From NCBI GenBank assembly GCA_039024915.1, contig JBCCPK010000002.1, forward strand, positions 186,001-250,000: a DNA stretch of 64,000 nucleotides, written 5' to 3'. Shown here piece after piece: positions 1 to 64,000 of the stretch. Numbering within the stretch: the stretch's first letter is position 1; every line of letters starts with the position of its first letter. The DNA is from Pseudomonadota bacterium. GTDB taxonomy: Bacteria; Pseudomonadota; Alphaproteobacteria; Rhizobiales; MH13. The notes under the pieces are model-generated. The model was not told the DNA's origin. It ran no database searches and saw only the letters and a program-made list of their open reading frames with translations. Made by a program: the position numbers and the translations under genes.

Positions 1-185
1 AACTGCGGAAAGTCGAACAGCCGAACCGTCCCCTCCCAAATTGCAAACAAACTGAACACCACAAGCCACGGCATGATGCGTTCCAGCTGCTTGCTGCTGA
101 GCTTCAAGCCCCCGGTTTTACGAGAAGGCTGCGCCGCAGCTGACGATGGAGCCGGGGTTTGCGTTTGTGCGGTGGTGTCGACCAT
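1..185 (-). CDS. ABC transporter permease, N-terminal fragment
   Basis: Only the first 61 or so codons are inside the window; the gene runs off the left edge. The start ATG at 185 follows a good AGGAG ribosome site (about 196-200 read on the minus strand). The peptide opens with a polar Thr/Gln/Pro/Ala-rich stretch and then enters a hydrophobic segment (PWLVVFSLFAIWEG), as at the N-terminus of SsuC/TauC-type inner-membrane permeases. It lies 18 bp after the ATPase gene and reads the same way, so it should be the membrane subunit of the importer formed with the next two genes. The family is inferred mainly from context. Confidence 0.75.
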   Translation of the reverse strand, partial: MVDTTAQTQTPAPSSAAAQPSRKTGGLKLSSKQLERIMPWLVVFSLFAIWEGTVRLFDFPQ

Positions 186-203
186 CTGTTGCGAGCTCCT
201 CGC

Positions 204-1034
204 CTATTCAGCTGCCGCCGGGATCGGCGCGACAGGGGCGCTTTCGTCTGAGCGCGCGGTGTAAATATGATCGCGCAAATCCTGCGCGATTCCGCCAAAA
301 TCGGGGCGGAAGGTGATGTCCAGCTGGCGCGGGCGGGCAAACTCGATATCGCGTTCATGGATCATGCGGCCCGGTCGCGCGCTCATGACGTAAACCTTGT
401 CCGCCAGATACACCGCTTCGCGCAGATCGTGCGTGACGAGAATGATGGTCGGCTTCTTCGCCATCCATACGTTCTGCAGAACGCCCCACAGCTCTTCACG
501 CGTGAACATGTCGAGGGCCGCGAATGGTTCGTCGAGCATCAACAGTTCAGGCTCATGGATCAGCGCACGGCAAAGCGAAACCCGCTGCTGCATCCCGCCT
601 GAAAGCTGCCAAGGGTACTTCTCATCGAACCCTTCAAGGCCGACAAGCTTCAAAAGACTCCGCGCTTTCTCGCGAAACTCTTCCTTGCGAGACGAAAGCT
701 GGGAACGATAGGGCTGCGCAATCTCAAGCGGCAACATCACATTGTCGATCGTGTTGCGCCACGGAAGCAAGGTCGCGGCCTGAAACGCCATGCCAACGAT
801 GGAAAGTGGCCCGTCGACATACTGACCAGCGACGCGCACGCCGCCTGATGTCACCGGCCACAGACCAGACATGGCTTTCATCAAAGTGGATTTGCCACAT
901 CCCGAGGGACCAACCACAGCGATGAATTCGCCCTTGTCGACCTTCAGATTAGCACCGGACAGCGCCAGCGTTCCCGACTCTTCGCCGCCGTAGCGCAGCG
1001 AAACATCGTCAAGCTCAACAAATCCACCACTCAT
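204..1034 (-). CDS. ABC transporter ATP-binding protein (TauB/SsuB type)
   Basis: This 276-aa cytoplasmic ATPase would power a periplasmic-binding-protein-dependent importer. Walker A is GPSGCGKST (about residues 42-50), the signature is LSGGMQQRVSLCRAL, Walker B is LLMLDEPFAALD and the switch His lies in VTHDLREA. The CGKS Walker A and the MFTREELW stretch after Walker B are typical of the nitrate/taurine/sulfonate/pyrimidine-precursor subfamily. It sits between the binding protein (upstream in transcription) and the permease (downstream), as in ssu/tau/thiXYZ-like operons. The substrate cannot be read from the ATPase. Confidence 0.92.
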   Translation of the reverse strand: MSGGFVELDDVSLRYGGEESGTLALSGANLKVDKGEFIAVVGPSGCGKSTLMKAMSGLWPVTSGGVRVAGQYVDGPLSIVGMAFQAATLLPWRNTIDNVMLPLEIAQPYRSQLSSRKEEFREKARSLLKLVGLEGFDEKYPWQLSGGMQQRVSLCRALIHEPELLMLDEPFAALDMFTREELWGVLQNVWMAKKPTIILVTHDLREAVYLADKVYVMSARPGRMIHERDIEFARPRQLDITFRPDFGGIAQDLRDHIYTARSDESAPVAPIPAAAE

Positions 1035-1139
1035 GCAGGTCTCTCCGGCCGCTGCCTTCGGATCATGTGCTCGCCTGTGACGGATACCAGGCGAGGACGA
1101 GGTCCAAGCCCGGCATACCGTGTCATCATGCGTTTCCGC

Positions 1140-2165
1140 TTACATCGTTGGCAGCATGCGATCTTCTTTCGAGGGAAGATACGCGTCGGTATAAATGTCG
1201 TCCATCGTCAGGGAATTGGGAATGTCGTATGCATTCTCAACTTCGATGATCCCCAGATTAAACCGCTCTTCGTCCACCGACGAAATGCCATTTTCCTTGA
1301 CGTTGTCCGTCATGATCATCTCATCAATCGAGATCTGCCAGCGCTGGCGCTCGATCGGCACGTCGGTCAGTGGCTCGAACTCCGCCAGCCCGGCAATAGC
1401 CGCATCAGGGTCGGCAATGGCCATCTTCAGGCCTTCCAGCATGCAACCCACGACGGTCGTTACAGCCTCGGGATTGGCTTCGGCAAATGCGCGGCTTGTC
1501 AGGATAGAGGTTGAGTACAGCTCGACGCCGTAATCCTTGTAGCGGAACACGCGTTGCTGGTCTTCGGTCATGCCAAGGCGCGCCAGGCTCATCGTTGAGG
1601 AGGTGATGAAGCCCGTTACCCCATCAGCTTCACCCTGCACCAGCATCGGTTCGCGCAGTTCGGGGCTCACGGAAATCCACTCGATGGTGGACTCGTCGAT
1701 CTCGTTGGCTTTTGCAAAAATCGGGAAAAGCTGGCGACCGGCGTCGAAGTCTGGAGCGGCGAGCGTTGTCCCCTCGAAATCCTTGGGCTCGACGATTTCG
1801 CTATCGGCAGAAACGACCGCAACAAGAGGTGAGCCATCGAACAGCACGGCTACCGCGATCAGGTCGCTGTCAGGGTTCTCAGCGCGAAACTTGATTGTCG
1901 GATTGATGTCCGCAACGCCCATATCGTAAGTGCCAGCGGCCAGATCGACCGGAACGCGGCCGGAGCCGAACCCACGGTCGAATGAGATGTTGACGCCGCC
2001 CTCTTCGAAGCAGCCAGATTCCTGCGCCATCAGCGCGTACGCCTGCGGCCCCTGCCAAGCCCAGTCCATCGTGAAGCGGACATCGGTGGCCAGCGCGCTT
2101 GTTGCGCCAAGCCCGACCGTGAGGCCAGCAGCGATGATACCGCGGGTGAAAAGTGTTCGACCCAT
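1140..2165 (-). CDS. ABC transporter substrate-binding protein, NMT1/THI5-like
   Basis: A 341-aa periplasmic solute-binding protein. I chose the ATG at 2165 because it follows AGGAG and opens a clear signal peptide (MGRTLFTRGIIAAGLTVGLG, cleaved after SALA); an upstream in-frame start adds 24 residues with no signal character. The mature part opens with VRFTMDWAWQGPQAY and has VDLAAGTYDMGVAD, as in NMT1/THI5-like proteins that bind pyrimidines, taurine or similar small molecules. It is the first gene of an SBP-ATPase-permease set. Location downstream of the amidase/oxidase operon suggests it imports that operon's substrate; the ligand is unknown. Confidence 0.88.
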   Translation of the reverse strand: MGRTLFTRGIIAAGLTVGLGATSALATDVRFTMDWAWQGPQAYALMAQESGCFEEGGVNISFDRGFGSGRVPVDLAAGTYDMGVADINPTIKFRAENPDSDLIAVAVLFDGSPLVAVVSADSEIVEPKDFEGTTLAAPDFDAGRQLFPIFAKANEIDESTIEWISVSPELREPMLVQGEADGVTGFITSSTMSLARLGMTEDQQRVFRYKDYGVELYSTSILTSRAFAEANPEAVTTVVGCMLEGLKMAIADPDAAIAGLAEFEPLTDVPIERQRWQISIDEMIMTDNVKENGISSVDEERFNLGIIEVENAYDIPNSLTMDDIYTDAYLPSKEDRMLPTM

Positions 2166-2358
2166 TGTCGTTTCTCCTGTTGAAGCGCCGTTTCGCGTCC
2201 AGGCGCGTCGGTGCGAATTATCTTGGCGGCAGAACACATCCGCAAACCGCCGTAATGGTAGAGGTACTGTGCTGCGCGAACAGGGGCAACGCTGGCTTGG
2301 TTAAGGAAGCGCACAATTTTACGCCATGCCCAATATTGGCGCTGAATGCCCTTAAAGC

Positions 2359-2375
2359 TGCCTAAGGGTTAGGCA
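2359..2375. promoter_or_regulatory. 17-bp interrupted palindrome before the ABC operon, putative operator
   Basis: TGCCTAAGGGTTAGGCA has perfect 7-bp arms around GGG, in the 225-bp gap before the binding-protein gene. Read on the minus strand it contains TGCCTAACCCTTA; TGCCCAACCCTTA (12 of 13 identical) occurs at 6825-6837 before the aldehyde dehydrogenase. The adjacent minus-strand GGCAGCTTTAA (2352-2362) also recurs as GGCAGCCTTAA at 6791-6801. A nearby palindrome, CCAATATTGG, is at 2330-2339. This looks like a binding site for a shared regulator not encoded in the window. A hairpin at the end of the oxidase gene is an alternative. Confidence 0.45.
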
Positions 2376-2390
2376 TTTATCAGCGAAAGC

Positions 2391-3755
2391 TTATGAACGA
2401 ACCGGAACGTAGCTCGGCATCTTTCCAGGGTTTAACAGTCCATAAGGGTCGACGCGTGCCTTGAAAGCCAACTGATCACCGGGCACACGCTTGTGGCGTG
2501 AACCGTCCTCAACGGTGAAAACGTGCGGGTTGGCGACAGGAACCCCGTTATCTTCATGCAGCGCGATGATCTCGCTCAGTCGCTCAGGGCTTGTAAAGGG
2601 CCACAGCTGTGCGCCGTTGGCGGCAAGCTCGCCCTCATAACGGATGAATTCCATGTGCAGCGGTAATTCATCACCGAGTGCTGCATGCATTGCGCTGGCT
2701 GTCTCGATGATGCGGCCGGGCGGAAACAGTGTCTGCAAATAGGAAATCGAGCGGTCCTGCTTGACCGCGTGCAACGTCGTATGACCCCAGCTCATCTCGT
2801 AGATGGGCAGCTTTTTCGGATCGGCCTCACGCGCATCGGAGGGCTCACTGACGATGATCGGCGTTGGGTCGATTTTCGGCAGGTCGCGCTGGTCAATCAT
2901 CATGAGGACCGCGCACTTGCCCCCCTCGAGCTGTGGAATGAGCGGCCGCAGATAATGCGCGCAGGACGCAACGTGAAACGAAACCAGCCGTTTAGCAATG
3001 CCGGGATCTGCGGCCACATCGTGCGCGAAGCGTAAGGCGGCGTCGAAATCATCAAAGGCGGCAACCATGTCCTGCCAGGCGCGCGCGGGCTCAAGCGGCG
3101 CGGCGACGTCGACCACGACGCCGGTCGAGCCAAATGTGCGATTGACGAGATTGGTATCGAGACCCTCAAGCCGGATGGTTTGTGGACTATCTTCGAGGGT
3201 GATCACCGTTGCACCGTGGAGATTACCTTCTTCACGCAAACCGCCCCAAGTAACCGAGCCTATTCCGCCCGAGCCGCCGCAGAAGTAGCCGCCGATGGTG
3301 GCGATTTTCTTGGTCGACGGGTGCATGCGCAGCTCAAGCCCCTGTTCATGGGCCGCACGTTCCACCGCGTCGACTTTGGCGCCGGACATGGCCCGAAAAC
3401 CGGTCGGCCCCAGTTCGAGAATGTCCGTCATCTCGGAAAGATCGAGAACAATCCCGCCATGCAGAGGGACAGCCTGACCATAGGTCCCAGTCCCGAAACC
3501 TCTGACGGTCACGGGGATGCGCAAACGCGCCGCGGCGGATGCGATGGCGATGACTTCTTCGACGGTGGCCGGTACCGCTACGAGATCAGCTTGAAGCCCA
3601 TCAAGCGCAGCTTTCGCGATTGGGCTGAACCAGTAATAGTCCCGCGAGCGGCGCTTCAGGGTGACCGGGTCGTCAAACAGCTTCACGCCATTGACGGCAC
3701 CTCGAAACCCTTCAAGGTCATAGCGTTCCCGGTCAAACGCGTAGGCCAGCGTCAC
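2391..3755 (-). CDS. FAD-binding oxidoreductase (FAD_binding_4 / GlcD-like)
   Basis: A 454-aa flavoprotein of the PCMH/vanillyl-alcohol oxidase type. The N-terminal half carries the FAD-binding features VAVPATVEEVIAIASAA, VTVRGFGTGTYGQAVPL and IGGYFCGGSGGIGSVTWG; the C-terminus ends with the usual DPYGLLNPGKM. The start is GTG at 3755, sharing GTGA with the stop of the preceding gene; longer in-frame starts would run into that gene. It is the last gene of a five-gene operon, so it probably oxidises an alcohol, hydroxy-acid or amine intermediate made or released by the hydrolases. The substrate is unknown. Confidence 0.85.
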   Translation of the reverse strand: MTLAYAFDRERYDLEGFRGAVNGVKLFDDPVTLKRRSRDYYWFSPIAKAALDGLQADLVAVPATVEEVIAIASAAARLRIPVTVRGFGTGTYGQAVPLHGGIVLDLSEMTDILELGPTGFRAMSGAKVDAVERAAHEQGLELRMHPSTKKIATIGGYFCGGSGGIGSVTWGGLREEGNLHGATVITLEDSPQTIRLEGLDTNLVNRTFGSTGVVVDVAAPLEPARAWQDMVAAFDDFDAALRFAHDVAADPGIAKRLVSFHVASCAHYLRPLIPQLEGGKCAVLMMIDQRDLPKIDPTPIIVSEPSDAREADPKKLPIYEMSWGHTTLHAVKQDRSISYLQTLFPPGRIIETASAMHAALGDELPLHMEFIRYEGELAANGAQLWPFTSPERLSEIIALHEDNGVPVANPHVFTVEDGSRHKRVPGDQLAFKARVDPYGLLNPGKMPSYVPVRS

Positions 3756-4147
3756 GGATCTCCCTCCACCCGGTCGCGCAGCGAAACATGGGCGGCAACA
3801 ACTTTCCAACCATCCTCCATGCGTACCCATGTCTGCGATTGGCGGCCGATTTTCGCTCCGTCGCCACGGACGAACTCCGTGTTCGCTGTCGCCATGTCCG
3901 CCCCGAATGTCGTGATAACCGTGCGGCGCAAGGCGCGTTCAAGCCCCGTTGAAGGCCTTGCTTTGCGGAACGCGAGAATTTCGTCCTGCCCGTACAGGCT
4001 CTCCGCCGGGCCGTAACGGATGGTGTGCTCGGAACTCCAAAACAGCGTGTCGAGGGTGTTCACGTCATTGGTCACCAAGGCCCGCTCATAATCAGCGAAG
4101 ACGGCTTCCACTTCGGCCAGAACATCCGCTCGATTGACATCGACCAT
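3752..4147 (-). CDS. HpxZ/AtzH-like protein (DUF3225, NTF2/SnoaL fold)
   Basis: A 131-aa protein matching the DUF3225 family by its compact NTF2-like pattern: FADYERALVTNDVNTLDTLFW, then RYGPAESLYGQDEILAFR and a final SQTWVRMEDGWKVVAAHVS. Known members are HpxZ of oxalurate catabolism and AtzH of cyanuric-acid catabolism, which accompany AtzE/HpxY-type amidases. The ATG at 4147 overlaps the cupin stop by one base (TGATG). Its presence two genes after an amidase is the best clue that the operon processes a ureide, biuret-like or similar nitrogen compound. A small AtzG/HpxX subunit gene is not seen here. Confidence 0.8.
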   Translation of the reverse strand: MVDVNRADVLAEVEAVFADYERALVTNDVNTLDTLFWSSEHTIRYGPAESLYGQDEILAFRKARPSTGLERALRRTVITTFGADMATANTEFVRGDGAKIGRQSQTWVRMEDGWKVVAAHVSLRDRVEGDP

Positions 4148-4608
4148 CAAGCCGCAACCGGCATCCTGCGCCCGATCACCGCCAGATCCTCTTCCGTGAG
4201 GGGTACCTCCTGACCGGAATGAATCAGCTCTGCGAACTCTTCATTGGGGACCATCGCGCACAGGGCATAGAGCTTCCCTTCGCCCGTGTTCTCGACAACG
4301 TGCTCTTTGCCCGGCGGGATCAGAAGCGAAGAACCGGGCGCTAGGTCGACCTCGACCCCGTCGCAATAGCCCTTGCCGGTGCCTTCGAGAATGAAAAAGA
4401 ACTCGTGCGCCACCGTGTGCGTGTTTGGCGGTGTTGCGCCACCTTTCTCATAGATTTCAACGATGAATGTGAACGGAACACCATCCTGAACGGGATCCGC
4501 GAGGCAGGCAAAATAGTTCGTATCGTTGGGGCTGATCTTGTAGGCTTTGAGGTCTGACGGCGTCCGCATGACGGCATCAGCTGGTGGCGTTGCGATCTGA
4601 ATACTCAT
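4147..4608 (-). CDS. Cupin domain protein
   Basis: A 153-aa single-domain cupin. The metal-binding motif is visible: HTVAHEFFFILEGTGKGYCDG (His, His, Glu) followed by LAPGSSLLIPPGKEHVVEN with the last His. The start at 4608 forms an ATGA overlap with the end of the hydrolase gene; a longer in-frame start at 4791 would lie inside that gene and adds Arg/His-rich residues without cupin character. The role may be metal-dependent isomerisation, ring opening or decarboxylation in the same pathway. The exact reaction cannot be inferred. Confidence 0.85.
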   Translation of the reverse strand: MSIQIATPPADAVMRTPSDLKAYKISPNDTNYFACLADPVQDGVPFTFIVEIYEKGGATPPNTHTVAHEFFFILEGTGKGYCDGVEVDLAPGSSLLIPPGKEHVVENTGEGKLYALCAMVPNEEFAELIHSGQEVPLTEEDLAVIGRRMPVAA

Positions 4609-5393
4609 GGGGACTCTCCTTCCAGGGCGGTCACAAACGCATCGGCCTTCAGCGTGAAGCCAAAGATCTGGCGCGCATTGTAGATGGTTGCTTGCATGCA
4701 ATATTCGGGCGAGGTGGTCGCGGCGGCGTCCTCGAACATGAAGGTGTCGTAGCCGAGGAAGTTTGCATCGGCGAGCGTGTGGTAGACGCACTGATCAGCG
4801 TTCACGCCACCGAAAAACAGCGTATCGACCCGCAAGTTACGCAGGATCGAGTCGAGAGGCGTATCCCAGAAACCGGACATCCGATGTTTGTCGACAAAGA
4901 TGTCGGTCGGCTCGGTCATCAAAGGTTCAACGATGGCCGCGCCCCAACTACCCTTTTCAAGGACAGGTGCGCGGCGCGGGCCCATGGGCGCGCCCAGTCC
5001 GACGTCTTGTCCAGCCGGATCGTAAACGTGACGCAGCGCCGGAGAGATGTTGGCCAGATCGGGTCGGTTGCCCCAATTGACCCAGAATACCGGCATGCCG
5101 ACTGCCCGCGCGGCTGGTAGGACCCGCTGCAAGGGTGCAATCGCCGACGCAGCGGGGGCAACATCGACCCCGATGCCCGCCAGCCAACCGTCGGCGTGGC
5201 AGAAGTCGTTTTGCATATCGATCACGATCAGCGCCGATCGATTGATGTCAAAGCGCGCGGGCTTCGGTTCGCTCGCCACGATTGCGGCGCGGACCTCCAA
5301 GGGCGGGCGGACCAGATCGGCAGACTGTGCGTTGACCTTCCAGCTGTTCCGACTGTTAGGTCCAAGCGGACGGAGGGGTTCAAACTCGTTCAC
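4605..5393 (-). CDS. Isochorismatase-family cysteine hydrolase
   Basis: A 262-aa amidohydrolase of the isochorismatase/nicotinamidase superfamily. The catalytic Asp is in ALIVIDMQNDFC, the Lys in LEKGSWGAAI and the Cys in GGVNADQCVYHTL. The family includes biuret hydrolase, N-carbamoylsarcosine amidase, maleamate amidase and RutB, all cleaving C-N bonds in small amides. The N-terminal 45 or so residues precede the usual core. It starts at GTG 5393, which overlaps the amidase stop (GTGA). With the amidase and the AtzH-like protein it points to stepwise deamidation of an N-rich substrate. Confidence 0.88.
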   Translation of the reverse strand: MNEFEPLRPLGPNSRNSWKVNAQSADLVRPPLEVRAAIVASEPKPARFDINRSALIVIDMQNDFCHADGWLAGIGVDVAPAASAIAPLQRVLPAARAVGMPVFWVNWGNRPDLANISPALRHVYDPAGQDVGLGAPMGPRRAPVLEKGSWGAAIVEPLMTEPTDIFVDKHRMSGFWDTPLDSILRNLRVDTLFFGGVNADQCVYHTLADANFLGYDTFMFEDAAATTSPEYCMQATIYNARQIFGFTLKADAFVTALEGESP

Positions 5394-6646
5394 AGTTCTT
5401 CAAGCTCCTGCGCCAAATTTAACAGGACCTCATCGGTACCAGCGGGGCCGATCAGCCCCAGACCGACAGGGCCTTCGGGGGTCTTGAGAGCTGGAATAGC
5501 CAGTTGGGGCAAGCCCGCCATCCCAGCGACACATAAGATATCCAGCGCGCGCATGCGGATTTCCTGCAGTGTTTCTGGATCCAGATTCTTGTGCGGCGCG
5601 ACGCCCGCAGCGCCCGGGACAACCAGAAGGCTCGCGTCACCCAAAAAACCGCGGACATGGTCAGCAACAGCGGTGCGTTTTCCGCGTGCTTCAGCGATAT
5701 CATCGGCAGGCAGGGATTGGGCAGCCAGAAAGCGCTCACCCACGCCGGGGCCAAACTGAGGTTTTTCCCGCTCAACCCAATCGCCGTGTACGTCCCAGAC
5801 CTCTGCGGATTGGGTGGTGATGAAAGCCTGTCGCCACGCAGCAACATCCCCCACCCTCTCATCTGTTGCAGACAAGGTTACGAACTCCGGCACCAATCCT
5901 AAACGACGCGCCAACACGCGAACCTTCTCCAACAACGGTGCGCGCAGCGGCGCGTCGAGCCGCTCAAACAATTCCTCAGCAACGAGCAAACGCTCTGGGG
6001 TCAGAGGCACGGCGTTGTCAGCATTGAGAAGTGCCTGACCTGCCAAAGCCAGGACACGAGCATCACGTGCAAACCAACCGGCTGTGTCATAGCTCGGCGC
6101 CAAGGCGACCGCCCCGGACAGCGAAATCCGCCCGTGCGTCGGTCGAATACCCCATACACCGCAATAGCTTGCCGGTGCGCGCACCGAGCCGCCAGTGTCC
6201 GAGCCCAGCGCCAGATCGCATAATCCACCCGTGACCGCCGCTGCGGAACCTGCCGACGAGCCGCCGGGAATCCGGCCCGGCGCGGCGACATTGACCGGGG
6301 TGCCGTAGTGAACGTTTTCCCCGTTCAGGCTCCAGGCCAGTTCATCGGTCAAGGTCTTGCCAACGAACTGAGCACCTGCATCAAGCAGCGCGACAACCGC
6401 GGGCGCTGAACGCTGCGCCGGCTTAGCCTGCGCAAACCAGGCAGGCGAACCGGCACCGGTTTTCAAACCCGCAACGTCGTAGAGATCCTTGATCCCAACC
6501 GACAGCCCGCTCAAGAGCTGGCTTTGTGGAGCCGGCGCATAGCCTGCGGTTGAATAAGGCGCATGCGCCATGAACGCCCCAAGCGGATCGGGGCTTGTCT
6601 CGTCCGGAACGGTAAAGACTAATGGAATGTCGATTTCCACGGTCAT
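5390..6646 (-). CDS. Amidase signature family hydrolase (AtzE/GatA-like)
   Basis: A 418-aa amidase with the Ser-cisSer-Lys centre intact: catalytic Lys in VGIKDLYDVAG, then GGSSAGSAAAV and LALGSDTGGSVRAPASYCG with the two serines. The C-terminal part (ALDILCVAGMAGLPQLAIP) is typical. It is the first gene of an operon whose five cistrons all overlap by one to four bases, implying translational coupling and fixed stoichiometry. Likely substrates are carboxybiuret/allophanate-like or other small amides, judged from the HpxZ/AtzH neighbour. GatA is unlikely because gatB and gatC are absent. Confidence 0.9.
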   Translation of the reverse strand: MTVEIDIPLVFTVPDETSPDPLGAFMAHAPYSTAGYAPAPQSQLLSGLSVGIKDLYDVAGLKTGAGSPAWFAQAKPAQRSAPAVVALLDAGAQFVGKTLTDELAWSLNGENVHYGTPVNVAAPGRIPGGSSAGSAAAVTGGLCDLALGSDTGGSVRAPASYCGVWGIRPTHGRISLSGAVALAPSYDTAGWFARDARVLALAGQALLNADNAVPLTPERLLVAEELFERLDAPLRAPLLEKVRVLARRLGLVPEFVTLSATDERVGDVAAWRQAFITTQSAEVWDVHGDWVEREKPQFGPGVGERFLAAQSLPADDIAEARGKRTAVADHVRGFLGDASLLVVPGAAGVAPHKNLDPETLQEIRMRALDILCVAGMAGLPQLAIPALKTPEGPVGLGLIGPAGTDEVLLNLAQELEEL

Positions 6647-6858
6647 CAGCTTGCTCTTATGCAGCTAAAGAATGCAAGACCGATGCCATTGCTCCCGTTC
6701 AACACCCATACGGAGTATCCAGTGTGTTTACACGCTGAAAGGATCGCAGCGTATGGGGGACTTGCGGCGCTCAATGCTCGCTCCATTTTGGGCAGCCTTA
6801 AATGGGCAAACCAGCAACTAGGCATGCCCAACCCTTAACGTCTCGCCGGAAAGTCTCC
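6647..6858. promoter_or_regulatory. Divergent promoter region between amidase operon and aldehyde dehydrogenase
   Basis: This 212-bp gap drives the amidase operon leftward and the aldehyde dehydrogenase rightward. It contains GGCAGCCTTAAATGGGCA (6791-6808) and TGCCCAACCCTTA (6825-6837, ending 21 bp before the dehydrogenase ATG). Both resemble sequences before the ABC binding-protein gene at 2345-2375. The proximal element is placed where a repressor would block translation start or transcription. No regulator gene lies within the gap. Confidence 0.5.
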
Positions 6859-8307
6859 ATGACCGACACCGCTCCCTATCCCACCATCGCCATGCTTATC
6901 GACGGCAAATGGACCTCCGGGTCATCGACCGACCGCGATGAGGTGATCAATCCAGCAACAGGTGAAACGCTCGGCGAGGTGCCCCACGCCAGCTCCACCG
7001 ATCTTGATGCAGCACTCGCGGCCGCTCAAAAAGGCTTCAACTCTTGGTCTTCAAAGACCCCGGCCGCCCGGCAGGCTGTGATGAACAAAGCGGCCGACCT
7101 GATGACCGAAAGGCGGACGTCCATCGCGCAGGTTTTGACCATGGAAATGGGCAAGCCGTTGGCCGAGGCGAAGACCGAAATGGACTTTGTGATTGGCATG
7201 ACGCGGTGGTGCGGCGAAGAGGGAAAACGCGCCTATGGCCGCATCATCCCGTCATCGGTGCCCGGACCTCGCTATCATGCAGTGTGCGAGCCGGTCGGGC
7301 CCGCCTGCGCGTTCGTCGCGTGGAACTTTCCGGGCACCAACGTCATTCGGAAAATCGCTCACGCTCTGGGTGCGGGCTGCTCGATGACGCTGAAGCCCTC
7401 CGAAGAAACCCCAGGAACGGCGGTCGAGATCGCAAAATGTTTCCTCGAAGCAGGCGTGCACGACGGAGCCTTGCAGATTGTCTTCGGTGTCCCTGACACA
7501 ATCTCCCGGCACTTGATCGCGTCCAACGTCACAAAGAAGCTATCCTTCACAGGTTCGGTACCTGTCGGCAAACATCTGGCAGCTTTAGGGGCGCAGACCT
7601 TGATGCGCGTCACCATGGAGCTGGGCGGGCATGCGCCGGTCCTGGTGACGGCTGATGCTGACCTCGACAAGGCAGTGAAGCTCGCCAGCAGCTTCAAATA
7701 TCGCAATGCGGGCCAAGTCTGCATCTCTCCCACGCGCTTCCTCGTCGAACGCAAGGTCTATGCAGATTTCGTCGATGGCATGACCGAAGCATCGAAGGCG
7801 ATCAACGTGGGCAACGGTCTCGATAAAGGCGTCACGATGGGTCCGCTGATTGCCGAACGGCAGGTCGAGCGCATGGAGCGGCTCGTACAGGACGCAACTT
7901 CCAAAGGCGCGACCGTTACAACCGGCGGCGAACGCGTCGGCAATCTCGGTTCGTTCTACGCGCCCACCGTCCTCGCCGACATGACCGATGATATGGATAT
8001 GATGAACGAGGAGCCTTTTGGCCCGGTTGCCCCGATCTCACCCGTTGACAGCGTCGATGAGATGATCGCGCGCGCCAACAGGCTAGAGGTCGGCCTCGCC
8101 GGCTATGCCTTCACCACCAACAGCACGACCGCCGACCGTTTTGCGCGTGAGGTTGAAGTCGGGATGCTTGGCATCAATGCAATCGCGATCTCACTTCCGG
8201 AGACGCCCTTCGGCGGAATTGACGAATCCGGTTACGGCCATGAGGGCGGTATCGAAGGCCTGCAAGCCTACCAGCGAACGCGGCTCGTCGTTGAAGACCG
8301 GCGGTAA
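6859..8307 (+). CDS. NAD(P)-dependent aldehyde dehydrogenase (succinate-semialdehyde dehydrogenase type)
   Basis: A 482-aa ALDH. Visible features are the Rossmann motif FTGSVPVGKHL, the catalytic Glu in VTMELGGHAPVLV, the catalytic Cys in NAGQVCISPTRFLV and the C-terminal EEPFGPVAPI. The overall pattern resembles GabD-type succinate/glutarate-semialdehyde dehydrogenases. I chose ATG 6859 because the residues encoded from the alternative start at 6802 lack ALDH character. It is read away from the amidase operon across a shared promoter region and toward a branched-chain-type ABC importer, so it may oxidise an aldehyde from the imported compound. Confidence 0.9.
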   Translation: MTDTAPYPTIAMLIDGKWTSGSSTDRDEVINPATGETLGEVPHASSTDLDAALAAAQKGFNSWSSKTPAARQAVMNKAADLMTERRTSIAQVLTMEMGKPLAEAKTEMDFVIGMTRWCGEEGKRAYGRIIPSSVPGPRYHAVCEPVGPACAFVAWNFPGTNVIRKIAHALGAGCSMTLKPSEETPGTAVEIAKCFLEAGVHDGALQIVFGVPDTISRHLIASNVTKKLSFTGSVPVGKHLAALGAQTLMRVTMELGGHAPVLVTADADLDKAVKLASSFKYRNAGQVCISPTRFLVERKVYADFVDGMTEASKAINVGNGLDKGVTMGPLIAERQVERMERLVQDATSKGATVTTGGERVGNLGSFYAPTVLADMTDDMDMMNEEPFGPVAPISPVDSVDEMIARANRLEVGLAGYAFTTNSTTADRFAREVEVGMLGINAIAISLPETPFGGIDESGYGHEGGIEGLQAYQRTRLVVEDRR

Positions 8308-8491
8308 GTCTCAAGGATGGCCCTACCGCCGGAGTGCCCACTAACCATGCACTGCAAACAAGAGTTGCACGGCCATAAGCGATTGTCCTAAGAAACGCCG
8401 ATGCGCGCGTCCGGCTGCTGCTTCCGCGAGGTTGGTCCGCTCACATAAAACGCGCTTTATGCCGCGTGCAAAAAAACAGGGAACAGTACTG

Positions 8492-9691
8492 ATGAAAAAG
8501 CTTCTTCTCGCCGGCCTGAGCGTATCTGCGCTGATGGCATCTGGCGTCGCCGCACAGGCAGAAGGCCATGAAGTGAAACTCGGCGTCATTCTGGGCTTCT
8601 CAGGCCCAATTGAATCGCTCACGCCGGACATGGCGGCAGGTGCCGAACTGGCCATGAGTGAAATTTCCGAGTCGGGCCTCTTCCTTGATGGTCATGTGGT
8701 GACCTCGGTTCGCGCGGACTCAACTTGCGTTGACGCCGCTGCCGCAACCGCGGCAGCTGAGCGCCTCATTTCAGCCGAAGGCGTCGCCGCGATCATGGGT
8801 GCCGACTGTTCGGGCGTGACGACGGCCATTATCAACAATGCAACCGTGCCGCAGGGCATCGTCAACATCTCGCCGTCTGCCACGTCGCCGGCGCTAACCG
8901 ATATTGAAGACAATGGCCTGTTCTTCCGCACCGCGCCGTCAGATGCACGGCAGGGGATCGTTCTGGCTGAAGTTGTGATGGATCGCGGCATTGAAGAGGT
9001 GGCCGTTTCCTTCACCAACAATGATTACGGCAAGGGCTTCGCCGACGCATTTGTCGCCGCCTACGAGGGCATGGGCGGCTCTGTCACCCTTTCGGCTCCG
9101 CATGAAGATGGCCGCGGCGACTATTCCGCCGAAGTTGGCGCTCTGGCAGCCGCTGGCGGCGATGCACTGGTCGTTCTTGGCTATGTCGACCGGGGCGGTC
9201 TCGGCGTGATCCGGTCAGCCATCGACACCGGCGCGTTCGAAACTTTCGTCGGCGGCGACGGCATGTTCGGAACCTCGCTCGTCGAGAACCTGGGCGCTGA
9301 CCTTGAGAGCTGGTTCGGCACCCTGCCCGGATCAGCTGTCGGTGGCGACAATCCTTGGCCGGCTGTTGCTGACGCAGCAGGCGTCAACCATGAAGGCCCG
9401 TTCGTCGGCCAGTCTTATGACGCGGCTGCACTGATCCTTCTGGCCATGGCCGCTGGTGGTGATCACACCTCTGAAGCCGCAGCTGCCAACATGATGGCCG
9501 TTGCAAACGCTCCAGGCGAGCCGATCGCTGCTGGCGAACTGGCCAAAGCGCTGGAAATCATCGCTGCTGGCGGTGATATCGATTATGTCGGTGCAACTGG
9601 TGTCGAGTTCGGTGAAGTTGGCGAGCCAAGCGGCGTCTTCAACGAGTTCGAGCTTCAGGACGGCTCACTGGAAACCGTTCGCGTTCGCTAA
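8492..9691 (+). CDS. Branched-chain amino acid-type ABC transporter substrate-binding protein
   Basis: A 399-aa periplasmic protein of the LivJ/LivK (Peripla_BP_6) family. ATG 8492 opens a standard signal peptide (MKKLLLAGLSVSALMASGVA, cleavage near AQA); an ATG-less extension from 8432 has none. The mature protein begins VKLGVILGFSGPIESLTPD, typical for this fold, and later has NDYGKGFADAF and VGQSYDAAALILLAMA. It is the first gene of a complete importer with the next four genes. Members carry amides, ureas, aromatic acids and amino acids, so the ligand is open. Confidence 0.92.
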   Translation: MKKLLLAGLSVSALMASGVAAQAEGHEVKLGVILGFSGPIESLTPDMAAGAELAMSEISESGLFLDGHVVTSVRADSTCVDAAAATAAAERLISAEGVAAIMGADCSGVTTAIINNATVPQGIVNISPSATSPALTDIEDNGLFFRTAPSDARQGIVLAEVVMDRGIEEVAVSFTNNDYGKGFADAFVAAYEGMGGSVTLSAPHEDGRGDYSAEVGALAAAGGDALVVLGYVDRGGLGVIRSAIDTGAFETFVGGDGMFGTSLVENLGADLESWFGTLPGSAVGGDNPWPAVADAAGVNHEGPFVGQSYDAAALILLAMAAGGDHTSEAAAANMMAVANAPGEPIAAGELAKALEIIAAGGDIDYVGATGVEFGEVGEPSGVFNEFELQDGSLETVRVR

Positions 9692-9710
9692 GCGCACGCC
9701 CGTGATGTGT

Positions 9711-9747
9711 TTGGCCGCCTCTCTCCAAGGGGCGGCCAAGCCTTTTT
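9711..9747 (+). terminator. Hairpin with T-tract between binding protein and ATPase genes
   Basis: TTGGCCGCC (9711-9719) pairs perfectly with GGCGGCCAA (9731-9739), followed by a run of five T at 9743-9747. Because the ATPase gene follows in the same direction after 53 bp, this is probably a partial terminator or mRNA-protecting hairpin that makes the binding protein more abundant than the membrane complex. Confidence 0.75.
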
Positions 9748-9799
9748 CTGAACCGCACACATCCGTTTTCCTTATCTCGTCTGCCGATGGAGCTCCCCG

Positions 9800-10612
9800 A
9801 TGATCCGCGTCACGGATCTTCACAAGCAGTTTGGCGGCGTGCACGCCGTCGATGGGGCATCTGTCGAGATCAGGACGGGCACCATCACGGGGCTGATCGG
9901 GCCAAACGGAGCCGGTAAAACCACCCTTTTCAACGTGATCGCGGGCGCTTTCCCGCCGACGTCCGGCAAGGTCGAACTAGACGGCGAGGACATTACAGGC
10001 TTACCGGCGCATAGCCTCTTCCATAAAGGTCTGCTGCGAACCTTCCAGATCGCACACGAGTTTTCATCCCTAACAGTTCGCGACAATCTCATGATGGTGC
10101 CACCGGACCAGCCCGGTGAGAGCCTTTTGGGCGCGTGGTTCAAGGGTTCTGCGGTGCGTTCGCGCGAGAAAGCCATCGCGGACAAGGTCGATGACGTTCT
10201 CGATTTCCTTAACCTCACCCATCTCGTCGATGAACGCGCCGGCAACCTGTCGGGCGGCCAGAAGAAGCTGCTGGAGTTGGGGCGCACGATGATGGTCGAC
10301 GCCAAGATCGTGTTCCTCGACGAGGTCGGTGCCGGCGTGAACCGGACGCTGCTCAACACAATCGGCGACGCGATCATCCGCCTGAACAAGGAACGTGGCT
10401 ACACCTTCTGTATGATCGAACACGACATGGCGTTCATCTCGCGGCTGTGCGACCCGGTGATCGTGATGGCGGAAGGCAAGGTTCTGGTCGAAGGGCCGGC
10501 CGATGTCGTTCAAAAGGACGACCGCGTGATCGAGGCCTACCTTGGCGTCGGTCGCAAACAAGCGGCCAAGCATGAAAGCGAGGCCCCCAGCGCTACGGAG
10601 GCGGCTTCGTGA
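9800..10612 (+). CDS. ABC transporter ATP-binding protein, LivG type
   Basis: A 270-aa ATPase. Walker A is GPNGAGKTT (about residues 35-43), the signature is LSGGQKKLLELGRTMM and Walker B is IVFLDEVGAGVN, with Val after the catalytic Glu where Pro is usual. The His switch is in MIEHDMAFI. The long insertion between Walker A and signature (KGSAVRSREKAIADKVDDVL) is characteristic of LivG rather than LivF. It pairs with the next gene, which starts inside its last codons (GTGA). Confidence 0.92.
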   Translation: MIRVTDLHKQFGGVHAVDGASVEIRTGTITGLIGPNGAGKTTLFNVIAGAFPPTSGKVELDGEDITGLPAHSLFHKGLLRTFQIAHEFSSLTVRDNLMMVPPDQPGESLLGAWFKGSAVRSREKAIADKVDDVLDFLNLTHLVDERAGNLSGGQKKLLELGRTMMVDAKIVFLDEVGAGVNRTLLNTIGDAIIRLNKERGYTFCMIEHDMAFISRLCDPVIVMAEGKVLVEGPADVVQKDDRVIEAYLGVGRKQAAKHESEAPSATEAAS

Positions 10613-11322
10613 CGCTTCTCGTCGCCGATAAGATGCGTGGCGGCTACGGCGCAGCCGACATCCTGCAGGACTGCACCATCGCCTGTGATCGCGGCGAAGT
10701 GGCGGTCATCGTCGGGCCGAATGGCGCGGGCAAGTCGACAGCCATCAAGGCCATTTTTGGCATGCTCAACCTGCGCGGTGGGTCAGTGACGCTCGATGGT
10801 CAGGAGATCACCAGAGTTGCTCCTCAGCAGCGCGTCGAAGCTGGCATGGGTCTTGTCCCGCAGACCAACAATGTTTTCCCAACGATGACGGTCGAAGAAA
10901 ACCTGCAAATGGGCGCGTTCCTGCGTGACGACGGCGGCGCCGGCATCATGGACAAGGTCTACGCACTGTTTCCCGCCGTTTATGAGAAGCGCTATCAGCA
11001 AGCGGGCGAGCTTTCCGGCGGCCAAAGACAACAGGTTGCGGTGGGCCGCGCGATGATGACGGAGCCGACCCTTCTGATCCTTGATGAGCCAACTGCTGGC
11101 GTATCTCCAATCGTTATGGACGAATTGTTCGACCGCATCCTCGAGATTGCGAAGACGGGCGTCGCCATACTCATGGTCGAGCAGAACGCCCGGCAGGCGC
11201 TCGAAATCGCCGATACCGGCTATGTCCTTGTGGAAGGGGGCAACCGCTACACCGATACTGGCGCCGCGCTCCTCGCCGATAAACAGGTGCGCGCGACCTT
11301 CCTGGGAGGGGATCAGTCCTGA
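10609..11322 (+). CDS. ABC transporter ATP-binding protein, LivF type
   Basis: A 237-aa ATPase with Walker A GPNGAGKST, signature LSGGQRQQVAVGRAMM, Walker B LLILDEPTAGVSP and EQNARQALEIAD, the standard LivF ending. The start is GTG 10609, overlapping the LivG stop by four bases. It forms the second nucleotide-binding subunit of the importer. The stop overlaps the next ATG by one base. Confidence 0.92.
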   Translation: MTLLVADKMRGGYGAADILQDCTIACDRGEVAVIVGPNGAGKSTAIKAIFGMLNLRGGSVTLDGQEITRVAPQQRVEAGMGLVPQTNNVFPTMTVEENLQMGAFLRDDGGAGIMDKVYALFPAVYEKRYQQAGELSGGQRQQVAVGRAMMTEPTLLILDEPTAGVSPIVMDELFDRILEIAKTGVAILMVEQNARQALEIADTGYVLVEGGNRYTDTGAALLADKQVRATFLGGDQS

Positions 11323-12335
11323 TGGCCGACCTTCTCAACGCGCTGGTGCTGTTTTCAAACTTCGTTCTGATTCCATCGGTGACCTACGGCGCGCAGCTCG
11401 CGCTCGGGGCGCTGGGCATCACGCTGATCTATGCGATTTTGCGCTTCGCCAATTTCGCTCACGGCGACACCATGGCGTTCGGCACGATGGTTGCGATCTT
11501 CCTGACCTGGGCCTTTCAAGCGATGGGGCTGTCGCTGGGCATCTTTCCGGTGGCGCTTCTTGCGCTGCCGTTTGCGATGGTTGCGACGGCGCTGCTCGTG
11601 CTGGGCACCGATAAGCTGATCTACAAACATTATCGCAACAGGAAGATTGATCCGGTCATTTTCGTGATGACCTCGGTGGGCGTCATGTTCATGATGAATG
11701 GACTGGTTCGCATTTTCATCGGGACCGGCGATATAGCGTTCGCCGACGGCAGCCGGTTCCTCCTGCGCGCGCGTGAGTTCCGCGACATGACGGGTCTCGA
11801 TGAGGGTTTGGCCCTGCGCACCACGCAAGTGATCACCATCGTTGTGGCGGTGGGCGTGATGGCCGCTTTGTTCTGGTTCTTGCAGAAAACCCGAACCGGC
11901 AAATCGATGCGCGCCTTCTCCGACAATGAAGACCTTGCGCTTCTGTCGGGCATAAATCCCGAACGCGTGGTGCTGGTCACCTGGATCATCGCTGGCGGGC
12001 TGGCCACAATAGCAGGGGTCTTGTACGGCCTCGACAAGAGCTTCCGCCCGTTCACCTATTTCCAGCTGCTCTTGCCCATGTTCGCGGCAGCCATCCTTGG
12101 CGGTATCGGCCAGCCCATCGGCGCGGTCGTCGGCGGCTTCGTTATCGCCTTTTCGGAGGTCGCGCTGACATATGCCTACCGCCGCGTCTTCGCTTATGTC
12201 GGCCCTGAAAACTGGGACCCCGAAGGGCTCTTCCAACTGGTTGAAACCGAATACAAGTTCGCAATCTCGTTCATCCTGCTGGTGATCGTTCTGCTGATCA
12301 GGCCGACGGGCATCTTTAGGGGGAGGATCGTATGA
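11322..12335 (+). CDS. Branched-chain amino acid-type ABC permease, LivH type
   Basis: A 337-aa inner-membrane protein with about eight hydrophobic segments. It shows the LivH features LALGALGITLIYAILRFANFAHGD near the N-terminus (the N-FAHG motif that follows the first helices) and GLDKSFRPFTYFQLLLPMFAAAILGGIGQPIGAVVGG in the C-terminal half. It is coupled to livF (TGATG) and livM (ATGA). Confidence 0.92.
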   Translation: MADLLNALVLFSNFVLIPSVTYGAQLALGALGITLIYAILRFANFAHGDTMAFGTMVAIFLTWAFQAMGLSLGIFPVALLALPFAMVATALLVLGTDKLIYKHYRNRKIDPVIFVMTSVGVMFMMNGLVRIFIGTGDIAFADGSRFLLRAREFRDMTGLDEGLALRTTQVITIVVAVGVMAALFWFLQKTRTGKSMRAFSDNEDLALLSGINPERVVLVTWIIAGGLATIAGVLYGLDKSFRPFTYFQLLLPMFAAAILGGIGQPIGAVVGGFVIAFSEVALTYAYRRVFAYVGPENWDPEGLFQLVETEYKFAISFILLVIVLLIRPTGIFRGRIV

Positions 12336-13666
12336 GCGACACTGCCGCCCAAAACGGACAGCCCGCCGCCTGGTGGGAAAACCCGTGGCTGCTGTTCGCG
12401 ATCATGGGCGGCCTGCTCGCTTTCACCGGCTTCGTCCAAAGCTGGCTTCTGGCACTGACCATCGTCCAGTTGTGCATGATCTCAGCGATCATGGCGCTCG
12501 GCGTCAATGTGCAATGGGGCTATGCAGGCCTCTTCAATGCCGGAACGATGGGCTTCGTCGCGCTTGGCGGCGTGGCAGCGGTCCTTGCATCGGCTCCGCC
12601 GGTAGCGGAAGCCTGGAGCGCGGGCGGTGGGCGGATCGTGCTCGCCTTTGTTTTTCTGGCAGTGGTGATCGTTGCGGTCGTTCTGGCCCGCCAGCGCCTA
12701 GGTAGCCTCGCCCGCTCACTGGCAACACTCATTTTGATCGTGGCGGGTTTCGCCATATTCACCCAGCTATTCGAGCCTGCCCGCGATGCCGTTGAGGCGG
12801 TCAACCCGGCACAATCGGGCTATCTGGGCGGCATGGGCGTTTCGATCCTGTTTGGTTGGGCCTTGGGCGGACTGTTTGCTGCAGGGGCAGCTTGGGTCAT
12901 CGGAAAAATCGCGATTGGGCTGCGCTCCGACTACCTCGCCATTGCCACCTTGGGGATCGCCGAGATCATCCTCGCGGTGATCAAGAACGAGGATTGGCTT
13001 ACGCGTGGCGTCAAGAATGTGACCGGCCTCGACCGGCCTGTTCCCTACGAGGTGGACTTGCAAACCGATCCCGGTTTCATCGAGTTTGCGGCAGGCCTGG
13101 GCGCTGAACCAAACGTCGCAGCGGGCATCGTTGTCAAGCTGGCCTTCATCGCCCTGTTCGGCATCGTTTTGATCACAATGGTGTATTTGGCCGAAAAGGC
13201 CCTGCACTCTCCCTGGGGCCGCATGATGCGTGCCATCCGCGACCGGCCCGCCGCTGCATCGGCGATGGGCAAGGACGTCAAGGCACGGCACATTCAAGCC
13301 TTCGTCATTGGATCAGCGATATGCGGCATCGCCGGCGCCATGCTCGTTACGCTCGACGGGCAATTCACGCCCGGCTCCTACCAGCCTTTGCGCTTCACGT
13401 TCCTCGTCCTCGTGATGGTCGTGGTTGGCGGATCGGGCAACAATCTCGGCTCGGTGCTTGGGGGCTTTCTGATCTGGTTCGTCTGGGTCCAGTCGGAAGC
13501 CTTGGGTACATTGCTCGCGGACCTCGCATCCTCGACGCTCGCCGAACAAAGCCCGCTACGCGACAGTTTCCGCGACGCAGCCCCGCACCTGCGACCGGTT
13601 CTGATGGGCCTTATTCTGGTGCTTGTTTTGCGGTTTCGTCCACGCGGTTTGCTGCCTGAACGGTAG
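12332..13666 (+). CDS. Branched-chain amino acid-type ABC permease, LivM type
   Basis: A 444-aa multi-spanning permease. The LivM pattern is clear: MALGVNVQWGYAGLFNAGTMGFVALG, then LRSDYLAIATLGIAEII and RAIRDRPAAASAMGKDVKARH, ending with LRFRPRGLLPER. It is longer than many LivM proteins because of an extra hydrophobic and loop region around residues 95-160. It completes the five-gene importer; the next gene begins 26 bp downstream. Confidence 0.92.
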   Translation: MSDTAAQNGQPAAWWENPWLLFAIMGGLLAFTGFVQSWLLALTIVQLCMISAIMALGVNVQWGYAGLFNAGTMGFVALGGVAAVLASAPPVAEAWSAGGGRIVLAFVFLAVVIVAVVLARQRLGSLARSLATLILIVAGFAIFTQLFEPARDAVEAVNPAQSGYLGGMGVSILFGWALGGLFAAGAAWVIGKIAIGLRSDYLAIATLGIAEIILAVIKNEDWLTRGVKNVTGLDRPVPYEVDLQTDPGFIEFAAGLGAEPNVAAGIVVKLAFIALFGIVLITMVYLAEKALHSPWGRMMRAIRDRPAAASAMGKDVKARHIQAFVIGSAICGIAGAMLVTLDGQFTPGSYQPLRFTFLVLVMVVVGGSGNNLGSVLGGFLIWFVWVQSEALGTLLADLASSTLAEQSPLRDSFRDAAPHLRPVLMGLILVLVLRFRPRGLLPER

Positions 13667-13692
13667 CGCGCCAACCCAATCGGGAGCTGGAT

Positions 13693-14526
13693 ATGACCGA
13701 TCTCGACCTCCTGCCCAGCAAGCTGCTCGCCCTGTTTGTGAGGCCGGATTTCTGGCTCTGGCTGGGCTTACTGACGGTACTGCTTGCTCTCCACCGCGGG
13801 TGGATCAAGCTCGCGCGGTGGGTCACCTGGTCAATTGTTATCGCGGTTACGCTCGTCGGTTTCTATCCGGTCGGCTCACTGTGGCTTGCGCCTCTAGAAA
13901 ATCGATTTCCTGTAAACCCGTCCCTCGCGGGCGCGCCATCGGCGATCATCGTGCTCGGTGGTGGCGAAGAAGCCGCTATCAGCAGCGCCTGGGGCCAGGT
14001 CAACATCAATGACGCTGGCGACCGCCTCACCCGTGGGGTCGAACGCGCGCTGGAGTATCCCGATACGCCGCTTCTGTTCACGGGGCGCGCGTTCAATCCA
14101 CTCAACGACCCCTCTCTGGTGAACGGCGCGGACCAGGCGGCAAGCCTGTTCCGTCAGCTTGGGCTGCCGGAGGATCGGGTGCAACATCTCGGGAAAGCGC
14201 GCCGGACAGCGGAGCACACGGAAGACATCGTCCAGATGCTCGACCAGTTGGGCGTCGAACCGAGCGCGGAACAGCCACTGCTGATCATCACAAGTGCATT
14301 TCATATGCCGCGGACGATCGGCGTCTTGTGCCAAGCGGGCTTCCGGCATCTCGTCGCCGACCCCACAGATTTTCGCACCACACCCGGTCGCAGCTTGGCG
14401 CACCGGCTTCGCTGGAACTATGCCAATAACCTTGGGGACCTCAAGTTGGCATTCCGCGAATGGGCGGGGCTCATTGCTTACCACTTGAAAGGCCACACGC
14501 CGAACGTGTTTCCATCACAATGCTGA
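13693..14526 (+). CDS. YdcF-family (DUF218) membrane protein
   Basis: A 277-aa protein with two N-terminal membrane segments (WLWLGLLTVLLAL and WVTWSIVIAVTLVGFYPVG) followed by a DUF218 domain. Typical motifs are SAIIVLGGGEE, RGVERALEYPDTPLLFTG, EDRVQHLGKARRTAEHTED and LLIITSAFHMPRTIGVL. Relatives include YdcF, ElyC and SanA, linked to cell-envelope functions. It may be read through from the importer but its job there is unclear. It sits at the boundary between the transporter genes and the PGC. Confidence 0.88.
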   Translation: MTDLDLLPSKLLALFVRPDFWLWLGLLTVLLALHRGWIKLARWVTWSIVIAVTLVGFYPVGSLWLAPLENRFPVNPSLAGAPSAIIVLGGGEEAAISSAWGQVNINDAGDRLTRGVERALEYPDTPLLFTGRAFNPLNDPSLVNGADQAASLFRQLGLPEDRVQHLGKARRTAEHTEDIVQMLDQLGVEPSAEQPLLIITSAFHMPRTIGVLCQAGFRHLVADPTDFRTTPGRSLAHRLRWNYANNLGDLKLAFREWAGLIAYHLKGHTPNVFPSQC

Positions 14527-14539
14527 CCCAGCTGACAGC

Positions 14540-15076
14540 ATGTTGAGCACTAACCTGCCGCCCCTCGCGCTTTCAGTTCGACAGCCATGGGCGTGGGCCA
14601 TCATTCATGGCGGCAAAGCGATCGAAAACCGGTCCATCGGGTCAATTATCTCGGGGAAGATGGACTGCAGACCCATAGCAATCCATGCTGCAACCGGGCT
14701 GACGGAGAAGGAATTCCGCTGGGGTTACGACAAACTGTCCGAGCACGGCGTTCAATGCCCGTTACCTCGAGACCTCGTGCGTGGCGCGATTATTGGCCAG
14801 GTCAAGGTTGTCGATATTGTCAGCGAGAGCGCAAGTCCGTGGTTCGGACGATCAAGGCCCGACAATCGTGGCCTCGTCTTGGAGGAGCCACGGCCGTGTG
14901 AGCCCATCCCCGCAAAAGGGGAGCTGGGCTACTTCAACTGGGAACGAGCCGGTGCGTTTGCAGGTGCTCTTTCCTGGATGCGCAAATACGAGAACGCCGA
15001 TGGCCAGGCCGGTGGATCGTCGCTTTTTGACGACCTGCCGCTGCAGTTTCCATCCAAGCCCGAAAAGCCATTTTGA
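14540..15076 (+). CDS. ASCH domain protein
   Basis: A 178-aa cytoplasmic protein. The opening ALSVRQPWAWAIIHGGKAIENRS is the signature of the ASCH fold, a PUA-like domain thought to bind RNA or modified nucleotides. Later GAIIGQVKVVDIV and GYFNWE fit the same domain. It starts 13 bp after the YdcF-like gene and ends 140 bp before the end of the convergent bchP gene. No link to photosynthesis is known. Confidence 0.85.
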   Translation: MLSTNLPPLALSVRQPWAWAIIHGGKAIENRSIGSIISGKMDCRPIAIHAATGLTEKEFRWGYDKLSEHGVQCPLPRDLVRGAIIGQVKVVDIVSESASPWFGRSRPDNRGLVLEEPRPCEPIPAKGELGYFNWERAGAFAGALSWMRKYENADGQAGGSSLFDDLPLQFPSKPEKPF

Positions 15077-15212
15077 CCTCGAACGATAAAGCCCACCAAC
15101 AAACAGTTGGTCGCTCGAAATCATCAACGCCCGCCGGAAGCTCGCACGCGGCAAAGCTGCTTCAAACACGGGGACCAAATAATGCGACCGGCAATCTGCG
15201 GCGTCTGAACGT

Positions 15213-15237
15213 GCGCCTAGCCTTGGGGCTTAGGCGC
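15213..15237 (-). terminator. Hairpin at the end of bchP
   Basis: On the minus strand GCGCCTAAGCC can pair with GGCTAGGCGC (10 bp with one bulged A) around a four-base loop; the bchP TAG lies inside the stem. No T-run follows, so it may mark a weak terminator or a 3'-end stabilising structure for the bchG-bchP transcript. Confidence 0.4.
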
Positions 15238-16626
15238 CACGTCCGTTTGCACCGCCGAACCGTCGCGCGGAGCGGCAGAGACCAGCCCCATAAGATGCGC
15301 AAGGTCTTTGAAGAAGATGCGAAGGTGGGCCATTGGATCGGCCCGCACGAGTTTCTTGTTCATGTAGGCCTGCCAGGTCAGCCGCTGAACGTCAGGGTCC
15401 TCACAGATCGAGACGAAACGCTCGCGCCGCTTATCGGATGAATACCAAAAGTGCTGCATGATGCCTAAGATCATAAAGACCCGGCCGTGATCCTTCATGA
15501 ATTTCTTGCGCGCGGTAGCAAGGGCCCGCGCGTCGCCGGTCGCAAGGAACATCGCCACCGCGTCCGCGGCCCGGCGTCCACCTTCCATTGCATAGTAGAT
15601 GCCCTCACCCGAGGCTGGCGCCACAATTCCCGCCGCATCGCCTGCAACGACAACATTCCGGCCATTGTCCCATTTCTTGAGGGGTTTGAGCGGTATGGGC
15701 GCGCCTTCCTTACGGACGGTTTCACAGCCATCGAGGCCGGCGACCTCGCGCAGCGTCTTGGTTGCACCGCGAAGCGAAAAGCCCTTGTTGGCGCTACCCA
15801 CGCCGATCGATGTATGCGGGCCGTGCGGAAAAACCCAACCGTAGAAATCGGGCGAGACCCGCCCTTGATAATAGACATCGCACCGGGTGGGCGCGAAATC
15901 CGCGTCAATAGCGGCATCCGATTCGGGCTCGGGCGATTTCACGATTTCATGGTAGGCGAACACGCATGGTACGCGCTCTGCGCCGTCCACAGCCTGCTTT
16001 GCAACGGCAGAGCGTGCTCCGTCGGCGCCTATGACAGCCCGTGCAATGACGGACCGTAAGGGTGCCCCGCTGCCATCTCTCTTGGCTTTGAAGAAAACCC
16101 GTACAGTGCCGTCGTCACAGTCTTCGAAGCGTTCGAACCCGCCATAGGCGCGTGTGGCACCCGATGATTGGGCGCGGGTGCGCAACCACTCGTCAAAATG
16201 CTCGCGATCAACCATGCCGACATAGCCGCCATCGATGGGCATCGGCACCTGACGCCCCGACGGCGCGACCATCAGAGCGGACTTAATCCGCGCCACGAGC
16301 TGATCGTCGGGGATGTCGAAATCTTCGACGCAACGGGGCGGAATAGCACCGCCACATGGTTTGATGCGCCCGTCTTTGTCGAGCAGAAGGACCGAGTGGC
16401 CGGCTTGCGCCAGACCATTGGCAGCCGTCGCACCGCATGGCCCCCCACCAACTACAACCACATCAAATCGCTGGTCTTGGTCAGGAAGGGGATGGGTTTT
16501 CCATTCCGTCCCCGGGACGTCGACCCCGGGCTGGTCCTCATCAACGGGCATCGATGCAGCGCTAGCGCTTACCGCAAGATCCTCCGCGGATTCAAAGTCG
16601 ATATTTTCGCGCAAATCCAAGCTCAT
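15217..16626 (-). CDS. bchP: Geranylgeranyl reductase BchP
   Basis: This 469-aa flavoprotein reduces the geranylgeranyl tail of bacteriochlorophyll a to phytyl. After a roughly 50-residue acidic N-terminal extension it shows the FAD-binding motif VVVVGGGPCGATAANGLAQ, then IKPCGGAIPPRC, AVIGADGARSAVAKQ, YYQGRVSPDFYGWVFPHG and GDAAGIVAPASGEGIYYAMEG, all standard for BchP/ChlP. The start at 16626 follows GGAGGG and lies three bases from the preceding stop. The extension is unusual since the core normally begins near the GxGxxG motif. The bchG-pucC-like-bchP order is conserved in alphaproteobacterial PGCs. Confidence 0.95.
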   Translation of the reverse strand: MSLDLRENIDFESAEDLAVSASAASMPVDEDQPGVDVPGTEWKTHPLPDQDQRFDVVVVGGGPCGATAANGLAQAGHSVLLLDKDGRIKPCGGAIPPRCVEDFDIPDDQLVARIKSALMVAPSGRQVPMPIDGGYVGMVDREHFDEWLRTRAQSSGATRAYGGFERFEDCDDGTVRVFFKAKRDGSGAPLRSVIARAVIGADGARSAVAKQAVDGAERVPCVFAYHEIVKSPEPESDAAIDADFAPTRCDVYYQGRVSPDFYGWVFPHGPHTSIGVGSANKGFSLRGATKTLREVAGLDGCETVRKEGAPIPLKPLKKWDNGRNVVVAGDAAGIVAPASGEGIYYAMEGGRRAADAVAMFLATGDARALATARKKFMKDHGRVFMILGIMQHFWYSSDKRRERFVSICEDPDVQRLTWQAYMNKKLVRADPMAHLRIFFKDLAHLMGLVSAAPRDGSAVQTDVAPKPQG

Positions 16627-16628
16627 GT

Positions 16629-18044
16629 TCAGGGCCCTCCCACGCCCGACAGGTAACCGTCGCCCGCAACGGACAGCCGGTCGCGGCGCTCCGCAAGATG
16701 ATCCATCCCAATGCGGGCAGCGAGCGCCGCAGAAACGAAGAAAACAAAGGCCTCAAGGGTAAAAACTGTTCCGTAGGCGACAGGGATGGAGCCGGTAAGC
16801 GCGCGCGTCACATCAATCCCTATGGTTCCAACGAGCCCACCAAGGCCAAAAGCGATTGCCTGGGCTGCACCGAACAGGCCCATACGGACACCCTCGCGGT
16901 TTTTACCCCCATCGGACGCAATGCTCATCATGGAACCAATCGCGGCGACGGCAAACGCGCCGTTGGCAAGTCCAAGCGCAAAGACGTTCGCCTTCAATGG
17001 CCAGGACCCGGGAAAATTCGCGGAGACCGCGAGCCCCAGCAGGGCAAGCGCGGAGGCCGCACATCCGCCGACTGTCCAGGCTTTGAGGGAGCCAAAGCGA
17101 ATGCCGCGAAAACCCATGCCTGCCAGCGCAACCACAATCATGCCAACCAGGACGCCACCATGCTGAACACCGGCAAGCTGCGTTGACGCGCCAGGTGTGT
17201 AACCAAAGACGGCGCCAGCGAACGGCTCCAAAATCAAATCTTGGGTCGAGTAAGCCAGCATCGACGCGAACACGAAAATTGCAAACGAGCGGGCCTTCGG
17301 ATCGGCCCAGACCTCGGCCATCACCTGCCTGAAAGGCGGCTTGGCTGCTTGTTCTTCGCTCGCGGCTTCGGCGGTCAAGTCGCGCGGTCTTTCAACTTTC
17401 CATAACGCGACGACCGTCAAAGCGAATGCAAACGCGCAAACCACTGCTGTGACCGTGATCAGTCGGGTCATGCTGAAGGGGTCGAGTTGGCCGCCGGCGA
17501 TACCGGCGGTGAGAATGAACCCGACGATCATCATCACCCAGACGATGGTAGCGGCCGGCGCACGGCGCTCCGGGTCAACTTGGACGGCCAGGAGCGTCAG
17601 CAAAGACGTCCCCGAAGCCCCAACCCCAACGCCGATCGCAACAAAAGACAGCGTGGCTGCGATTATCCCGATGACCGTGCTTTGCGCCATGAGCGCAACA
17701 GACAGCGCAGCGGCAAACCCGCCAAGCGCCAGCACGCCCATCCCGCCGACGATCCAAGGCGTGCGCCGCCCTCCCATATCGGAGCCGTAGCCCCAGCGGG
17801 GCCGTGACATCTGCACCGCGTAATGCAGGCCTACGAGGATGCCAGGCAGCATGGCTGGCAGCATCAGTTCGACGACCATAACGCGGTTGAGCGTGGAGGT
17901 TGTCAGGACAACAATTGCACCAAGTGCGGTTTGGACAAGACCGAGCCGAAAAATCCCCAGCCAGCCGAGATAAGGCATCCGTCCTGCCGGACGGGCCGTC
18001 CCGCTGCCGTGCTTTGGCACAGATGCATCTGCGACCATGGCCAT
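16629..18044 (-). CDS. PucC-family MFS protein between bchG and bchP
   Basis: A 471-aa membrane protein with about 12 hydrophobic segments in the BCH1/PucC family (orf428/G115 of other PGCs). The marks are NRVMVVELMLPAMLPGILVGLHYAVQMSRPRWGYGSD, GRRTPWIVGGM and AYSTQDLILEPFAG. The family is thought to deliver bacteriochlorophyll to antenna polypeptides. It starts one codon after the bchG stop and is followed directly by bchP, so it belongs to a bacteriochlorophyll-tail operon. It differs from the second family member, lhaA at 31.2 kb, by location. Confidence 0.92.
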   Translation of the reverse strand: MAMVADASVPKHGSGTARPAGRMPYLGWLGIFRLGLVQTALGAIVVLTTSTLNRVMVVELMLPAMLPGILVGLHYAVQMSRPRWGYGSDMGGRRTPWIVGGMGVLALGGFAAALSVALMAQSTVIGIIAATLSFVAIGVGVGASGTSLLTLLAVQVDPERRAPAATIVWVMMIVGFILTAGIAGGQLDPFSMTRLITVTAVVCAFAFALTVVALWKVERPRDLTAEAASEEQAAKPPFRQVMAEVWADPKARSFAIFVFASMLAYSTQDLILEPFAGAVFGYTPGASTQLAGVQHGGVLVGMIVVALAGMGFRGIRFGSLKAWTVGGCAASALALLGLAVSANFPGSWPLKANVFALGLANGAFAVAAIGSMMSIASDGGKNREGVRMGLFGAAQAIAFGLGGLVGTIGIDVTRALTGSIPVAYGTVFTLEAFVFFVSAALAARIGMDHLAERRDRLSVAGDGYLSGVGGP

Positions 18045-18047
18045 GAT

Positions 18048-18995
18048 TCAACCCCCAGCAATCATGATTGAGCGAACCGCGAACGCGCTGACCATCATCC
18101 CCGAAACGTACAGCGTGACGCCGGTCGCGTTGTAGAGCGCTGCGTTTCGGTAGGGCGCGGCCATCAAACGGTCCGTGTTCAGGAGAAACCGCACCATCAA
18201 GGCAAGTTGCGCTATGATCAGCACGACCACCGCAGCCGCAAAGACCGGCTTTCCCCAGGCCATGAGCAGCGCCACCACAATGAGCTGCGGGACCGCCATC
18301 ACAAGGCACGCAACACGGGCGGCCCCCGCCGCTCCAAGCTGCACCGGCAAGGTGCGCACACCCATTTGCCGATCGCCTTCGATCGCCTTGAAATCGTTTA
18401 GCGTCATGATGCCGTGCGCCCCGATGGAGTAAAGCACCGCAAGCGCGATAATGCTGCCATCGGGAAAGGTAGACAGCACCGCAGCCGCACCCGTGAACCA
18501 AGCGAGCCCTTCATAGCTGAAACCGACGGCGGCGTTGCCAAACCAGCCATTTCGCTTGAGCCTCAAAGGCGGCGCGGAATACGCCCAGGCGAGGATCAAC
18601 CCCACAATGGCCGCGACCAGCACCCAAGCCCCCAGAACCGCAGCGACGACCAACGAGAGCGCGGTCCAAATCAGCGCAATCCATAGCCCCCAACGCCCCG
18701 GCACCCGCCCGGATGGGATAGGTCGATCAGGCTCGTTAATGGCGTCAACATCGCGATCGTACCAATCATTGATTGCCTGGCTCATCCCACACACAAGCGG
18801 CCCGGCGAGAACCATACCCAACGCGATAAAGAACACATTGCCCGTTAGCGACGCACCCGACGAGATAACGCCGCACAGGAAGGCCCACATGGCGGCAAAC
18901 CATGTGACTGGTTTGAGCAGTTCGACCACCGCCGACAACTGCGGAATGCTTGAATCGGCAGGCGATGGGAGGGCCGCTGCGGCTGAGCGTTTCAT
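18048..18995 (-). CDS. bchG: Bacteriochlorophyll synthase BchG
   Basis: This 315-aa UbiA-family prenyltransferase joins geranylgeranyl diphosphate to bacteriochlorophyllide a. It has the prenyl-diphosphate-binding motif INDWYDRDVDAINEPDRPIPSGR and the second motif NDFKAIEGDRQMGV, with about eight membrane segments. I prefer ATG 18995; an in-frame TTG at 19001 is possible, and the ribosome site is weak for both. Two PpsR-type operators lie within 75 bp upstream, so transcription likely starts there rather than at ppsR. It leads the bchG-pucC-like-bchP operon. Confidence 0.95.
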   Translation of the reverse strand: MKRSAAAALPSPADSSIPQLSAVVELLKPVTWFAAMWAFLCGVISSGASLTGNVFFIALGMVLAGPLVCGMSQAINDWYDRDVDAINEPDRPIPSGRVPGRWGLWIALIWTALSLVVAAVLGAWVLVAAIVGLILAWAYSAPPLRLKRNGWFGNAAVGFSYEGLAWFTGAAAVLSTFPDGSIIALAVLYSIGAHGIMTLNDFKAIEGDRQMGVRTLPVQLGAAGAARVACLVMAVPQLIVVALLMAWGKPVFAAAVVVLIIAQLALMVRFLLNTDRLMAAPYRNAALYNATGVTLYVSGMMVSAFAVRSIMIAGG

Positions 18996-19024
18996 TCCCA
19001 AAGATTAGCTTTGGGATTTTCGAG

Positions 19025-19068
19025 TGTCAATTTTATTTGACACTTTTTTCTGACTAGTCTCGCCTACA
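19025..19068 (-). promoter_or_regulatory. Tandem PpsR operators before bchG
   Basis: TGTCAATTTTATTTGACA (19025-19042) fits TGT-N12-ACA perfectly. A second, TGA-N12-ACA, lies at 19051-19068 with exactly 8 bp between them, the spacing known for cooperative CrtJ/PpsR binding at bchC promoters. They lie between the ppsR stop and the bchG start. Confidence 0.75.
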
Positions 19069-19098
19069 ACTCGTCACCGGATGAGACCGGTATGGACC

Positions 19099-20532
19099 TT
19101 ACGAGCCACCGCTTGGTCCCGTCAGATCGCCGAGCCCGAAACGGCGCATTTTCGCGTAGAGGCTTTGGCGCGACACGCCGAGCATCTGCGCTGCCGAGGC
19201 CCGGTTGTCACCGGTCAGTTTCAGCGCCGCTTCGATGCACAAACGCTCGACCACATCCGTTGTCTCGCGCACAACTTCTTTGAGCGGCATATGCCCAATG
19301 AGATCGGTCAATTGTTCCGCTGATTTCGCTGGGAACCCGGAAACCGGCTCATCGGCGGCCGGCATACGGCTGACACGGCGCAGAACCAACCCGTACAGGC
19401 TCTGCCCATCGGATGGAACACAAACAGCCGTAATCTCAACGTCTTCAGTCGCGCCTAACTCGCCACGCAGGACCGTCGGGAACCGTCTTACAAGCCCATG
19501 CTCGCGGACGTTCGCCAAAAGCACGTTCGCATCAACAGTTGAACGTTCGAACCAATTGTCGAGCGGACCATCGATAACGCGATCCATATTTGCGGCCTGA
19601 ACCATCTCGATAAAGGCGGTATTTGCGCGCTTAACCCGGCGTTGCTCGTCGATCATGACGAAGCCATCAGGCAGCCGTTCGATAACGGCCAACGCATCGT
19701 TTTCGGCGCCGCCGGATGCGTCAGCGGAGGCCCTTTCTGCGCTGAGTAAGCGGACGATCAGATACGACACGTCAGCTTGTCTAAAAAGCGTTGCGCGCGC
19801 CGTGTAGCGCGTCTCGCCAGCCAGCGTCAGATCGCTGAGTTCAGCCTTGCCAACCGATTGGGCAGAACCAAGCATGGCGCGAACGGCTTCCCGATGGTTG
19901 CTTGAAAACACGTGCGTGGCACGCCGGCCCACCATTTTGCCCACGGGCACATCGAGCACTTCGGCCGCCATGGGATTTGCATCACTGATGATCATTGAAG
20001 ACGCGTCGACAATCAGGACCGCTTCACCGACCATCTGGAAAAGCAACCGGTAGCTGGCCTCCGCCTGCCGCAACCGGGTGTATTCGCGCTCCATGGAGAT
20101 CTGAGTGTTCACCAGGCGCTGTTGGAGACGCGCAAGTCCGCGCATATCGCGACCGAACAAGATGATGCGGTCGTCCTCAGCCAACTTGACCGCAACGCAG
20201 CTCATCGGGAGCATCTCGTCACTGTCGCCGACGAAATTCAACTCTCGCTTGCGCGACGTCCCGCCAGAGATGACCTCTCCGAGCGTCGCAGACACTTTGC
20301 TTCTGCTGTCTTCGGCAACACTGTCGATCAGCGGTTGCCCGACCCATTGGTCGAGGCCTTCGCCTGCGATTTCGGCTCCCGAAAAAGCGATATCAAGTAT
20401 GGCACCTGTGTTATCGAGCACCAGCGTCAGATCCGCCGCAGCCGTAAGCAGGATCGCCGCCGCATCGGCATCCATTGCTCCTAAATTCTGGCCGGGGTTC
20501 CTGAAGCTTCGCGCCATCAGGGGGTTTAACAA
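19099..20532 (-). CDS. ppsR: Photosynthesis gene repressor PpsR (CrtJ)
   Basis: A 477-aa cytoplasmic repressor that binds TGT-N12-ACA operators under oxic or bright conditions. An N-terminal PAS-like region (about 25-120), two PAS domains (about 155-265 and 285-400) and a C-terminal Fis-type helix-turn-helix (AAQMLGVSRQSLYAKMRRFGL, about 445-466) are visible. A Cys just before the HTH (VERLCIEAAL) matches the position of the redox Cys in CrtJ/PpsR; no Cys is present between the two PAS domains. The TTG at 20532 follows GGGAG; ATG 20517 is an alternative lacking a ribosome site. It follows ppaA. Confidence 0.93.
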   Translation of the reverse strand: MLNPLMARSFRNPGQNLGAMDADAAAILLTAAADLTLVLDNTGAILDIAFSGAEIAGEGLDQWVGQPLIDSVAEDSRSKVSATLGEVISGGTSRKRELNFVGDSDEMLPMSCVAVKLAEDDRIILFGRDMRGLARLQQRLVNTQISMEREYTRLRQAEASYRLLFQMVGEAVLIVDASSMIISDANPMAAEVLDVPVGKMVGRRATHVFSSNHREAVRAMLGSAQSVGKAELSDLTLAGETRYTARATLFRQADVSYLIVRLLSAERASADASGGAENDALAVIERLPDGFVMIDEQRRVKRANTAFIEMVQAANMDRVIDGPLDNWFERSTVDANVLLANVREHGLVRRFPTVLRGELGATEDVEITAVCVPSDGQSLYGLVLRRVSRMPAADEPVSGFPAKSAEQLTDLIGHMPLKEVVRETTDVVERLCIEAALKLTGDNRASAAQMLGVSRQSLYAKMRRFGLGDLTGPSGGS

Positions 20533-20597
20533 GGGGGTCTCCCACGATTTGCGGCTGTGGCGTAAGTCCCACGGGGTCGCTTTGTTGCTTGTCCTGT

Positions 20598-21533
20598 CTA
20601 GTTCACATGGTGCGCCGGACCATGTCCGGAAACCATGCGATCCAACTGTTGAAGGCCATCACGGCCATCTTTGGCAATCAAATCGGCGCCCAAAGCCCGC
20701 ACTTCGGGAGATTCATGTTCGACGGCTTGCCCGCCTACCATTATTAGCAAGTTCTGATTAAGTGATTCGCTGCGCAAGTCCCCTATTAATTCTGCCAGGT
20801 TTGTCAGCCGATCCCTGTTTCCGACCGATAGTCCGATTGCAGTGAAGCGCGTTTGCCGGACGGCATCAACAAGAGCGTGGGCCGAATTGCCGGCTGGCAT
20901 CCTGACGCACCATCCGGCCTTACGCAGCATCTCCCTTACAATCAGCAAACCAAACAGGTGCTGTTCTCCTGGCGCTCGACCCAGCAGAATTGTGCGGGAG
21001 GGGTCCGACCAAACCGGTGCCTCCTCCTCAAGCCTGCCAAAGCGCAGAATAACCTTTTCGAGCGATGATGTGGCGACTGTCACATCACAAAAGCTGCAGG
21101 CATCGTTAAGCCACAGATCACCGACCCGTCTGGCAGCAGGCGCGCAGAGATCAAGCAGAACGTCGATAACGCGTGCACCGCGCGCTACATAGCCTTCGGC
21201 GTGCCTGAGCGCCGCGAAGGCGTCATAGGTCAGCAAGATCGAGGCGAACTCATCAATCGCAGCGTCGGAATAAGCGTCGGCGCTGATGTTCTGCTCAGAC
21301 GATGATGCCGCGTTTTTCTCATTGGCATAAGAAAGTTCCGGCTGGCCGTCTTCATAGGCAGCCTGTCCAAGTGTCTCGGCACGGCCTTCTCTCAGCCCGG
21401 TGAGCAGGTGGGGAATGATCTGTTCCTGAACGGCGGAAACAAGATTGAAGCCGTCCGAACGAAGGCCTTCGCTCATGGCCGAGCGAGGCTCTGACTGTAT
21501 TTGATCGACAGACTGGCTGCTTCGATCCGTCAT
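20598..21533 (-). CDS. ppaA: PpsR antirepressor PpaA/AerR
   Basis: A 311-aa regulator with a C-terminal B12-binding-like domain (about residues 150-300): the segment LLGRAPGEQHLFGLLIVREML carries the His of the PpaA/AerR type, and FTAIGLSVGNRDRL and LLIMVGGQA follow the Rossmann-like pattern. The central helical region includes FCDVTVATSSLEKVILRFG. Family members bind cobalamin and modulate PpsR/CrtJ in response to light. The N-terminal 90 residues are longer and more polar than usual. It lies 65 bp before ppsR in the same direction, the normal arrangement. Confidence 0.9.
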   Translation of the reverse strand: MTDRSSQSVDQIQSEPRSAMSEGLRSDGFNLVSAVQEQIIPHLLTGLREGRAETLGQAAYEDGQPELSYANEKNAASSSEQNISADAYSDAAIDEFASILLTYDAFAALRHAEGYVARGARVIDVLLDLCAPAARRVGDLWLNDACSFCDVTVATSSLEKVILRFGRLEEEAPVWSDPSRTILLGRAPGEQHLFGLLIVREMLRKAGWCVRMPAGNSAHALVDAVRQTRFTAIGLSVGNRDRLTNLAELIGDLRSESLNQNLLIMVGGQAVEHESPEVRALGADLIAKDGRDGLQQLDRMVSGHGPAHHVN

Positions 21534-22099
21534 GCGTAACGCCTTCTTTGGAGCGCGCGCTTCCTACTCAACAGGCAACTGTCTTCAGATGCGGTAGACG
21601 CCCCCAGTTATCGACGCCCCGCTACGCCGATGCGGTGAAACCAGCGCCGAGTTCAGCCCAGCGTCCATTTTTACAGACACGCAACAATGAACTGCACGCA
21701 ACGAGTCGCGGCTCGCGTATCCTTCGCCCTATCAAAGACCTGTTTAGACCTAAGGTCCAGCTAATTTTTCCACTTTCGCATAAAAAGGCTTTATCTAGTC
21801 GAAATTAGAAACAATATCACTTAACTTAAGCAGATTCACCAGTTCGCACGGGAAAACGCCTACGCCATTAGCATGATTCATCTGCAGGTTTTGGCGCCAC
21901 AGATCAGGGCAAGCGCGTAGAAACTGGCCGTAAAGAGCGTCTTCTGGGGCTCGTGTGTCAAATTTTTTTGACGTTCAGTCGAATTGACATTAGCGCCGCC
22001 CAATTCCAAACTAACGTCCAATTCCGGTGATTATCGCGCTGCTTCTGGCGGCCATCCACTCAACGGAATTTGCGGGAATTCTAGGAGTTGGTGGCATTT
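21534..22099. promoter_or_regulatory. Divergent regulatory region between ppaA and bchF
   Basis: A 566-bp gene-free stretch, AT-richer than its surroundings between about 21.74 and 22.0 kb. It holds TGTCAAATTTTTTTGACG (21956-21973), one mismatch from TGT-N12-ACA, and an overlapping CGT-N12-ACA match at 21972-21989. Unlike other loci here these two are not 8 bp apart. They are 110-145 bp before bchF and should control the bchFNBHLM operon. An AGGAG at 22083-22087 precedes bchF. No small ORF with coding character was seen. Confidence 0.65.
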
Positions 22100-24048
<1,949 letters not shown>

Positions 24049-24059
24049 GGGGCGAAGCG

Positions 24060-25698
24060 ATGCAACTTACCGTTTGGACATACGAAGGCCCACCTCATGT
24101 CGGTGCGATGCGGATCGCGACGGGCATGGAGGGGCTCCACTACGTCCTGCACGCCCCGCAAGGCGATACCTATGCGGACCTCCTTTTTACGATGATCGAG
24201 CGTCGGAAGGGGCGACCCCCGGTCACCTACACGACGTTTCAAGCCCGCGATCTGGGAAAAGACACCGCCGAACTGTTCCAGTCGGCGGCGCGAGAGGCTT
24301 ATGACCGCTTCAAGCCCCAGGCGATGATTGTCGGTGCATCGTGCACGGCCGAGCTCATCCAGGACGACCCCGGCGGGCTGTCAAAGGCCATGGGCCTACC
24401 CATTCCAACCATTCCCCTGGAGTTGCCGTCCTACTCAAAAAAGGAGAACTGGGGCGCGTCTGAAACCTTCTACCAGATCGTTCGCGCCATAGCCGGTGCG
24501 CATGCGCCCGAGCCCGGCACGCCGCGCCCAAACAGGCCGGACGGCACGCGGCCATCGGCGAATTTGCTTGGTCCAACGGCCCTTGGCTTCCGTCACCGCG
24601 ATGACATCAAGGAAATCACTGGGCTGCTCGCCGGTCTTGGCATCGACGTCAACGTCATCGCCCCGATGGGCAGCACACCGGCGGACATTGCGCGGCTGGG
24701 CGATGCTGACTTCAACATCGTTCTGTATCCCGAAATCGGGCGAACTGCCGCCGATTGGTTGAAGCGCACCTTCGGCCAGCCCATGACCAAGACGGTTCCG
24801 ATTGGCGTTGGGGCAACAAGGGATTTCCTTCGGGAGGTTGCCGACATCACAGGGATCGATGTGGATGCGACACTCGACACCGACGACAGCCATCTGCCCT
24901 GGTACTCCCGCTCAATCGATTCGACCTATCTCACCGGCAAACGCGTCTTTATCTTTGGCGACGCCACCCATGCCCTTGCAGCAGCCCGCGTCGCACGCGA
25001 GGAAATGGGCTTCGAAGTCGTCGGGCTAGGAACTTACAGCCGCGAGTTCGCCCGCGACGTTCGCGCCGCCGCCAAAGAAATTGGCGTTCAGCCTCTGATT
25101 ACCGACGATTATCTCGAAGTCGAGCAGGCCATCATCGACGCAGCACCTGAACTGGTGCTCGGTACGCAGATGGAGCGGCACATCGCCAAGCGTCTCGGCG
25201 TTGGATGCGCGGTCATATCGGCACCAGTCCATGTTCAGGACTTCCCGGCCCGCTACGCCCCGCAGATGGGCTTTGAAGGGGCCAATGTGCTGTTCGATAC
25301 ATGGGTACACCCGCTTGTGATGGGCCTTGAGGAACATCTGCTGGGCATGTTCCGCGATGATTTCGAGTTCTCTGACGCGAACGGGCCGTCGCATCACGGA
25401 CATCAGCCACAACGCCACCCGCTCAATCAGGTCGGCCCTGAAATCGCAGTGGGCAGCGATGAAGACATTGGGGCCGCCAGCAGCGTGCCTGTTGCGAGCG
25501 AAACTGAGCTGCTGCCGCCGACGCGTCAGCAGACCGCTGACAACACCCTGACCCTCGAGACCAAGGCTCCTTGGACCACCGAAGCCGAAATGGAGTTGAA
25601 AAAGATCCCATTCTTCGTCCGCTCAAAAGCCCGACGGAACACAGAGTCCTTTGCTCAGAACCACGGGCTCAAAGAAATCACCCTGGAGACGCTTTACG

Positions 25699-25724
<26 letters not shown>
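24060..25724 (+). CDS. bchB: Light-independent protochlorophyllide reductase subunit B
   Basis: This 554-aa subunit completes the BchNB tetramer. It starts [20 protein letters not shown], with [19 protein letters not shown] (the Asp that ligates the 4Fe-4S cluster), [13 protein letters not shown] and [13 protein letters not shown]. The C-terminus carries the small conserved domain [21 protein letters not shown]. The central linker (about 440-510) is acidic and poorly conserved, as usual. The last 26 bases overlap bchH. Confidence 0.96.
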
Positions 25725-30460
<4,736 letters not shown>

Positions 30461-30461
<1 letters not shown>

Positions 30462-31210
30462 TGTCAGACGCATCCCAGTTCAGCACGGTAGATACCCATT
30501 CCGGTTACGCGACCAGGCGTGCCGAGATCGAGCACTATTTCGACCGTACCGCGGCCAAAGCCTGGGAGCGGCTCACCTCTGATGCGCCCGTTTCGGGCAT
30601 TCGCGCCACCGTCCGCGCCGGCCGCGACCGGATGCGCGCTACGCTGCTTTCATGGTTGCCCCCTGATCTGTCGGGCCTGCGCTTGCTGGATGCCGGCTGC
30701 GGAACCGGCGCCTTGGCGGTTGAAGCTGCCGCGCGGGGTGCGGACGTTGTGGCGGTTGATCTTTCACCGAATCTGATCGAGGTGGCCCGCGATCGGATGC
30801 CAAAGGGTCTTTCTGGAACCGTGACGTGGCATGCCGGTGACATGCTCGACCCTGCGCTCGGTCGGTTTGACCATGTCATCGCAATGGATTCGGTCATTCA
30901 TTATGAAAGCACCGACAAGGTCGCAGCGCTAGCTGGCCTTGCGACACGGGCAAAGCGCTCCGTCCTGTTCACCTTCCCCCCATCCAATCCAGCCCTTACG
31001 GCGATGCACACTGTGGGCAAGCTCTTCCCAAGAGGCGATCGCGCGCCAGCTATCGTGCCGGTTGCCGAGCGAACAATGCGCCGGCTGATCGGGCGGTCTT
31101 CAGACCTCGCAACCTTCACAATCAGCAACACTGAAACCATCCGGTCCGGCTTCTACACCTCGCAGGCGATGCAGATCGTCCAGACGGACAGTCTTGGAGG
31201 TACGGCGTGA
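30461..31210 (+). CDS. bchM: Mg-protoporphyrin IX methyltransferase BchM
   Basis: A 249-aa SAM-dependent enzyme that methylates the C13 propionate of Mg-protoporphyrin IX, the step before the AcsF cyclase. The SAM motif is RLLDAGCGTGALAVEAAARGADVVAVDLS; the rest fits BchM, including FDHVIAMDSVIHYE and FTFPPSNP. It starts within the bchL stop and its own stop overlaps the lhaA GTG. Confidence 0.95.
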
Positions 31211-32643
31211 CGGATCAACCGCAAGGCCTCCAAAGACAGTGGATGCGCGTCGCGCCGCGTTTCTTGCCGTTTGCGGACGCTGCAACGGATGACCTACCGC
31301 TTTCGCGGCTCCTCAGGCTGGCGCTATTCCAGATTTCCGTAGGCATCGCGATCACCCTAGTCACAGGAACACTCAATCGAGTGATGATCCTCGAGCTTCA
31401 GGCACCCGCCTGGCTGGTCGCAAGCATGATCGCGCTGCCACTGCTTTTTGCCCCCTTCCGGGCACTCGTGGGACACCGCTCTGACACCTACGTCTCCGTA
31501 CTCGGTTGGCGGCGGGTGCCGTTCATCTGGATGGGCACCATCTTCCAGTTCGGGGGCTTGGCCGTGATGCCGTTCGCCATCTTGCTGATGAGCGAAGGCG
31601 GCGGACCAGCCTACACAGGCCACGCGATCAGCGCGATCGCATTCGTGATGATCGGCGCTGGATTTCATACCACACAGACGGCGGGTCTTGCCCTTGCCAC
31701 CGACCTCGCACCGGACCATGCAAGACCACGAGTGGTCGCACTCTTGTACGTGATGCTGCTTGTCGGAATGGTCTTGAGCGCTGGCGCGTTTTCGTGGCTC
31801 CTGAACGATTTCACCGACATCAAGCTTATTCAGGTCATCCAGGGTGCCGCCGTTGTGACGCTGGTGCTGAACATAGTGGCGCTTTGGAAGCAGGAGGCCC
31901 GCCAACCGGAAAAGACGCGGGCAGACCGGCACCTTCCGAGCTTTCGCGAGGCTTGGGCCAGCTTTTCGTCCGATGACGGGACAAAGCGGCTTCTGGTTGC
32001 CGTGGGGCTGGGGACGCTGGCGTTCGCTATGCAGGATATTCTCCTTGAACCCTATGGCGGTGAAGTGCTTGGCCTGTCGGTGAGCGCGACCACATTGCTG
32101 ACAGCGATCTTCGCCGGCGGCACGCTGCTTGGCTTTGCGCTCGCCGCGCGGCGGCTCAGCCGTCAATGCGATCCGTATCGATACGCCGCGATCGGGCTGC
32201 TCGTCGGGATAGCCGGATTCTCGATGATCGTGTTTGCGGGCTATTTCGGCTCGGCGACGCTCTTCCGGATCGCGACACTTCTCGTAGGCTTCGGCAGCGG
32301 GCTTTTCGCGGTGTGTCTTCTCACAGCGGTGATCGCACGAGCAAGCGAGGGTTCAACCGGTATGGCGCTGGGCGCTTGGGGGGCGGTCAATGCCAGCGCA
32401 GCTGGGCTCGGTCTGGCTCTTGGTGGGGCCTTGAAGGACGCCTTCGCATCTGCAGGCAGCGCCAGCTGGTTCGGCCCCATAATCAGCGATCCATCCTTTG
32501 GATACAGTGCCGTCTATCACATTGAAATCTGGTTGCTTTTCGCAACCCTCATCGCGCTTGGCCCACTGGTTGGCAAGCGTACCATCCATCCGGAAAATCC
32601 CAAGTCCGAACATACGTTCGGCCTGGCGGAATTTCCCAGTTAG
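31207..32643 (+). CDS. lhaA: LH1 assembly protein LhaA (PucC family)
   Basis: A 478-aa membrane protein with about 12 transmembrane segments that helps assemble LH1. Family marks are NRVMILELQAPAWLVASMIALPLLFAPFRALVGHRSDTY, GWRRVPFIWMGT and FAMQDILLEPYGGEVLG. It starts with GTG 31207 sharing GTGA with bchM. In most alphaproteobacterial PGCs puhABC follows at once; here the next gene is a 101-aa orf and acsF, and puhA lies 5 kb further on. Confidence 0.94.
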   Translation: MTDQPQGLQRQWMRVAPRFLPFADAATDDLPLSRLLRLALFQISVGIAITLVTGTLNRVMILELQAPAWLVASMIALPLLFAPFRALVGHRSDTYVSVLGWRRVPFIWMGTIFQFGGLAVMPFAILLMSEGGGPAYTGHAISAIAFVMIGAGFHTTQTAGLALATDLAPDHARPRVVALLYVMLLVGMVLSAGAFSWLLNDFTDIKLIQVIQGAAVVTLVLNIVALWKQEARQPEKTRADRHLPSFREAWASFSSDDGTKRLLVAVGLGTLAFAMQDILLEPYGGEVLGLSVSATTLLTAIFAGGTLLGFALAARRLSRQCDPYRYAAIGLLVGIAGFSMIVFAGYFGSATLFRIATLLVGFGSGLFAVCLLTAVIARASEGSTGMALGAWGAVNASAAGLGLALGGALKDAFASAGSASWFGPIISDPSFGYSAVYHIEIWLLFATLIALGPLVGKRTIHPENPKSEHTFGLAEFPS

Positions 32644-32664
32644 CGGGGGAAGGAGGATATCGCC

Positions 32665-32970
32665 ATGCGATTTCCAAGTATACTGAACGGTGAGAGCTTT
32701 GATGTCGGCTGTACGGTCGATGTTCAAAACACGTTCGACAGTTTGCACGCCTATGTCGAGCTGGACGGTGACATTGCCATCCATCCGGGCGACGAGGTGA
32801 TCGTACACGGGAACCCAGTCGAGGTTCCCTATGGCGAGCACCAGGTATTCCGACGCCAGGCAACCGTACGTCGCGCCGGTTGGCTCGAACGCACGTGGAT
32901 CCGGCTCACGGGCGATATGGAGTTCATGGAACTCTGCGAGTTCTCCTTCTCAGAGGAGGCAACACTATGA
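32665..32970 (+). CDS. Conserved small PGC protein before acsF
   Basis: A 101-aa soluble protein with no signal peptide or membrane segment. It has an SH3/OB-like look ([21 protein letters not shown] then [19 protein letters not shown]) and an acidic C-terminus ([14 protein letters not shown]). It starts after GGAAGGAGG (about 32646-32656). Its stop overlaps the acsF ATG (ATGA). A small orf of similar size often precedes acsF in proteobacterial clusters; its role is unknown, but coupling to acsF suggests a cyclase partner. Confidence 0.8.
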
Positions 32971-34079
32971 ACGTTCACCATCAAGCGCCAATCTCAGCTC
33001 AACGTCTGCGCAGCGCCGATAAAGCCAAGCTGCCGGTCAATGAAACCACCCGCATGGCGGCAGAGAGCAAAACCTTGCTCGATCCGCGCTTCTACACCAC
33101 GGATTTCGACAAGCTCGACCAGGTGGATGTCTCGCCGGTGCGCGAGGAGTGGGACGCGCTGATCCAGGAGATGCGCGATGACCCCAACCGGGGGCATTTC
33201 AAGCGCAACGAAGATTGGGATTCCATCGATCTCGACGAGCTTTCACCCGAACTTCGCAAGGAGTTTGTTGATTTTCTCGTGTCGTCACTGACATCGGAGT
33301 TTTCAGGCTGTGTTCTCTATAAGGAGATGAAAAAACGCGGCAAAAACAAAGAGATTTGCGAACTGTTCTCGCTGATGGCGCGCGATGAAAGTCGTCACGC
33401 GGGGTTCATCAACGATGCGCTCAAAGAGTTCAACATCGGTGTGAATCTCGGCTTCCTAACGAAGGCCAAGAAGTACCATTACTTCCAGCCGAAGTTCATT
33501 TTCTACGCCACCTATCTTTCTGAAAAGATCGGTTACGCGCGCTACATCACGATCTTCCGGCATCTCGAGAAGAACCCCGACAGGCGTTTTCATCCGATTT
33601 TCAAATGGTTCCGTGAGTGGTGCAATGACGAGTTCCGCCATGGCGAGGCATTCTCGCTTCTGATGCGAGCGGATCCTGACCTTCTCAAGGGTCGTAACAA
33701 GCTGTGGATCCGTTTCTTCCTATTGGCGGTGTTCTGCACGATGCATGTGCGCGACCAAGCGCGTCCCGCGTTCCACGAAGCATTGGGCGTTGATGTCGAA
33801 GACTACGACATGCAGGTTTTCCGGACGACGACGGAAATCTCGAAACAGTGTTTTCCGGTTCTGCTGGACCTCGATAATCCGAAGTTTCTCGAGGGTTTGC
33901 GCAAGCTCAACCGCATTAACCTCGCGCTTGACCGCGCCAAACGTCAGGGCGGGCTTGGCGGAAAGCTGAAGAGTTACGCCTTGGGCGCTCAGGCAGTTAC
34001 TGCATTCGCCGGGCTCTACTTCTTGCCGACCAAATCCAACGAAATTCCCGAACTAAGCCGGCTTCAACCGGCCTGGTAG
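32967..34079 (+). CDS. acsF: Aerobic Mg-protoporphyrin IX monomethyl ester cyclase AcsF
   Basis: A 370-aa diiron oxygenase that forms the fifth (E) ring of the pigment using O2. The iron-binding motifs are present: [12 protein letters not shown] and [15 protein letters not shown], each E-x-x-H. ATG 32967 overlaps the preceding stop; the frame open from 32880 reads through the small orf. No anaerobic BchE gene is visible in the window, so the E-ring is probably made only with oxygen. It lies upstream of puhE and hemA. Confidence 0.96.
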
Positions 34080-34100
34080 ATGCACAAGGACAGCTGAACT

Positions 34101-35051
34101 TTGAGCCATTTCGTCATCCCAGCGCTTTTTGCCATGTTCTTATGGTGGTTTTCGACCGGCCTGATTCTACTGGCCGATCGGATGCCAAGCCTGAGCGAGC
34201 GCGCCATGATGGTGCTTGCCAGCGTCACGGCCGTGGTCGCGTTGGCTGCGCTGTGGTTGACCAAAGACAACATGACGATTGCCGGCGCCTACATGTCTTT
34301 CTGCGCCGGCATCGTCCTTTGGGGGTGGAATGAGGTCGCGTTCCTATCCGGCACGATCACCGGTCCGCGCCGCACCGTGTGTCCGCCAGAACTGAGCGGC
34401 TTTCAACGCTTCATCTACGCCACGCAGACCTTGATCTACCACGAGCTAACGATTGCCGGGACCGCTGCAATCCTGTGGCTCATGCTGTCGGGATCGCTGA
34501 ACATGGCTGGGCTCTGGGCGTTCTTGCTGTTGTGGGGGATGCGCCTGTCGGCAAAGTTCAACATTTTCTTGGGCGTGCCCAACGTCACCTCGGAGTTTCT
34601 GCCAGCCAGGCTTGCGCACCTGAAAAGCTACTTCCGCACGCGTGCCCTCAACCTGCTTTTCCCAATTTCAATCACGGTGGGTTCAGCGCTCACCTTCTGG
34701 TTCGCTCATCTCGCTATCGGTGCCGTGGAAGCCGGTCAAACAAGCCAGGCCGTAGCATTTTCGCTTCTGACCACGCTGGGCGGGCTCGGCGTTCTCGAAC
34801 ATTGGTTTCTCGTTCTGCCGCTACCAGACGAGAAACTCTGGCGCTGGTACTTGCGCCCGGCTGACAACGTCAAAGCGCTACCGGTTGCGGACACCCAGAA
34901 ATCCACTGACTTCCGCCGGCGCTCGTTGAACCTGGCGGCCACCAACAAGGAAGGGCAACCCGTTCGGGCGGGCAAACCTTCGTCATCTTTTCTCATTCAT
35001 GACCAGTCGCCGGTGGCGGCAGGCTGTACAATCGGGGGATCTCAATCATGA
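34101..35051 (+). CDS. puhE: Photosynthetic complex assembly protein PuhE (DUF3623)
   Basis: A 316-aa inner-membrane protein with about seven hydrophobic segments. It opens [22 protein letters not shown] and has [24 protein letters not shown] and [18 protein letters not shown], typical for PuhE. The start is TTG 34101, since no ATG or GTG gives this N-terminus. Roughly 40 residues of polar tail extend beyond the last helix. It overlaps hemA by four bases. Confidence 0.92.
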
Positions 35052-36430
35052 CAGACGGCGCACAGCGGGGTATTGCCCGCCTCGGGGACAATGACGATCA
35101 ACTAAGCGTTGAGCTGCCTCCCTTCGATGAGGGTGGGAAGTGCCCGATCAGCCATGTTGCCAGCGAGACAATCGAGGCACATAGCGCGGAGCACCATGCA
35201 GAGTTCTCCAATATCAGCGGCTTCGAATGGTTCTTCCGGCGCAAACTTTCGGACATGCGCCAGGAAGGCCACTATCGGGTTTTTGCCCATCTGGAGCGGC
35301 AGCAGGGCAACTTTCCCAAGGCGACCCGCCACACGCAGACTGGGACCCATGAGGTTACTGTGTGGTGTTCAAACGATTACCTCGGTATGGGCCAGGACCC
35401 CAAAGTTCTCGAGGCCATGCACAATGCGATTGATCGCTGCGGTGCGGGCGCCGGTGGAACGCGCAACATCTCAGGCACAAACCACTTTCATGTTATGTTG
35501 GAGCAGGAGCTGGCAGACCTGCACCAAAAGGAAGCAGCTCTGATCTTCTCGTCGGGCTACGTCTCGAACTGGGCCTCGCTTGGTACGCTTGGCTCGACGA
35601 TACCCGGCTGCGTCATCCTCTCAGATGCGCTCAACCACGCCTCGATGATCGAAGGCATCCGCCATTCGCGCGCCAAGAAGATGATCTGGCGGCACAACGA
35701 CCCAGCTCATCTTGACGAGATACTCGCGGGCCTTGATCCCGCGCTGCCAAAAATCGTGGCATTTGAATCCGTTTACTCGATGGATGGCGACATCGCCCCG
35801 ATCGACGAGATTTGTGATGTGGCCGAGCGGCATGGCGCCATGACCTATCTCGACGAGGTGCACGCCGTCGGCATGTACGGCGCACGTGGGGCCGGTATTG
35901 CCGAACGCGACGGCGTAATGGACCGCGTCACGTTGATTGAAGGAACGCTAGGCAAGGCATTTGGCGTCATGGGTGGTTACATCACCGGTTCAAACGCGCT
36001 GTGCGACTACATCCGTTCGTTCTCGTCGGGCTTCATTTTTACAACGGCGCTTCCGCCGGCTGTGGCTGCAGCTGCAACAGCCTCGATTGCCCATCTGAAA
36101 CGGTCAGCAACCGAGCGCGATCGCCAGAAAGAGCGTGTCGCAAAGGTGCGCGCTGCATTGGACGAAAACGGCATTCCTCATCAACCCAATCCAAGCCATA
36201 TCATACCGGTGATGGTCGGCGATCCGAAGAAATGCAAGTTCATCTCCGACGTCTTGCTGGATCAGTACGGGATCTACATTCAACCGATCAACTACCCCAC
36301 CGTACCCAAGGGTACTGAACGGCTTCGTATTACGCCATCGCCCCTGCATACCGATGAGGATATCGATCACCTGATCAAAGCTCTCAACGAGTTGTGGTCG
36401 CACTGTGCGCTCAGCCGAGCGGTAGCATAG
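35048..36430 (+). CDS. hemA: 5-aminolevulinate synthase HemA
   Basis: A 460-aa PLP enzyme that condenses glycine and succinyl-CoA to ALA, the first tetrapyrrole step. The core has [38 protein letters not shown] and the PLP Lys in [14 protein letters not shown]. The usual protein starts near [19 protein letters not shown]; here about 57 residues precede it, with a KCPIS motif (Cys32-Pro33) like a heme-regulatory CP motif. The start is supported by the ATGA overlap with puhE, and no closer ATG exists before the core. It ends the long bchF-to-hemA run. Confidence 0.95.
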
Positions 36431-36912
36431 CCTGGCGGATCCGCGAGCAATGAAGCAAAACAGGGCACGTCCTGCGCGGTCGGCGCTTGTCATTGAGCCG
36501 GCAAGTCTGCTTCAGCGAGACTGGGTCAGGCAGCGCCTTACGCTCTAGCCGGCTTGCTCGGCAGCAAGCAGAACAGGGTTGGCCTAAGTCAAACCAGAAC
36601 AGAACATTGTTCGACAAGGCGGATCATAACAAGAACATGTATAGAACATCGATAAGCAAGGGCATCATTTGTGACGTGTCAGAAAGAATGGACATAATTA
36701 CCTGTCATTTTTTCTGATCGGTTAAAGTGCGAAGTCGCTCTTGGGGTGCTTGCGGTCGTAGACTCCAGTTTTGGCTCAGAGCGCTTTGCGCAGTTTAAGG
36801 ACCGGAGCCCAGTCACTCCCAAAGGGCCAAACACTGCATGCGAACCGCGGAAGACCGCCGCGACCAGCCTCGGTGAAGACCGGGACAACGCCAATGAGCG
36901 CGAGAGCAAACC
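36431..36912 (+). promoter_or_regulatory. Regulatory gap between hemA and idi with tandem PpsR sites
   Basis: This 482-bp stretch has no gene. A small hairpin (GCTTGCT-CGGC-AGCAAGC, 36552-36569, no T-run) may lie in the hemA 3' region. TGTCAGAAAGAATGGACA (36677-36694) matches TGT-N12-ACA, and TGTCATTTTTTCTGATCG (36703-36720) is a half-match exactly 8 bp further. These lie about 190-235 bp before idi, which makes idi a likely PpsR target with its own promoter. Confidence 0.65.
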
Positions 36913-37443
36913 ATGTCGCAGATCATCATTCCGGCGATTGACGAAGACGGGTCGGTTTTTCCGATCGAGAAGATGGAGGCGCACCGCCAAGGCCAGTTGC
37001 ACCTTGCCCTTTCGGTCTTCGTGTTCAGCCCAGATGGTCGTTTGCTTGTGCAACAGCGCGCATGGTCAAAGTACCACTGTGGTGGGCAGTGGGCGAACAC
37101 GTGTTGCAGCCATCCGCACTGGAATGAGGACCTACCAACGGCCGCAGCTCGGAGGCTACACGAAGAGCTGGGCTTCAGCGTACCGCTGACCCCGGTCGGC
37201 TCTCTGATCTACAAGGCCGATGTTGGTGGGGGACTGACCGAGCATGAACACGTGCATTTGTTCCGCGGCACAGCAAATCCACAAGAGCTGACCGTTAGGC
37301 TGGAGCCGTCGGAAGTTGAGGCCGTCGCCTGGCAATCCATCCCGGATCTTGCAGAGATGGCAGACAACAATCCCGAAGCGATCACGCCATGGTTCCGTAT
37401 TTATCTACGGGAGCGGTCCGATATGTGGGTTCCAGCGGCTTAG
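36913..37443 (+). CDS. idi: Isopentenyl-diphosphate delta-isomerase, type 1
   Basis: A 176-aa Nudix-fold enzyme that interconverts isopentenyl and dimethylallyl diphosphate for carotenoid and phytyl synthesis. The active-site Cys is in WANTCCSHPHWNE, the Nudix-like stretch AARRLHEELGF follows, and the Glu region is EHEHVHLFRG. It stands alone between hemA and puhA with intergenic gaps of 482 and 210 bp on either side. Its place inside the cluster ties prenyl supply to pigment genes. Confidence 0.95.
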   Translation: MSQIIIPAIDEDGSVFPIEKMEAHRQGQLHLALSVFVFSPDGRLLVQQRAWSKYHCGGQWANTCCSHPHWNEDLPTAAARRLHEELGFSVPLTPVGSLIYKADVGGGLTEHEHVHLFRGTANPQELTVRLEPSEVEAVAWQSIPDLAEMADNNPEAITPWFRIYLRERSDMWVPAA

Positions 37444-37478
37444 TCCGCTGAAAACCCATTTGCGTAAAGGCAACTTAC

Positions 37479-37496
37479 CGTCCAATTTATTTGACA
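37479..37496 (+). promoter_or_regulatory. PpsR-like site before puhA
   Basis: CGTCCAATTTATTTGACA fits CGT-N12-ACA, one base off the TGT-N12-ACA consensus, with the TTTGACA half identical to the better sites. It lies 158 bp before the puhA start. No clear partner at 8-bp spacing was found. Confidence 0.5.
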
Positions 37497-37653
37497 CTGG
37501 CTGACGGTACTTTTATCCTTCGGTCAGTGATGCGTGCCGTCGAGTGCCATAGCGGGCCATCGGTTTCGCCGGACCGTCACTTTTAGCGCGCTTTGATGCG
37601 CGGCGAACGCCGCTGCACGGGCCGAACACCGTTGGACGCCTCTGGAGGCTGGC

Positions 37654-38454
37654 ATGGATTTCTCCGACTTTGATTTCGTGAACTTTGGGCCCTACGTGGA
37701 TCTCGCTCAGATCCTTCTGTATCTGTTCTGGGCATTTTTCGCTTACCTCTTGTTTTACATACAAAAAGAAACAAGGCGGGAAGGCTATCCGCTTGAGTCT
37801 GACGAGACCGGCGCCGTGGTCAATCATGGTGTGATCTACATGCCAGACGCAAAGGTTTTTAAGCTGCCCCATGGCCACGGAGATGTGGCCCTGCCCGATT
37901 ACAAACGCGAATCGCGCAAGCTGAATTTGGAGCCATCAGAGCCATGGTCCGGAGCTCCCAAAGACCCAACGGGATCCAACCCAATGCTCGACGGCGTTGG
38001 ACCGGGCGCATGGGCGGAGCGCGCGGACGTTCCCGATCAGATGTGGAGCGGCGAGGTCAAGATCAAACCAATGCGCGTTGCGGACGTCTACGCCATTCCG
38101 TCCGGTGACCCCAATCCCATTGGAGGAGAGGTTAAGGGCTGTGACGATGCTGTCGGCGGCACGGTTGTCGATGTTTGGGTCGATAAAGCGGAGAGCGTGA
38201 TTCGCTACTACGAGATCAAGGTTTCCGACGATCCCAAGGTTCGCACGGTCTTGATGCCGGCAAACTTTGCGGTCGTTCGCACAAAGCCGGAAACGCATCT
38301 GTATGTGGACGCAATCACAGGCTCCCAGTTTGCGGATGTACCGCTGACCAAAGACCCCGAGACCATCACCATGCTCGAGGAAGAGAAGATCATGGGATAT
38401 TACGGTGCAGGCTTCTTCTACGCCATGCCTGATCGAGCCAATCCACTTGTCTAG
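37654..38454 (+). CDS. puhA: Reaction centre H subunit PuhA
   Basis: The 266-aa H subunit caps the cytoplasmic side of the reaction centre and guides proton uptake to QB. One N-terminal membrane helix (YVDLAQILLYLFWAFFAYLLFYIQKETRREGYP) is followed by the soluble PRC-barrel domain with GTVVDVWVDKAESVIRYYEI and PETITMLEEEKIMGYYGAGFFYA. In most relatives puhA follows lhaA; here it sits after idi, 28 bp before the fused puhB-puhC gene. Confidence 0.96.
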   Translation: MDFSDFDFVNFGPYVDLAQILLYLFWAFFAYLLFYIQKETRREGYPLESDETGAVVNHGVIYMPDAKVFKLPHGHGDVALPDYKRESRKLNLEPSEPWSGAPKDPTGSNPMLDGVGPGAWAERADVPDQMWSGEVKIKPMRVADVYAIPSGDPNPIGGEVKGCDDAVGGTVVDVWVDKAESVIRYYEIKVSDDPKVRTVLMPANFAVVRTKPETHLYVDAITGSQFADVPLTKDPETITMLEEEKIMGYYGAGFFYAMPDRANPLV

Positions 38455-38481
38455 CTAGGACGCAATCAACGAGGCGGGCCG

Positions 38482-39633
38482 TTGAACTACATATACAATG
38501 ACGATGATTTCGCCACCGAGCCGAAGCGCGGGCTACCTGCGCTTTTGCCTCGGGGCGAGTTTATTCTTTGGCAAGGCGGGCCAAACTGGCGCATGTTCGC
38601 TCGGCAGGCCTACAGGACCCATCTGATTGGAACAGCCGTGCTCGCAGGGGCGCTGACGCAAGGTGCTGCTGCGCTGGCGTCCGGTCAATCCATTGGTTTG
38701 GCAGCGGGCCAATCGGCGGTCATTGTCGCGTTCGGACTGGTCGGGCTGGCGATCCTGTACGGCATTGCCAAGCTCGTCGAAAAGACCACCGTCTATACGA
38801 TAACAAACCGCCGAATTGTTCTGCGGGTTGGCGTTGCTATCCAAAAGACCTTCAGCATCCCCTTCGCGCAGATAGACGGTGCCCAGGTTAATATGCATGG
38901 CAGAGGTGGCTTTGGCAGCATCTGCGTGCAGTTCAAGCCAGGCGTGTCGATTGCCTATCTTATTCTGTGGCCGCATGCGCGACCCTGGCGTCTCGGGCGC
39001 ACGGAACCCATGCTCCGGGCCATCCCACAAGCTGAAAAAACGGCGATGCTTTTGGGCGAAGCTCTGCGTGCGTTTGTCGAGCAGGAAGAGGCGAACACCG
39101 TCCGAAGCGCGACGGCACTTTCAGCGAATTCAAAAGGGGCGCTTGGGAGCGAGATGGGACCCGATGCACAAAACAAGCGCCTTCCCCCGCTCGCGCCGAG
39201 CAAGCCCTATGTCGGGCGCCGCCCCGCAATGCTCGCATTCGGTGTTGCGATCGCCGCGTTGCTGTTCGTTGGTATTCATTCCCTCCTTGGCGACCCGGTT
39301 CGGTCCATTGAGAGCATTCAGCCGTCCTTTCAACAGTCCATCGTCTTCACCGAGAATACCGATCAGACCATTGCTATCATCGACCCAGTATCGGGGCAGA
39401 CCCTGACCACCATGCCGGCACAAGGTGAAGGCTTACTGCGCGCGGCGATCCGAGGATTGGGCAGAAGCAGGACTGCGATCGGAGCAGAATTGGCAGAGCC
39501 TTACGAACTTCGCAGATTGCCCAACGACGGCATGTATCTGTTCGACCCCCAGACAGGCCGCGACATCAGGCTTGATTCCTTCGGCCCCACTCAAACCGGC
39601 GCCTTAGCCGACCTGCTCGCATTGGGGCTTTAA
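38482..39633 (+). CDS. PuhB-PuhC fusion, photosynthetic complex assembly
   Basis: A 383-aa protein joining two normally separate assembly factors. Residues 1-203 are PuhB: two membrane helices (about 47-67 and 77-97) and a PH-like domain with TTVYTITNRRIVLRVGVAI, IDGAQVNMHGRG and GSICVQF. A polar linker (204-247) leads to a third helix (249-268, MLAFGVAIAALLFVGIHSLL) and a PuhC-like domain (269-383) with LLRAAIRGLGRSR, YELRRLPNDGMYLFDPQTGRDI and SFGPTQTGALADLLA. No separate puhC occurs in the window. PuhB and PuhC help build the reaction centre-LH1 complex. The frame is open throughout with no sign of stop or frameshift. Confidence 0.85.
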   Translation: MNYIYNDDDFATEPKRGLPALLPRGEFILWQGGPNWRMFARQAYRTHLIGTAVLAGALTQGAAALASGQSIGLAAGQSAVIVAFGLVGLAILYGIAKLVEKTTVYTITNRRIVLRVGVAIQKTFSIPFAQIDGAQVNMHGRGGFGSICVQFKPGVSIAYLILWPHARPWRLGRTEPMLRAIPQAEKTAMLLGEALRAFVEQEEANTVRSATALSANSKGALGSEMGPDAQNKRLPPLAPSKPYVGRRPAMLAFGVAIAALLFVGIHSLLGDPVRSIESIQPSFQQSIVFTENTDQTIAIIDPVSGQTLTTMPAQGEGLLRAAIRGLGRSRTAIGAELAEPYELRRLPNDGMYLFDPQTGRDIRLDSFGPTQTGALADLLALGL

Positions 39634-40589
39634 GCGCTCTGCAAGACCACAGGAAATAGGCGCACCGTATGTGCCTATGTGCCTATGTGCCTATGGACTG
39701 TAACCGGATCCGGCACAGGAACGGTGGGCTACGGCACAGCAGCCATGTGCACCCCAACTAAAGGGCTGTGGAGCAACGTGACGCTCCCCTGCGGCACGTA
39801 CGTAAAAAAGCGTGCAAGGGCGCTGGTACCCGATCGAAGAAGAGCGAAGCCTCTCAAGCAGAGTTGTAGGCTTTTGACCGAGACCGGTTGGCGCAAGGCG
39901 TTGAAAACACGTTGGGCGCGTAAGCGCAGCTGATAGGCGGAGATTGGGTCGGTTCGTTTTCTCAGGCGATTAGCCGGAGAGGAAAAACAGCCCTGCTCGG
40001 CACCGCAGCGCCGTCTCCGCTTGTACGATGAGCTCAAGGTAAGAAACATCAAAAAATTGGCGGCTCCATGAGCCCTCGGCAAACTCACGATACAACCGAC
40101 CAGCCAGGAAGTCGTACCAAGCACTAAGTACGCAGGCATCATCGCGCTTCAGATCCTGAACCGCTCGCACGTCAGCTACGAAACACCGTAACAAAAGACG
40201 TTCGGCCGTTAGTCGCCACCCCTGTCAAGGGACTGCAGCTAAGGTTTAGTCGCAGACCAAACCCAAGCGACCGCGACCAATTCCGCGTCGCTCACAGGCG
40301 CGTCGTTCATTTCTTTATCAACCGCTAGGGCAACAGACCGGGCAGAAGGTCAGCGAAATCTATACCGTGACATGCTCCTATCACCCGTCATCCGGCAATC
40401 AGGAGATTGTTGCGGGTGGAACCTGCCATTTGTCTGGCAAGTAATGTGATCCCTCCAGCCCTGCCGGCAACGCCCGGAAGCGCTATGGCCGGAAGGCCTG
40501 GCAGAACTTTGGTCGATCACGAGGCAAAATGACAGCTACGGATACGTAACGCTCGAACGCGTTTCACGATCTCATCATTGAAAATGTAA
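39634..40589. other. Gene-free stretch between puhB-puhC and the puf terminator
   Basis: About 950 bp lie between two convergent transcription units. I see no gene I can support. Short frames on both strands (for example 39970-40194 minus) lack ribosome sites and recognisable features. A plus-strand frame ending at 40444 reads like the tail of a Cys-containing protein (TVTCSYHPSSGNQEIVAGGT) but has no start, so it may be a decayed remnant. A short tandem repeat lies at the left end. Confidence 0.5.
39668..39691. repeat. Three tandem copies of an 8-bp unit
   Basis: TATGTGCC is repeated three times without change, followed by a partial TATG. It lies 35 bp after the end of the puhB-puhC gene. 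No function is implied; replication slippage is the simplest origin. Confidence 0.85.
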
Positions 40590-40617
40590 ACGGCGCCGGT
40601 CTCTCGACCGGCGCCGT
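40590..40617 (-). terminator. Rho-independent terminator of the puf operon
   Basis: A perfect 12-bp stem (ACGGCGCCGGTC with GACCGGCGCCGT) around a four-base loop lies 36 bp after the pufM stop. On the minus strand it is followed by TTTACATTTTC, a T-rich tail. It should end the bchCXYZ-pufQBALM transcript. Confidence 0.9.
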
Positions 40618-40653
40618 CCCAGCACCACATCCCTTCAAGGCAACGTTTGCGGG

Positions 40654-41628
40654 CTAATTGCCCCAACTGGATGTGGTGGAGTCGGGCGTGATGGGCCACC
40701 ACGACAAATCTACAGGCACGACACCGTGCTTCATCGCCCAGATCGTCCAATCATCAACGACAGGGCCCGTGATCAGAATGCCGATCCCACCGGTTAAAGT
40801 GGTCAGCATGGCAAACCACCACGCCCACCGGTGAACCGATTCCATTGACGCGTTGAAACCCATGGTCCAGCGCCAGAACAGTGCAGCACGCTCAGAAGCA
40901 GTACCGCGATCGGTGATCTGCTCGATTTCGCGTTCGCCACCGTAGCGCGTTACCGCCAGGATCGTTGCTCCATGCATGGCGAACAGGAGAGCCGAACCGT
41001 ACAGAAACACAATCGACAGCATGTGGAATGGGTTCCAGAAGAGGTTCCCCCAAGCGAGCGAGAAGTTGTTGGTCCAGTCGAGGTGTGGAAACACCCCGTA
41101 AGGGACGGCCTCGCTCCAGCTTCCCATCGCGATTGGGCGGAAAAACCCAAGAACGAGGAAGAGCCAAATCGCAGCCGCGAAGGCGTAGCAAACATGCAGC
41201 CCAAGACCGAGTTTCTTCGCTCTACGGTACATCCGAACCCACCAGAGCAGGATCGAGGTCGTCAGGAAGAAGCCGGCAATCAGGAACCAACCGCCTTCGC
41301 GCAGCGGTGGGAAGGACAGGCCGTACTCTGGCGAGGGGGGGTCAAGTGATAGCCAAAGGAACTCCCGAACGAACAGATACGGGTTCCAGTTGACATCCAT
41401 CGCCATGCTGAAACCCATGATCGTAAAGCTGATCATAAAGGTGATGATCGACGCGACCCCCAGAAAGCCGAGGTAGATGGGTCCAAGCTGAGCGTTACCG
41501 ATCTTTCCGATCCAGTAGCTGAGCATGCCCCCCTTACGCTCGAATTCCATGTCATCATCGATGGCAATTCCCGGCTCGGGATGACCCATGACCTGCACGC
41601 GGGTGAAGATGTTTTGATAGTTGTTCAT
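40654..41628 (-). CDS. pufM: Reaction centre M subunit PufM
   Basis: A 324-aa membrane protein with five transmembrane helices that binds the pigments and the QA quinone. Recognisable stretches are [42 protein letters not shown] (with His ligands to the special pair and Fe) and [22 protein letters not shown]. It starts at 41628 after AGGAG, 9 bp past pufL. The gene is followed by the terminator; no pufC or pufX follows. Confidence 0.97.
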
Positions 41629-41637
41629 GATCTTCTC

Positions 41638-42477
41638 CTACTGCGGGCCTGGGCCGCCCCAGTTCATGGTTTCGCGAATGAACTCCCACCAATCGATCCA
41701 AGAACCGGCATAAATCGGTCCAGAAATGATGATGCAGATCGCGCTCCAGAAGCCGGCGTTCAGCGCCAGGAAAAGTCCAAGACGGTGGATACCGAGCGTG
41801 CCGATGGAATAGCCGATGGTATCGCGGAAATAAGTATCCTCATGCTCCGGAGATTTAACGGTCTCACCGCGCTGAGGATTGGTCGCCGACAGCACCATCC
41901 CACCGTGCAACGCAAGCGCAAAAGTGGTCGTGAAGAAGAACGTGATCGCGACCATATGCGCGGGGTTGTAGTGGAAATTCCCATACTGGTAGCCAGTGAA
42001 CCAAACCCAGTTGAGGTGGCTCATGATCCCGTAGGGAAAGCCATGACCCCATGCACCAAGCATGAACGGCCGAATGATGTTGAGCGATGCGAAGGCGAAG
42101 ATCGCGACCGAAAAAGCGAACGGCACATGGTAGCCCATGCCCAGCTTGCGGCAGATCTCAACTTCTCGGAGCGCCCAGGACGCAAACGCCCCAAAACCGC
42201 AGATGGTGATGATTTGCCAGAATCCGCCTTCGGACATCGGGGCAAAACCAAGACCGTAGCTGATGTCGGGCGGATCGATCGACAGCATCCAGATGTTCCA
42301 CGTCGGACCTTGGGATGCGTCGAATATGATCAACGCGGTCCCCAGGATCACGAAGAACATCGTCGTTACGCCGAAGAAACCAACGTAAAACGGGCCAACC
42401 CAAAAATCGAACAGATTGCCGCCGATGAGCGTGCCGCCACGGACGCGGTACTTTCGCTCGAAGCTGAGCAAAGCCAT
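41638..42477 (-). CDS. pufL: Reaction centre L subunit PufL
   Basis: A 279-aa five-helix subunit binding the QB quinone. It begins [35 protein letters not shown] and contains [29 protein letters not shown] 42477 follows an excellent AAGGAGG; the frame open to 42495 crosses that ribosome site. It is separated from pufA by a 253-bp intercistronic region. Confidence 0.97.
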
Positions 42478-42730
42478 AGTAACCTCCTTAGCCAAGCGGG
42501 CATCTGACCGCCATCCCCGCGGGGAAGACCTGCCCTTTGCGCGGCCGCTTTAAGCGATCACCATCCGGCCCGGCTCGCGGGTGCTCTGGTGCCTTAGCTG
42601 CTAAACAATGTTGCGTGCGAGCGGGGGGCATGCCGGTTCTCAGACAGGCAGTCCAGGCTTTGCGAGACGCCCGACCAATCGGCCGATGCCCTCCACATCG
42701 CGTTGTTGCGTTTACTGGCGAGCCGCCGCA
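42478..42730 (-). promoter_or_regulatory. pufA-pufL intercistronic region
   Basis: A 253-bp non-coding gap inside the puf operon. It includes the palindrome CCCCGCGGGG near the pufL side and several GC-rich inverted repeats. In Rhodobacter the equivalent segment forms hairpins that stabilise the pufBA mRNA so antenna peptides outnumber reaction centre subunits; the same role is inferred here. Confidence 0.5.
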
Positions 42731-42925
42731 CTAAGTCGGCAGAACAAGCAGCAGGTTCTTGATGGTCTCGATCGACGACATGTCGTCCCCACCAGGACCG
42801 CCAAGCCAGTAGAAGTAAGGATCGCTGAGCAAGATGAAGTGGATCAACACTGCGAGCGAGAACAGGAAGACCGCCAGCGCGACAATGATGCGCCGCGGAT
42901 CGAAGAGGAGCCAGATTCTCCACAT
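42731..42925 (-). CDS. pufA: LH1 antenna alpha subunit PufA
   Basis: A 64-aa single-helix antenna peptide. It starts [22 protein letters not shown] and has the bacteriochlorophyll-binding His in [11 protein letters not shown] with YFYWL after the helix. The C-terminal part ([15 protein letters not shown]) extends beyond the membrane. It lies 29 bp after pufB. Confidence 0.95.
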
Positions 42926-42954
42926 GTTTTGATGTCCTTATTCGGTTGAAGGGA

Positions 42955-43101
42955 TTAGAGCCACGGACGCCAGAACCACGCAGAAATATGCGCGAGGAAA
43001 GGGAGCAGCGACATCGCGATGGCACCCTTCACAAAGAGCTTGTGAAACTCCTGCGCTTCCTGTGCGGTCAGACCCGATAGGCTTGCTTTTTCTGCAGCCA
43101 T
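42955..43101 (-). CDS. pufB: LH1 antenna beta subunit PufB
   Basis: A 48-aa antenna peptide found by reading the minus strand directly. It begins MAAEKASLSGLTAQEAQEFH, continues with KLFVKGAIAMSLLPFLAHIS and ends AWFWRPWL. The His in FLAHISAWFWRPWL is the bacteriochlorophyll ligand and the C-terminal WFWRPWL is the classic LH1-beta ending. It starts at 43101 after a GGAGGTCAT-type ribosome site. Pairs with PufA to form the LH1 ring. Confidence 0.95.
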   Translation of the reverse strand: MAAEKASLSGLTAQEAQEFHKLFVKGAIAMSLLPFLAHISAWFWRPWL

Positions 43102-43236
43102 GAAGATGACCTCCGTATGTGTGGCCGAAACCGGCCGTTACCGCGCAACTCCCGCGCGGCGGGGATTACCGGAGATGAAAGCTCTCGCTCACCACCGGGC
43201 GATGAACCGGCAAGCCGGCCCATCTGAGATCATCGG

Positions 43237-43473
43237 CTAGCCCATGAAGGCGTACCCGATGGTTGCGCTGGCGGCGGACTGAGCCTCCGCCAACACTGAT
43301 CTGCGGGCCCCGCCACCCGAATGAAATGGATCAATCCGCCTCGGCATCAGCCGAGCAAGGATCGCCACCAACAAGAAAAGTCCAAAAGTTAGAGCGTACA
43401 AAACAACGTAGGATCGCCGCTCTGTGCGCCGATTGCGCCCCAACCCAGCCCGGTTCAGTGGTGTGTCAGTCAC
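43237..43473 (-). CDS. pufQ: PufQ, bacteriochlorophyll-related puf leader protein
   Basis: A 78-aa protein with a basic N-terminus (RNRRTERRS) and one membrane helix (YVVLYALTFGLFLLVAILARLM), matching PufQ in size, topology and location between bchZ and pufB. PufQ influences bacteriochlorophyll production and antenna formation. The start is GTG 43473, with AAGGAG 12 bp upstream. The assignment rests on position and general pattern more than on strong motifs. Confidence 0.82.
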   Translation of the reverse strand: MTDTPLNRAGLGRNRRTERRSYVVLYALTFGLFLLVAILARLMPRRIDPFHSGGGARRSVLAEAQSAASATIGYAFMG

Positions 43474-43549
43474 GAGCTCAACTCCTTGGAATTGTTGGCA
43501 CAGAAGGTTTCACCCCGCAGGTGCGTCCTCAGCACAGGTGCAATGGACA

Positions 43550-45016
43550 TCATGCCAGCTCCTTTTCGTCATAGGTTTCGGCAAGCCCGGTCCGCAAAAG
43601 ATCGACGCCTACGTGCCGTAAACCCTCTGAACGCGCCTTAGCCTCAGCCACGTCACGCAAACGCTTGGCCATGGAAATGCGAACCAGAACCGGCGCAGCC
43701 TCGACCGCGCGGTCGAGAAGGGCTGATGCCTCGGCATCCCAGCTGATCGCATCGGAGACCCTCGCAGGGGTCGCCGGCGCGTTGTCCATTGACGAGGCAA
43801 GCGGGAGAATTGCGAAAAGCGCATCAAACAGCGCGTTGCAGACTTCCTGGACCAGGTAGACCGCGCCGGCGTACCCCATGAAGGGGGTGCCGGTGCTCCG
43901 TCTGATAATGGCGCCGGGGAAGGATGCCGGAATGAACACCGGTTGCGGTCCAAATCCTGCCTGTTTCTCGGCAAGATACATGCGTTCATTGTACGAGCCG
44001 AATAGCACCAGCGGCGCTTTCGAATGCACCATCTCGCGGACGGCATCATTATCGGTTTTCCGACCACTCTCCCGCGCCACGGCAAACGCACAAGGCAAGC
44101 CCATCTCATCTTCGAGAAAGTGCCGAACACCTCTGGAGTAGGTTTCAGTTGCGACAATCCCGAAAGTCGCCGTACCGAAGAAGTCCTGCGTCACCGAGCG
44201 CCACAGATCCCACAATGGCTTGATGGTGGTGTGCTTCTCTTCGGCAATGAACGGTTCGGGATCGAGGCCCAGAAGCTCGCCAAGTGTCCGCAGGAATTGC
44301 GTCGTTGAATGCAGTCCCATCGGCGCCTGGAGATACGGGCGGTCCAGATGCTCACACAACAATCGGCCAAACTCGCGATACAAGCAGACATTCACCTCGG
44401 CGTCTGCGAGCTTGGACACATCGGCCAAATGACTACCCAGCGGGAAGGTCATGTTGACCTCGGCACCTATGCCTTCGATCAGGCGCCGAATTTCCGCCAA
44501 ATCGGACGCCGAATTAAACGTGCCGTACATGGCGCCGATAATGTTCACCTTCGGCTTCTGGTCCGGCTTGCGCGCTCTGACCGCTTTCACCTTCTTCGGC
44601 CCGAACTCAGTCCAAAGCCATTTCAACGCACGGTCGGCGCTCTGCCACTGATCCTCATCGATCGTGCGCGGCAGGAAGCGTTTGATGTTGGTGCCCTCAG
44701 GGGTCACGCCGCCGCCGATCATCTCGGCAATAGAACCCGTTACGACAACCGCCGGCAGCGCCGGATCCAGGGTCTTGTGCGAGCGACTCATCGCTTGCTC
44801 GGTGCCCTTCTGTCCGAGCTCCTCTTCCGCCAGTCCGGTAACGACAATCGGCAACTCGTGCGGCGGCAGACCGTCCGTGTAGTGAAGCACAGAGGTGACA
44901 GGCAGGTTTTCGCAGCCAACCGGCCCGTCAATGATGACCTGCAGGCCCTTGATTGCCGTGAAGGCGTAGACCGAGCCCCAGTAGCCGCCGGCTCTATCAT
45001 GGTCGAGCACTAGCAT
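43550..45016 (-). CDS. bchZ: Chlorophyllide a reductase subunit BchZ
   Basis: A 488-aa subunit of the BchYZ catalytic component that reduces the B-ring of chlorophyllide a. It opens [54 protein letters not shown], with cluster ligand Cys in PVGCENLP, and has [20 protein letters not shown] and [20 protein letters not shown]. It overlaps bchY by seven bases. Confidence 0.96.
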
Positions 45017-46740
45017 CCCGTTGAGCCCTCCACGACTTTCTTGGAGGCGGCTGCTAAGCGCGCGGCATATTTCTTTTTGAATTCAGGTCTTTCGACGGGC
45101 TTGTGCTCCCAAACGCCGGCGAGGTCGCCCGTCCCAACGCCCTCGAAAAACGCCGTCATGCGCTTGAACCGATCGCGGTTACCGATCGCGGCATTGATGA
45201 CTTGCACCAGCGAGCCGGCACCAGCTGCGCCCATGAGCGGCCGCGCGGAGATCAGATTTGTGAAATAAAGCGCCGGGATCGACAGTTCTTTAGCCTTTTG
45301 CACTACCGGCGTGGTGCCGATGGCCAAATCGGGCTCAAACGTTCGCATTGCGGCAAGATCATCCTCAAGCGAAGCGCGGAAACGCACCGAAACGCCCTTC
45401 GCCTCGAGCCACTGGCGATCTATCTCAGCGACCGGCGTACGCGGCAGCGCGGTACCGACATAGCGAACATCCGCCCCGCTCTCGATCAGAAGGCGGGCCA
45501 CAAGCAGTTCCGAGCCCTCATAGCCCGACATCGTGATGCGCCCATTGATGCGCTGACCCTGAAGCGCGCCCTCAATACCGGGCAAAAGAGCAGCCTTCGC
45601 TGCCTGAACCTTTTTGCGCGCGACGCCGCAGGCTTCACCGATTGCTTCAAGCCATTCCGCAGTACCGTCACGTCCAACCGGCGCTGATCCGACAACCAAG
45701 CGGCCTGAGGCTTCGAACTCACGGAACGTAGCTGTGTAGAATGGGTGAATGCCAGCAACCGCTGCGCAATCCAAAGCAGCGTACTGCTCGCGCCATTCGC
45801 GCGTTGGAACGACAGGTCCTGCCGCAAGGCCAAGTGGCGCCAACATCTGACCGATCACCATCGGATCAGCGGGGAACATTTCACCCACAAGCGCAATCGT
45901 GGGGCGCTCGGCCTTTGGTGCATCTGGCGCCTGGACGGGTCCTGCAGTTGCCTCCTGTCTCGCATAAGCAAGCATCGCGCCGGCCAAGACATCCTTGGCT
46001 TCGGCATGTGTCGGCACGCCGAAACCTGGAACATCGATCCCGATCACGCGGACGCCATTGATCTCTTTTGGAAGCAAACGCAGCGGGACGCCCGACGCGG
46101 TCGGCACACACAAATTGGTGACGACTATGGTGTCGTAGTCTTCTGGTTTTGCGAGCGCAAAAACCGCCTCGCGAATGTCTTCAAACAGTTTGCCCGTGAC
46201 CAGAGTTTCAGAATTGAAGGGAACGTACCCAACCGAGCGCCGCGCACCGTAAAAGTGCGAAGTGAAGGTCAACCCATAGACGCAGCAGGCGGAACCCGAG
46301 AGGATCGTCGCAGTCCGCTTCATGCGCAGCCCAACCCGAAGCGAACCGAACGCCGGGCACATGGATTGCGGCTGATCATGGGGGCCTTGGGGATAGTCTT
46401 CCGCTAACGCATCAAGCACGGCACTCTGGCCAGCCGCCCTCGCCGCTTCCCGCATCGTGTCCTTGCCACCGTGACAGCCAGAAGCAGAATTTGTGTCGCT
46501 CGGAGCCGCTGACGTGGCTTCGTCCCGCTTCGCAGGCGCTCCACCCGCTTCAATGGTGGAACGTTTCTTGGCGTCCGGGTTGGTCACTTGCGGCTTTGCG
46601 GTGGGGTCGATCACCGGGACGGTTTCGACGGTGACGCGACCAGCCTCATCATACACCACCTCATAGACTTCAGCGGCCCCTTGCGAGCCGCCAAAGTCTC
46701 CGACATTTGGTGTCATCTGCCGATCGAGGTTGTCCGTCAT
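45010..46740 (-). CDS. bchY: Chlorophyllide a reductase subunit BchY
   Basis: A 576-aa subunit of chlorophyllide a reductase. The conserved region begins near residue 87 ([19 protein letters not shown]) and shows [68 protein letters not shown] with cluster cysteines. The first 85 or so residues are an Ala/Thr/Glu-rich extension not typical of the family. ATG 46740 begins five bases after the bchX stop. Confidence 0.95.
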
Positions 46741-46745
46741 TGCCG

Positions 46746-47798
46746 CTACGCCTCGTCGTAAATCACTTCGAGGGACGGTTTCTCGACGTAGTTCACGCCG
46801 CACATGTCCGCATACGTGGCAGGCTCGAGCTTGAACTCGCTATCGCTCTCCTTGCCTTTAAAAAGGTCCAGCAACTGATCGTGCGTCAGGGGAGTGGGAT
46901 GTCTCGGCGGCGCCTCCGCCACGTTCACGCCAAGCGTTTCAAACAATGGACCCCAAGGACCATCAGGCTTGCCGATAATGTCGTAGTTTGCGCTCTTTCG
47001 GCGGATGTCTTCATCGGCGGGAATCGCCGCAAGGACAGGTATCTCAACAGCATCGGCGAAAGCTTGCGCTTCGCCTGTTCCATCATCCTTGTTGATCACC
47101 ATGCCGGCGACGCCAACATTGCCGCCAAGCTTACGGAAGTACTCCACGGCAGAGCAAACATTGTTGGCGACGTACAGAGACTGCAGGTCGTTCGAACCGA
47201 CCACAATCACCTTTTGGCACATGTCTCGCGCGATCGGCAGACCAAAACCGCCGCATACAACGTCACCCAAAAAGTCGAGCAGGACGTAGTCGAAGTCCCA
47301 ATCGTGGAAACCCAGTTTTTCAAGCGTTTCAAAACCATGGATGATGCCGCGCCCGCCACAACCTCGGCCGACCTCAGGACCACCGAGCTCCATGGCGTAA
47401 ACACCGTCACGCTTGAAGCAGACATCGCCAACCTGAACCTCCTCACCAGCTTCTTTCTTGGCCGATGAGGTCTCAATAATCGTTGGGGTTGAGCGCCCGC
47501 CGAACAGCAGTGACGTGGTATCTGACTTGGGATCGCAGCCGATCAGAAGGGTCTTCTTGCCCTGCTGCGCCATCATGTAGCTTAAGTTGGCTAGGGTGAA
47601 GGATTTACCAATTCCACCCTTGCCATAGATCGCAATGATCTGCGTTTCCTTGGTGACGGGACCGGAGTGCGCGGGTTCGGGTGCCTGCGCGGCTTCTTCG
47701 CGCAAGGATGTTGTGTGATCAACAAGTGTCTGACGACCCGAGGCCTCAGTTGAGGCCTCTGCAGCAGCAATCGACGCATCGTCCAAGGTCATGCTCAT
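46746..47798 (-). CDS. bchX: Chlorophyllide a reductase ATPase BchX
   Basis: A 350-aa NifH-like protein that supplies electrons to BchYZ. P-loop [16 protein letters not shown], cluster cysteines in GRGCGGRGI and [11 protein letters not shown], and CDPKSDTTSLLFGG are intact. ATG 47798 shares ATGA with the bchC stop; the frame open to 47834 is inside bchC. The N-terminal 60 residues are variable. Confidence 0.96.
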   Translation of the reverse strand: MSMTLDDASIAAAEASTEASGRQTLVDHTTSLREEAAQAPEPAHSGPVTKETQIIAIYGKGGIGKSFTLANLSYMMAQQGKKTLLIGCDPKSDTTSLLFGGRSTPTIIETSSAKKEAGEEVQVGDVCFKRDGVYAMELGGPEVGRGCGGRGIIHGFETLEKLGFHDWDFDYVLLDFLGDVVCGGFGLPIARDMCQKVIVVGSNDLQSLYVANNVCSAVEYFRKLGGNVGVAGMVINKDDGTGEAQAFADAVEIPVLAAIPADEDIRRKSANYDIIGKPDGPWGPLFETLGVNVAEAPPRHPTPLTHDQLLDLFKGKESDSEFKLEPATYADMCGVNYVEKPSLEVIYDEA

Positions 47799-48757
47799 GA
47801 TACGCCGCTCCAATCGAGAACCATTTTGAGGCAATCGGGATCGTCGAAGGCGGTTCGGTAAGCACGATCAGTTTGTTTGGATGTGCTTGCGTCTTCGCAG
47901 TGTGTCACCAGATTTTTCAACGACAGGTCGCCTGCCTCGATCAAACCGAGCACGGCGCTTAAATCCGCTGGGTTCCATTCAGCGGCAACACGCAGGCGCG
48001 CTTCGCGCATGAATGCGGGGGGAAACGCAAATTGAAGTGGCTGGCTGTAGAAGCCAGCAAGAACCACCTGCCCACCGCGTTCCAGGCGAGCAATAAGGCT
48101 ATCAAGGAGTGATCCGTCACCGCTGACGTCGTATAGGGCTGCAAGGCCTTTCCGATCATCGTCAGATGGATCGACGACGGCATATCCTTCGGCACCATCA
48201 CGCCGGTGCTCCGAGGTTTCCCATACAATCGGCGGCGTCGCGAAAATGGCGGTTGCGATCCGCGCCATAAGCCGACCCAACACGCCGTGGCCGACGATGA
48301 CCTCGGGAGGTTTGGCATCTGGTTGAGCAAGTGCGTGGTAGGCAGTCGCCGCCAACGCCAAGAGAACGCCATCGCGCCCAAGCTTACGATCAATGGTCGT
48401 CGCGCGGTCTGCGTCGAGCACCACGCGACGCGCTGATCCGCCGAAGAGCCCGCGCACCTCGCCATAACAGCGCGCGCCGGGAACAAAGACCGCATCTCCA
48501 ATGCGCGCCTTAGCAGCTTCGCCAGCGTCGCTGACCACGCCAACCGATTCGTAACCGGGAACAAGCGGGTAGCCCATGCCAGGGAACGTCGGCATCTCGC
48601 CCTTCCACAAAAGGCGCTCCGTACCTGCGGAAACGCCGCTGTAGGCGACCTCGACCAGCACATCACGCGGACCAAGAGGCGTGAGCGGTAGATCGCGAAG
48701 CCCAAGTTTTTCAGGGGCTTGCAGAACGACTGCAGTGGTAGAGAGGCAAGTGGTCAC
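47795..48757 (-). CDS. bchC: Bacteriochlorophyllide a dehydrogenase BchC
   Basis: A 320-aa zinc-type medium-chain dehydrogenase that oxidises the 3-hydroxyethyl group to acetyl. Features are TTAVVLQAPEKLGLRDLPLTPLG, YSGVSAGTERLLWKGEMPTFPGMGYPLVPGYESVG and VIVGHGVLGRLMARIA. The start is GTG 48757; the ribosome site is weak. Two PpsR operators lie 36-79 bp before it, as in Rhodobacter. It leads the bchCXYZ-pufQBALM run. Confidence 0.95.
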   Translation of the reverse strand: MTTCLSTTAVVLQAPEKLGLRDLPLTPLGPRDVLVEVAYSGVSAGTERLLWKGEMPTFPGMGYPLVPGYESVGVVSDAGEAAKARIGDAVFVPGARCYGEVRGLFGGSARRVVLDADRATTIDRKLGRDGVLLALAATAYHALAQPDAKPPEVIVGHGVLGRLMARIATAIFATPPIVWETSEHRRDGAEGYAVVDPSDDDRKGLAALYDVSGDGSLLDSLIARLERGGQVVLAGFYSQPLQFAFPPAFMREARLRVAAEWNPADLSAVLGLIEAGDLSLKNLVTHCEDASTSKQTDRAYRTAFDDPDCLKMVLDWSGVS

Positions 48758-48792
48758 GCCAGGGGGCTTTCGTCAGCATCCAACAATCTGAC

Positions 48793-48836
48793 TGACAGTT
48801 TAATTTGACACATTTACATGTCAAGTTAGTTTGACA
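48793..48836 (-). promoter_or_regulatory. Tandem PpsR operators before bchC
   Basis: TGTCAAGTTAGTTTGACA (48819-48836) is a perfect TGT-N12-ACA, and TGACAGTTTAATTTGACA (48793-48810) is one base off. They are exactly 8 bp apart, the arrangement described for cooperative CrtJ binding at the R. capsulatus bchC promoter. They sit between the crtF stop and bchC. Confidence 0.85.
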
Positions 48837-48855
48837 CTCACCCTCGTTTTTTCCC

Positions 48856-50085
48856 TTACAGAACCTTCGCACTGATAACGCGGGTCAACAGCGGATTGGA
48901 TGTTTGGTGCTCCCGAACGTTGTCAAAGCCTGCGTCGGCGAGAAACCGCTTGATCTCACCGAACGTTCGCGGGCGACCCGACCGCATCGCCATGAGATAA
49001 AAGCCAAAATACGCGTCACCCGCCTTCTTAGCGCCTGGCGTATCGGCCATTGGCTCTGCAATCACGACCGTCCCGCCCGGAAGCAGCGCTGAGTGCGCCT
49101 GGTCCAGAAGCTTGCGTGCCTTGTCGTCATCGTGGTCGTGCAGAACGCGAACCAAAGTCACCAAATCGGCCATCTGAGGCAGCGAATCCACAAAGAAGTC
49201 GCCCCCAATGACGCCACCACGCTGGGCGAAGCCAGCATCGGCGAAGCGCAACTCCGCGCGTTCGGCCACTGCGGGCAGGTCGAAAACTGTTGCCTTTATC
49301 TTCTTGGAGCGCATCATGGCCGCTTCGGCAAACCGGCCCTCCCCACCTCCAATATCAAGCAATTGCTGATGTCTGGTGACGGGATAGGCGTCGAGCACCT
49401 CAGCGCAGATGAAATCCTGAGACGACGCCATCAGCTGAGAGTACGAGGCAACCGATTCGGCAGGCAGTGCGTCCGGCACGCTGTCTTGCGCATAGGCCCA
49501 ATAGCGCGACAAGGATGTCGCGCTTGACGGGTCGCGAAGCAAAGCAACCGGGTCGCGTAAGTCCTGGTACAACAAAGCATGGTGGTGGACCATCGCGATC
49601 ACACCGGGGTTGGCGAGGAGCGCGGCACCTAATTGGCCAAGTCCGTAGCGCTCATCACCACGCTCTTCAATCAGATCAAGGGCTTGTGCACCCTTAACCA
49701 CGGTGCGTACGGAGTTAACCGGTAAGTCGAGCGCCTGAGCGAGCGACTTCACAGTCTTTGGACCAGATCGCAGATGTTCAAACAGGTTCAGGCGGACGCA
49801 GGTTGTCAAAATTTGCGTGTAAACGAACCCAGCAGCCAGATCGAACAGCTCGCGTGTTCGACGGCGCGCCATCGGCTTCGTTAGCGGAAAACGGCTGGCC
49901 CAGCGGATAAAACCCGGTTTCTGCAACAGCGCGTCGCGCCACGCCAACCATCTGTCCCGCACGAAGTTCAACTGCCCGCCACCGGCCAAAAGCCGCCTTA
50001 CTCTAGGGTCATCACTTGCGCGGGCTCGCACCTCGCGCCAGGCATTGCCATGCCGAAACTTCGTCGGCTTGACAAGCAAGTCCAT
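48856..50085 (-). CDS. crtF: Hydroxyneurosporene-type O-methyltransferase CrtF
   Basis: A 409-aa SAM-dependent enzyme that methylates the tertiary hydroxyl of acyclic carotenoids. The dimerisation region FVYTQILTTCVRLNLFEHLRSGP is followed by the SAM motif LLDIGGGEGRFAEA, then VTLVRVLHDHDDDKARKLLDQAHSALLPGGTVVIAEPMADTPGA with the catalytic HDHDD pattern. ATG 50085 has no clear ribosome site; GTG 50112 is an in-frame alternative. It follows crtE in the same direction. Confidence 0.93.
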   Translation of the reverse strand: MDLLVKPTKFRHGNAWREVRARASDDPRVRRLLAGGGQLNFVRDRWLAWRDALLQKPGFIRWASRFPLTKPMARRRTRELFDLAAGFVYTQILTTCVRLNLFEHLRSGPKTVKSLAQALDLPVNSVRTVVKGAQALDLIEERGDERYGLGQLGAALLANPGVIAMVHHHALLYQDLRDPVALLRDPSSATSLSRYWAYAQDSVPDALPAESVASYSQLMASSQDFICAEVLDAYPVTRHQQLLDIGGGEGRFAEAAMMRSKKIKATVFDLPAVAERAELRFADAGFAQRGGVIGGDFFVDSLPQMADLVTLVRVLHDHDDDKARKLLDQAHSALLPGGTVVIAEPMADTPGAKKAGDAYFGFYLMAMRSGRPRTFGEIKRFLADAGFDNVREHQTSNPLLTRVISAKVL

Positions 50086-50126
50086 CGCGGGATCGCGGCT
50101 TACTTCATTCACAACTGGCTTCAAAA

Positions 50127-51011
50127 CTATGCGGCGACCAGTGAAAGGTTCTTCGGTTTCAGCCGCTTTGCTTCGGATTTGATCAACGCCTCTAAGGATG
50201 CTGCTCCAGCACACGGCGGTATGGCTGCGATTGCAGATGCCACGTAGTCTTCCAGGCGCGTCACCGTCTCACGGACACCACAACTGCTCACGAGGCTCGG
50301 CCGATGATGAACCTGGTCCTGTCCGGTGGGCTTTCCAAGCTCTTCCTCTGTGCCCAAGGCGTCGCGTAAATCATCGGCTGCCTGATAGGCAGCACCTAAC
50401 GCCTGACCAAGACGCCTCCAAGGCGCGGGATCATCCCCGGCGGCTTGAGCACCGGCGGCTGCAGCTCCAATGAACAGGCCCCCGGTTTTCGCGCGATGAT
50501 AGGCTTCCACTGGTACCGCAGTCTCGCTTTCCCAACCCTGACCTGCAACAATGCCTCCCGGCATGCCTGCCGCCGCGGCCAGCGTCGAGAGAACGGGGCC
50601 GAGCCTTTCAGGTGCCTCTTCAGCGGCGTGGCCGAGCACATCAAAGGCGAGCACGATCAGTGCATCACCAGCAAGCAGCGCCAAGGCTTCGCCATATGCC
50701 TTGTGAACAGACGGCAAACCCCGACGAATATGAGCGTCATCGAAGCAAGGCATGTCATCATGAACGAGAGACGCGCAGTGGAGCAATTCAATACTCGTTG
50801 CCGCCGCACCCGCCAACCTTGGCGCATCGCCGCCACAAGCCATTGAAACCGCCAGGCAAAGCCTCGGCCGGACCCGCGCGCCACCGGGGAAGACAGCGTG
50901 GCGAACCGCCATGCCCAATTGTCCCGGCGCGCGTTCGCATCCTCGTCCGCGCCCTTGAGCCAATTGGACCGCCAGCTCCAGGCCGCGTTCGATCGAAGAT
51001 GAGGCATCCAT
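50127..51011 (-). CDS. crtE: Geranylgeranyl diphosphate synthase CrtE
   Basis: A 294-aa polyprenyl synthase making GGPP for carotenoids and the chlorophyll tail. The first Asp-rich motif is LVHDDMPCFDDAHIRRG and the second AADDLRDALG; GGARVRPRLCLAVS precedes them. I chose ATG 51011, which follows GGAG; the upstream start at 51086 would place coding sequence over PpsR operators. Confidence 0.94.
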   Translation of the reverse strand: MDASSSIERGLELAVQLAQGRGRGCERAPGQLGMAVRHAVFPGGARVRPRLCLAVSMACGGDAPRLAGAAATSIELLHCASLVHDDMPCFDDAHIRRGLPSVHKAYGEALALLAGDALIVLAFDVLGHAAEEAPERLGPVLSTLAAAAGMPGGIVAGQGWESETAVPVEAYHRAKTGGLFIGAAAAGAQAAGDDPAPWRRLGQALGAAYQAADDLRDALGTEEELGKPTGQDQVHHRPSLVSSCGVRETVTRLEDYVASAIAAIPPCAGAASLEALIKSEAKRLKPKNLSLVAA

Positions 51012-51062
51012 TGTCTGCTCCAAACCATTTTCATCCAGCGGCACTCGTTGGAGACCGATAGT

Positions 51063-51106
51063 TGTCAATTTAATCGGACTATGCAAACTGTCAAATTAAA
51101 TTGACA
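51063..51106. promoter_or_regulatory. Tandem PpsR operators between crtE and crtD
   Basis: TGTCAAATTAAATTGACA (51089-51106) is a perfect TGT-N12-ACA; TGTCAATTTAATCGGACT (51063-51080) has one mismatch at the end. Exactly 8 bp separate them. They lie in the divergent gap and can control both the crtEF and crtDC transcripts. Confidence 0.85.
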
Positions 51107-51156
51107 GTTGTCTTCCGGCGCTGTCCTCAAAACAATCGACTTGTCAGGGAGCCGCC

Positions 51157-52689
51157 TTGCCTAAGGATGAAATCGTCATAGTCGGCGCGGGCATGGGTGG
51201 CCTCTCGGCGGCGCTGAAGCTGGCGGCAAAGGGCTTGAGCGTCACGCTTGTCGAAGCGCGCAAGGAGGTCGGCGGTAAGGTTCGCGCACTGCCTGTTGGC
51301 AGCAGGCCCATCGACGGCGGCCCCACGGTGTTCACAATGCGTTGGGTCTTCGAAGAGCTTTTCGATGAAGCTGGTCTCGAATTCAGCGACTTCGTCGAAC
51401 TCAGCCGGTGTGATGTTCTTGCGCGCCATGCATGGGACGAGCGCGGCTACCTTGACCTGTTTGGCGATGTTGAGCGCAGCACCGACGCGATAGCGGCGTT
51501 CTGCGGCTCATCGGAAGCGCGCGCTTTTCAGAGTTTTGCACGTCAAGCCGCCGAGATGTACGAACTATTGGAGGAACCGTTCCTGCGCTCGTCAAAACCA
51601 TCCGTTATGAGTTTGAGCGCGCATCTAGGTTTCCGGGGTTTCTCCGTCCAACCGTTCTCGACACTCTGGCAGTCTCTCTCGAAGGTTTTTTCCGACCCAC
51701 GCCTGATCCAACTGTTTGGTCGGTATTCGACTTACACCGGCGCTTCTCCCTTCTCCGCACCGGCAACACTCATGCTGATCGCCCATGTTGAGATGCAAGG
51801 GGTCTGGCAGGTCAGCGGTGGTATGAAAAACCTTGCGCTGGCCATGCGCCGGGCGTGCGAAGCGAAGGGCGTTACCGTTCGAACAGACTGTCCAGTTGAA
51901 CGGATAGAGACCGACGGCGGAAAGGTCTCCGCTGTCCTGTTATCGTCCGGCGAGCGCTTTGGGGCGAATGCGGTGATCGCAAACACCGATGCATCGGCAT
52001 TGGGTACCGGCATGCTCGGTCGCGAAGTTGCCGGCGCAGCAGAGCCGGTTCCACCATCGCAACGTTCACTATCTGCGATCGCGTGGACGCTCGAGGCGAA
52101 CACCAGTGGATTTGACCTGTCGCATCACAATGTCTTTTTCGGGAGCGATTACCCAGAAGAATTTGAGGCGACCTTACAACGCGGCAAATTCCCGAACGAT
52201 CCAACCGTTTATCTGTGCGCTCAGGACCGATCGGCGAACGCCCAGATGGCGTCTATCACCGACGCCGAGCGCATGCTGATGGTGATCAATGCACCGCCCC
52301 ATGGCGACACCAACGGCACGCTGAACGAGGAGATGATCGCATGCGCCGAGCGAGCTTTGCAGCGATTGGAGGCATGCGGGTTGACGGTATCGGTCGACGA
52401 GGCCGCGAGCGTTCAAACCGGCCCGGTTGGTTTCAGCCAGCTGTTTCCCGGCTCCGGGGGGGCTTTGTATGGCCGCGCCAACCACAGCCCCTTTGCCAGC
52501 TTCAAGAGAGCGGACAATCGAACGGCCGTACCGGGGCTGTACCTCGCCGGGGGGAGCGTTCATCCGGGGCCTGGGGTTCCGATGGCAGCCCTTTCGGGTC
52601 GCCTGGCAGCAGCGGCTTACCTGGCCGACCGCACTTCGACGCTCTCACGCCCACGGGCGGTTACCGTTGGTGGTACATTGACGGCCTGA
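51157..52689 (+). CDS. crtD: Methoxyneurosporene-type dehydrogenase CrtD
   Basis: A 510-aa FAD-dependent desaturase of the CrtI/CrtD family. FAD motif VIVGAGMGGLSAALKLAAKGLSVTLVEA, then GGPTVFTMRWVFEELFDEAG and HHNVFFGSDYPEEF, which are CrtD-like, and the C-terminal LYLAGGSVHPGPGVPMAALSGRLAAAAYL. The start is TTG 51157 after AGGGAG. It is the only desaturase of this family in the window, so the enzyme could be wrongly taken for CrtI; its sequence favours CrtD. Its last codons overlap crtC. Confidence 0.9.
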   Translation: MPKDEIVIVGAGMGGLSAALKLAAKGLSVTLVEARKEVGGKVRALPVGSRPIDGGPTVFTMRWVFEELFDEAGLEFSDFVELSRCDVLARHAWDERGYLDLFGDVERSTDAIAAFCGSSEARAFQSFARQAAEMYELLEEPFLRSSKPSVMSLSAHLGFRGFSVQPFSTLWQSLSKVFSDPRLIQLFGRYSTYTGASPFSAPATLMLIAHVEMQGVWQVSGGMKNLALAMRRACEAKGVTVRTDCPVERIETDGGKVSAVLLSSGERFGANAVIANTDASALGTGMLGREVAGAAEPVPPSQRSLSAIAWTLEANTSGFDLSHHNVFFGSDYPEEFEATLQRGKFPNDPTVYLCAQDRSANAQMASITDAERMLMVINAPPHGDTNGTLNEEMIACAERALQRLEACGLTVSVDEAASVQTGPVGFSQLFPGSGGALYGRANHSPFASFKRADNRTAVPGLYLAGGSVHPGPGVPMAALSGRLAAAAYLADRTSTLSRPRAVTVGGTLTA

Positions 52690-53552
52690 GCGATGACGGG
52701 CGCCACGGCCTCACCGTCATAGGGTTCGTGGGCAGCGTTTTCTCGCCCTATTACGCATGGTCTGATCGCTCGAAGCCCGAAGACCATGTGTGCATTAATG
52801 TTGCTCTGTATGGCGACACAAGGCGCTGGTCGATGACCGAGCGGGGTCGCAGCGCACTGGCACAAACCCCCGATAGCTTCACCGTCGGTCCCAGTTCAAT
52901 TCGGTGGCAAAACGACACGCTTGTTATTGCCGTCAACGAAATCTGTGCGCCGCTTCCGCGCCGCTTGAGCGGGGAGATCCGCTTTCGCCCGGATTTCGTC
53001 CAAAACAGATCCTTTGAGCTGGACAGCAATGCGAGGCATCACTGGTGGCCGTACGCGCCGTTCGGCACCATCTCCGCGGACTTTCAACGCCCCGCACTAT
53101 CTTGGAGCGGGCATGGTTATGCAGACACCAATACTGGTTCGGCCGCACTTGAAGATGATTTTTCAGGTTGGACCTGGTCGCGGGCGACGGTGGATGATGG
53201 CACCGTGATCTTCTACGAGCCAGATGAGCGTTCGGGTCGACAGTCTGTCATCGCCATCCACGTGGATCACCAAGGTCGCGTAGAGACTTATACTGCTCCA
53301 CCCACTGCCCAACTAAAGCCTGGGCTGTGGGGCATCAAACGCCATACGCGATCTGAGATCGCCGATGAAGCGAAAATCACAACGCCGTTTCTAGACGCGC
53401 CATTTTACACGCGCGACGTGATATCAATCATTTTGAACGGCAAAGCGTGTCCCGCGGTGCACGAAGCTCTCAATCTTGACCGCTTCAGATCTGGCTGGGT
53501 CAAGCGGCTCTTGCCGTTTCGGATGCCGCGTCGGAGCCATTGGCCGACTTAG
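52635..53552 (+). CDS. crtC: Carotenoid 1,2-hydratase CrtC, start unresolved
   Basis: The reading frame matches CrtC from GGYRWWYIDGLSDDGRHGL onward, then VGSVFSPYYAWSDRS, DHVCINVALYGD and HHWWPYAPFGTISADFQRPALSW. CrtC adds water to the terminal double bond of neurosporene or lycopene. The coordinates mark where family similarity starts, 55 bp inside crtD. No ATG, GTG or TTG occurs in frame nearby: ATG 52374 is far inside crtD, GTG 52728 would remove conserved residues, and CTG 52686 is non-standard. It ends overlapping the 61-aa orf on the other strand. Confidence 0.85.
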   Translation, partial: FDALTPTGGYRWWYIDGLSDDGRHGLTVIGFVGSVFSPYYAWSDRSKPEDHVCINVALYGDTRRWSMTERGRSALAQTPDSFTVGPSSIRWQNDTLVIAVNEICAPLPRRLSGEIRFRPDFVQNRSFELDSNARHHWWPYAPFGTISADFQRPALSWSGHGYADTNTGSAALEDDFSGWTWSRATVDDGTVIFYEPDERSGRQSVIAIHVDHQGRVETYTAPPTAQLKPGLWGIKRHTRSEIADEAKITTPFLDAPFYTRDVISIILNGKACPAVHEALNLDRFRSGWVKRLLPFRMPRRSHWPT

Positions 53553-53685
53553 CGGCATCCGCCACCTGCTTCGCCTCACGTTTTTTGATGTCTTTGTCGA
53601 CCGAATAAAGCTGCCAAAAACAGAAGCCGAAAAAAGCGACAGCCAGCATGACAAACTTGAGTGCTTTGAAGGTCTCGTACTCCAC
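53500..53685 (-). CDS. Small membrane protein, unrecognised
   Basis: A 61-aa protein with one membrane helix (FVMLAVAFFGFCFWQLYSVD, about residues 11-30) and a charged Lys/Asp then Ala/Ser-rich tail (IKKREAKQVADAAKSANGSD). It starts 20 bp after tspO with AGAAGCGTCGT upstream. Its last 53 bases are antisense to the end of crtC. Tight spacing after tspO and good helix pattern favour a real gene; function unknown. Confidence 0.6.
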   Translation of the reverse strand: MEYETFKALKFVMLAVAFFGFCFWQLYSVDKDIKKREAKQVADAAKSANGSDAASETARAA

Positions 53686-53704
53686 GACGCTTCTCCGTTT
53701 TCGT

Positions 53705-54199
53705 TTACGCGTCGTTTGGTACGCTCGTTGCGGTCGAGCGGTTTATGCGCAGCAAGGTCCAATTTAAGAAGGCAGCGAAACTCACCCACGCCAGATAGGG
53801 CAGCATTAACGCGCCTGCCAAAGTGGAGATTGGCCAGAACAGGACAATCGTCCAGACAATTGCAAGCCAAAGTGCGGCGACCTCTATCAAGGCCAAGTCC
53901 ATGCGACGAGCCCCAAAGAAGATTGCCGACCAAAGCGCATTCAAGGCCAGTTGTGCCAGCCATGCACTTAGTGCGAGCAGCCCCGCACCCTGCAAACCTG
54001 CCTGACGATAAACCAGCCATGCTGAAATCGCCATCATGGCAAAAAGCGCGGTCCAGGCGACCGGAAACAACCAGTCAGGCGGATTCCATGACGGCTTGTT
54101 GAGTTGCCGATACCATTCGCCAGGGCGGAACACACTTCCCGATAAAGCCGCGACGAAACACAACCCAAAAAAGGCGAACAGTGACCAAGAAATCGTCAT
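53705..54199 (-). CDS. tspO: TspO/MBR family protein
   Basis: A 164-aa five-helix outer-membrane or envelope protein (CrtK) that binds tetrapyrroles and tunes pigment gene expression in Rhodobacter. Marks are WYRQLNKPSWNPPDWLFPVAWTALFAMMAISAWLVY and LALNALWSAIFFGARRMDLALIEVAALWLAIVWTIVLFW. It lies 144 bp after crtB in the same direction, as in Rhodobacter (crtIB-tspO). Confidence 0.95.
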   Translation of the reverse strand: MTISWSLFAFFGLCFVAALSGSVFRPGEWYRQLNKPSWNPPDWLFPVAWTALFAMMAISAWLVYRQAGLQGAGLLALSAWLAQLALNALWSAIFFGARRMDLALIEVAALWLAIVWTIVLFWPISTLAGALMLPYLAWVSFAAFLNWTLLRINRSTATSVPNDA

Positions 54200-54343
54200 A
54201 GCAATCCAGACCCTAAGACCGTGTATGGCTCGTCAAACTGAATTGCGTAGTACGCGTCCGGTGGGGGCAAGGTCAATTCGGCCAGCTCTAGTCTCTGGCG
54301 CAGGTGACCATAGCAAGACCTATGAGCGGACCCCGCGCAGACG

Positions 54344-55429
54344 CTAATTCGCGCGAGTGACCGTCGTACGCGCACTATCACGTCGCGCAAGCAGATGAAT
54401 GAGTTGTATCATCCGACCAACCCCACGATCCGGCTCATCATCGGCTGGCAGAAAGCGCTGATCCTTGAAGTCTTCGCGGCGCGATGGTGCACCGGTAGTG
54501 ACCGCATCGACCAGAAAGGTTGTCTCTTCAAGGGCTGGTTCATCCACGACACCTTGGGCACGGAGGCTTTGCCTTCCAGCGGCAGCCAACAAGGCGAGCT
54601 TGCGGCTGGTCGTCACAAAAGCTCGATCATCGATCGAGTTGTACCCATTGTCGGCGATGACGCTGCCAATTTCGCTATAGATCAGCCGGGCACCGTGTAT
54701 TGCTGGACGGCAATCGGTCGGCAACTGCGCGATACCACTCAAAGCCCGATCATAAAGCGTTCGAGCCTCACCAAGCAGGTGGCGCGTGCAATCGGCTACA
54801 GCTTCACTAAATTTTGGCGAAGCAACAAACTCGTCGGGATCAATACCCGCCCTCTCAAGCCACTCGGTCGGGATGTAGGTCCGACCACGCCGTGCATCCT
54901 CCCCAACATCGCGAGCGATATTTGTAAGCTGCATTGCCACACCTAGATCGCACGCGCGTGCGTGCGTGCCCTGGTCACGCGTTCCCATGAGAATGGTCAT
55001 CATCGAACCAACGGACGCGGCGACACGCGCGCTGTAGGCGATGGTATCCGACAAGGTTTTTGGTCGCCAACCAGCGGCATCCCACTCGAGGCCCTCAAGC
55101 AAGGCTTCGGGCAAAGCGCGAGGCATATCAAAGGCTTCAATGACGTCCGCGAACGCCCGGTCGGCAGGAATAGCCTCCGGACGTCCGGCATAGACCCGGT
55201 CTAGGCGGTCCCTTAGCCGATCGACCGCATCAACCGGCGCGTCAAGCGCATCGACGGCATCATCGGACAAGCGGCAAAAAGCATAGAGGGCGTATGCAGG
55301 CTTTCGAACCCTTTTAGGCAGCAGTAGCGAGGCCGCGTAAAAGGACTTGGACCCGCGGCGGATCAATGCCCGGCAAGCGGTCTCGTTCCAGCCCATCTGC
55401 AAGGACGCTTTGAATTCCGGGCTCGTCAT
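54344..55429 (-). CDS. crtB: Phytoene synthase CrtB
   Basis: A 361-aa prenyltransferase joining two GGPP molecules to phytoene. The Asp motifs are FCRLSDDAVDALD and TNIARDVGEDARRGRTYIP; the N-terminus has RRGSKSFYAASLLLPKRVRKPAYALYAFCR. It begins 34 bp after bchO. In the usual order crtI lies between bchO and crtB; it is absent here. Confidence 0.95.
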   Translation of the reverse strand: MTSPEFKASLQMGWNETACRALIRRGSKSFYAASLLLPKRVRKPAYALYAFCRLSDDAVDALDAPVDAVDRLRDRLDRVYAGRPEAIPADRAFADVIEAFDMPRALPEALLEGLEWDAAGWRPKTLSDTIAYSARVAASVGSMMTILMGTRDQGTHARACDLGVAMQLTNIARDVGEDARRGRTYIPTEWLERAGIDPDEFVASPKFSEAVADCTRHLLGEARTLYDRALSGIAQLPTDCRPAIHGARLIYSEIGSVIADNGYNSIDDRAFVTTSRKLALLAAAGRQSLRAQGVVDEPALEETTFLVDAVTTGAPSRREDFKDQRFLPADDEPDRGVGRMIQLIHLLARRDSARTTVTRAN

Positions 55430-55463
55430 TTGTCACCCTTCCGGAAACTCGTTCTTGTCAGCA

Positions 55464-56357
55464 TTACGCGAACACTCCACGCTCGTGCGTAAACGATAGA
55501 CATCGCCGCGCGAACTCCTCGGGTCGTTCCTCATGCAGCAGATGCCCGCAGCCCTCAACGATTTCTAACGATGCGTTCGGCATCGCTTCTGCAACACGCG
55601 CCGAAACCGCCGGTCGCACGGTCCTGTCTTTATCGCCCGCCAGAAGCAGGGTTGGCGTACCAACGTCTTTGAAACGTGACTGGAGACGTTGAAGATCCCA
55701 GTTCGCCATCATCGCCAAAGCCCCGGCTATGTGCCCGGACGACATCATCAAGGCATGGTAGTAGTCGACGCCCTGTTGGTCGATCTGCGACCCAGTCTGA
55801 TCGATCAGCCGCCGAACGCGGCGTTCATCGCGCCCCGAAAGGGCAAACACTCTGGGCGTCAGCGGATTGATGAAAAGCAGCTTCGCCATTGCCGGAAAGA
55901 CCGAACCTGCCAAACCTTCAAACGGTTGGAAAGCACCGTTTACGCCGATGAGTGCACGCGGCTGGACCGCTTGGCTGTGGATTGCCTCGATGAGAATTGC
56001 AGCTCCCGCCGAGTGGCCAATGGCAACGTCAACGGACACACCAATCTCATCCAACAAACCTGCCACCAGTCGCGCAACACGGGGAAGCGTCAGACGATAG
56101 CTCGGGGGTGCATCTGTAAACGCGTGCCCGGGCAGATCGATAGCCAATACCTGCATGTGCTGCGCCAGCAGCGGCATAACATCCCGCCAGGAATGGGATG
56201 AGGCGCCGGTACCGTGGATAAGAAGAGCGACGGGCCCCTCGCCCATGGTCTGCACGTGCCACCGTAACCCACCAGAATCAACAAACTCGCTGACCGAAGC
56301 GTGGGGCCAGACCTTGCCGAGTGCGCGCCATGAAGGTGGATCAGGAGCGAGAAACAT
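55464..56357 (-). CDS. bchO: Mg-chelatase-associated alpha/beta hydrolase BchO
   Basis: A 297-aa alpha/beta hydrolase found with bchI and bchD. It shows ALLIHGTGASSHSWRDVMPLL, VLAIDLPGHAFTD, the nucleophile elbow IGHSAGAAILI and the final His in EGCGHLLHEERPEEFA. Its precise role in pigment synthesis is not established. It follows bchD by four bases. Confidence 0.93.
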   Translation of the reverse strand: MFLAPDPPSWRALGKVWPHASVSEFVDSGGLRWHVQTMGEGPVALLIHGTGASSHSWRDVMPLLAQHMQVLAIDLPGHAFTDAPPSYRLTLPRVARLVAGLLDEIGVSVDVAIGHSAGAAILIEAIHSQAVQPRALIGVNGAFQPFEGLAGSVFPAMAKLLFINPLTPRVFALSGRDERRVRRLIDQTGSQIDQQGVDYYHALMMSSGHIAGALAMMANWDLQRLQSRFKDVGTPTLLLAGDKDRTVRPAVSARVAEAMPNASLEIVEGCGHLLHEERPEEFARRCLSFTHERGVFA

Positions 56358-56361
56358 GCGG

Positions 56362-58239
56362 CTAGCCTCGCCCTACAGACGAAGCCGCGGCCGCTACCGC
56401 CGCGGTGATCCCTTCGGCACTGGCGTGCGGAAGTGGCAGATAGTGCGCCGCCATCGCTTGCGACAACTCCGCGGCCTTCGAGCTCTTGCGTGGGCTCGTG
56501 TCGATAAGCATGGCCGACAGACGTTCGGTCGCGAAGCGTCGCGCCGCTGACAGAGCATCCGCATGCGCTGCTGCGCGGCCAGAAGCATTGCCATAACCGA
56601 CGTTCGCCTGCCCGTCCGTCATGAACACCACCCGAGGAGATTGCCCCCGCTTTCGGCAATCGCTGGCAAGCTGACCACCCGCATCGATTGCCAACGCGAG
56701 CGGTGTCCCACCACCTCCAGGTAGCGCAGCCAGCGCTCTTTTGGCGCGCACCAGCGAGCGGGTCGGCGGCAAGATCAATTCCGCAGCTGACCCGCGAAAT
56801 GCAATCAAGCCAACATAGTCTCGCCGTGCATAGCTCTCAGCGAGCAGCAGCTCCACCGCTCCCTTGACCTCGGCTAACCTGTTGAGTGCGGACGAACCGG
56901 AGGCGTCAACGACGAAGATCGTGACGCTTTCCTCGCGATGCTTGAAACGCCGGACCCGAATATCGTCGGCTCGTACATCAACACTACTCGCAACCCCTGC
57001 ATTGCCACGTTCCCGCTTACGAAGCGTCTGCCACGGCGCCGCTGTCCGCAGAGTATCAACGACATGAAGCCTCTGGTGACCACCGATCCGACCGCGCTTT
57101 GAACCTAACGGTCGCCCGCGTTGAGGCGCCATTCGAACCGCGCCCTGCCCGGCGGCTGACCTTGAAGACTGCGATTGAAAGGCGGCGCCGAGCTTAAGTT
57201 GCTGAAGCAGATCAGCCGGTATGGCTGCCGTCACAGCCTCAACGACGCGGTCATCAAGGGGGCCTTGATCCATGGAATTGTCATCTGCCTGGAGATCGCT
57301 CCGATCTTTGGGATCAGCTTGCTCCTGATCACGTGGATCGGGCCTATCCTGCTCCGAAGGTTCATCTTCGACCGGCTCAGTTTGCTCGACACTCGGAAGT
57401 TGGGTGGCTCTTGGCGCAATCACCAGCCTCGCCGCGAGTCCGACATCATCTTGCGACGCTAGATCACGGCCATTGAGCGCCGCGAGAGCGTGAGCCGCCC
57501 GCACCGCAAAAAGCCCGATACGAGCCGAGCGGACTCCGAAAGCGTCCGCTATCGCCATAACCGCCTCGACAATTTCGCCCTGTTCGCTCCGCTGCTCATA
57601 ACGACCCCGTGCCGCTTCGACATCCGCTGCATGAATCGTAGGCGATACGCAGTCTCGGATCGAAAGCGCACGAAGGTCGAAGCTGAAGGCAAGGCGGTCG
57701 GCAAGCGCTGGCGCAAGCGTTTCATGATCATCCAGGCCCTCGTCAAGCGCCACAACTCCGACGCGCGCGTCCAAACGGTGGGCCAACCCGTCACGTTCGA
57801 CAGCGACCTTCCCGCTATCAAGAGCGTTTAGGAGCCGCGTTACAACGAGGCCCTCGGCTCGCTCTGCCATTGGAACGACGACGACACCACCATCTGCTTC
57901 CGAAAGCAGACCCCTCTGGGCAACTGGCCGACCTTGAGACAAGGTGGCGGCAAGGTCGAGACCACCGGCGAGCCGGTCATCTGGGCAGTGGACCGGCAGC
58001 TTGCGAAGCGGTCCGTACCCTTTCACCAAGCCTGATACATGAGCGACCATCCGATCGCGCACCGGCCCCGCATGCGCGCGAACCGAGATACCGCCAAACC
58101 CAGCGGGCGCAACGGCAAAGCAAGCCGCTGCCATGCAGCTATCCGCCCAAACCATGGCGCGAACATCGTCTCCGGGTATCGGGGCGGGCGCATGAAGTGG
58201 CTGTCCTTGCACGCCAGTAAAAGGGAGGTTGGCGGTCAC
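56362..58239 (-). CDS. bchD: Mg-chelatase subunit BchD
   Basis: A 625-aa subunit. An N-terminal AAA+-like domain without a normal P-loop is followed by an acidic/proline linker (EPVEDEPSEQDRPDPRD, about 292-308) and a C-terminal integrin-I domain with the MIDAS motif VVDASGSSALNRLAEVKGAVELLL. It is somewhat longer than usual (about 560-600). The start is GTG 58239, overlapping the bchI stop. Confidence 0.93.
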   Translation of the reverse strand: MTANLPFTGVQGQPLHAPAPIPGDDVRAMVWADSCMAAACFAVAPAGFGGISVRAHAGPVRDRMVAHVSGLVKGYGPLRKLPVHCPDDRLAGGLDLAATLSQGRPVAQRGLLSEADGGVVVVPMAERAEGLVVTRLLNALDSGKVAVERDGLAHRLDARVGVVALDEGLDDHETLAPALADRLAFSFDLRALSIRDCVSPTIHAADVEAARGRYEQRSEQGEIVEAVMAIADAFGVRSARIGLFAVRAAHALAALNGRDLASQDDVGLAARLVIAPRATQLPSVEQTEPVEDEPSEQDRPDPRDQEQADPKDRSDLQADDNSMDQGPLDDRVVEAVTAAIPADLLQQLKLGAAFQSQSSRSAAGQGAVRMAPQRGRPLGSKRGRIGGHQRLHVVDTLRTAAPWQTLRKRERGNAGVASSVDVRADDIRVRRFKHREESVTIFVVDASGSSALNRLAEVKGAVELLLAESYARRDYVGLIAFRGSAAELILPPTRSLVRAKRALAALPGGGGTPLALAIDAGGQLASDCRKRGQSPRVVFMTDGQANVGYGNASGRAAAHADALSAARRFATERLSAMLIDTSPRKSSKAAELSQAMAAHYLPLPHASAEGITAAVAAAASSVGRG

Positions 58240-59255
58240 CCGACCAACTCCGCAAGTGCCTTTTCGACCCGTGTGACCGCTCGCGAGTCGTCAAGGGGGT
58301 TGCGGCGAAGGCGATGCCCGAGAACCATAGGTGCAACGAAGTCGAGCGCCGCCTCACCGACTTGTTCTTCACCCTCCAAGGCTGCATGCGCTCGTGCGGC
58401 GCGCATCAGGGTCAGCTCCCCTCTCAGCCCATCGGTACCTAACGCCATGCACAGCGCAGCGGCGCGTTCCAGCGCACGGTCTGGGACATCGACACTCTCC
58501 AACCGTTCGCGCGCTGAGACGATGCTGCGCCGAACCTGGGCGTCTTTCCGCTTCCACTTCTCATAGAAAGCCGTGGGATCACGATCGAACGCATCGCGAC
58601 GTCGTACGACCTCAATACGGTCTTTGATCGCTTCGGGCGTTGCAACATCCACCGACAATCCAAACCGATCGAGGAGCTGCGGGCGCAACTCGCCTTCTTC
58701 GGGGTTGCCGGAACCGATCAGAACAAATCGCGCCGGATGGCGGATGGACAGCCCCTCGCGTTCCACAAGGTTCTCACCTGAGGCTGCGACATCGAGCAAC
58801 AAGTCCACGAGATGATCTTCGAGCAGATTGATTTCATCAATGTACAGAAAACCTCGATTGGCCTGGGCCAGCAAACCGGGCTGAAACGACCGCTCGCCCT
58901 GGGTGAGAGCCTTTTCGATATCCAATGCTCCGACAACCCTATCTTCGGTTGCGCCAAGCGGTAAGTCGACCACGGGAACAGGAACCAGACGGCTCTTCAC
59001 ACCATCGGTTTCAGGTATGGACGTCGGATCGATATTGTAGGGCGACCCCAACACGACGCGCATCTTCGGCAGTAGCTGAGCGAGGGCTCGCACAGCTGTC
59101 GACTTGCCGGTCCCTCGATCACCAAAGACCAGGACGCCACCTACCGCAGGGTCGACCGCTGAGATCAGCAGCGCCCGCTTCATGGATGTCTGGCCAACAA
59201 TGGCTGAAAATGGAAAGGCTGCCCGCTCGCCCAAATCGTTTATCCCACGCAACAT
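58236..59255 (-). CDS. bchI: Mg-chelatase ATPase subunit BchI
   Basis: A 339-aa AAA+ ATPase. It begins MLRGINDLGERAAFPFSAIVGQ, has Walker A VFGDRGTGKSTAVRAL, Walker B GFLYIDEINLLEDHLVDLLLD and GSGNPEEGELRPQLLDRFGL. It heads the bchIDO-crtB-tspO run. No crtA lies upstream. The 250 bp before it contain a lone TTTTGACA half-site but no full PpsR operator. Confidence 0.96.
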   Translation of the reverse strand: MLRGINDLGERAAFPFSAIVGQTSMKRALLISAVDPAVGGVLVFGDRGTGKSTAVRALAQLLPKMRVVLGSPYNIDPTSIPETDGVKSRLVPVPVVDLPLGATEDRVVGALDIEKALTQGERSFQPGLLAQANRGFLYIDEINLLEDHLVDLLLDVAASGENLVEREGLSIRHPARFVLIGSGNPEEGELRPQLLDRFGLSVDVATPEAIKDRIEVVRRRDAFDRDPTAFYEKWKRKDAQVRRSIVSARERLESVDVPDRALERAAALCMALGTDGLRGELTLMRAARAHAALEGEEQVGEAALDFVAPMVLGHRLRRNPLDDSRAVTRVEKALAELVG

Positions 59256-59505
59256 GCAGTGAACTTGGTCTTAGCAGCGTGGGGGCGTCATGCAAAGCTG
59301 ACAGTTCAGACCATCTAAGTCTTTTGACAAATGTAAGGGGCTACTTGCGTTGCCTCGGCCCAATGACGCGCGACACCAGCGGTCAAAAACAGAGAGCCAT
59401 ATCGTTGTCTCATTTGAGCTGTGCGCACCTTGGGGTCCTACAATTGCCCGACTAACCACCATCCTGTATTGTTCCTTCGCGGCACTTGGAGAAAGGCCAA
59501 AAGCG

Positions 59506-59910
59506 ATGAAAAAGCGTCACGTGTCTGCACTCGCACTTACGGCCGTACTAAGCCTGCCATCACCCTCTCTCGCAACCAGCTCTTTGGTTTGTACCGGCGC
59601 TGATGGAAGCGATGTCGAAGTACTCCTCACTCTTGGCAGCCTTCCCGTTCTAGCGATCGTTAACGGGCGTATAAGCACACCAACCGGTAACTACGCCCTC
59701 ACTCCCTCGGGTGACGAAATAGAAATCATTGTCGGTCAGGCTTTCGGTGACGCGACCGGAAGACGTGCCGACTTCACCGACCCAAACGTCCAGCAAGTCC
59801 TGGTCTCGATTCGAACGGCACGTGGAGAAGGCGACAAGCAGGTTGCGGAAGCTGGCGTCCTGATCGTGGAACAGACCGAGGTCTACCCGATCGTATGCAG
59901 CGAAGGCTAA
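59506..59910 (+). CDS. Small secreted protein, unrecognised
   Basis: A 134-aa protein with a signal peptide (MKKRHVSALALTAVLSLPSP, cleaved near LAT). The mature part has two cysteines, near each end (LVCTGADGS and YPIVCSEG), likely forming a disulfide, and beta-rich, Thr/Val-rich sequence. ATG 59506 follows GGAGAAAGG; the frame open from 59350 lacks sense. It is divergent from bchI and convergent with the aromatic genes. I do not recognise the family. Confidence 0.75.
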   Translation: MKKRHVSALALTAVLSLPSPSLATSSLVCTGADGSDVEVLLTLGSLPVLAIVNGRISTPTGNYALTPSGDEIEIIVGQAFGDATGRRADFTDPNVQQVLVSIRTARGEGDKQVAEAGVLIVEQTEVYPIVCSEG

Positions 59911-60065
59911 AGTTGGATCGTAGCGCCCTTTTCGCCAATGAAACGAGCTGAACACAGAACTCCCCCGACAAGCCGGCTTCACCGGCCGCCTCGAACGCAG
60001 CAAGCGAAGCGCTGCCGCGTAGGTTATCGCAGTGACCTCACCGCTCCGCTGATCCGCGATGCGGC

Positions 60066-60896
60066 TCAGTTCAGCGGTATTCCAAGGATTTCCCGAGCCT
60101 GCTGCCAGGTTGCGACCGGTCTTTCATTCTTCTCGCAGACCTGCGCGGTGCGCCCGACGAGCGCAGCGTTGGACGGCGCAAGGGTCTCGCGATCGAAGCG
60201 AACATTGTCTTCAAGACCCGTACGAGCGTGGCCGCCCGCCGCGATGGACCACTCATTCACAACGATCTGGTTGGGACCGATGCCGGCGGCACACCAGGGA
60301 GCGCCGGGTACGAGGCGCTCGACGGTCTCGACGTAGAAGTCGAACACATGCTTATCCGCAGGCATGGCGTTTTTCACACCCATGACAAACTGGATGTAAG
60401 GCGTGCCCTCGATCGCGCCGTCTCTCCACAGCCGGACGGCTTGGATAATGTGGGACAGGTCAAAAGCTTCAATCTCTGGTTTCACGCCATATTCCCGCAT
60501 CTCTGAAGCGAGCCAATTCACCAGATCGGGTGGGTTTTCATAAACGCGCGTCGGGAAATTGTTCGAGCCCACTGATAACGAGGCCATATCTGGCTTCAAA
60601 GGAAGCATGCCTCCACGCTCCTTGCCTGCACCTGAACGCCCGCCGGTCGAAAACTGAATGATCATTCCCGGGCAGTGCGTTTCGAGGCCTTCTTTCAGAC
60701 GCGCAAACCTTTCAGGGTCCGACGATGGCGTCTGGTCATCGTTGCGAACATGAGCGTGGACGATACTGGCGCCGGCTTCGAAGGCTTCGTGCGTCGACTC
60801 CACCTGTTCGGACACCGTAATAGGCACCGCGGGGTTGTTCGCCTTTGTGGGCAGCGAGCCGGTGATTGCCACGCAGATGATGCATGGATGAGCCAT
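60066..60896 (-). CDS. Beta-keto acid cleavage enzyme (BKACE, DUF849)
   Basis: A 276-aa TIM-barrel protein of the 3-keto-5-aminohexanoate cleavage family, which uses acetyl-CoA and a zinc ion to split beta-keto acids. It has CIICVAITGSLPTKANNPAVPITVSEQVES, ASIVHAHVRNDDQTPSSDP with metal-ligand His residues, IIQFSTGGRSG and ARTGLEDNVRF. As the last gene after a monooxygenase and a ring-cleavage dioxygenase it may process a beta-keto acid such as 3-oxoadipate from ring cleavage. Confidence 0.88.
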   Translation of the reverse strand: MAHPCIICVAITGSLPTKANNPAVPITVSEQVESTHEAFEAGASIVHAHVRNDDQTPSSDPERFARLKEGLETHCPGMIIQFSTGGRSGAGKERGGMLPLKPDMASLSVGSNNFPTRVYENPPDLVNWLASEMREYGVKPEIEAFDLSHIIQAVRLWRDGAIEGTPYIQFVMGVKNAMPADKHVFDFYVETVERLVPGAPWCAAGIGPNQIVVNEWSIAAGGHARTGLEDNVRFDRETLAPSNAALVGRTAQVCEKNERPVATWQQAREILGIPLN

Positions 60897-60899
60897 CGT

Positions 60900-61790
60900 T
60901 CAACTCGCTTCCGTCATGACGAAATCGAACTGTGATTTCCATTGGGGCCCACCGGGCTCACCGGTCTCCATGCTTGCGATCAGCGAGGCCTTGACGCCAA
61001 ACACCGCGTCTGACGTCAACCATCTATCTCCAGCAACAAAGGTGTGGGTGATGATCTGCTCATAGCCAGGTGCTGTGACAAGGAAGTGCATGTGTGCGGG
61101 CCGGTTTGGATGGCGACCGAGCGCGGCGAGCAACTTACCCACCGGGCCATCATCGGGGATAGGATAGGATACCGGACGGACCCCGATAAAGTGGTAGTCC
61201 CCACTGGCGCTGGTGGTGAACACGCCGCGATTGTTGAAGGGAGGCTGAACGTCTGGCTGCTGGACGTCGTAAAAGCCGTCGGCATTGTCGCTCCAAACAT
61301 CAATCTTCGCGCCCTCGATGGGCTGGCCTTGGCGATCAACAACTTGACCGTGAAACAGGCAGCTTTCGCCCTTGCCGTCGAGGGAGATGTTGGCACCCAT
61401 GGGATAATTGGGTGCATCATCGAGGTGAAAGGGCCCGAGAACCGTGTTTTCGGTTGCGCCCGACGGGCGTCGATTGTTGATCGCATCGACAAGCATGGAG
61501 ACGCCCAAGGTATCGGACAGGAGAATGAACTCTTGCCGGTTTTCGTCGCACATGTGCCCGGTTTTCGTCAGGAAATCGATCGCGATGCCCCACTCGTCCT
61601 GTGTCAACTCAACATCCTTGACGAAGCCATGCAGGTGCTTGACGAGCGAGGCGATGACCGTTGCCAGCCGTTCATCGGCGTCAGGGCTCATGCGTGCGTT
61701 AACGGCGTCAACCGAATGGTCTTCGGTGAAGTAATCAATCGTATCAGCTATATCTGCATTGCTTAGTTGGGATTTGACGGCGCTACTCAT
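60900..61790 (-). CDS. Intradiol ring-cleavage dioxygenase (catechol/hydroxyquinol 1,2-dioxygenase)
   Basis: A 296-aa non-heme Fe(III) dioxygenase. The helical N-terminal domain is followed by the catalytic barrel; the iron ligands are Tyr in APNYPMGA, Tyr in PVSYPIPDDGP and both His in RPAHMHFLV with HPN just before. The linker EYA-like residues and PIEGAKIDVWSDNADGFYDVQ are typical for catechol/hydroxyquinol enzymes. It overlaps the monooxygenase gene (ATGA). Distinguishing catechol from hydroxyquinol specificity needs structure or assay. Confidence 0.9.
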   Translation of the reverse strand: MSSAVKSQLSNADIADTIDYFTEDHSVDAVNARMSPDADERLATVIASLVKHLHGFVKDVELTQDEWGIAIDFLTKTGHMCDENRQEFILLSDTLGVSMLVDAINNRRPSGATENTVLGPFHLDDAPNYPMGANISLDGKGESCLFHGQVVDRQGQPIEGAKIDVWSDNADGFYDVQQPDVQPPFNNRGVFTTSASGDYHFIGVRPVSYPIPDDGPVGKLLAALGRHPNRPAHMHFLVTAPGYEQIITHTFVAGDRWLTSDAVFGVKASLIASMETGEPGGPQWKSQFDFVMTEAS

Positions 61791-63571
61791 TGGGCCGCCT
61801 CCCGCACCGCGTCGACATCGCGGTGTAGAAGCGTCGCTAACACTCGCGTCAGTTCAGCCTGTGGGTCCTCGGCCATGTCTTCCGCGCGCCAAGCAACGTG
61901 TTGGTCTGGTCGAACCAGAACGCAACCGGCCTCATTCACTTCGCGGGCCCTCGCCCACTCGCCATGATGGTCTATCAACGCGCGGCGCGGCCCGATCACA
62001 TGGGTAACAACATCGATGCCCATGGCTTTGCCGACAGCCTGCGCAGCCGCAGCCCAGGGCTCGCCATTGATACCGGTGAGAATTGTGAAACGGCCTTGGC
62101 CGACCAGATCAAGCGTCGAGTGTTTTCCACCTTCATGATCGTAGACCCAGGCATGAGGAATACGCGCACCCGGCCAGGTCGTGGGCTGATAATGGAGTTC
62201 CGCGTCCAGCTCGAATGCCGGCTCCATCTGGCCATCGGTGACGACGGCGGACGACTTGTAGCGCTGGTTCATCTCAACGCCGTGGGCGTCGAACTCGTAC
62301 TTCTTGAAGGCTATGGCATCGCGGATCGCCGCGCGTTGTTTTTCAGCTTCCTGATTCGCATCGCAGCGGGCGACCATATTGGCTTGCATGACCTCCGGGT
62401 CAGTAGACTCAGTTAGGCCCAGCGCTTCGAAGATCGGACCGAATTCGCCGATAGACTGGTTGGCGCGGGTAACGATCTGCTTTGCGACCGGCGCTCGTTC
62501 TTCGGTGTAGGTATCAAGCAGGCTATCGCCAGCCTCGCCTTTGACCACGGCCGCCATCTTCCACGCGAGGTTGAAGCTATCCTGGATCGACGTGTTGGAG
62601 CCGAGCCCATTCGAGGGCGGGTGCCGGTGCGCGGCGTCGCCCATAATGAACACGCGGCCCGCCTGCATGTTCGTCGCGTACATATTGTTGACGGTCCAGG
62701 TCGAAACAGACGTGATCTTTGGTTCGATCGTCTGGTCACCTACCAGGTCCCGGACAACCTTGGTCGCAAACGCATCCGTCACCTCTGGCGCCGGTTGGTT
62801 GATGTCGTAACCCCACACGATCAACCACTCATCCCAAGGGCGAACCATGCGGACGAGGCCCATACCGATGCCACCAACATCAGCGCCTGGTTGAACGACC
62901 CAATAAAGGACTGACGGACGATGAGCGACGTACTTAGAAAGGTCGGCTTTGAAAATAATGTTCATGGAACCGCCCACGCCCATCTGCCCTTCAAACGGCA
63001 GGTTTTCGAGCTCGGCAACCTTCGAGTTGCCACCATCGGCACCGATCAGGTAGCGCGAGCGGATTTGAAACTCCTTGCCTGACAACCGATCAAGGCAGGT
63101 GGTGGTCACACCGTCGGCGTCCTGTTCGTGGCGCAGGTATTCGGTCGACAGGCGTGCCTGCGTACCGCGTGAGCAGGCGGTCTTGAACAGAAGCGGCTCC
63201 ATAAAGGTCTGCGGCAGATCGTTCATCATTGTGGGCGAAGCCAGCAGATGTTCAGCCTTCGACATGGGGTGATTGCCCCAGCTTTTCATGCGACCGATTT
63301 CTTCGCCAGCAAGGCTCTCGCAAAACACGTTTTCGCCCATCAGTTCCTGATGCGCAGCGAACATGTAAGCCTCGTCCTCGACGTCTTTGCCCAAGTCCCG
63401 CAGGACCTCCATTGTGCGCTGGTTTGTGATGTGCGCGCGCGGCGTATTGGCGAGCCAACGGTAGCGATTCACGGCTATGTTCGCGACGCCGTAGGTCGAC
63501 AGAAGCGCGGCCATGGACGAGCCGGCAGGACCCGTGCCGATGATCAGGACGTCGGTTGTGATGTCAGCCAT
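61787..63571 (-). CDS. FAD-dependent aromatic monooxygenase (TfdB/phenol hydroxylase-like)
   Basis: A 594-aa flavin hydroxylase. FAD motif LIIGTGPAGSSMAALLSTYG at the N-terminus, then the second motif GRVFIMGDAAHRHPPSNGLG and SIQDSFNLAWKMAAV; the C-terminal thioredoxin-like domain ends with VLVRPDQHVAWRAEDMAED. Relatives hydroxylate phenols, chlorophenols or resorcinol. Together with the dioxygenase it would make and then cleave a catechol or hydroxyquinol. It overlaps the upstream permease by eight bases. Confidence 0.9.
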   Translation of the reverse strand: MADITTDVLIIGTGPAGSSMAALLSTYGVANIAVNRYRWLANTPRAHITNQRTMEVLRDLGKDVEDEAYMFAAHQELMGENVFCESLAGEEIGRMKSWGNHPMSKAEHLLASPTMMNDLPQTFMEPLLFKTACSRGTQARLSTEYLRHEQDADGVTTTCLDRLSGKEFQIRSRYLIGADGGNSKVAELENLPFEGQMGVGGSMNIIFKADLSKYVAHRPSVLYWVVQPGADVGGIGMGLVRMVRPWDEWLIVWGYDINQPAPEVTDAFATKVVRDLVGDQTIEPKITSVSTWTVNNMYATNMQAGRVFIMGDAAHRHPPSNGLGSNTSIQDSFNLAWKMAAVVKGEAGDSLLDTYTEERAPVAKQIVTRANQSIGEFGPIFEALGLTESTDPEVMQANMVARCDANQEAEKQRAAIRDAIAFKKYEFDAHGVEMNQRYKSSAVVTDGQMEPAFELDAELHYQPTTWPGARIPHAWVYDHEGGKHSTLDLVGQGRFTILTGINGEPWAAAAQAVGKAMGIDVVTHVIGPRRALIDHHGEWARAREVNEAGCVLVRPDQHVAWRAEDMAEDPQAELTRVLATLLHRDVDAVREAAQ

Positions 63572-64000
63572 TGGAGGTTTCCTCGGTTGTGTTTTTGATT
63601 GGTTTGGAAGAAGCGAGCATGCCGCCGGTCAGGCGACGGCGCACGGGGAACAGTTCGATGCCAGTGCGTGATGAGATAAGGCCCCACAGGCCCTTGGGGG
63701 CGAACAGCATGATGATGATGCCGATGACGCCAAGCAGCATGAGGTACCAGGTGCCGTAGTCCGCCAGCAGCGACTGCAGCACGAAAAAGACAATCACACC
63801 TATGATCGGCCCTTCGATGGTGCCTATGCCACCGATAACGACGATGAACAGGACGAAGGCCGTCCAGTCCGTCACGGAGAACGCGGCGTCCGGTGAGATG
63901 CGCGCCTTCTGCAGGTAAATCAGCGCGCCCGTCAGGCCGGTGCCAAAGGCGGAAACAAGGAAGACGGTCCACTTCATGCGCACAGCATCGACGCCAACTG
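63564..64000 (-). CDS. Branched-chain amino acid-type ABC permease (LivM), C-terminal part
   Basis: Only the C-terminal 145 residues are inside; the gene continues past the right edge. FVLFIVVIGGIGTIEGPIIGVIVFFVLQSLL and MLFAPKGLWGLI are typical LivM endings. Position directly before the aromatic monooxygenase suggests uptake of that pathway's aromatic substrate. Confidence 0.88.
   Translation of the reverse strand, partial: VGVDAVRMKWTVFLVSAFGTGLTGALIYLQKARISPDAAFSVTDWTAFVLFIVVIGGIGTIEGPIIGVIVFFVLQSLLADYGTWYLMLLGVIGIIIMLFAPKGLWGLISSRTGIELFPVRRRLTGGMLASSKPIKNTTEETSNG

Follow-up and report, generated by a model that had tools for sequence, protein, structure and literature searches.

In the window (the whole 64,000-nucleotide stretch of DNA analysed here), a single frame on the forward strand at 38482..39633 runs uninterrupted from a TTG start to a TAA stop over 383 codons. 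We call this gene puhBC. In purple bacteria puhB and puhC are as a rule separate genes, the products of which help to build the reaction centre (RC). The TTG start is common to all four genomes of the window's genus, with GAGG or GGAG upstream and the residues NYI(H/Y)N directly after it.

The frame contains two domains joined by a linker. We found that residues 8-183 (38503..39030) match the PuhB family NF040894 (NCBIfam) over model positions 2-176 of 176 (178.1 bits, E 1e-52, cut-off 110). This half combines two membrane helices with a bacterial PH-like domain, the latter matched at residues 102-185 by bPH_2 (Pfam PF03703; 28.5 bits, cut-off 22). A polar linker follows at about residues 204-243 (39091..39210); its length differs among fused genes and it is always in frame. 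Residues 245-379 (39214..39618), which comprise a single membrane helix and a putatively periplasmic domain, match the PuhC family TIGR03054 (NCBIfam) over model positions 2-137 of 138 (89 bits, E 3e-25, cut-off 55). For both NF040894 and TIGR03054, which are families of equivalog type, the cut-offs are curated. When the two halves are searched singly, each matches its family above the cut-off with a slightly higher score than within the whole protein, and the C-terminal half alone reaches 92.5 bits for PuhC. These scores bear out an initial annotation of this DNA, which had described one 383-codon frame with a PuhB-type part (residues 1-203), a linker and a PuhC-type part (residues 240-383), and had named missing PuhC similarity in the latter as evidence against a fusion. 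The gene at 38482-39633 is a true PuhB-PuhC gene fusion.

Compared with the known families, the first half is a PuhB in its whole-model match, its two helices with a PH-like domain and its position next to puhA, but the protein runs on into PuhC without a stop and has a TTG start in the window's genus. Likewise, the second half resembles PuhC in matching nearly the whole model and in its one predicted membrane helix, but lacks a conserved start codon, and the cytoplasmic tail of PuhC now lies within the linker. Whereas puhC is usually a separate gene downstream of puhB, the two are here in the same frame with neither a stop nor a conserved internal start between them.

Hydropathy peaks at residues 48-66, 78-96 and 251-269 lie close to the two PuhB helices and the third helix (249-268) described in the initial annotation. 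A marginal fourth peak (1.41) inside the PH domain was not counted as a helix. The loop between the PuhB helices contains no K/R, residues 97-250 contain 21, and in the acidic PuhC domain 9 K/R stand against 14 D/E. Under the positive-inside rule this charge pattern gives a cytoplasmic PuhB tail and linker and a periplasmic PuhC domain. From hydropathy and charge we thus infer three membrane crossings, with the PH-like domain and the linker probably cytoplasmic and the PuhC domain probably periplasmic. This is the orientation expected of separate PuhB and PuhC, so that joining them would require no change of topology. A structure model built from the single sequence was too poor for use (mean pLDDT 42), and a search of solved structures returned only weak matches, to designed proteins that are unrelated judging by their names.

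The photosynthesis cluster in the window includes pufLM, bchYZ, acsF and lhaA. Directly upstream of puhBC, across a 27-base gap, lies puhA for the RC H subunit (37654..38454, forward strand), recognised by similarity across all loci. It is preceded on the same strand by a gene (36913..37443) which, by similarity, we take to be idi-like. On the opposite strand pufM (40654..41628) faces puhBC and is followed by pufL (41638..42495). The overall order is lhaA, then hyp-acsF-puhE-hemA-idi, then puhA-puhBC facing pufML. The hyp gene (32665..32970, forward strand) and acsF normally come after puhC; in the window both stand directly after lhaA because puhABC has moved away.

In PMC3176799, published clusters read bchFNBHLM-lhaA-puhABC-hyp-acsF-puhE. 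All genes of the canonical block (lhaA-puhA-puhB-puhC-hyp-acsF-puhE-hemA) are found in the window, but puhA-puhBC has its place behind hemA and idi, facing pufLM, and puhB and puhC are one gene.

The fusion is not confined to the window, as a survey of other photosynthesis clusters, suggested by the initial annotation, revealed it in six further genomes. About 1,200 genomes were covered (397 from the order, 385 from the class and 398 from the phylum, plus the whole families of three carriers). PuhB is present in about 116 of them (tally across surveys), amongst which 7 carry the fusion: the window's genus with all four of its genomes, plus G064 (family f14), G261 (family f18) and G720 (family f67, in another order), that is, four genera, four families and two orders. 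The other fused proteins are 32-51% identical to the window protein. G261 is a draft of 550 contigs, and binning may have put it wrongly into f18; the fusion itself is unaffected.

Fetched loci were read directly, and around 40 genomes of the order were judged from the match table alone; there, "separate" stands for PuhB and PuhC matches whose open frames differ in length or that have a stop between them. Several candidates turned out to have separate genes. For example, G075, G072, G107 and G056, for which only PuhB was reported, have separate puhB and puhC at the fetched loci; in G027, also reported with PuhB only, the locus sits at a contig end. Two loci from Erythrobacter and Altererythrobacter (L006, L007) seemed full-length and consist of separate genes. 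Plasmid-borne clusters gave 11 matching records; the two matches reaching PuhC (Novosphingobium, Thiodictyon) are annotated as separate genes. We found puhB and puhC adjoining in nearly all genomes that carry them, and in 26 of 73 separate loci they share a frame with one stop between them. We dropped the idea of an enrichment of such in-frame neighbours, as this proportion is close to the third expected by chance and retrieval favours in-frame loci.

In most clusters puhA sits apart from pufLM. The displaced block recurs with the fusion: idi-puhA-puhBC faces pufLM in the congeners and in G064, as does puhA-puhBC in G720. At the G261 locus (L099, 9692-13704), pufL-pufM-puhA-puhBC lie on one strand, bringing the genes of the L, M and H subunits together. 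Neither lhaA nor acsF was found beside the fused locus in any of the seven cases. Nearly all unfused loci retain the canonical order; lhaA is present at every separate locus except L046, which is truncated close to the end of its contig, and L036. The latter (G102, contig 1, near 3858040) is a second, very divergent unfused puhA-puhB-puhC without lhaA or acsF beside it. It forms a long branch that is not near the fused clade, and G102 also carries a canonical puhABC set; L036 could have arisen by duplication or represent a cluster acquired in addition.

The three congeners keep the same open frame over its full length, with no stop, at 48-51% identity to the window protein, and the fusion was also read directly in the more distant G064, G261 and G720. 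Although the window's own genome is a draft of 35 contigs, the same fusion in seven genomes without stop or frameshift excludes that two genes were joined by an error in sequencing or assembly, a danger the initial annotation had pointed out. The initial annotation had also seen no other puhC, and this extends beyond the window: when the window's own genome, which is 97.6% complete, was searched with the PuhC family, no match other than puhBC exceeded the cut-off. In the six other fusion genomes, the fused gene is likewise the only PuhC above the cut-off, with remaining matches at 15 bits or less.

Next, we asked how the seven fused loci are related. They form one clade in trees of PuhA, of PuhB, of PuhC and of all three joined, built with the linker left out (FastTree support 0.97-1.0). 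The clade is also found by IQ-TREE under a mixture model (SH-aLRT 100) and in a PuhA-only tree (support 99). Because PuhA, which is outside the fusion, gives the same clade, the grouping is not an artefact of the fusion. One fusion event explains all seven loci and, judging by these gene trees, the fusion arose once. Their spread over four families and two orders could speak for several independent fusions, but a single, strongly supported clade that unfused PuhA recovers as well makes this very improbable. Given the single clade, fusion and displacement are best described as one shared history and not as seven independent coincidences.

Other members of the same host families fall elsewhere in the puh trees. 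Holding a fused locus with its host family is rejected for G720 (p value = 5.5e-9), for G064 (AU p value = 7e-47) and for G261 (AU p value = 2e-5). Given this rejection, the puh genes were probably transferred between families. The rest of the photosynthesis cluster probably moved along with them, as extrapolated from three genes and not from the whole cluster.

A fused frame can still give two products, the full-length PuhBC and a free PuhC from an internal start. In the window, an ATG codon preceded by GGAG occurs at residue 225 and could start such a short PuhC. This codon is not conserved, and the GTG with GAGG in the linker of the congener G003 is in a different place. Across the window, the three congeners, G064, G261 and G720, we found no conserved PuhC start codon with a ribosome-binding site in the linker, and we consider a second product from the same frame unlikely. 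The fused protein could also be cleaved after translation. The initial annotation had read a natural fusion as a sign that PuhB and PuhC act in one complex with 1:1 stoichiometry. Within the fused clade this stands if the product is uncleaved, since there is no conserved internal start from which additional PuhC could be made; where the genes are separate, in more than 100 genomes, the fusion offers a hint only.

PuhB and PuhC are known as assembly factors. Work by Aklujkar, Prince and Beatty in Rhodobacter capsulatus reportedly found that reaction centre assembly depends on PuhB and RC-LH1 accumulation on PuhC.

Taken as a whole, the data are in our judgement very probably best explained by a true fusion of single origin that has been kept and transferred and that provides a tethered 1:1 assembly factor for RC/LH1. 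Neighbouring puhB and puhC would have become one gene when the stop codon separating them was lost, and in the same lineage puhA-puhB-puhC also moved out of its place between lhaA and acsF. The fused gene would then have been kept and have spread among families by transfer of the puh genes, with the photosynthesis cluster probably moving along. PuhBC would act as the two separate factors do, one unit at a fixed 1:1 ratio serving both faces of the membrane, the cytoplasmic one with the H subunit and the periplasmic one. Most likely, then, PuhBC is a covalently tethered assembly factor of fixed 1:1 composition, one molecule doing both jobs, a prediction from sequence that presumes an uncleaved product. 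The tether may confer an advantage.

Nonetheless, the fusion might be neutral: loss of a stop joined two neighbours that tolerate the tether and have no functional link beyond co-expression. Adjoining genes, often in frame with one stop, make this an easy accident, and with the PuhB end and the PuhC start both cytoplasmic the tether would be topologically harmless. Moreover, the fusion occurred only once in our set. Against this, all seven members of the clade have kept it despite deep divergence (32-51% identity to the window protein) and different host families, and the frame has been maintained through a linker of changing length. We regard neutrality as a serious contender, somewhat short of an even chance. 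It concerns why the fusion persists and does not conflict with the fusion being real.

The fusion of the two factors is thus conserved, of single origin and found in an uncommon type of photosynthesis cluster. We found no report of a PuhB-PuhC fusion in open-access full texts, where these genes appear in cluster surveys and genome reports; a mention in subscription journals is possible. That a fusion of single origin has persisted while its carriers diverged deeply hints at a shared site of action for PuhB and PuhC and suggests that they work side by side. More tentatively, PuhB and PuhC may in all purple bacteria be the two halves of one trans-membrane 1:1 assembly machine, made permanent in the fused lineage along with the move of RC-H and its assembly genes beside the RC-L/M genes. 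PuhBC also offers a single protein to purify or tag for catching assembly intermediates, and the fusion marks a distinct type of photosynthesis cluster that has apparently moved between families.

Finally, the roughly 1 kb between puhBC and pufM (39634-40653) contains no frame conserved in the congeners beyond the gene ends. Several terminator-like sites are found in this region, more than in shuffled sequences, which suits two converging operons. Just 3′ of puhBC, at 39668-39695, lies a short tandem repeat of TATGTGCC in 3.5 perfect copies.

Follow-up and report, generated by a model that had tools for sequence, protein, structure and literature searches.

Probable relocation of crtI from the bchO-crtB junction of an alphaproteobacterial photosynthesis gene cluster, and three uncharacterised genes that accompany it

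The stretch of DNA analysed here (the window, 64,000 nucleotides) encodes a photosynthesis gene cluster (PGC) in which bchO and crtB lie side by side and crtI is missing from its customary place between them. Our analysis indicates that crtI has in all likelihood been neither lost nor replaced but relocated: an intact crtI, coding for a protein of 501 amino acids without an internal stop, is present on another contig of the same genome (C9, 10374-11879, minus strand). The original prediction had offered three interpretations of the empty junction, and these fared differently. That crtI lies elsewhere was borne out by a genome-wide search and a phylogenetic tree, and the intact C9 gene explains the absence as a simple relocation; a takeover of its function by CrtD was not supported; and altered synthesis of coloured carotenoids is not shown by an empty junction. 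Rearrangement of crt genes is already known, and the missing crtI is an ordinary PGC rearrangement of this kind. What looked like the loss of a core pigment gene is explained by a move, so no new chemistry is needed to account for it. The more interesting part is the conserved trio of genes found around the relocated crtI, which encode a P450, a protein here termed hyp8032 and an ATP-grasp ligase. Many photosynthesis clusters of alpha- and gammaproteobacteria, from named isolates and MAGs alike, contain these three uncharacterised genes together with crtI or crtD.

The bchO-crtB junction and its surroundings

The junction measures 34 bp (55430-55463), a gap that the original prediction had read correctly according to the ORF coordinates, and contains neither crtI nor a crtI remnant; in other PGCs it is the site of crtI or of crtI together with the P450 group. 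The gap is more than chance: of 68 retrieved loci that include bchO as well as crtB, 64 contain crtI at the junction and 4 contain nothing. Junctions lacking crtI are under-sampled, because the majority of these loci were retrieved through their CrtI. On the minus strand the gap is bordered by crtB, encoding phytoene synthase (54344-55429; NF045921, 404.9 bits, which is below the curated cut-off of 500 yet the best match by far), and by bchO (55464-56357; TIGR03056, 327.8 bits, cut-off 172.55), followed by bchD (56362-58239; NF009943, 706 bits, cut-off 571) and bchI (58236-59255; TIGR02030, 479 bits, cut-off 466.95). Downstream of crtB are tspO, also called crtK (53705-54199, minus strand; NF047825, 163.8 bits, below the cut-off of 180), crtC for a carotenoid 1,2-hydratase (52686-53552, plus strand; NF045922, 325.5 bits, below the cut-off of 400), and crtD (51157-52689, plus strand). 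Beyond these come a crtE-type polyprenyl diphosphate synthase gene (50127-51086, minus strand), assigned from its PGC position with matches below cut-off to NF045485 (172 bits) and to the CrtE model NF045685 (142 bits), and a crtF-type O-methyltransferase gene (48856-50214, minus strand), assigned mainly from its PGC position with 51.9 bits to TIGR02716 (C20_methyl_CrtF), far below the cut-off of 276. Since CrtC, TspO, CrtB and the CrtE- and CrtF-type proteins all fall below the curated cut-offs, their names rest partly on position. The window additionally encodes the repressor PpsR (19099-20532, minus strand; TIGR02040, 397.9 bits, cut-off 275.4) and, according to profile matches, bchCXYZ, pufM, bchP, bchG, puhA and puhB. 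An Rfam search of the whole window returned nothing at gathering scores.

These are the same genes as in the classical bchI-bchD-bchO-crtI-crtB type of PGC seen in Rhizobium, Aestuariivirga and others, and the order of crtB, tspO, crtC, crtD, crtE, crtF, bchCXYZ and puf is likewise kept; the genome differs from this type in having crtI off the junction and on another contig.

The gene at 51157-52689 proved to be crtD, as had been proposed from its sequence. Its product matches the 1-hydroxycarotenoid 3,4-desaturase model NF045637 with 638.9 bits (cut-off 580), and in a quick CrtI/CrtD tree of 73 rows, from which 21 named loci (to reduce near-duplication) and CrtI-like rows below 450 bits were left out, it falls with same-genus CrtD in the CrtD half (support 100 for the split) and not with CrtI, the other placement that the original prediction had considered. 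That this protein replaces CrtI by itself performing phytoene desaturation is scarcely credible. The two enzymes are homologous, the protein passes the broad CrtI family model, if only with 251 bits against a cut-off of 238, and NCBIfam includes a model for a bifunctional CrtID, to which it scores 202 bits (cut-off 640); these points are outweighed by its 639 bits to the CrtD equivalog, its CrtD clade membership, its usual place beside crtC and the existence of a separate intact CrtI in the genome. CrtD standing in for CrtI was thus rejected on the NF045637 score and tree position, and with a normal CrtD in the window and a normal CrtI present such a takeover is not needed.

The crtI gene on contig C9 and its putative control

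Searching the whole genome with the CrtI family model TIGR02734 (cut-off 238.1) yielded two matches above the cut-off, namely the CrtD of the window and C9:10386-11846 (608 bits), and the complete C9 protein passes the same model with 607.6 bits. In the tree it is placed in the CrtI half, in a group of 4 rows (support 100) with the orthologues from the three same-genus relatives. The genome assembly is a draft of 35 contigs that is 97.6% complete; contamination as the source of C9 is unlikely because orthologous crtI groups occur in all three same-genus relatives (G001, G002 and G003; CrtI identity 78-83%) and the GC content of C9 (57% over the 20 kb read) is similar to that of the window (59%). 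There was also no evidence that C9 is a repABC plasmid, the RepA partition model having no match above cut-off in the genome and none whatever on C9; hyp8032 found no match in a plasmid collection. A second phytoene synthase elsewhere was ruled out, as the CrtB model matches a single gene in the whole genome.

Two palindromes in the window, TGTCAAATTAAATTGACA between crtE and crtD (51089-51106, plus strand) and TGTCAAGTTAGTTTGACA between bchC and crtF (48819-48836, plus strand), are PpsR-type operators with scores of 12/12, the TGT-N12-ACA palindrome being what we take to be the PpsR/CrtJ operator motif. From these two promoters an extended pattern, TGTCAA-N6-TTGACA with at least 10/12 positions and at least 5/6 in the core, was derived and used as the pattern for sites on C9. 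One such site, TGTCAGATTTATTTGACG (C9 11895-11912), lies in the crtI promoter, 16 bp upstream of the ATG, and matches at 5/6 core and 10/12 extended positions, with one core mismatch (TGT..ACG). Another (C9 8033-8050), found in the same extended-pattern scan, lies in the divergent P450/hyp8032 promoter. These are the only two sites in 20 kb of C9, compared with 0.45 expected and a maximum of 3 in Markov sequences; the window has 7 compared with 1.4 expected (maximum of 4 in 60 Markov sequences), and 32 kb of window flank has none. Counts of the strict TGT-N12-ACA form are not above chance in either region (window 11, expected 8.4; C9 locus 1, expected 3.1). Sites of the extended type recur at both the crtI and the P450/hyp8032 promoters in all four members of the genus; in the relatives those between P450 and hyp8032 score slightly less well. 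This suggests that the relocated crtI keeps a putative photosynthesis-type control site, whose presumed regulator PpsR is encoded in the window. Control of the trio by PpsR is suggested for this genus only, because a strict site occurs in just 4 of 39 P450/hyp8032 promoters across lineages, 3 of the 4 being from this genus. Beside ppsR in the window is a gene for a B12-binding-domain protein (20598-21533, minus strand), presumably PpaA/AerR, with a TGT-N12-ACA site at 20590.

The C9 gene could alternatively be a second, non-photosynthetic crtI, with the photosynthetic copy lost or unassembled. Such a possibility draws on the draft state of the assembly and on other AAP bacteria which, in the available text of PMC3176799, carry crt genes outside the PGC; but besides CrtD the C9 protein is alone in the genome in exceeding the family cut-off, CrtB is single, the C9 CrtI groups with PGC-located CrtIs, and its gene bears the PpsR-type site. 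We accordingly regard it as very improbable and retain relocation as the preferred reading.

Position and probable movement of the crtI group in related genomes

The four empty junctions belong to the window, its same-genus relatives G003 and G002, and a Hyphomicrobium relative, G152. At the other extreme, 16 of the 68 loci, a subset of the 64 with crtI in the junction, have crtI, hyp8032, P450 and ATP-grasp genes all placed there. PGCs of Hyphomonadaceae, Candidatus Phycosocius and Steroidobacteraceae show the order crtI-crtD-hyp8032-P450-ATP-grasp between bchO and crtB; they share the crtI, hyp8032, P450 and ATP-grasp genes with the genome of the window, which differs in having the group away from the PGC and crtD still with crtC. 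In G152 a crtI-crtD-hyp8032-P450-ATP-grasp series occupies one contig (L113) and the empty junction another (L119).

Within the genus the gene order in G003 is P450, hyp8032, crtI, ATP-grasp, bchI, bchD, bchO, crtB, and G002 agrees with it (maps L093 and L086). The crtI group thus lies directly upstream of bchI in these two genomes, which is not so in the window. In G001 the group adjoins the same genes, for a DUF3833 protein and a 153-aa protein, as on C9, and bchI is split over two contigs, with upstream genes that differ from those of the window. Among the three same-genus relatives the DUF3833 neighbour of the C9 group was found in G001 alone and is absent from G002 and G003. Upstream of bchI in the window, in the position where G003 and G002 carry the crtI group, an aromatic-degradation group adjoins the PGC (60066-63571, minus strand), comprising a BKACE enzyme of the 3-oxoadipate:acetyl-CoA acetyltransferase type, an intradiol (catechol-type) dioxygenase and an FAD monooxygenase.

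On grounds of parsimony the simplest reading of these arrangements is that crtI departed from the junction with its neighbours at least twice. The ancestral junction would have been bchO-[crtI with or without hyp8032, P450 and ATP-grasp]-crtB, and in the ancestor of the genus the whole group would have left it, remaining beside bchI in G003 and G002 and coming to adjoin other genes in G001 and the genome of the window. Which way the group moved within the genus can be argued from parsimony only, as the DUF3833 neighbour of the C9 group is missing in G002 and G003. The CrtI tree pairs the C9 protein (L009:10374-11879) with that of G003 (L093; support 98). For hyp8032 and BchI, G002 is the partner of G003 instead, a conflict which hints that crtI may have been exchanged between members of the genus. 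A check for repeats at the C9 group brought up none of note, and neither a mobile element nor a direct repeat nor an alignable empty site came to light that would show how the group moved.

Displacement of crt genes has precedents. In the available text of PMC3176799, crtIBK lies away from crtA in D. shibae, and in C. litoralis KT71 it is crtD that lies outside the PGC; the order bchO-hyp-hyp-grxC-crtI given for D. shibae in the accessible part of PMC6052148 places three genes between bchO and crtI. These organisms resemble the genome of the window in having crt genes displaced inside the PGC or away from it. The genome of the window differs in that its crtI is accompanied by P450, hyp8032 and ATP-grasp genes, a group that goes unmentioned for them in the available parts of these sources.

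The companion genes and the carotenoid pathway

On C9 the P450 gene (6560-8029) is divergent from that of hyp8032 (8032-8862, with the probable true start at the ATG at 8050), and the ATP-grasp ligase gene (12007-13170; PF02655, 37.4 bits) is next to crtI. In every one of the 43 loci that yielded both, the P450 and hyp8032 genes stand next to each other in divergent orientation, and the ATP-grasp gene lies less than 300 bp from the P450 gene in 29 of 33. Some loci are redundant, L014 and L113 being apparently from the same genome and L071-L077 near-identical relatives. The occurrence of hyp8032 and CrtI in one locus (42 of 45) is inflated, since CrtI matches had served to retrieve the majority of the loci. 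The clade of the CrtI tree to which the C9 CrtI belongs (support 99) has 35 rows, of which 26 carry the group, L095 without hyp8032, and four Halieaceae-type rows with the group fall outside this clade.

The trio is linked to phototrophy in two surveys, both of which include the genome of the window. Relatives of hyp8032 were detected in 8 of 297 genomes sampled from the order, all among the 60 with PufM, and the full-length protein in 3 of 385 genomes sampled from the class, all among the 25 with PufM; 7 further genomes of the class sample, none of them pufM-positive, matched weakly (26-35 bits) and over the first quarter of the protein only. Strong P450 matches (at least 57% identity) were confined to 7 of the 297 genomes, all pufM-positive, and weaker ones (35-43%) occurred in 6, among which G148 and G089 are not pufM-positive. 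Of 6 genomes outside the genus that were found via hyp8032, 3 had crtI in the sequence retrieved and 4 had the P450, so that the tie of the trio to phototrophy is firmer than its tie to crtI.

A profile of 22 P450s from the group, in which the presumed catalytic residues are invariant, has as its best match among PDB sequences the plant CYP97A3 (LUT5, 6j94; 235 bits), the next, unrelated, sequence scoring 204, so that a CYP97-like nature of the C9 enzyme is suggested by this profile search. CYP97A3 is a carotenoid hydroxylase of plant plastids that acts on cyclic carotenes, whereas the expected substrates of the C9 enzyme are acyclic. The protein at C9 12007-13170 has an ATP-grasp ligase fold in its AlphaFold model (pLDDT 90.6), for which Foldseek gave PylC at E 1.4e-14 and VIA a Z of 25, with rmsd 2.7-3.6 over 278-315 residues and PylC and PurK among the nearest structures. 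For hyp8032 the model (pLDDT 90.1) is a bundle of seven long helices, and the protein has four invariant histidines. It retrieved nothing from the PDB at E below 0.2; its VIA rows reach Z 9.1 with mixed helical folds, which need mean no more than helix packing, and Pfam gave no match even at E 10 except two chance-level rows.

With regard to the pathway, the original prediction was right that crtA is absent near bchI, and CrtA was not found elsewhere in the genome either: G000-G003 (G000 being the genome of the window) gave no match to a query that detects CrtA in 8 further loci (45-100% identity), and CrtA is likewise absent from all 45 hyp8032 loci. A spirilloxanthin-type pathway is hence expected. 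CrtB would make phytoene, CrtI would desaturate it to lycopene, and CrtC, CrtD and the CrtF-type enzyme would lead on to spirilloxanthin-type carotenoids, with no spheroidenone-type 2-ketolation in the absence of CrtA. From its position in the tree, apart from the Rhodobacter/Sulfitobacter pair, we infer that the C9 CrtI takes phytoene to lycopene in four steps; the Rhodobacter CrtI is a three-step enzyme according to the available text of PMC10604819.

The grouping of a P450, an ATP-grasp enzyme and a candidate membrane protein with crtI makes a modified carotenoid possible, and judged from sequence the trio is probably a carotenoid-tailoring group; that it has some role in carotenoid metabolism is the view we moderately favour. 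With less confidence, the P450 might oxidise a carotenoid, the ATP-grasp enzyme conjugate the product and hyp8032 act as a membrane partner. Extending this, we put forward as a tentative proposal, which we hold to be somewhat short of an even chance, that the four genes form a co-regulated tailoring cassette which travels as a unit between and within alpha- and gammaproteobacterial PGCs, in which the P450 would oxidise a carotenoid of the spirilloxanthin series, the ATP-grasp enzyme would add an amine or other small molecule and hyp8032 would serve in the membrane, resulting in an undescribed photosynthetic carotenoid. If the group does modify a carotenoid, many AAP bacteria assumed to be plain-spirilloxanthin producers may make something else. 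No description of the crtI/P450/hyp8032/ATP-grasp group was found in the available text of open-licence papers, and a cytochrome P450 flanks the Citromicrobium PGC in the available part of PMC3338782.

Candidatus Phycosocius bears directly on this proposal. Its genomes carry the trio (L017, L021), its PGCs lack crtA, and its cells absorb like spirilloxanthin, as reported in the available text of PMC10008586; its chromophore is therefore probably little altered, and any tailoring would lie outside the chromophore or be partial. That those authors read the absorption as spirilloxanthin also lends weight to a different explanation, in which the trio is unrelated to carotenoids, serving for example bacteriochlorophyll or lipid metabolism, and is merely co-located with crtI, as would be compatible with relocation. 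The diversity of ATP-grasp enzymes, the proximity on C9 of further P450, epimerase and ketosynthase genes, and the presence of crtI in only half of the stretches found via hyp8032 point the same way. We consider this explanation unlikely, though still to be reckoned with, in view of the unbroken pairing of P450 and hyp8032, the closest PDB match of the P450 profile being CYP97A3, and the restriction of full-length hyp8032 to pufM-positive genomes in both samples. A role in carotenoid tailoring stays the reading that we moderately favour for the trio.

The genes just mentioned, for an HpnA-like epimerase, a second P450 and a beta-ketoacyl synthase, lie beside the crtI group (L009:14609-19058) and are possibly a separate biosynthetic cluster. 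P450s 48-50% identical to that of C9 are found in the CrtA-bearing PGCs of three Rhodospirillales-type MAGs (L038, L040 and L078), which gave no hyp8032 or ATP-grasp match. In another pufM-positive genome (G440; L117 and L116) bchO adjoins crtC, with neither crtB nor crtI between; this genome has a hyp8032 relative about 170 kb from pufM, and one TAA was counted inside its pufM match.
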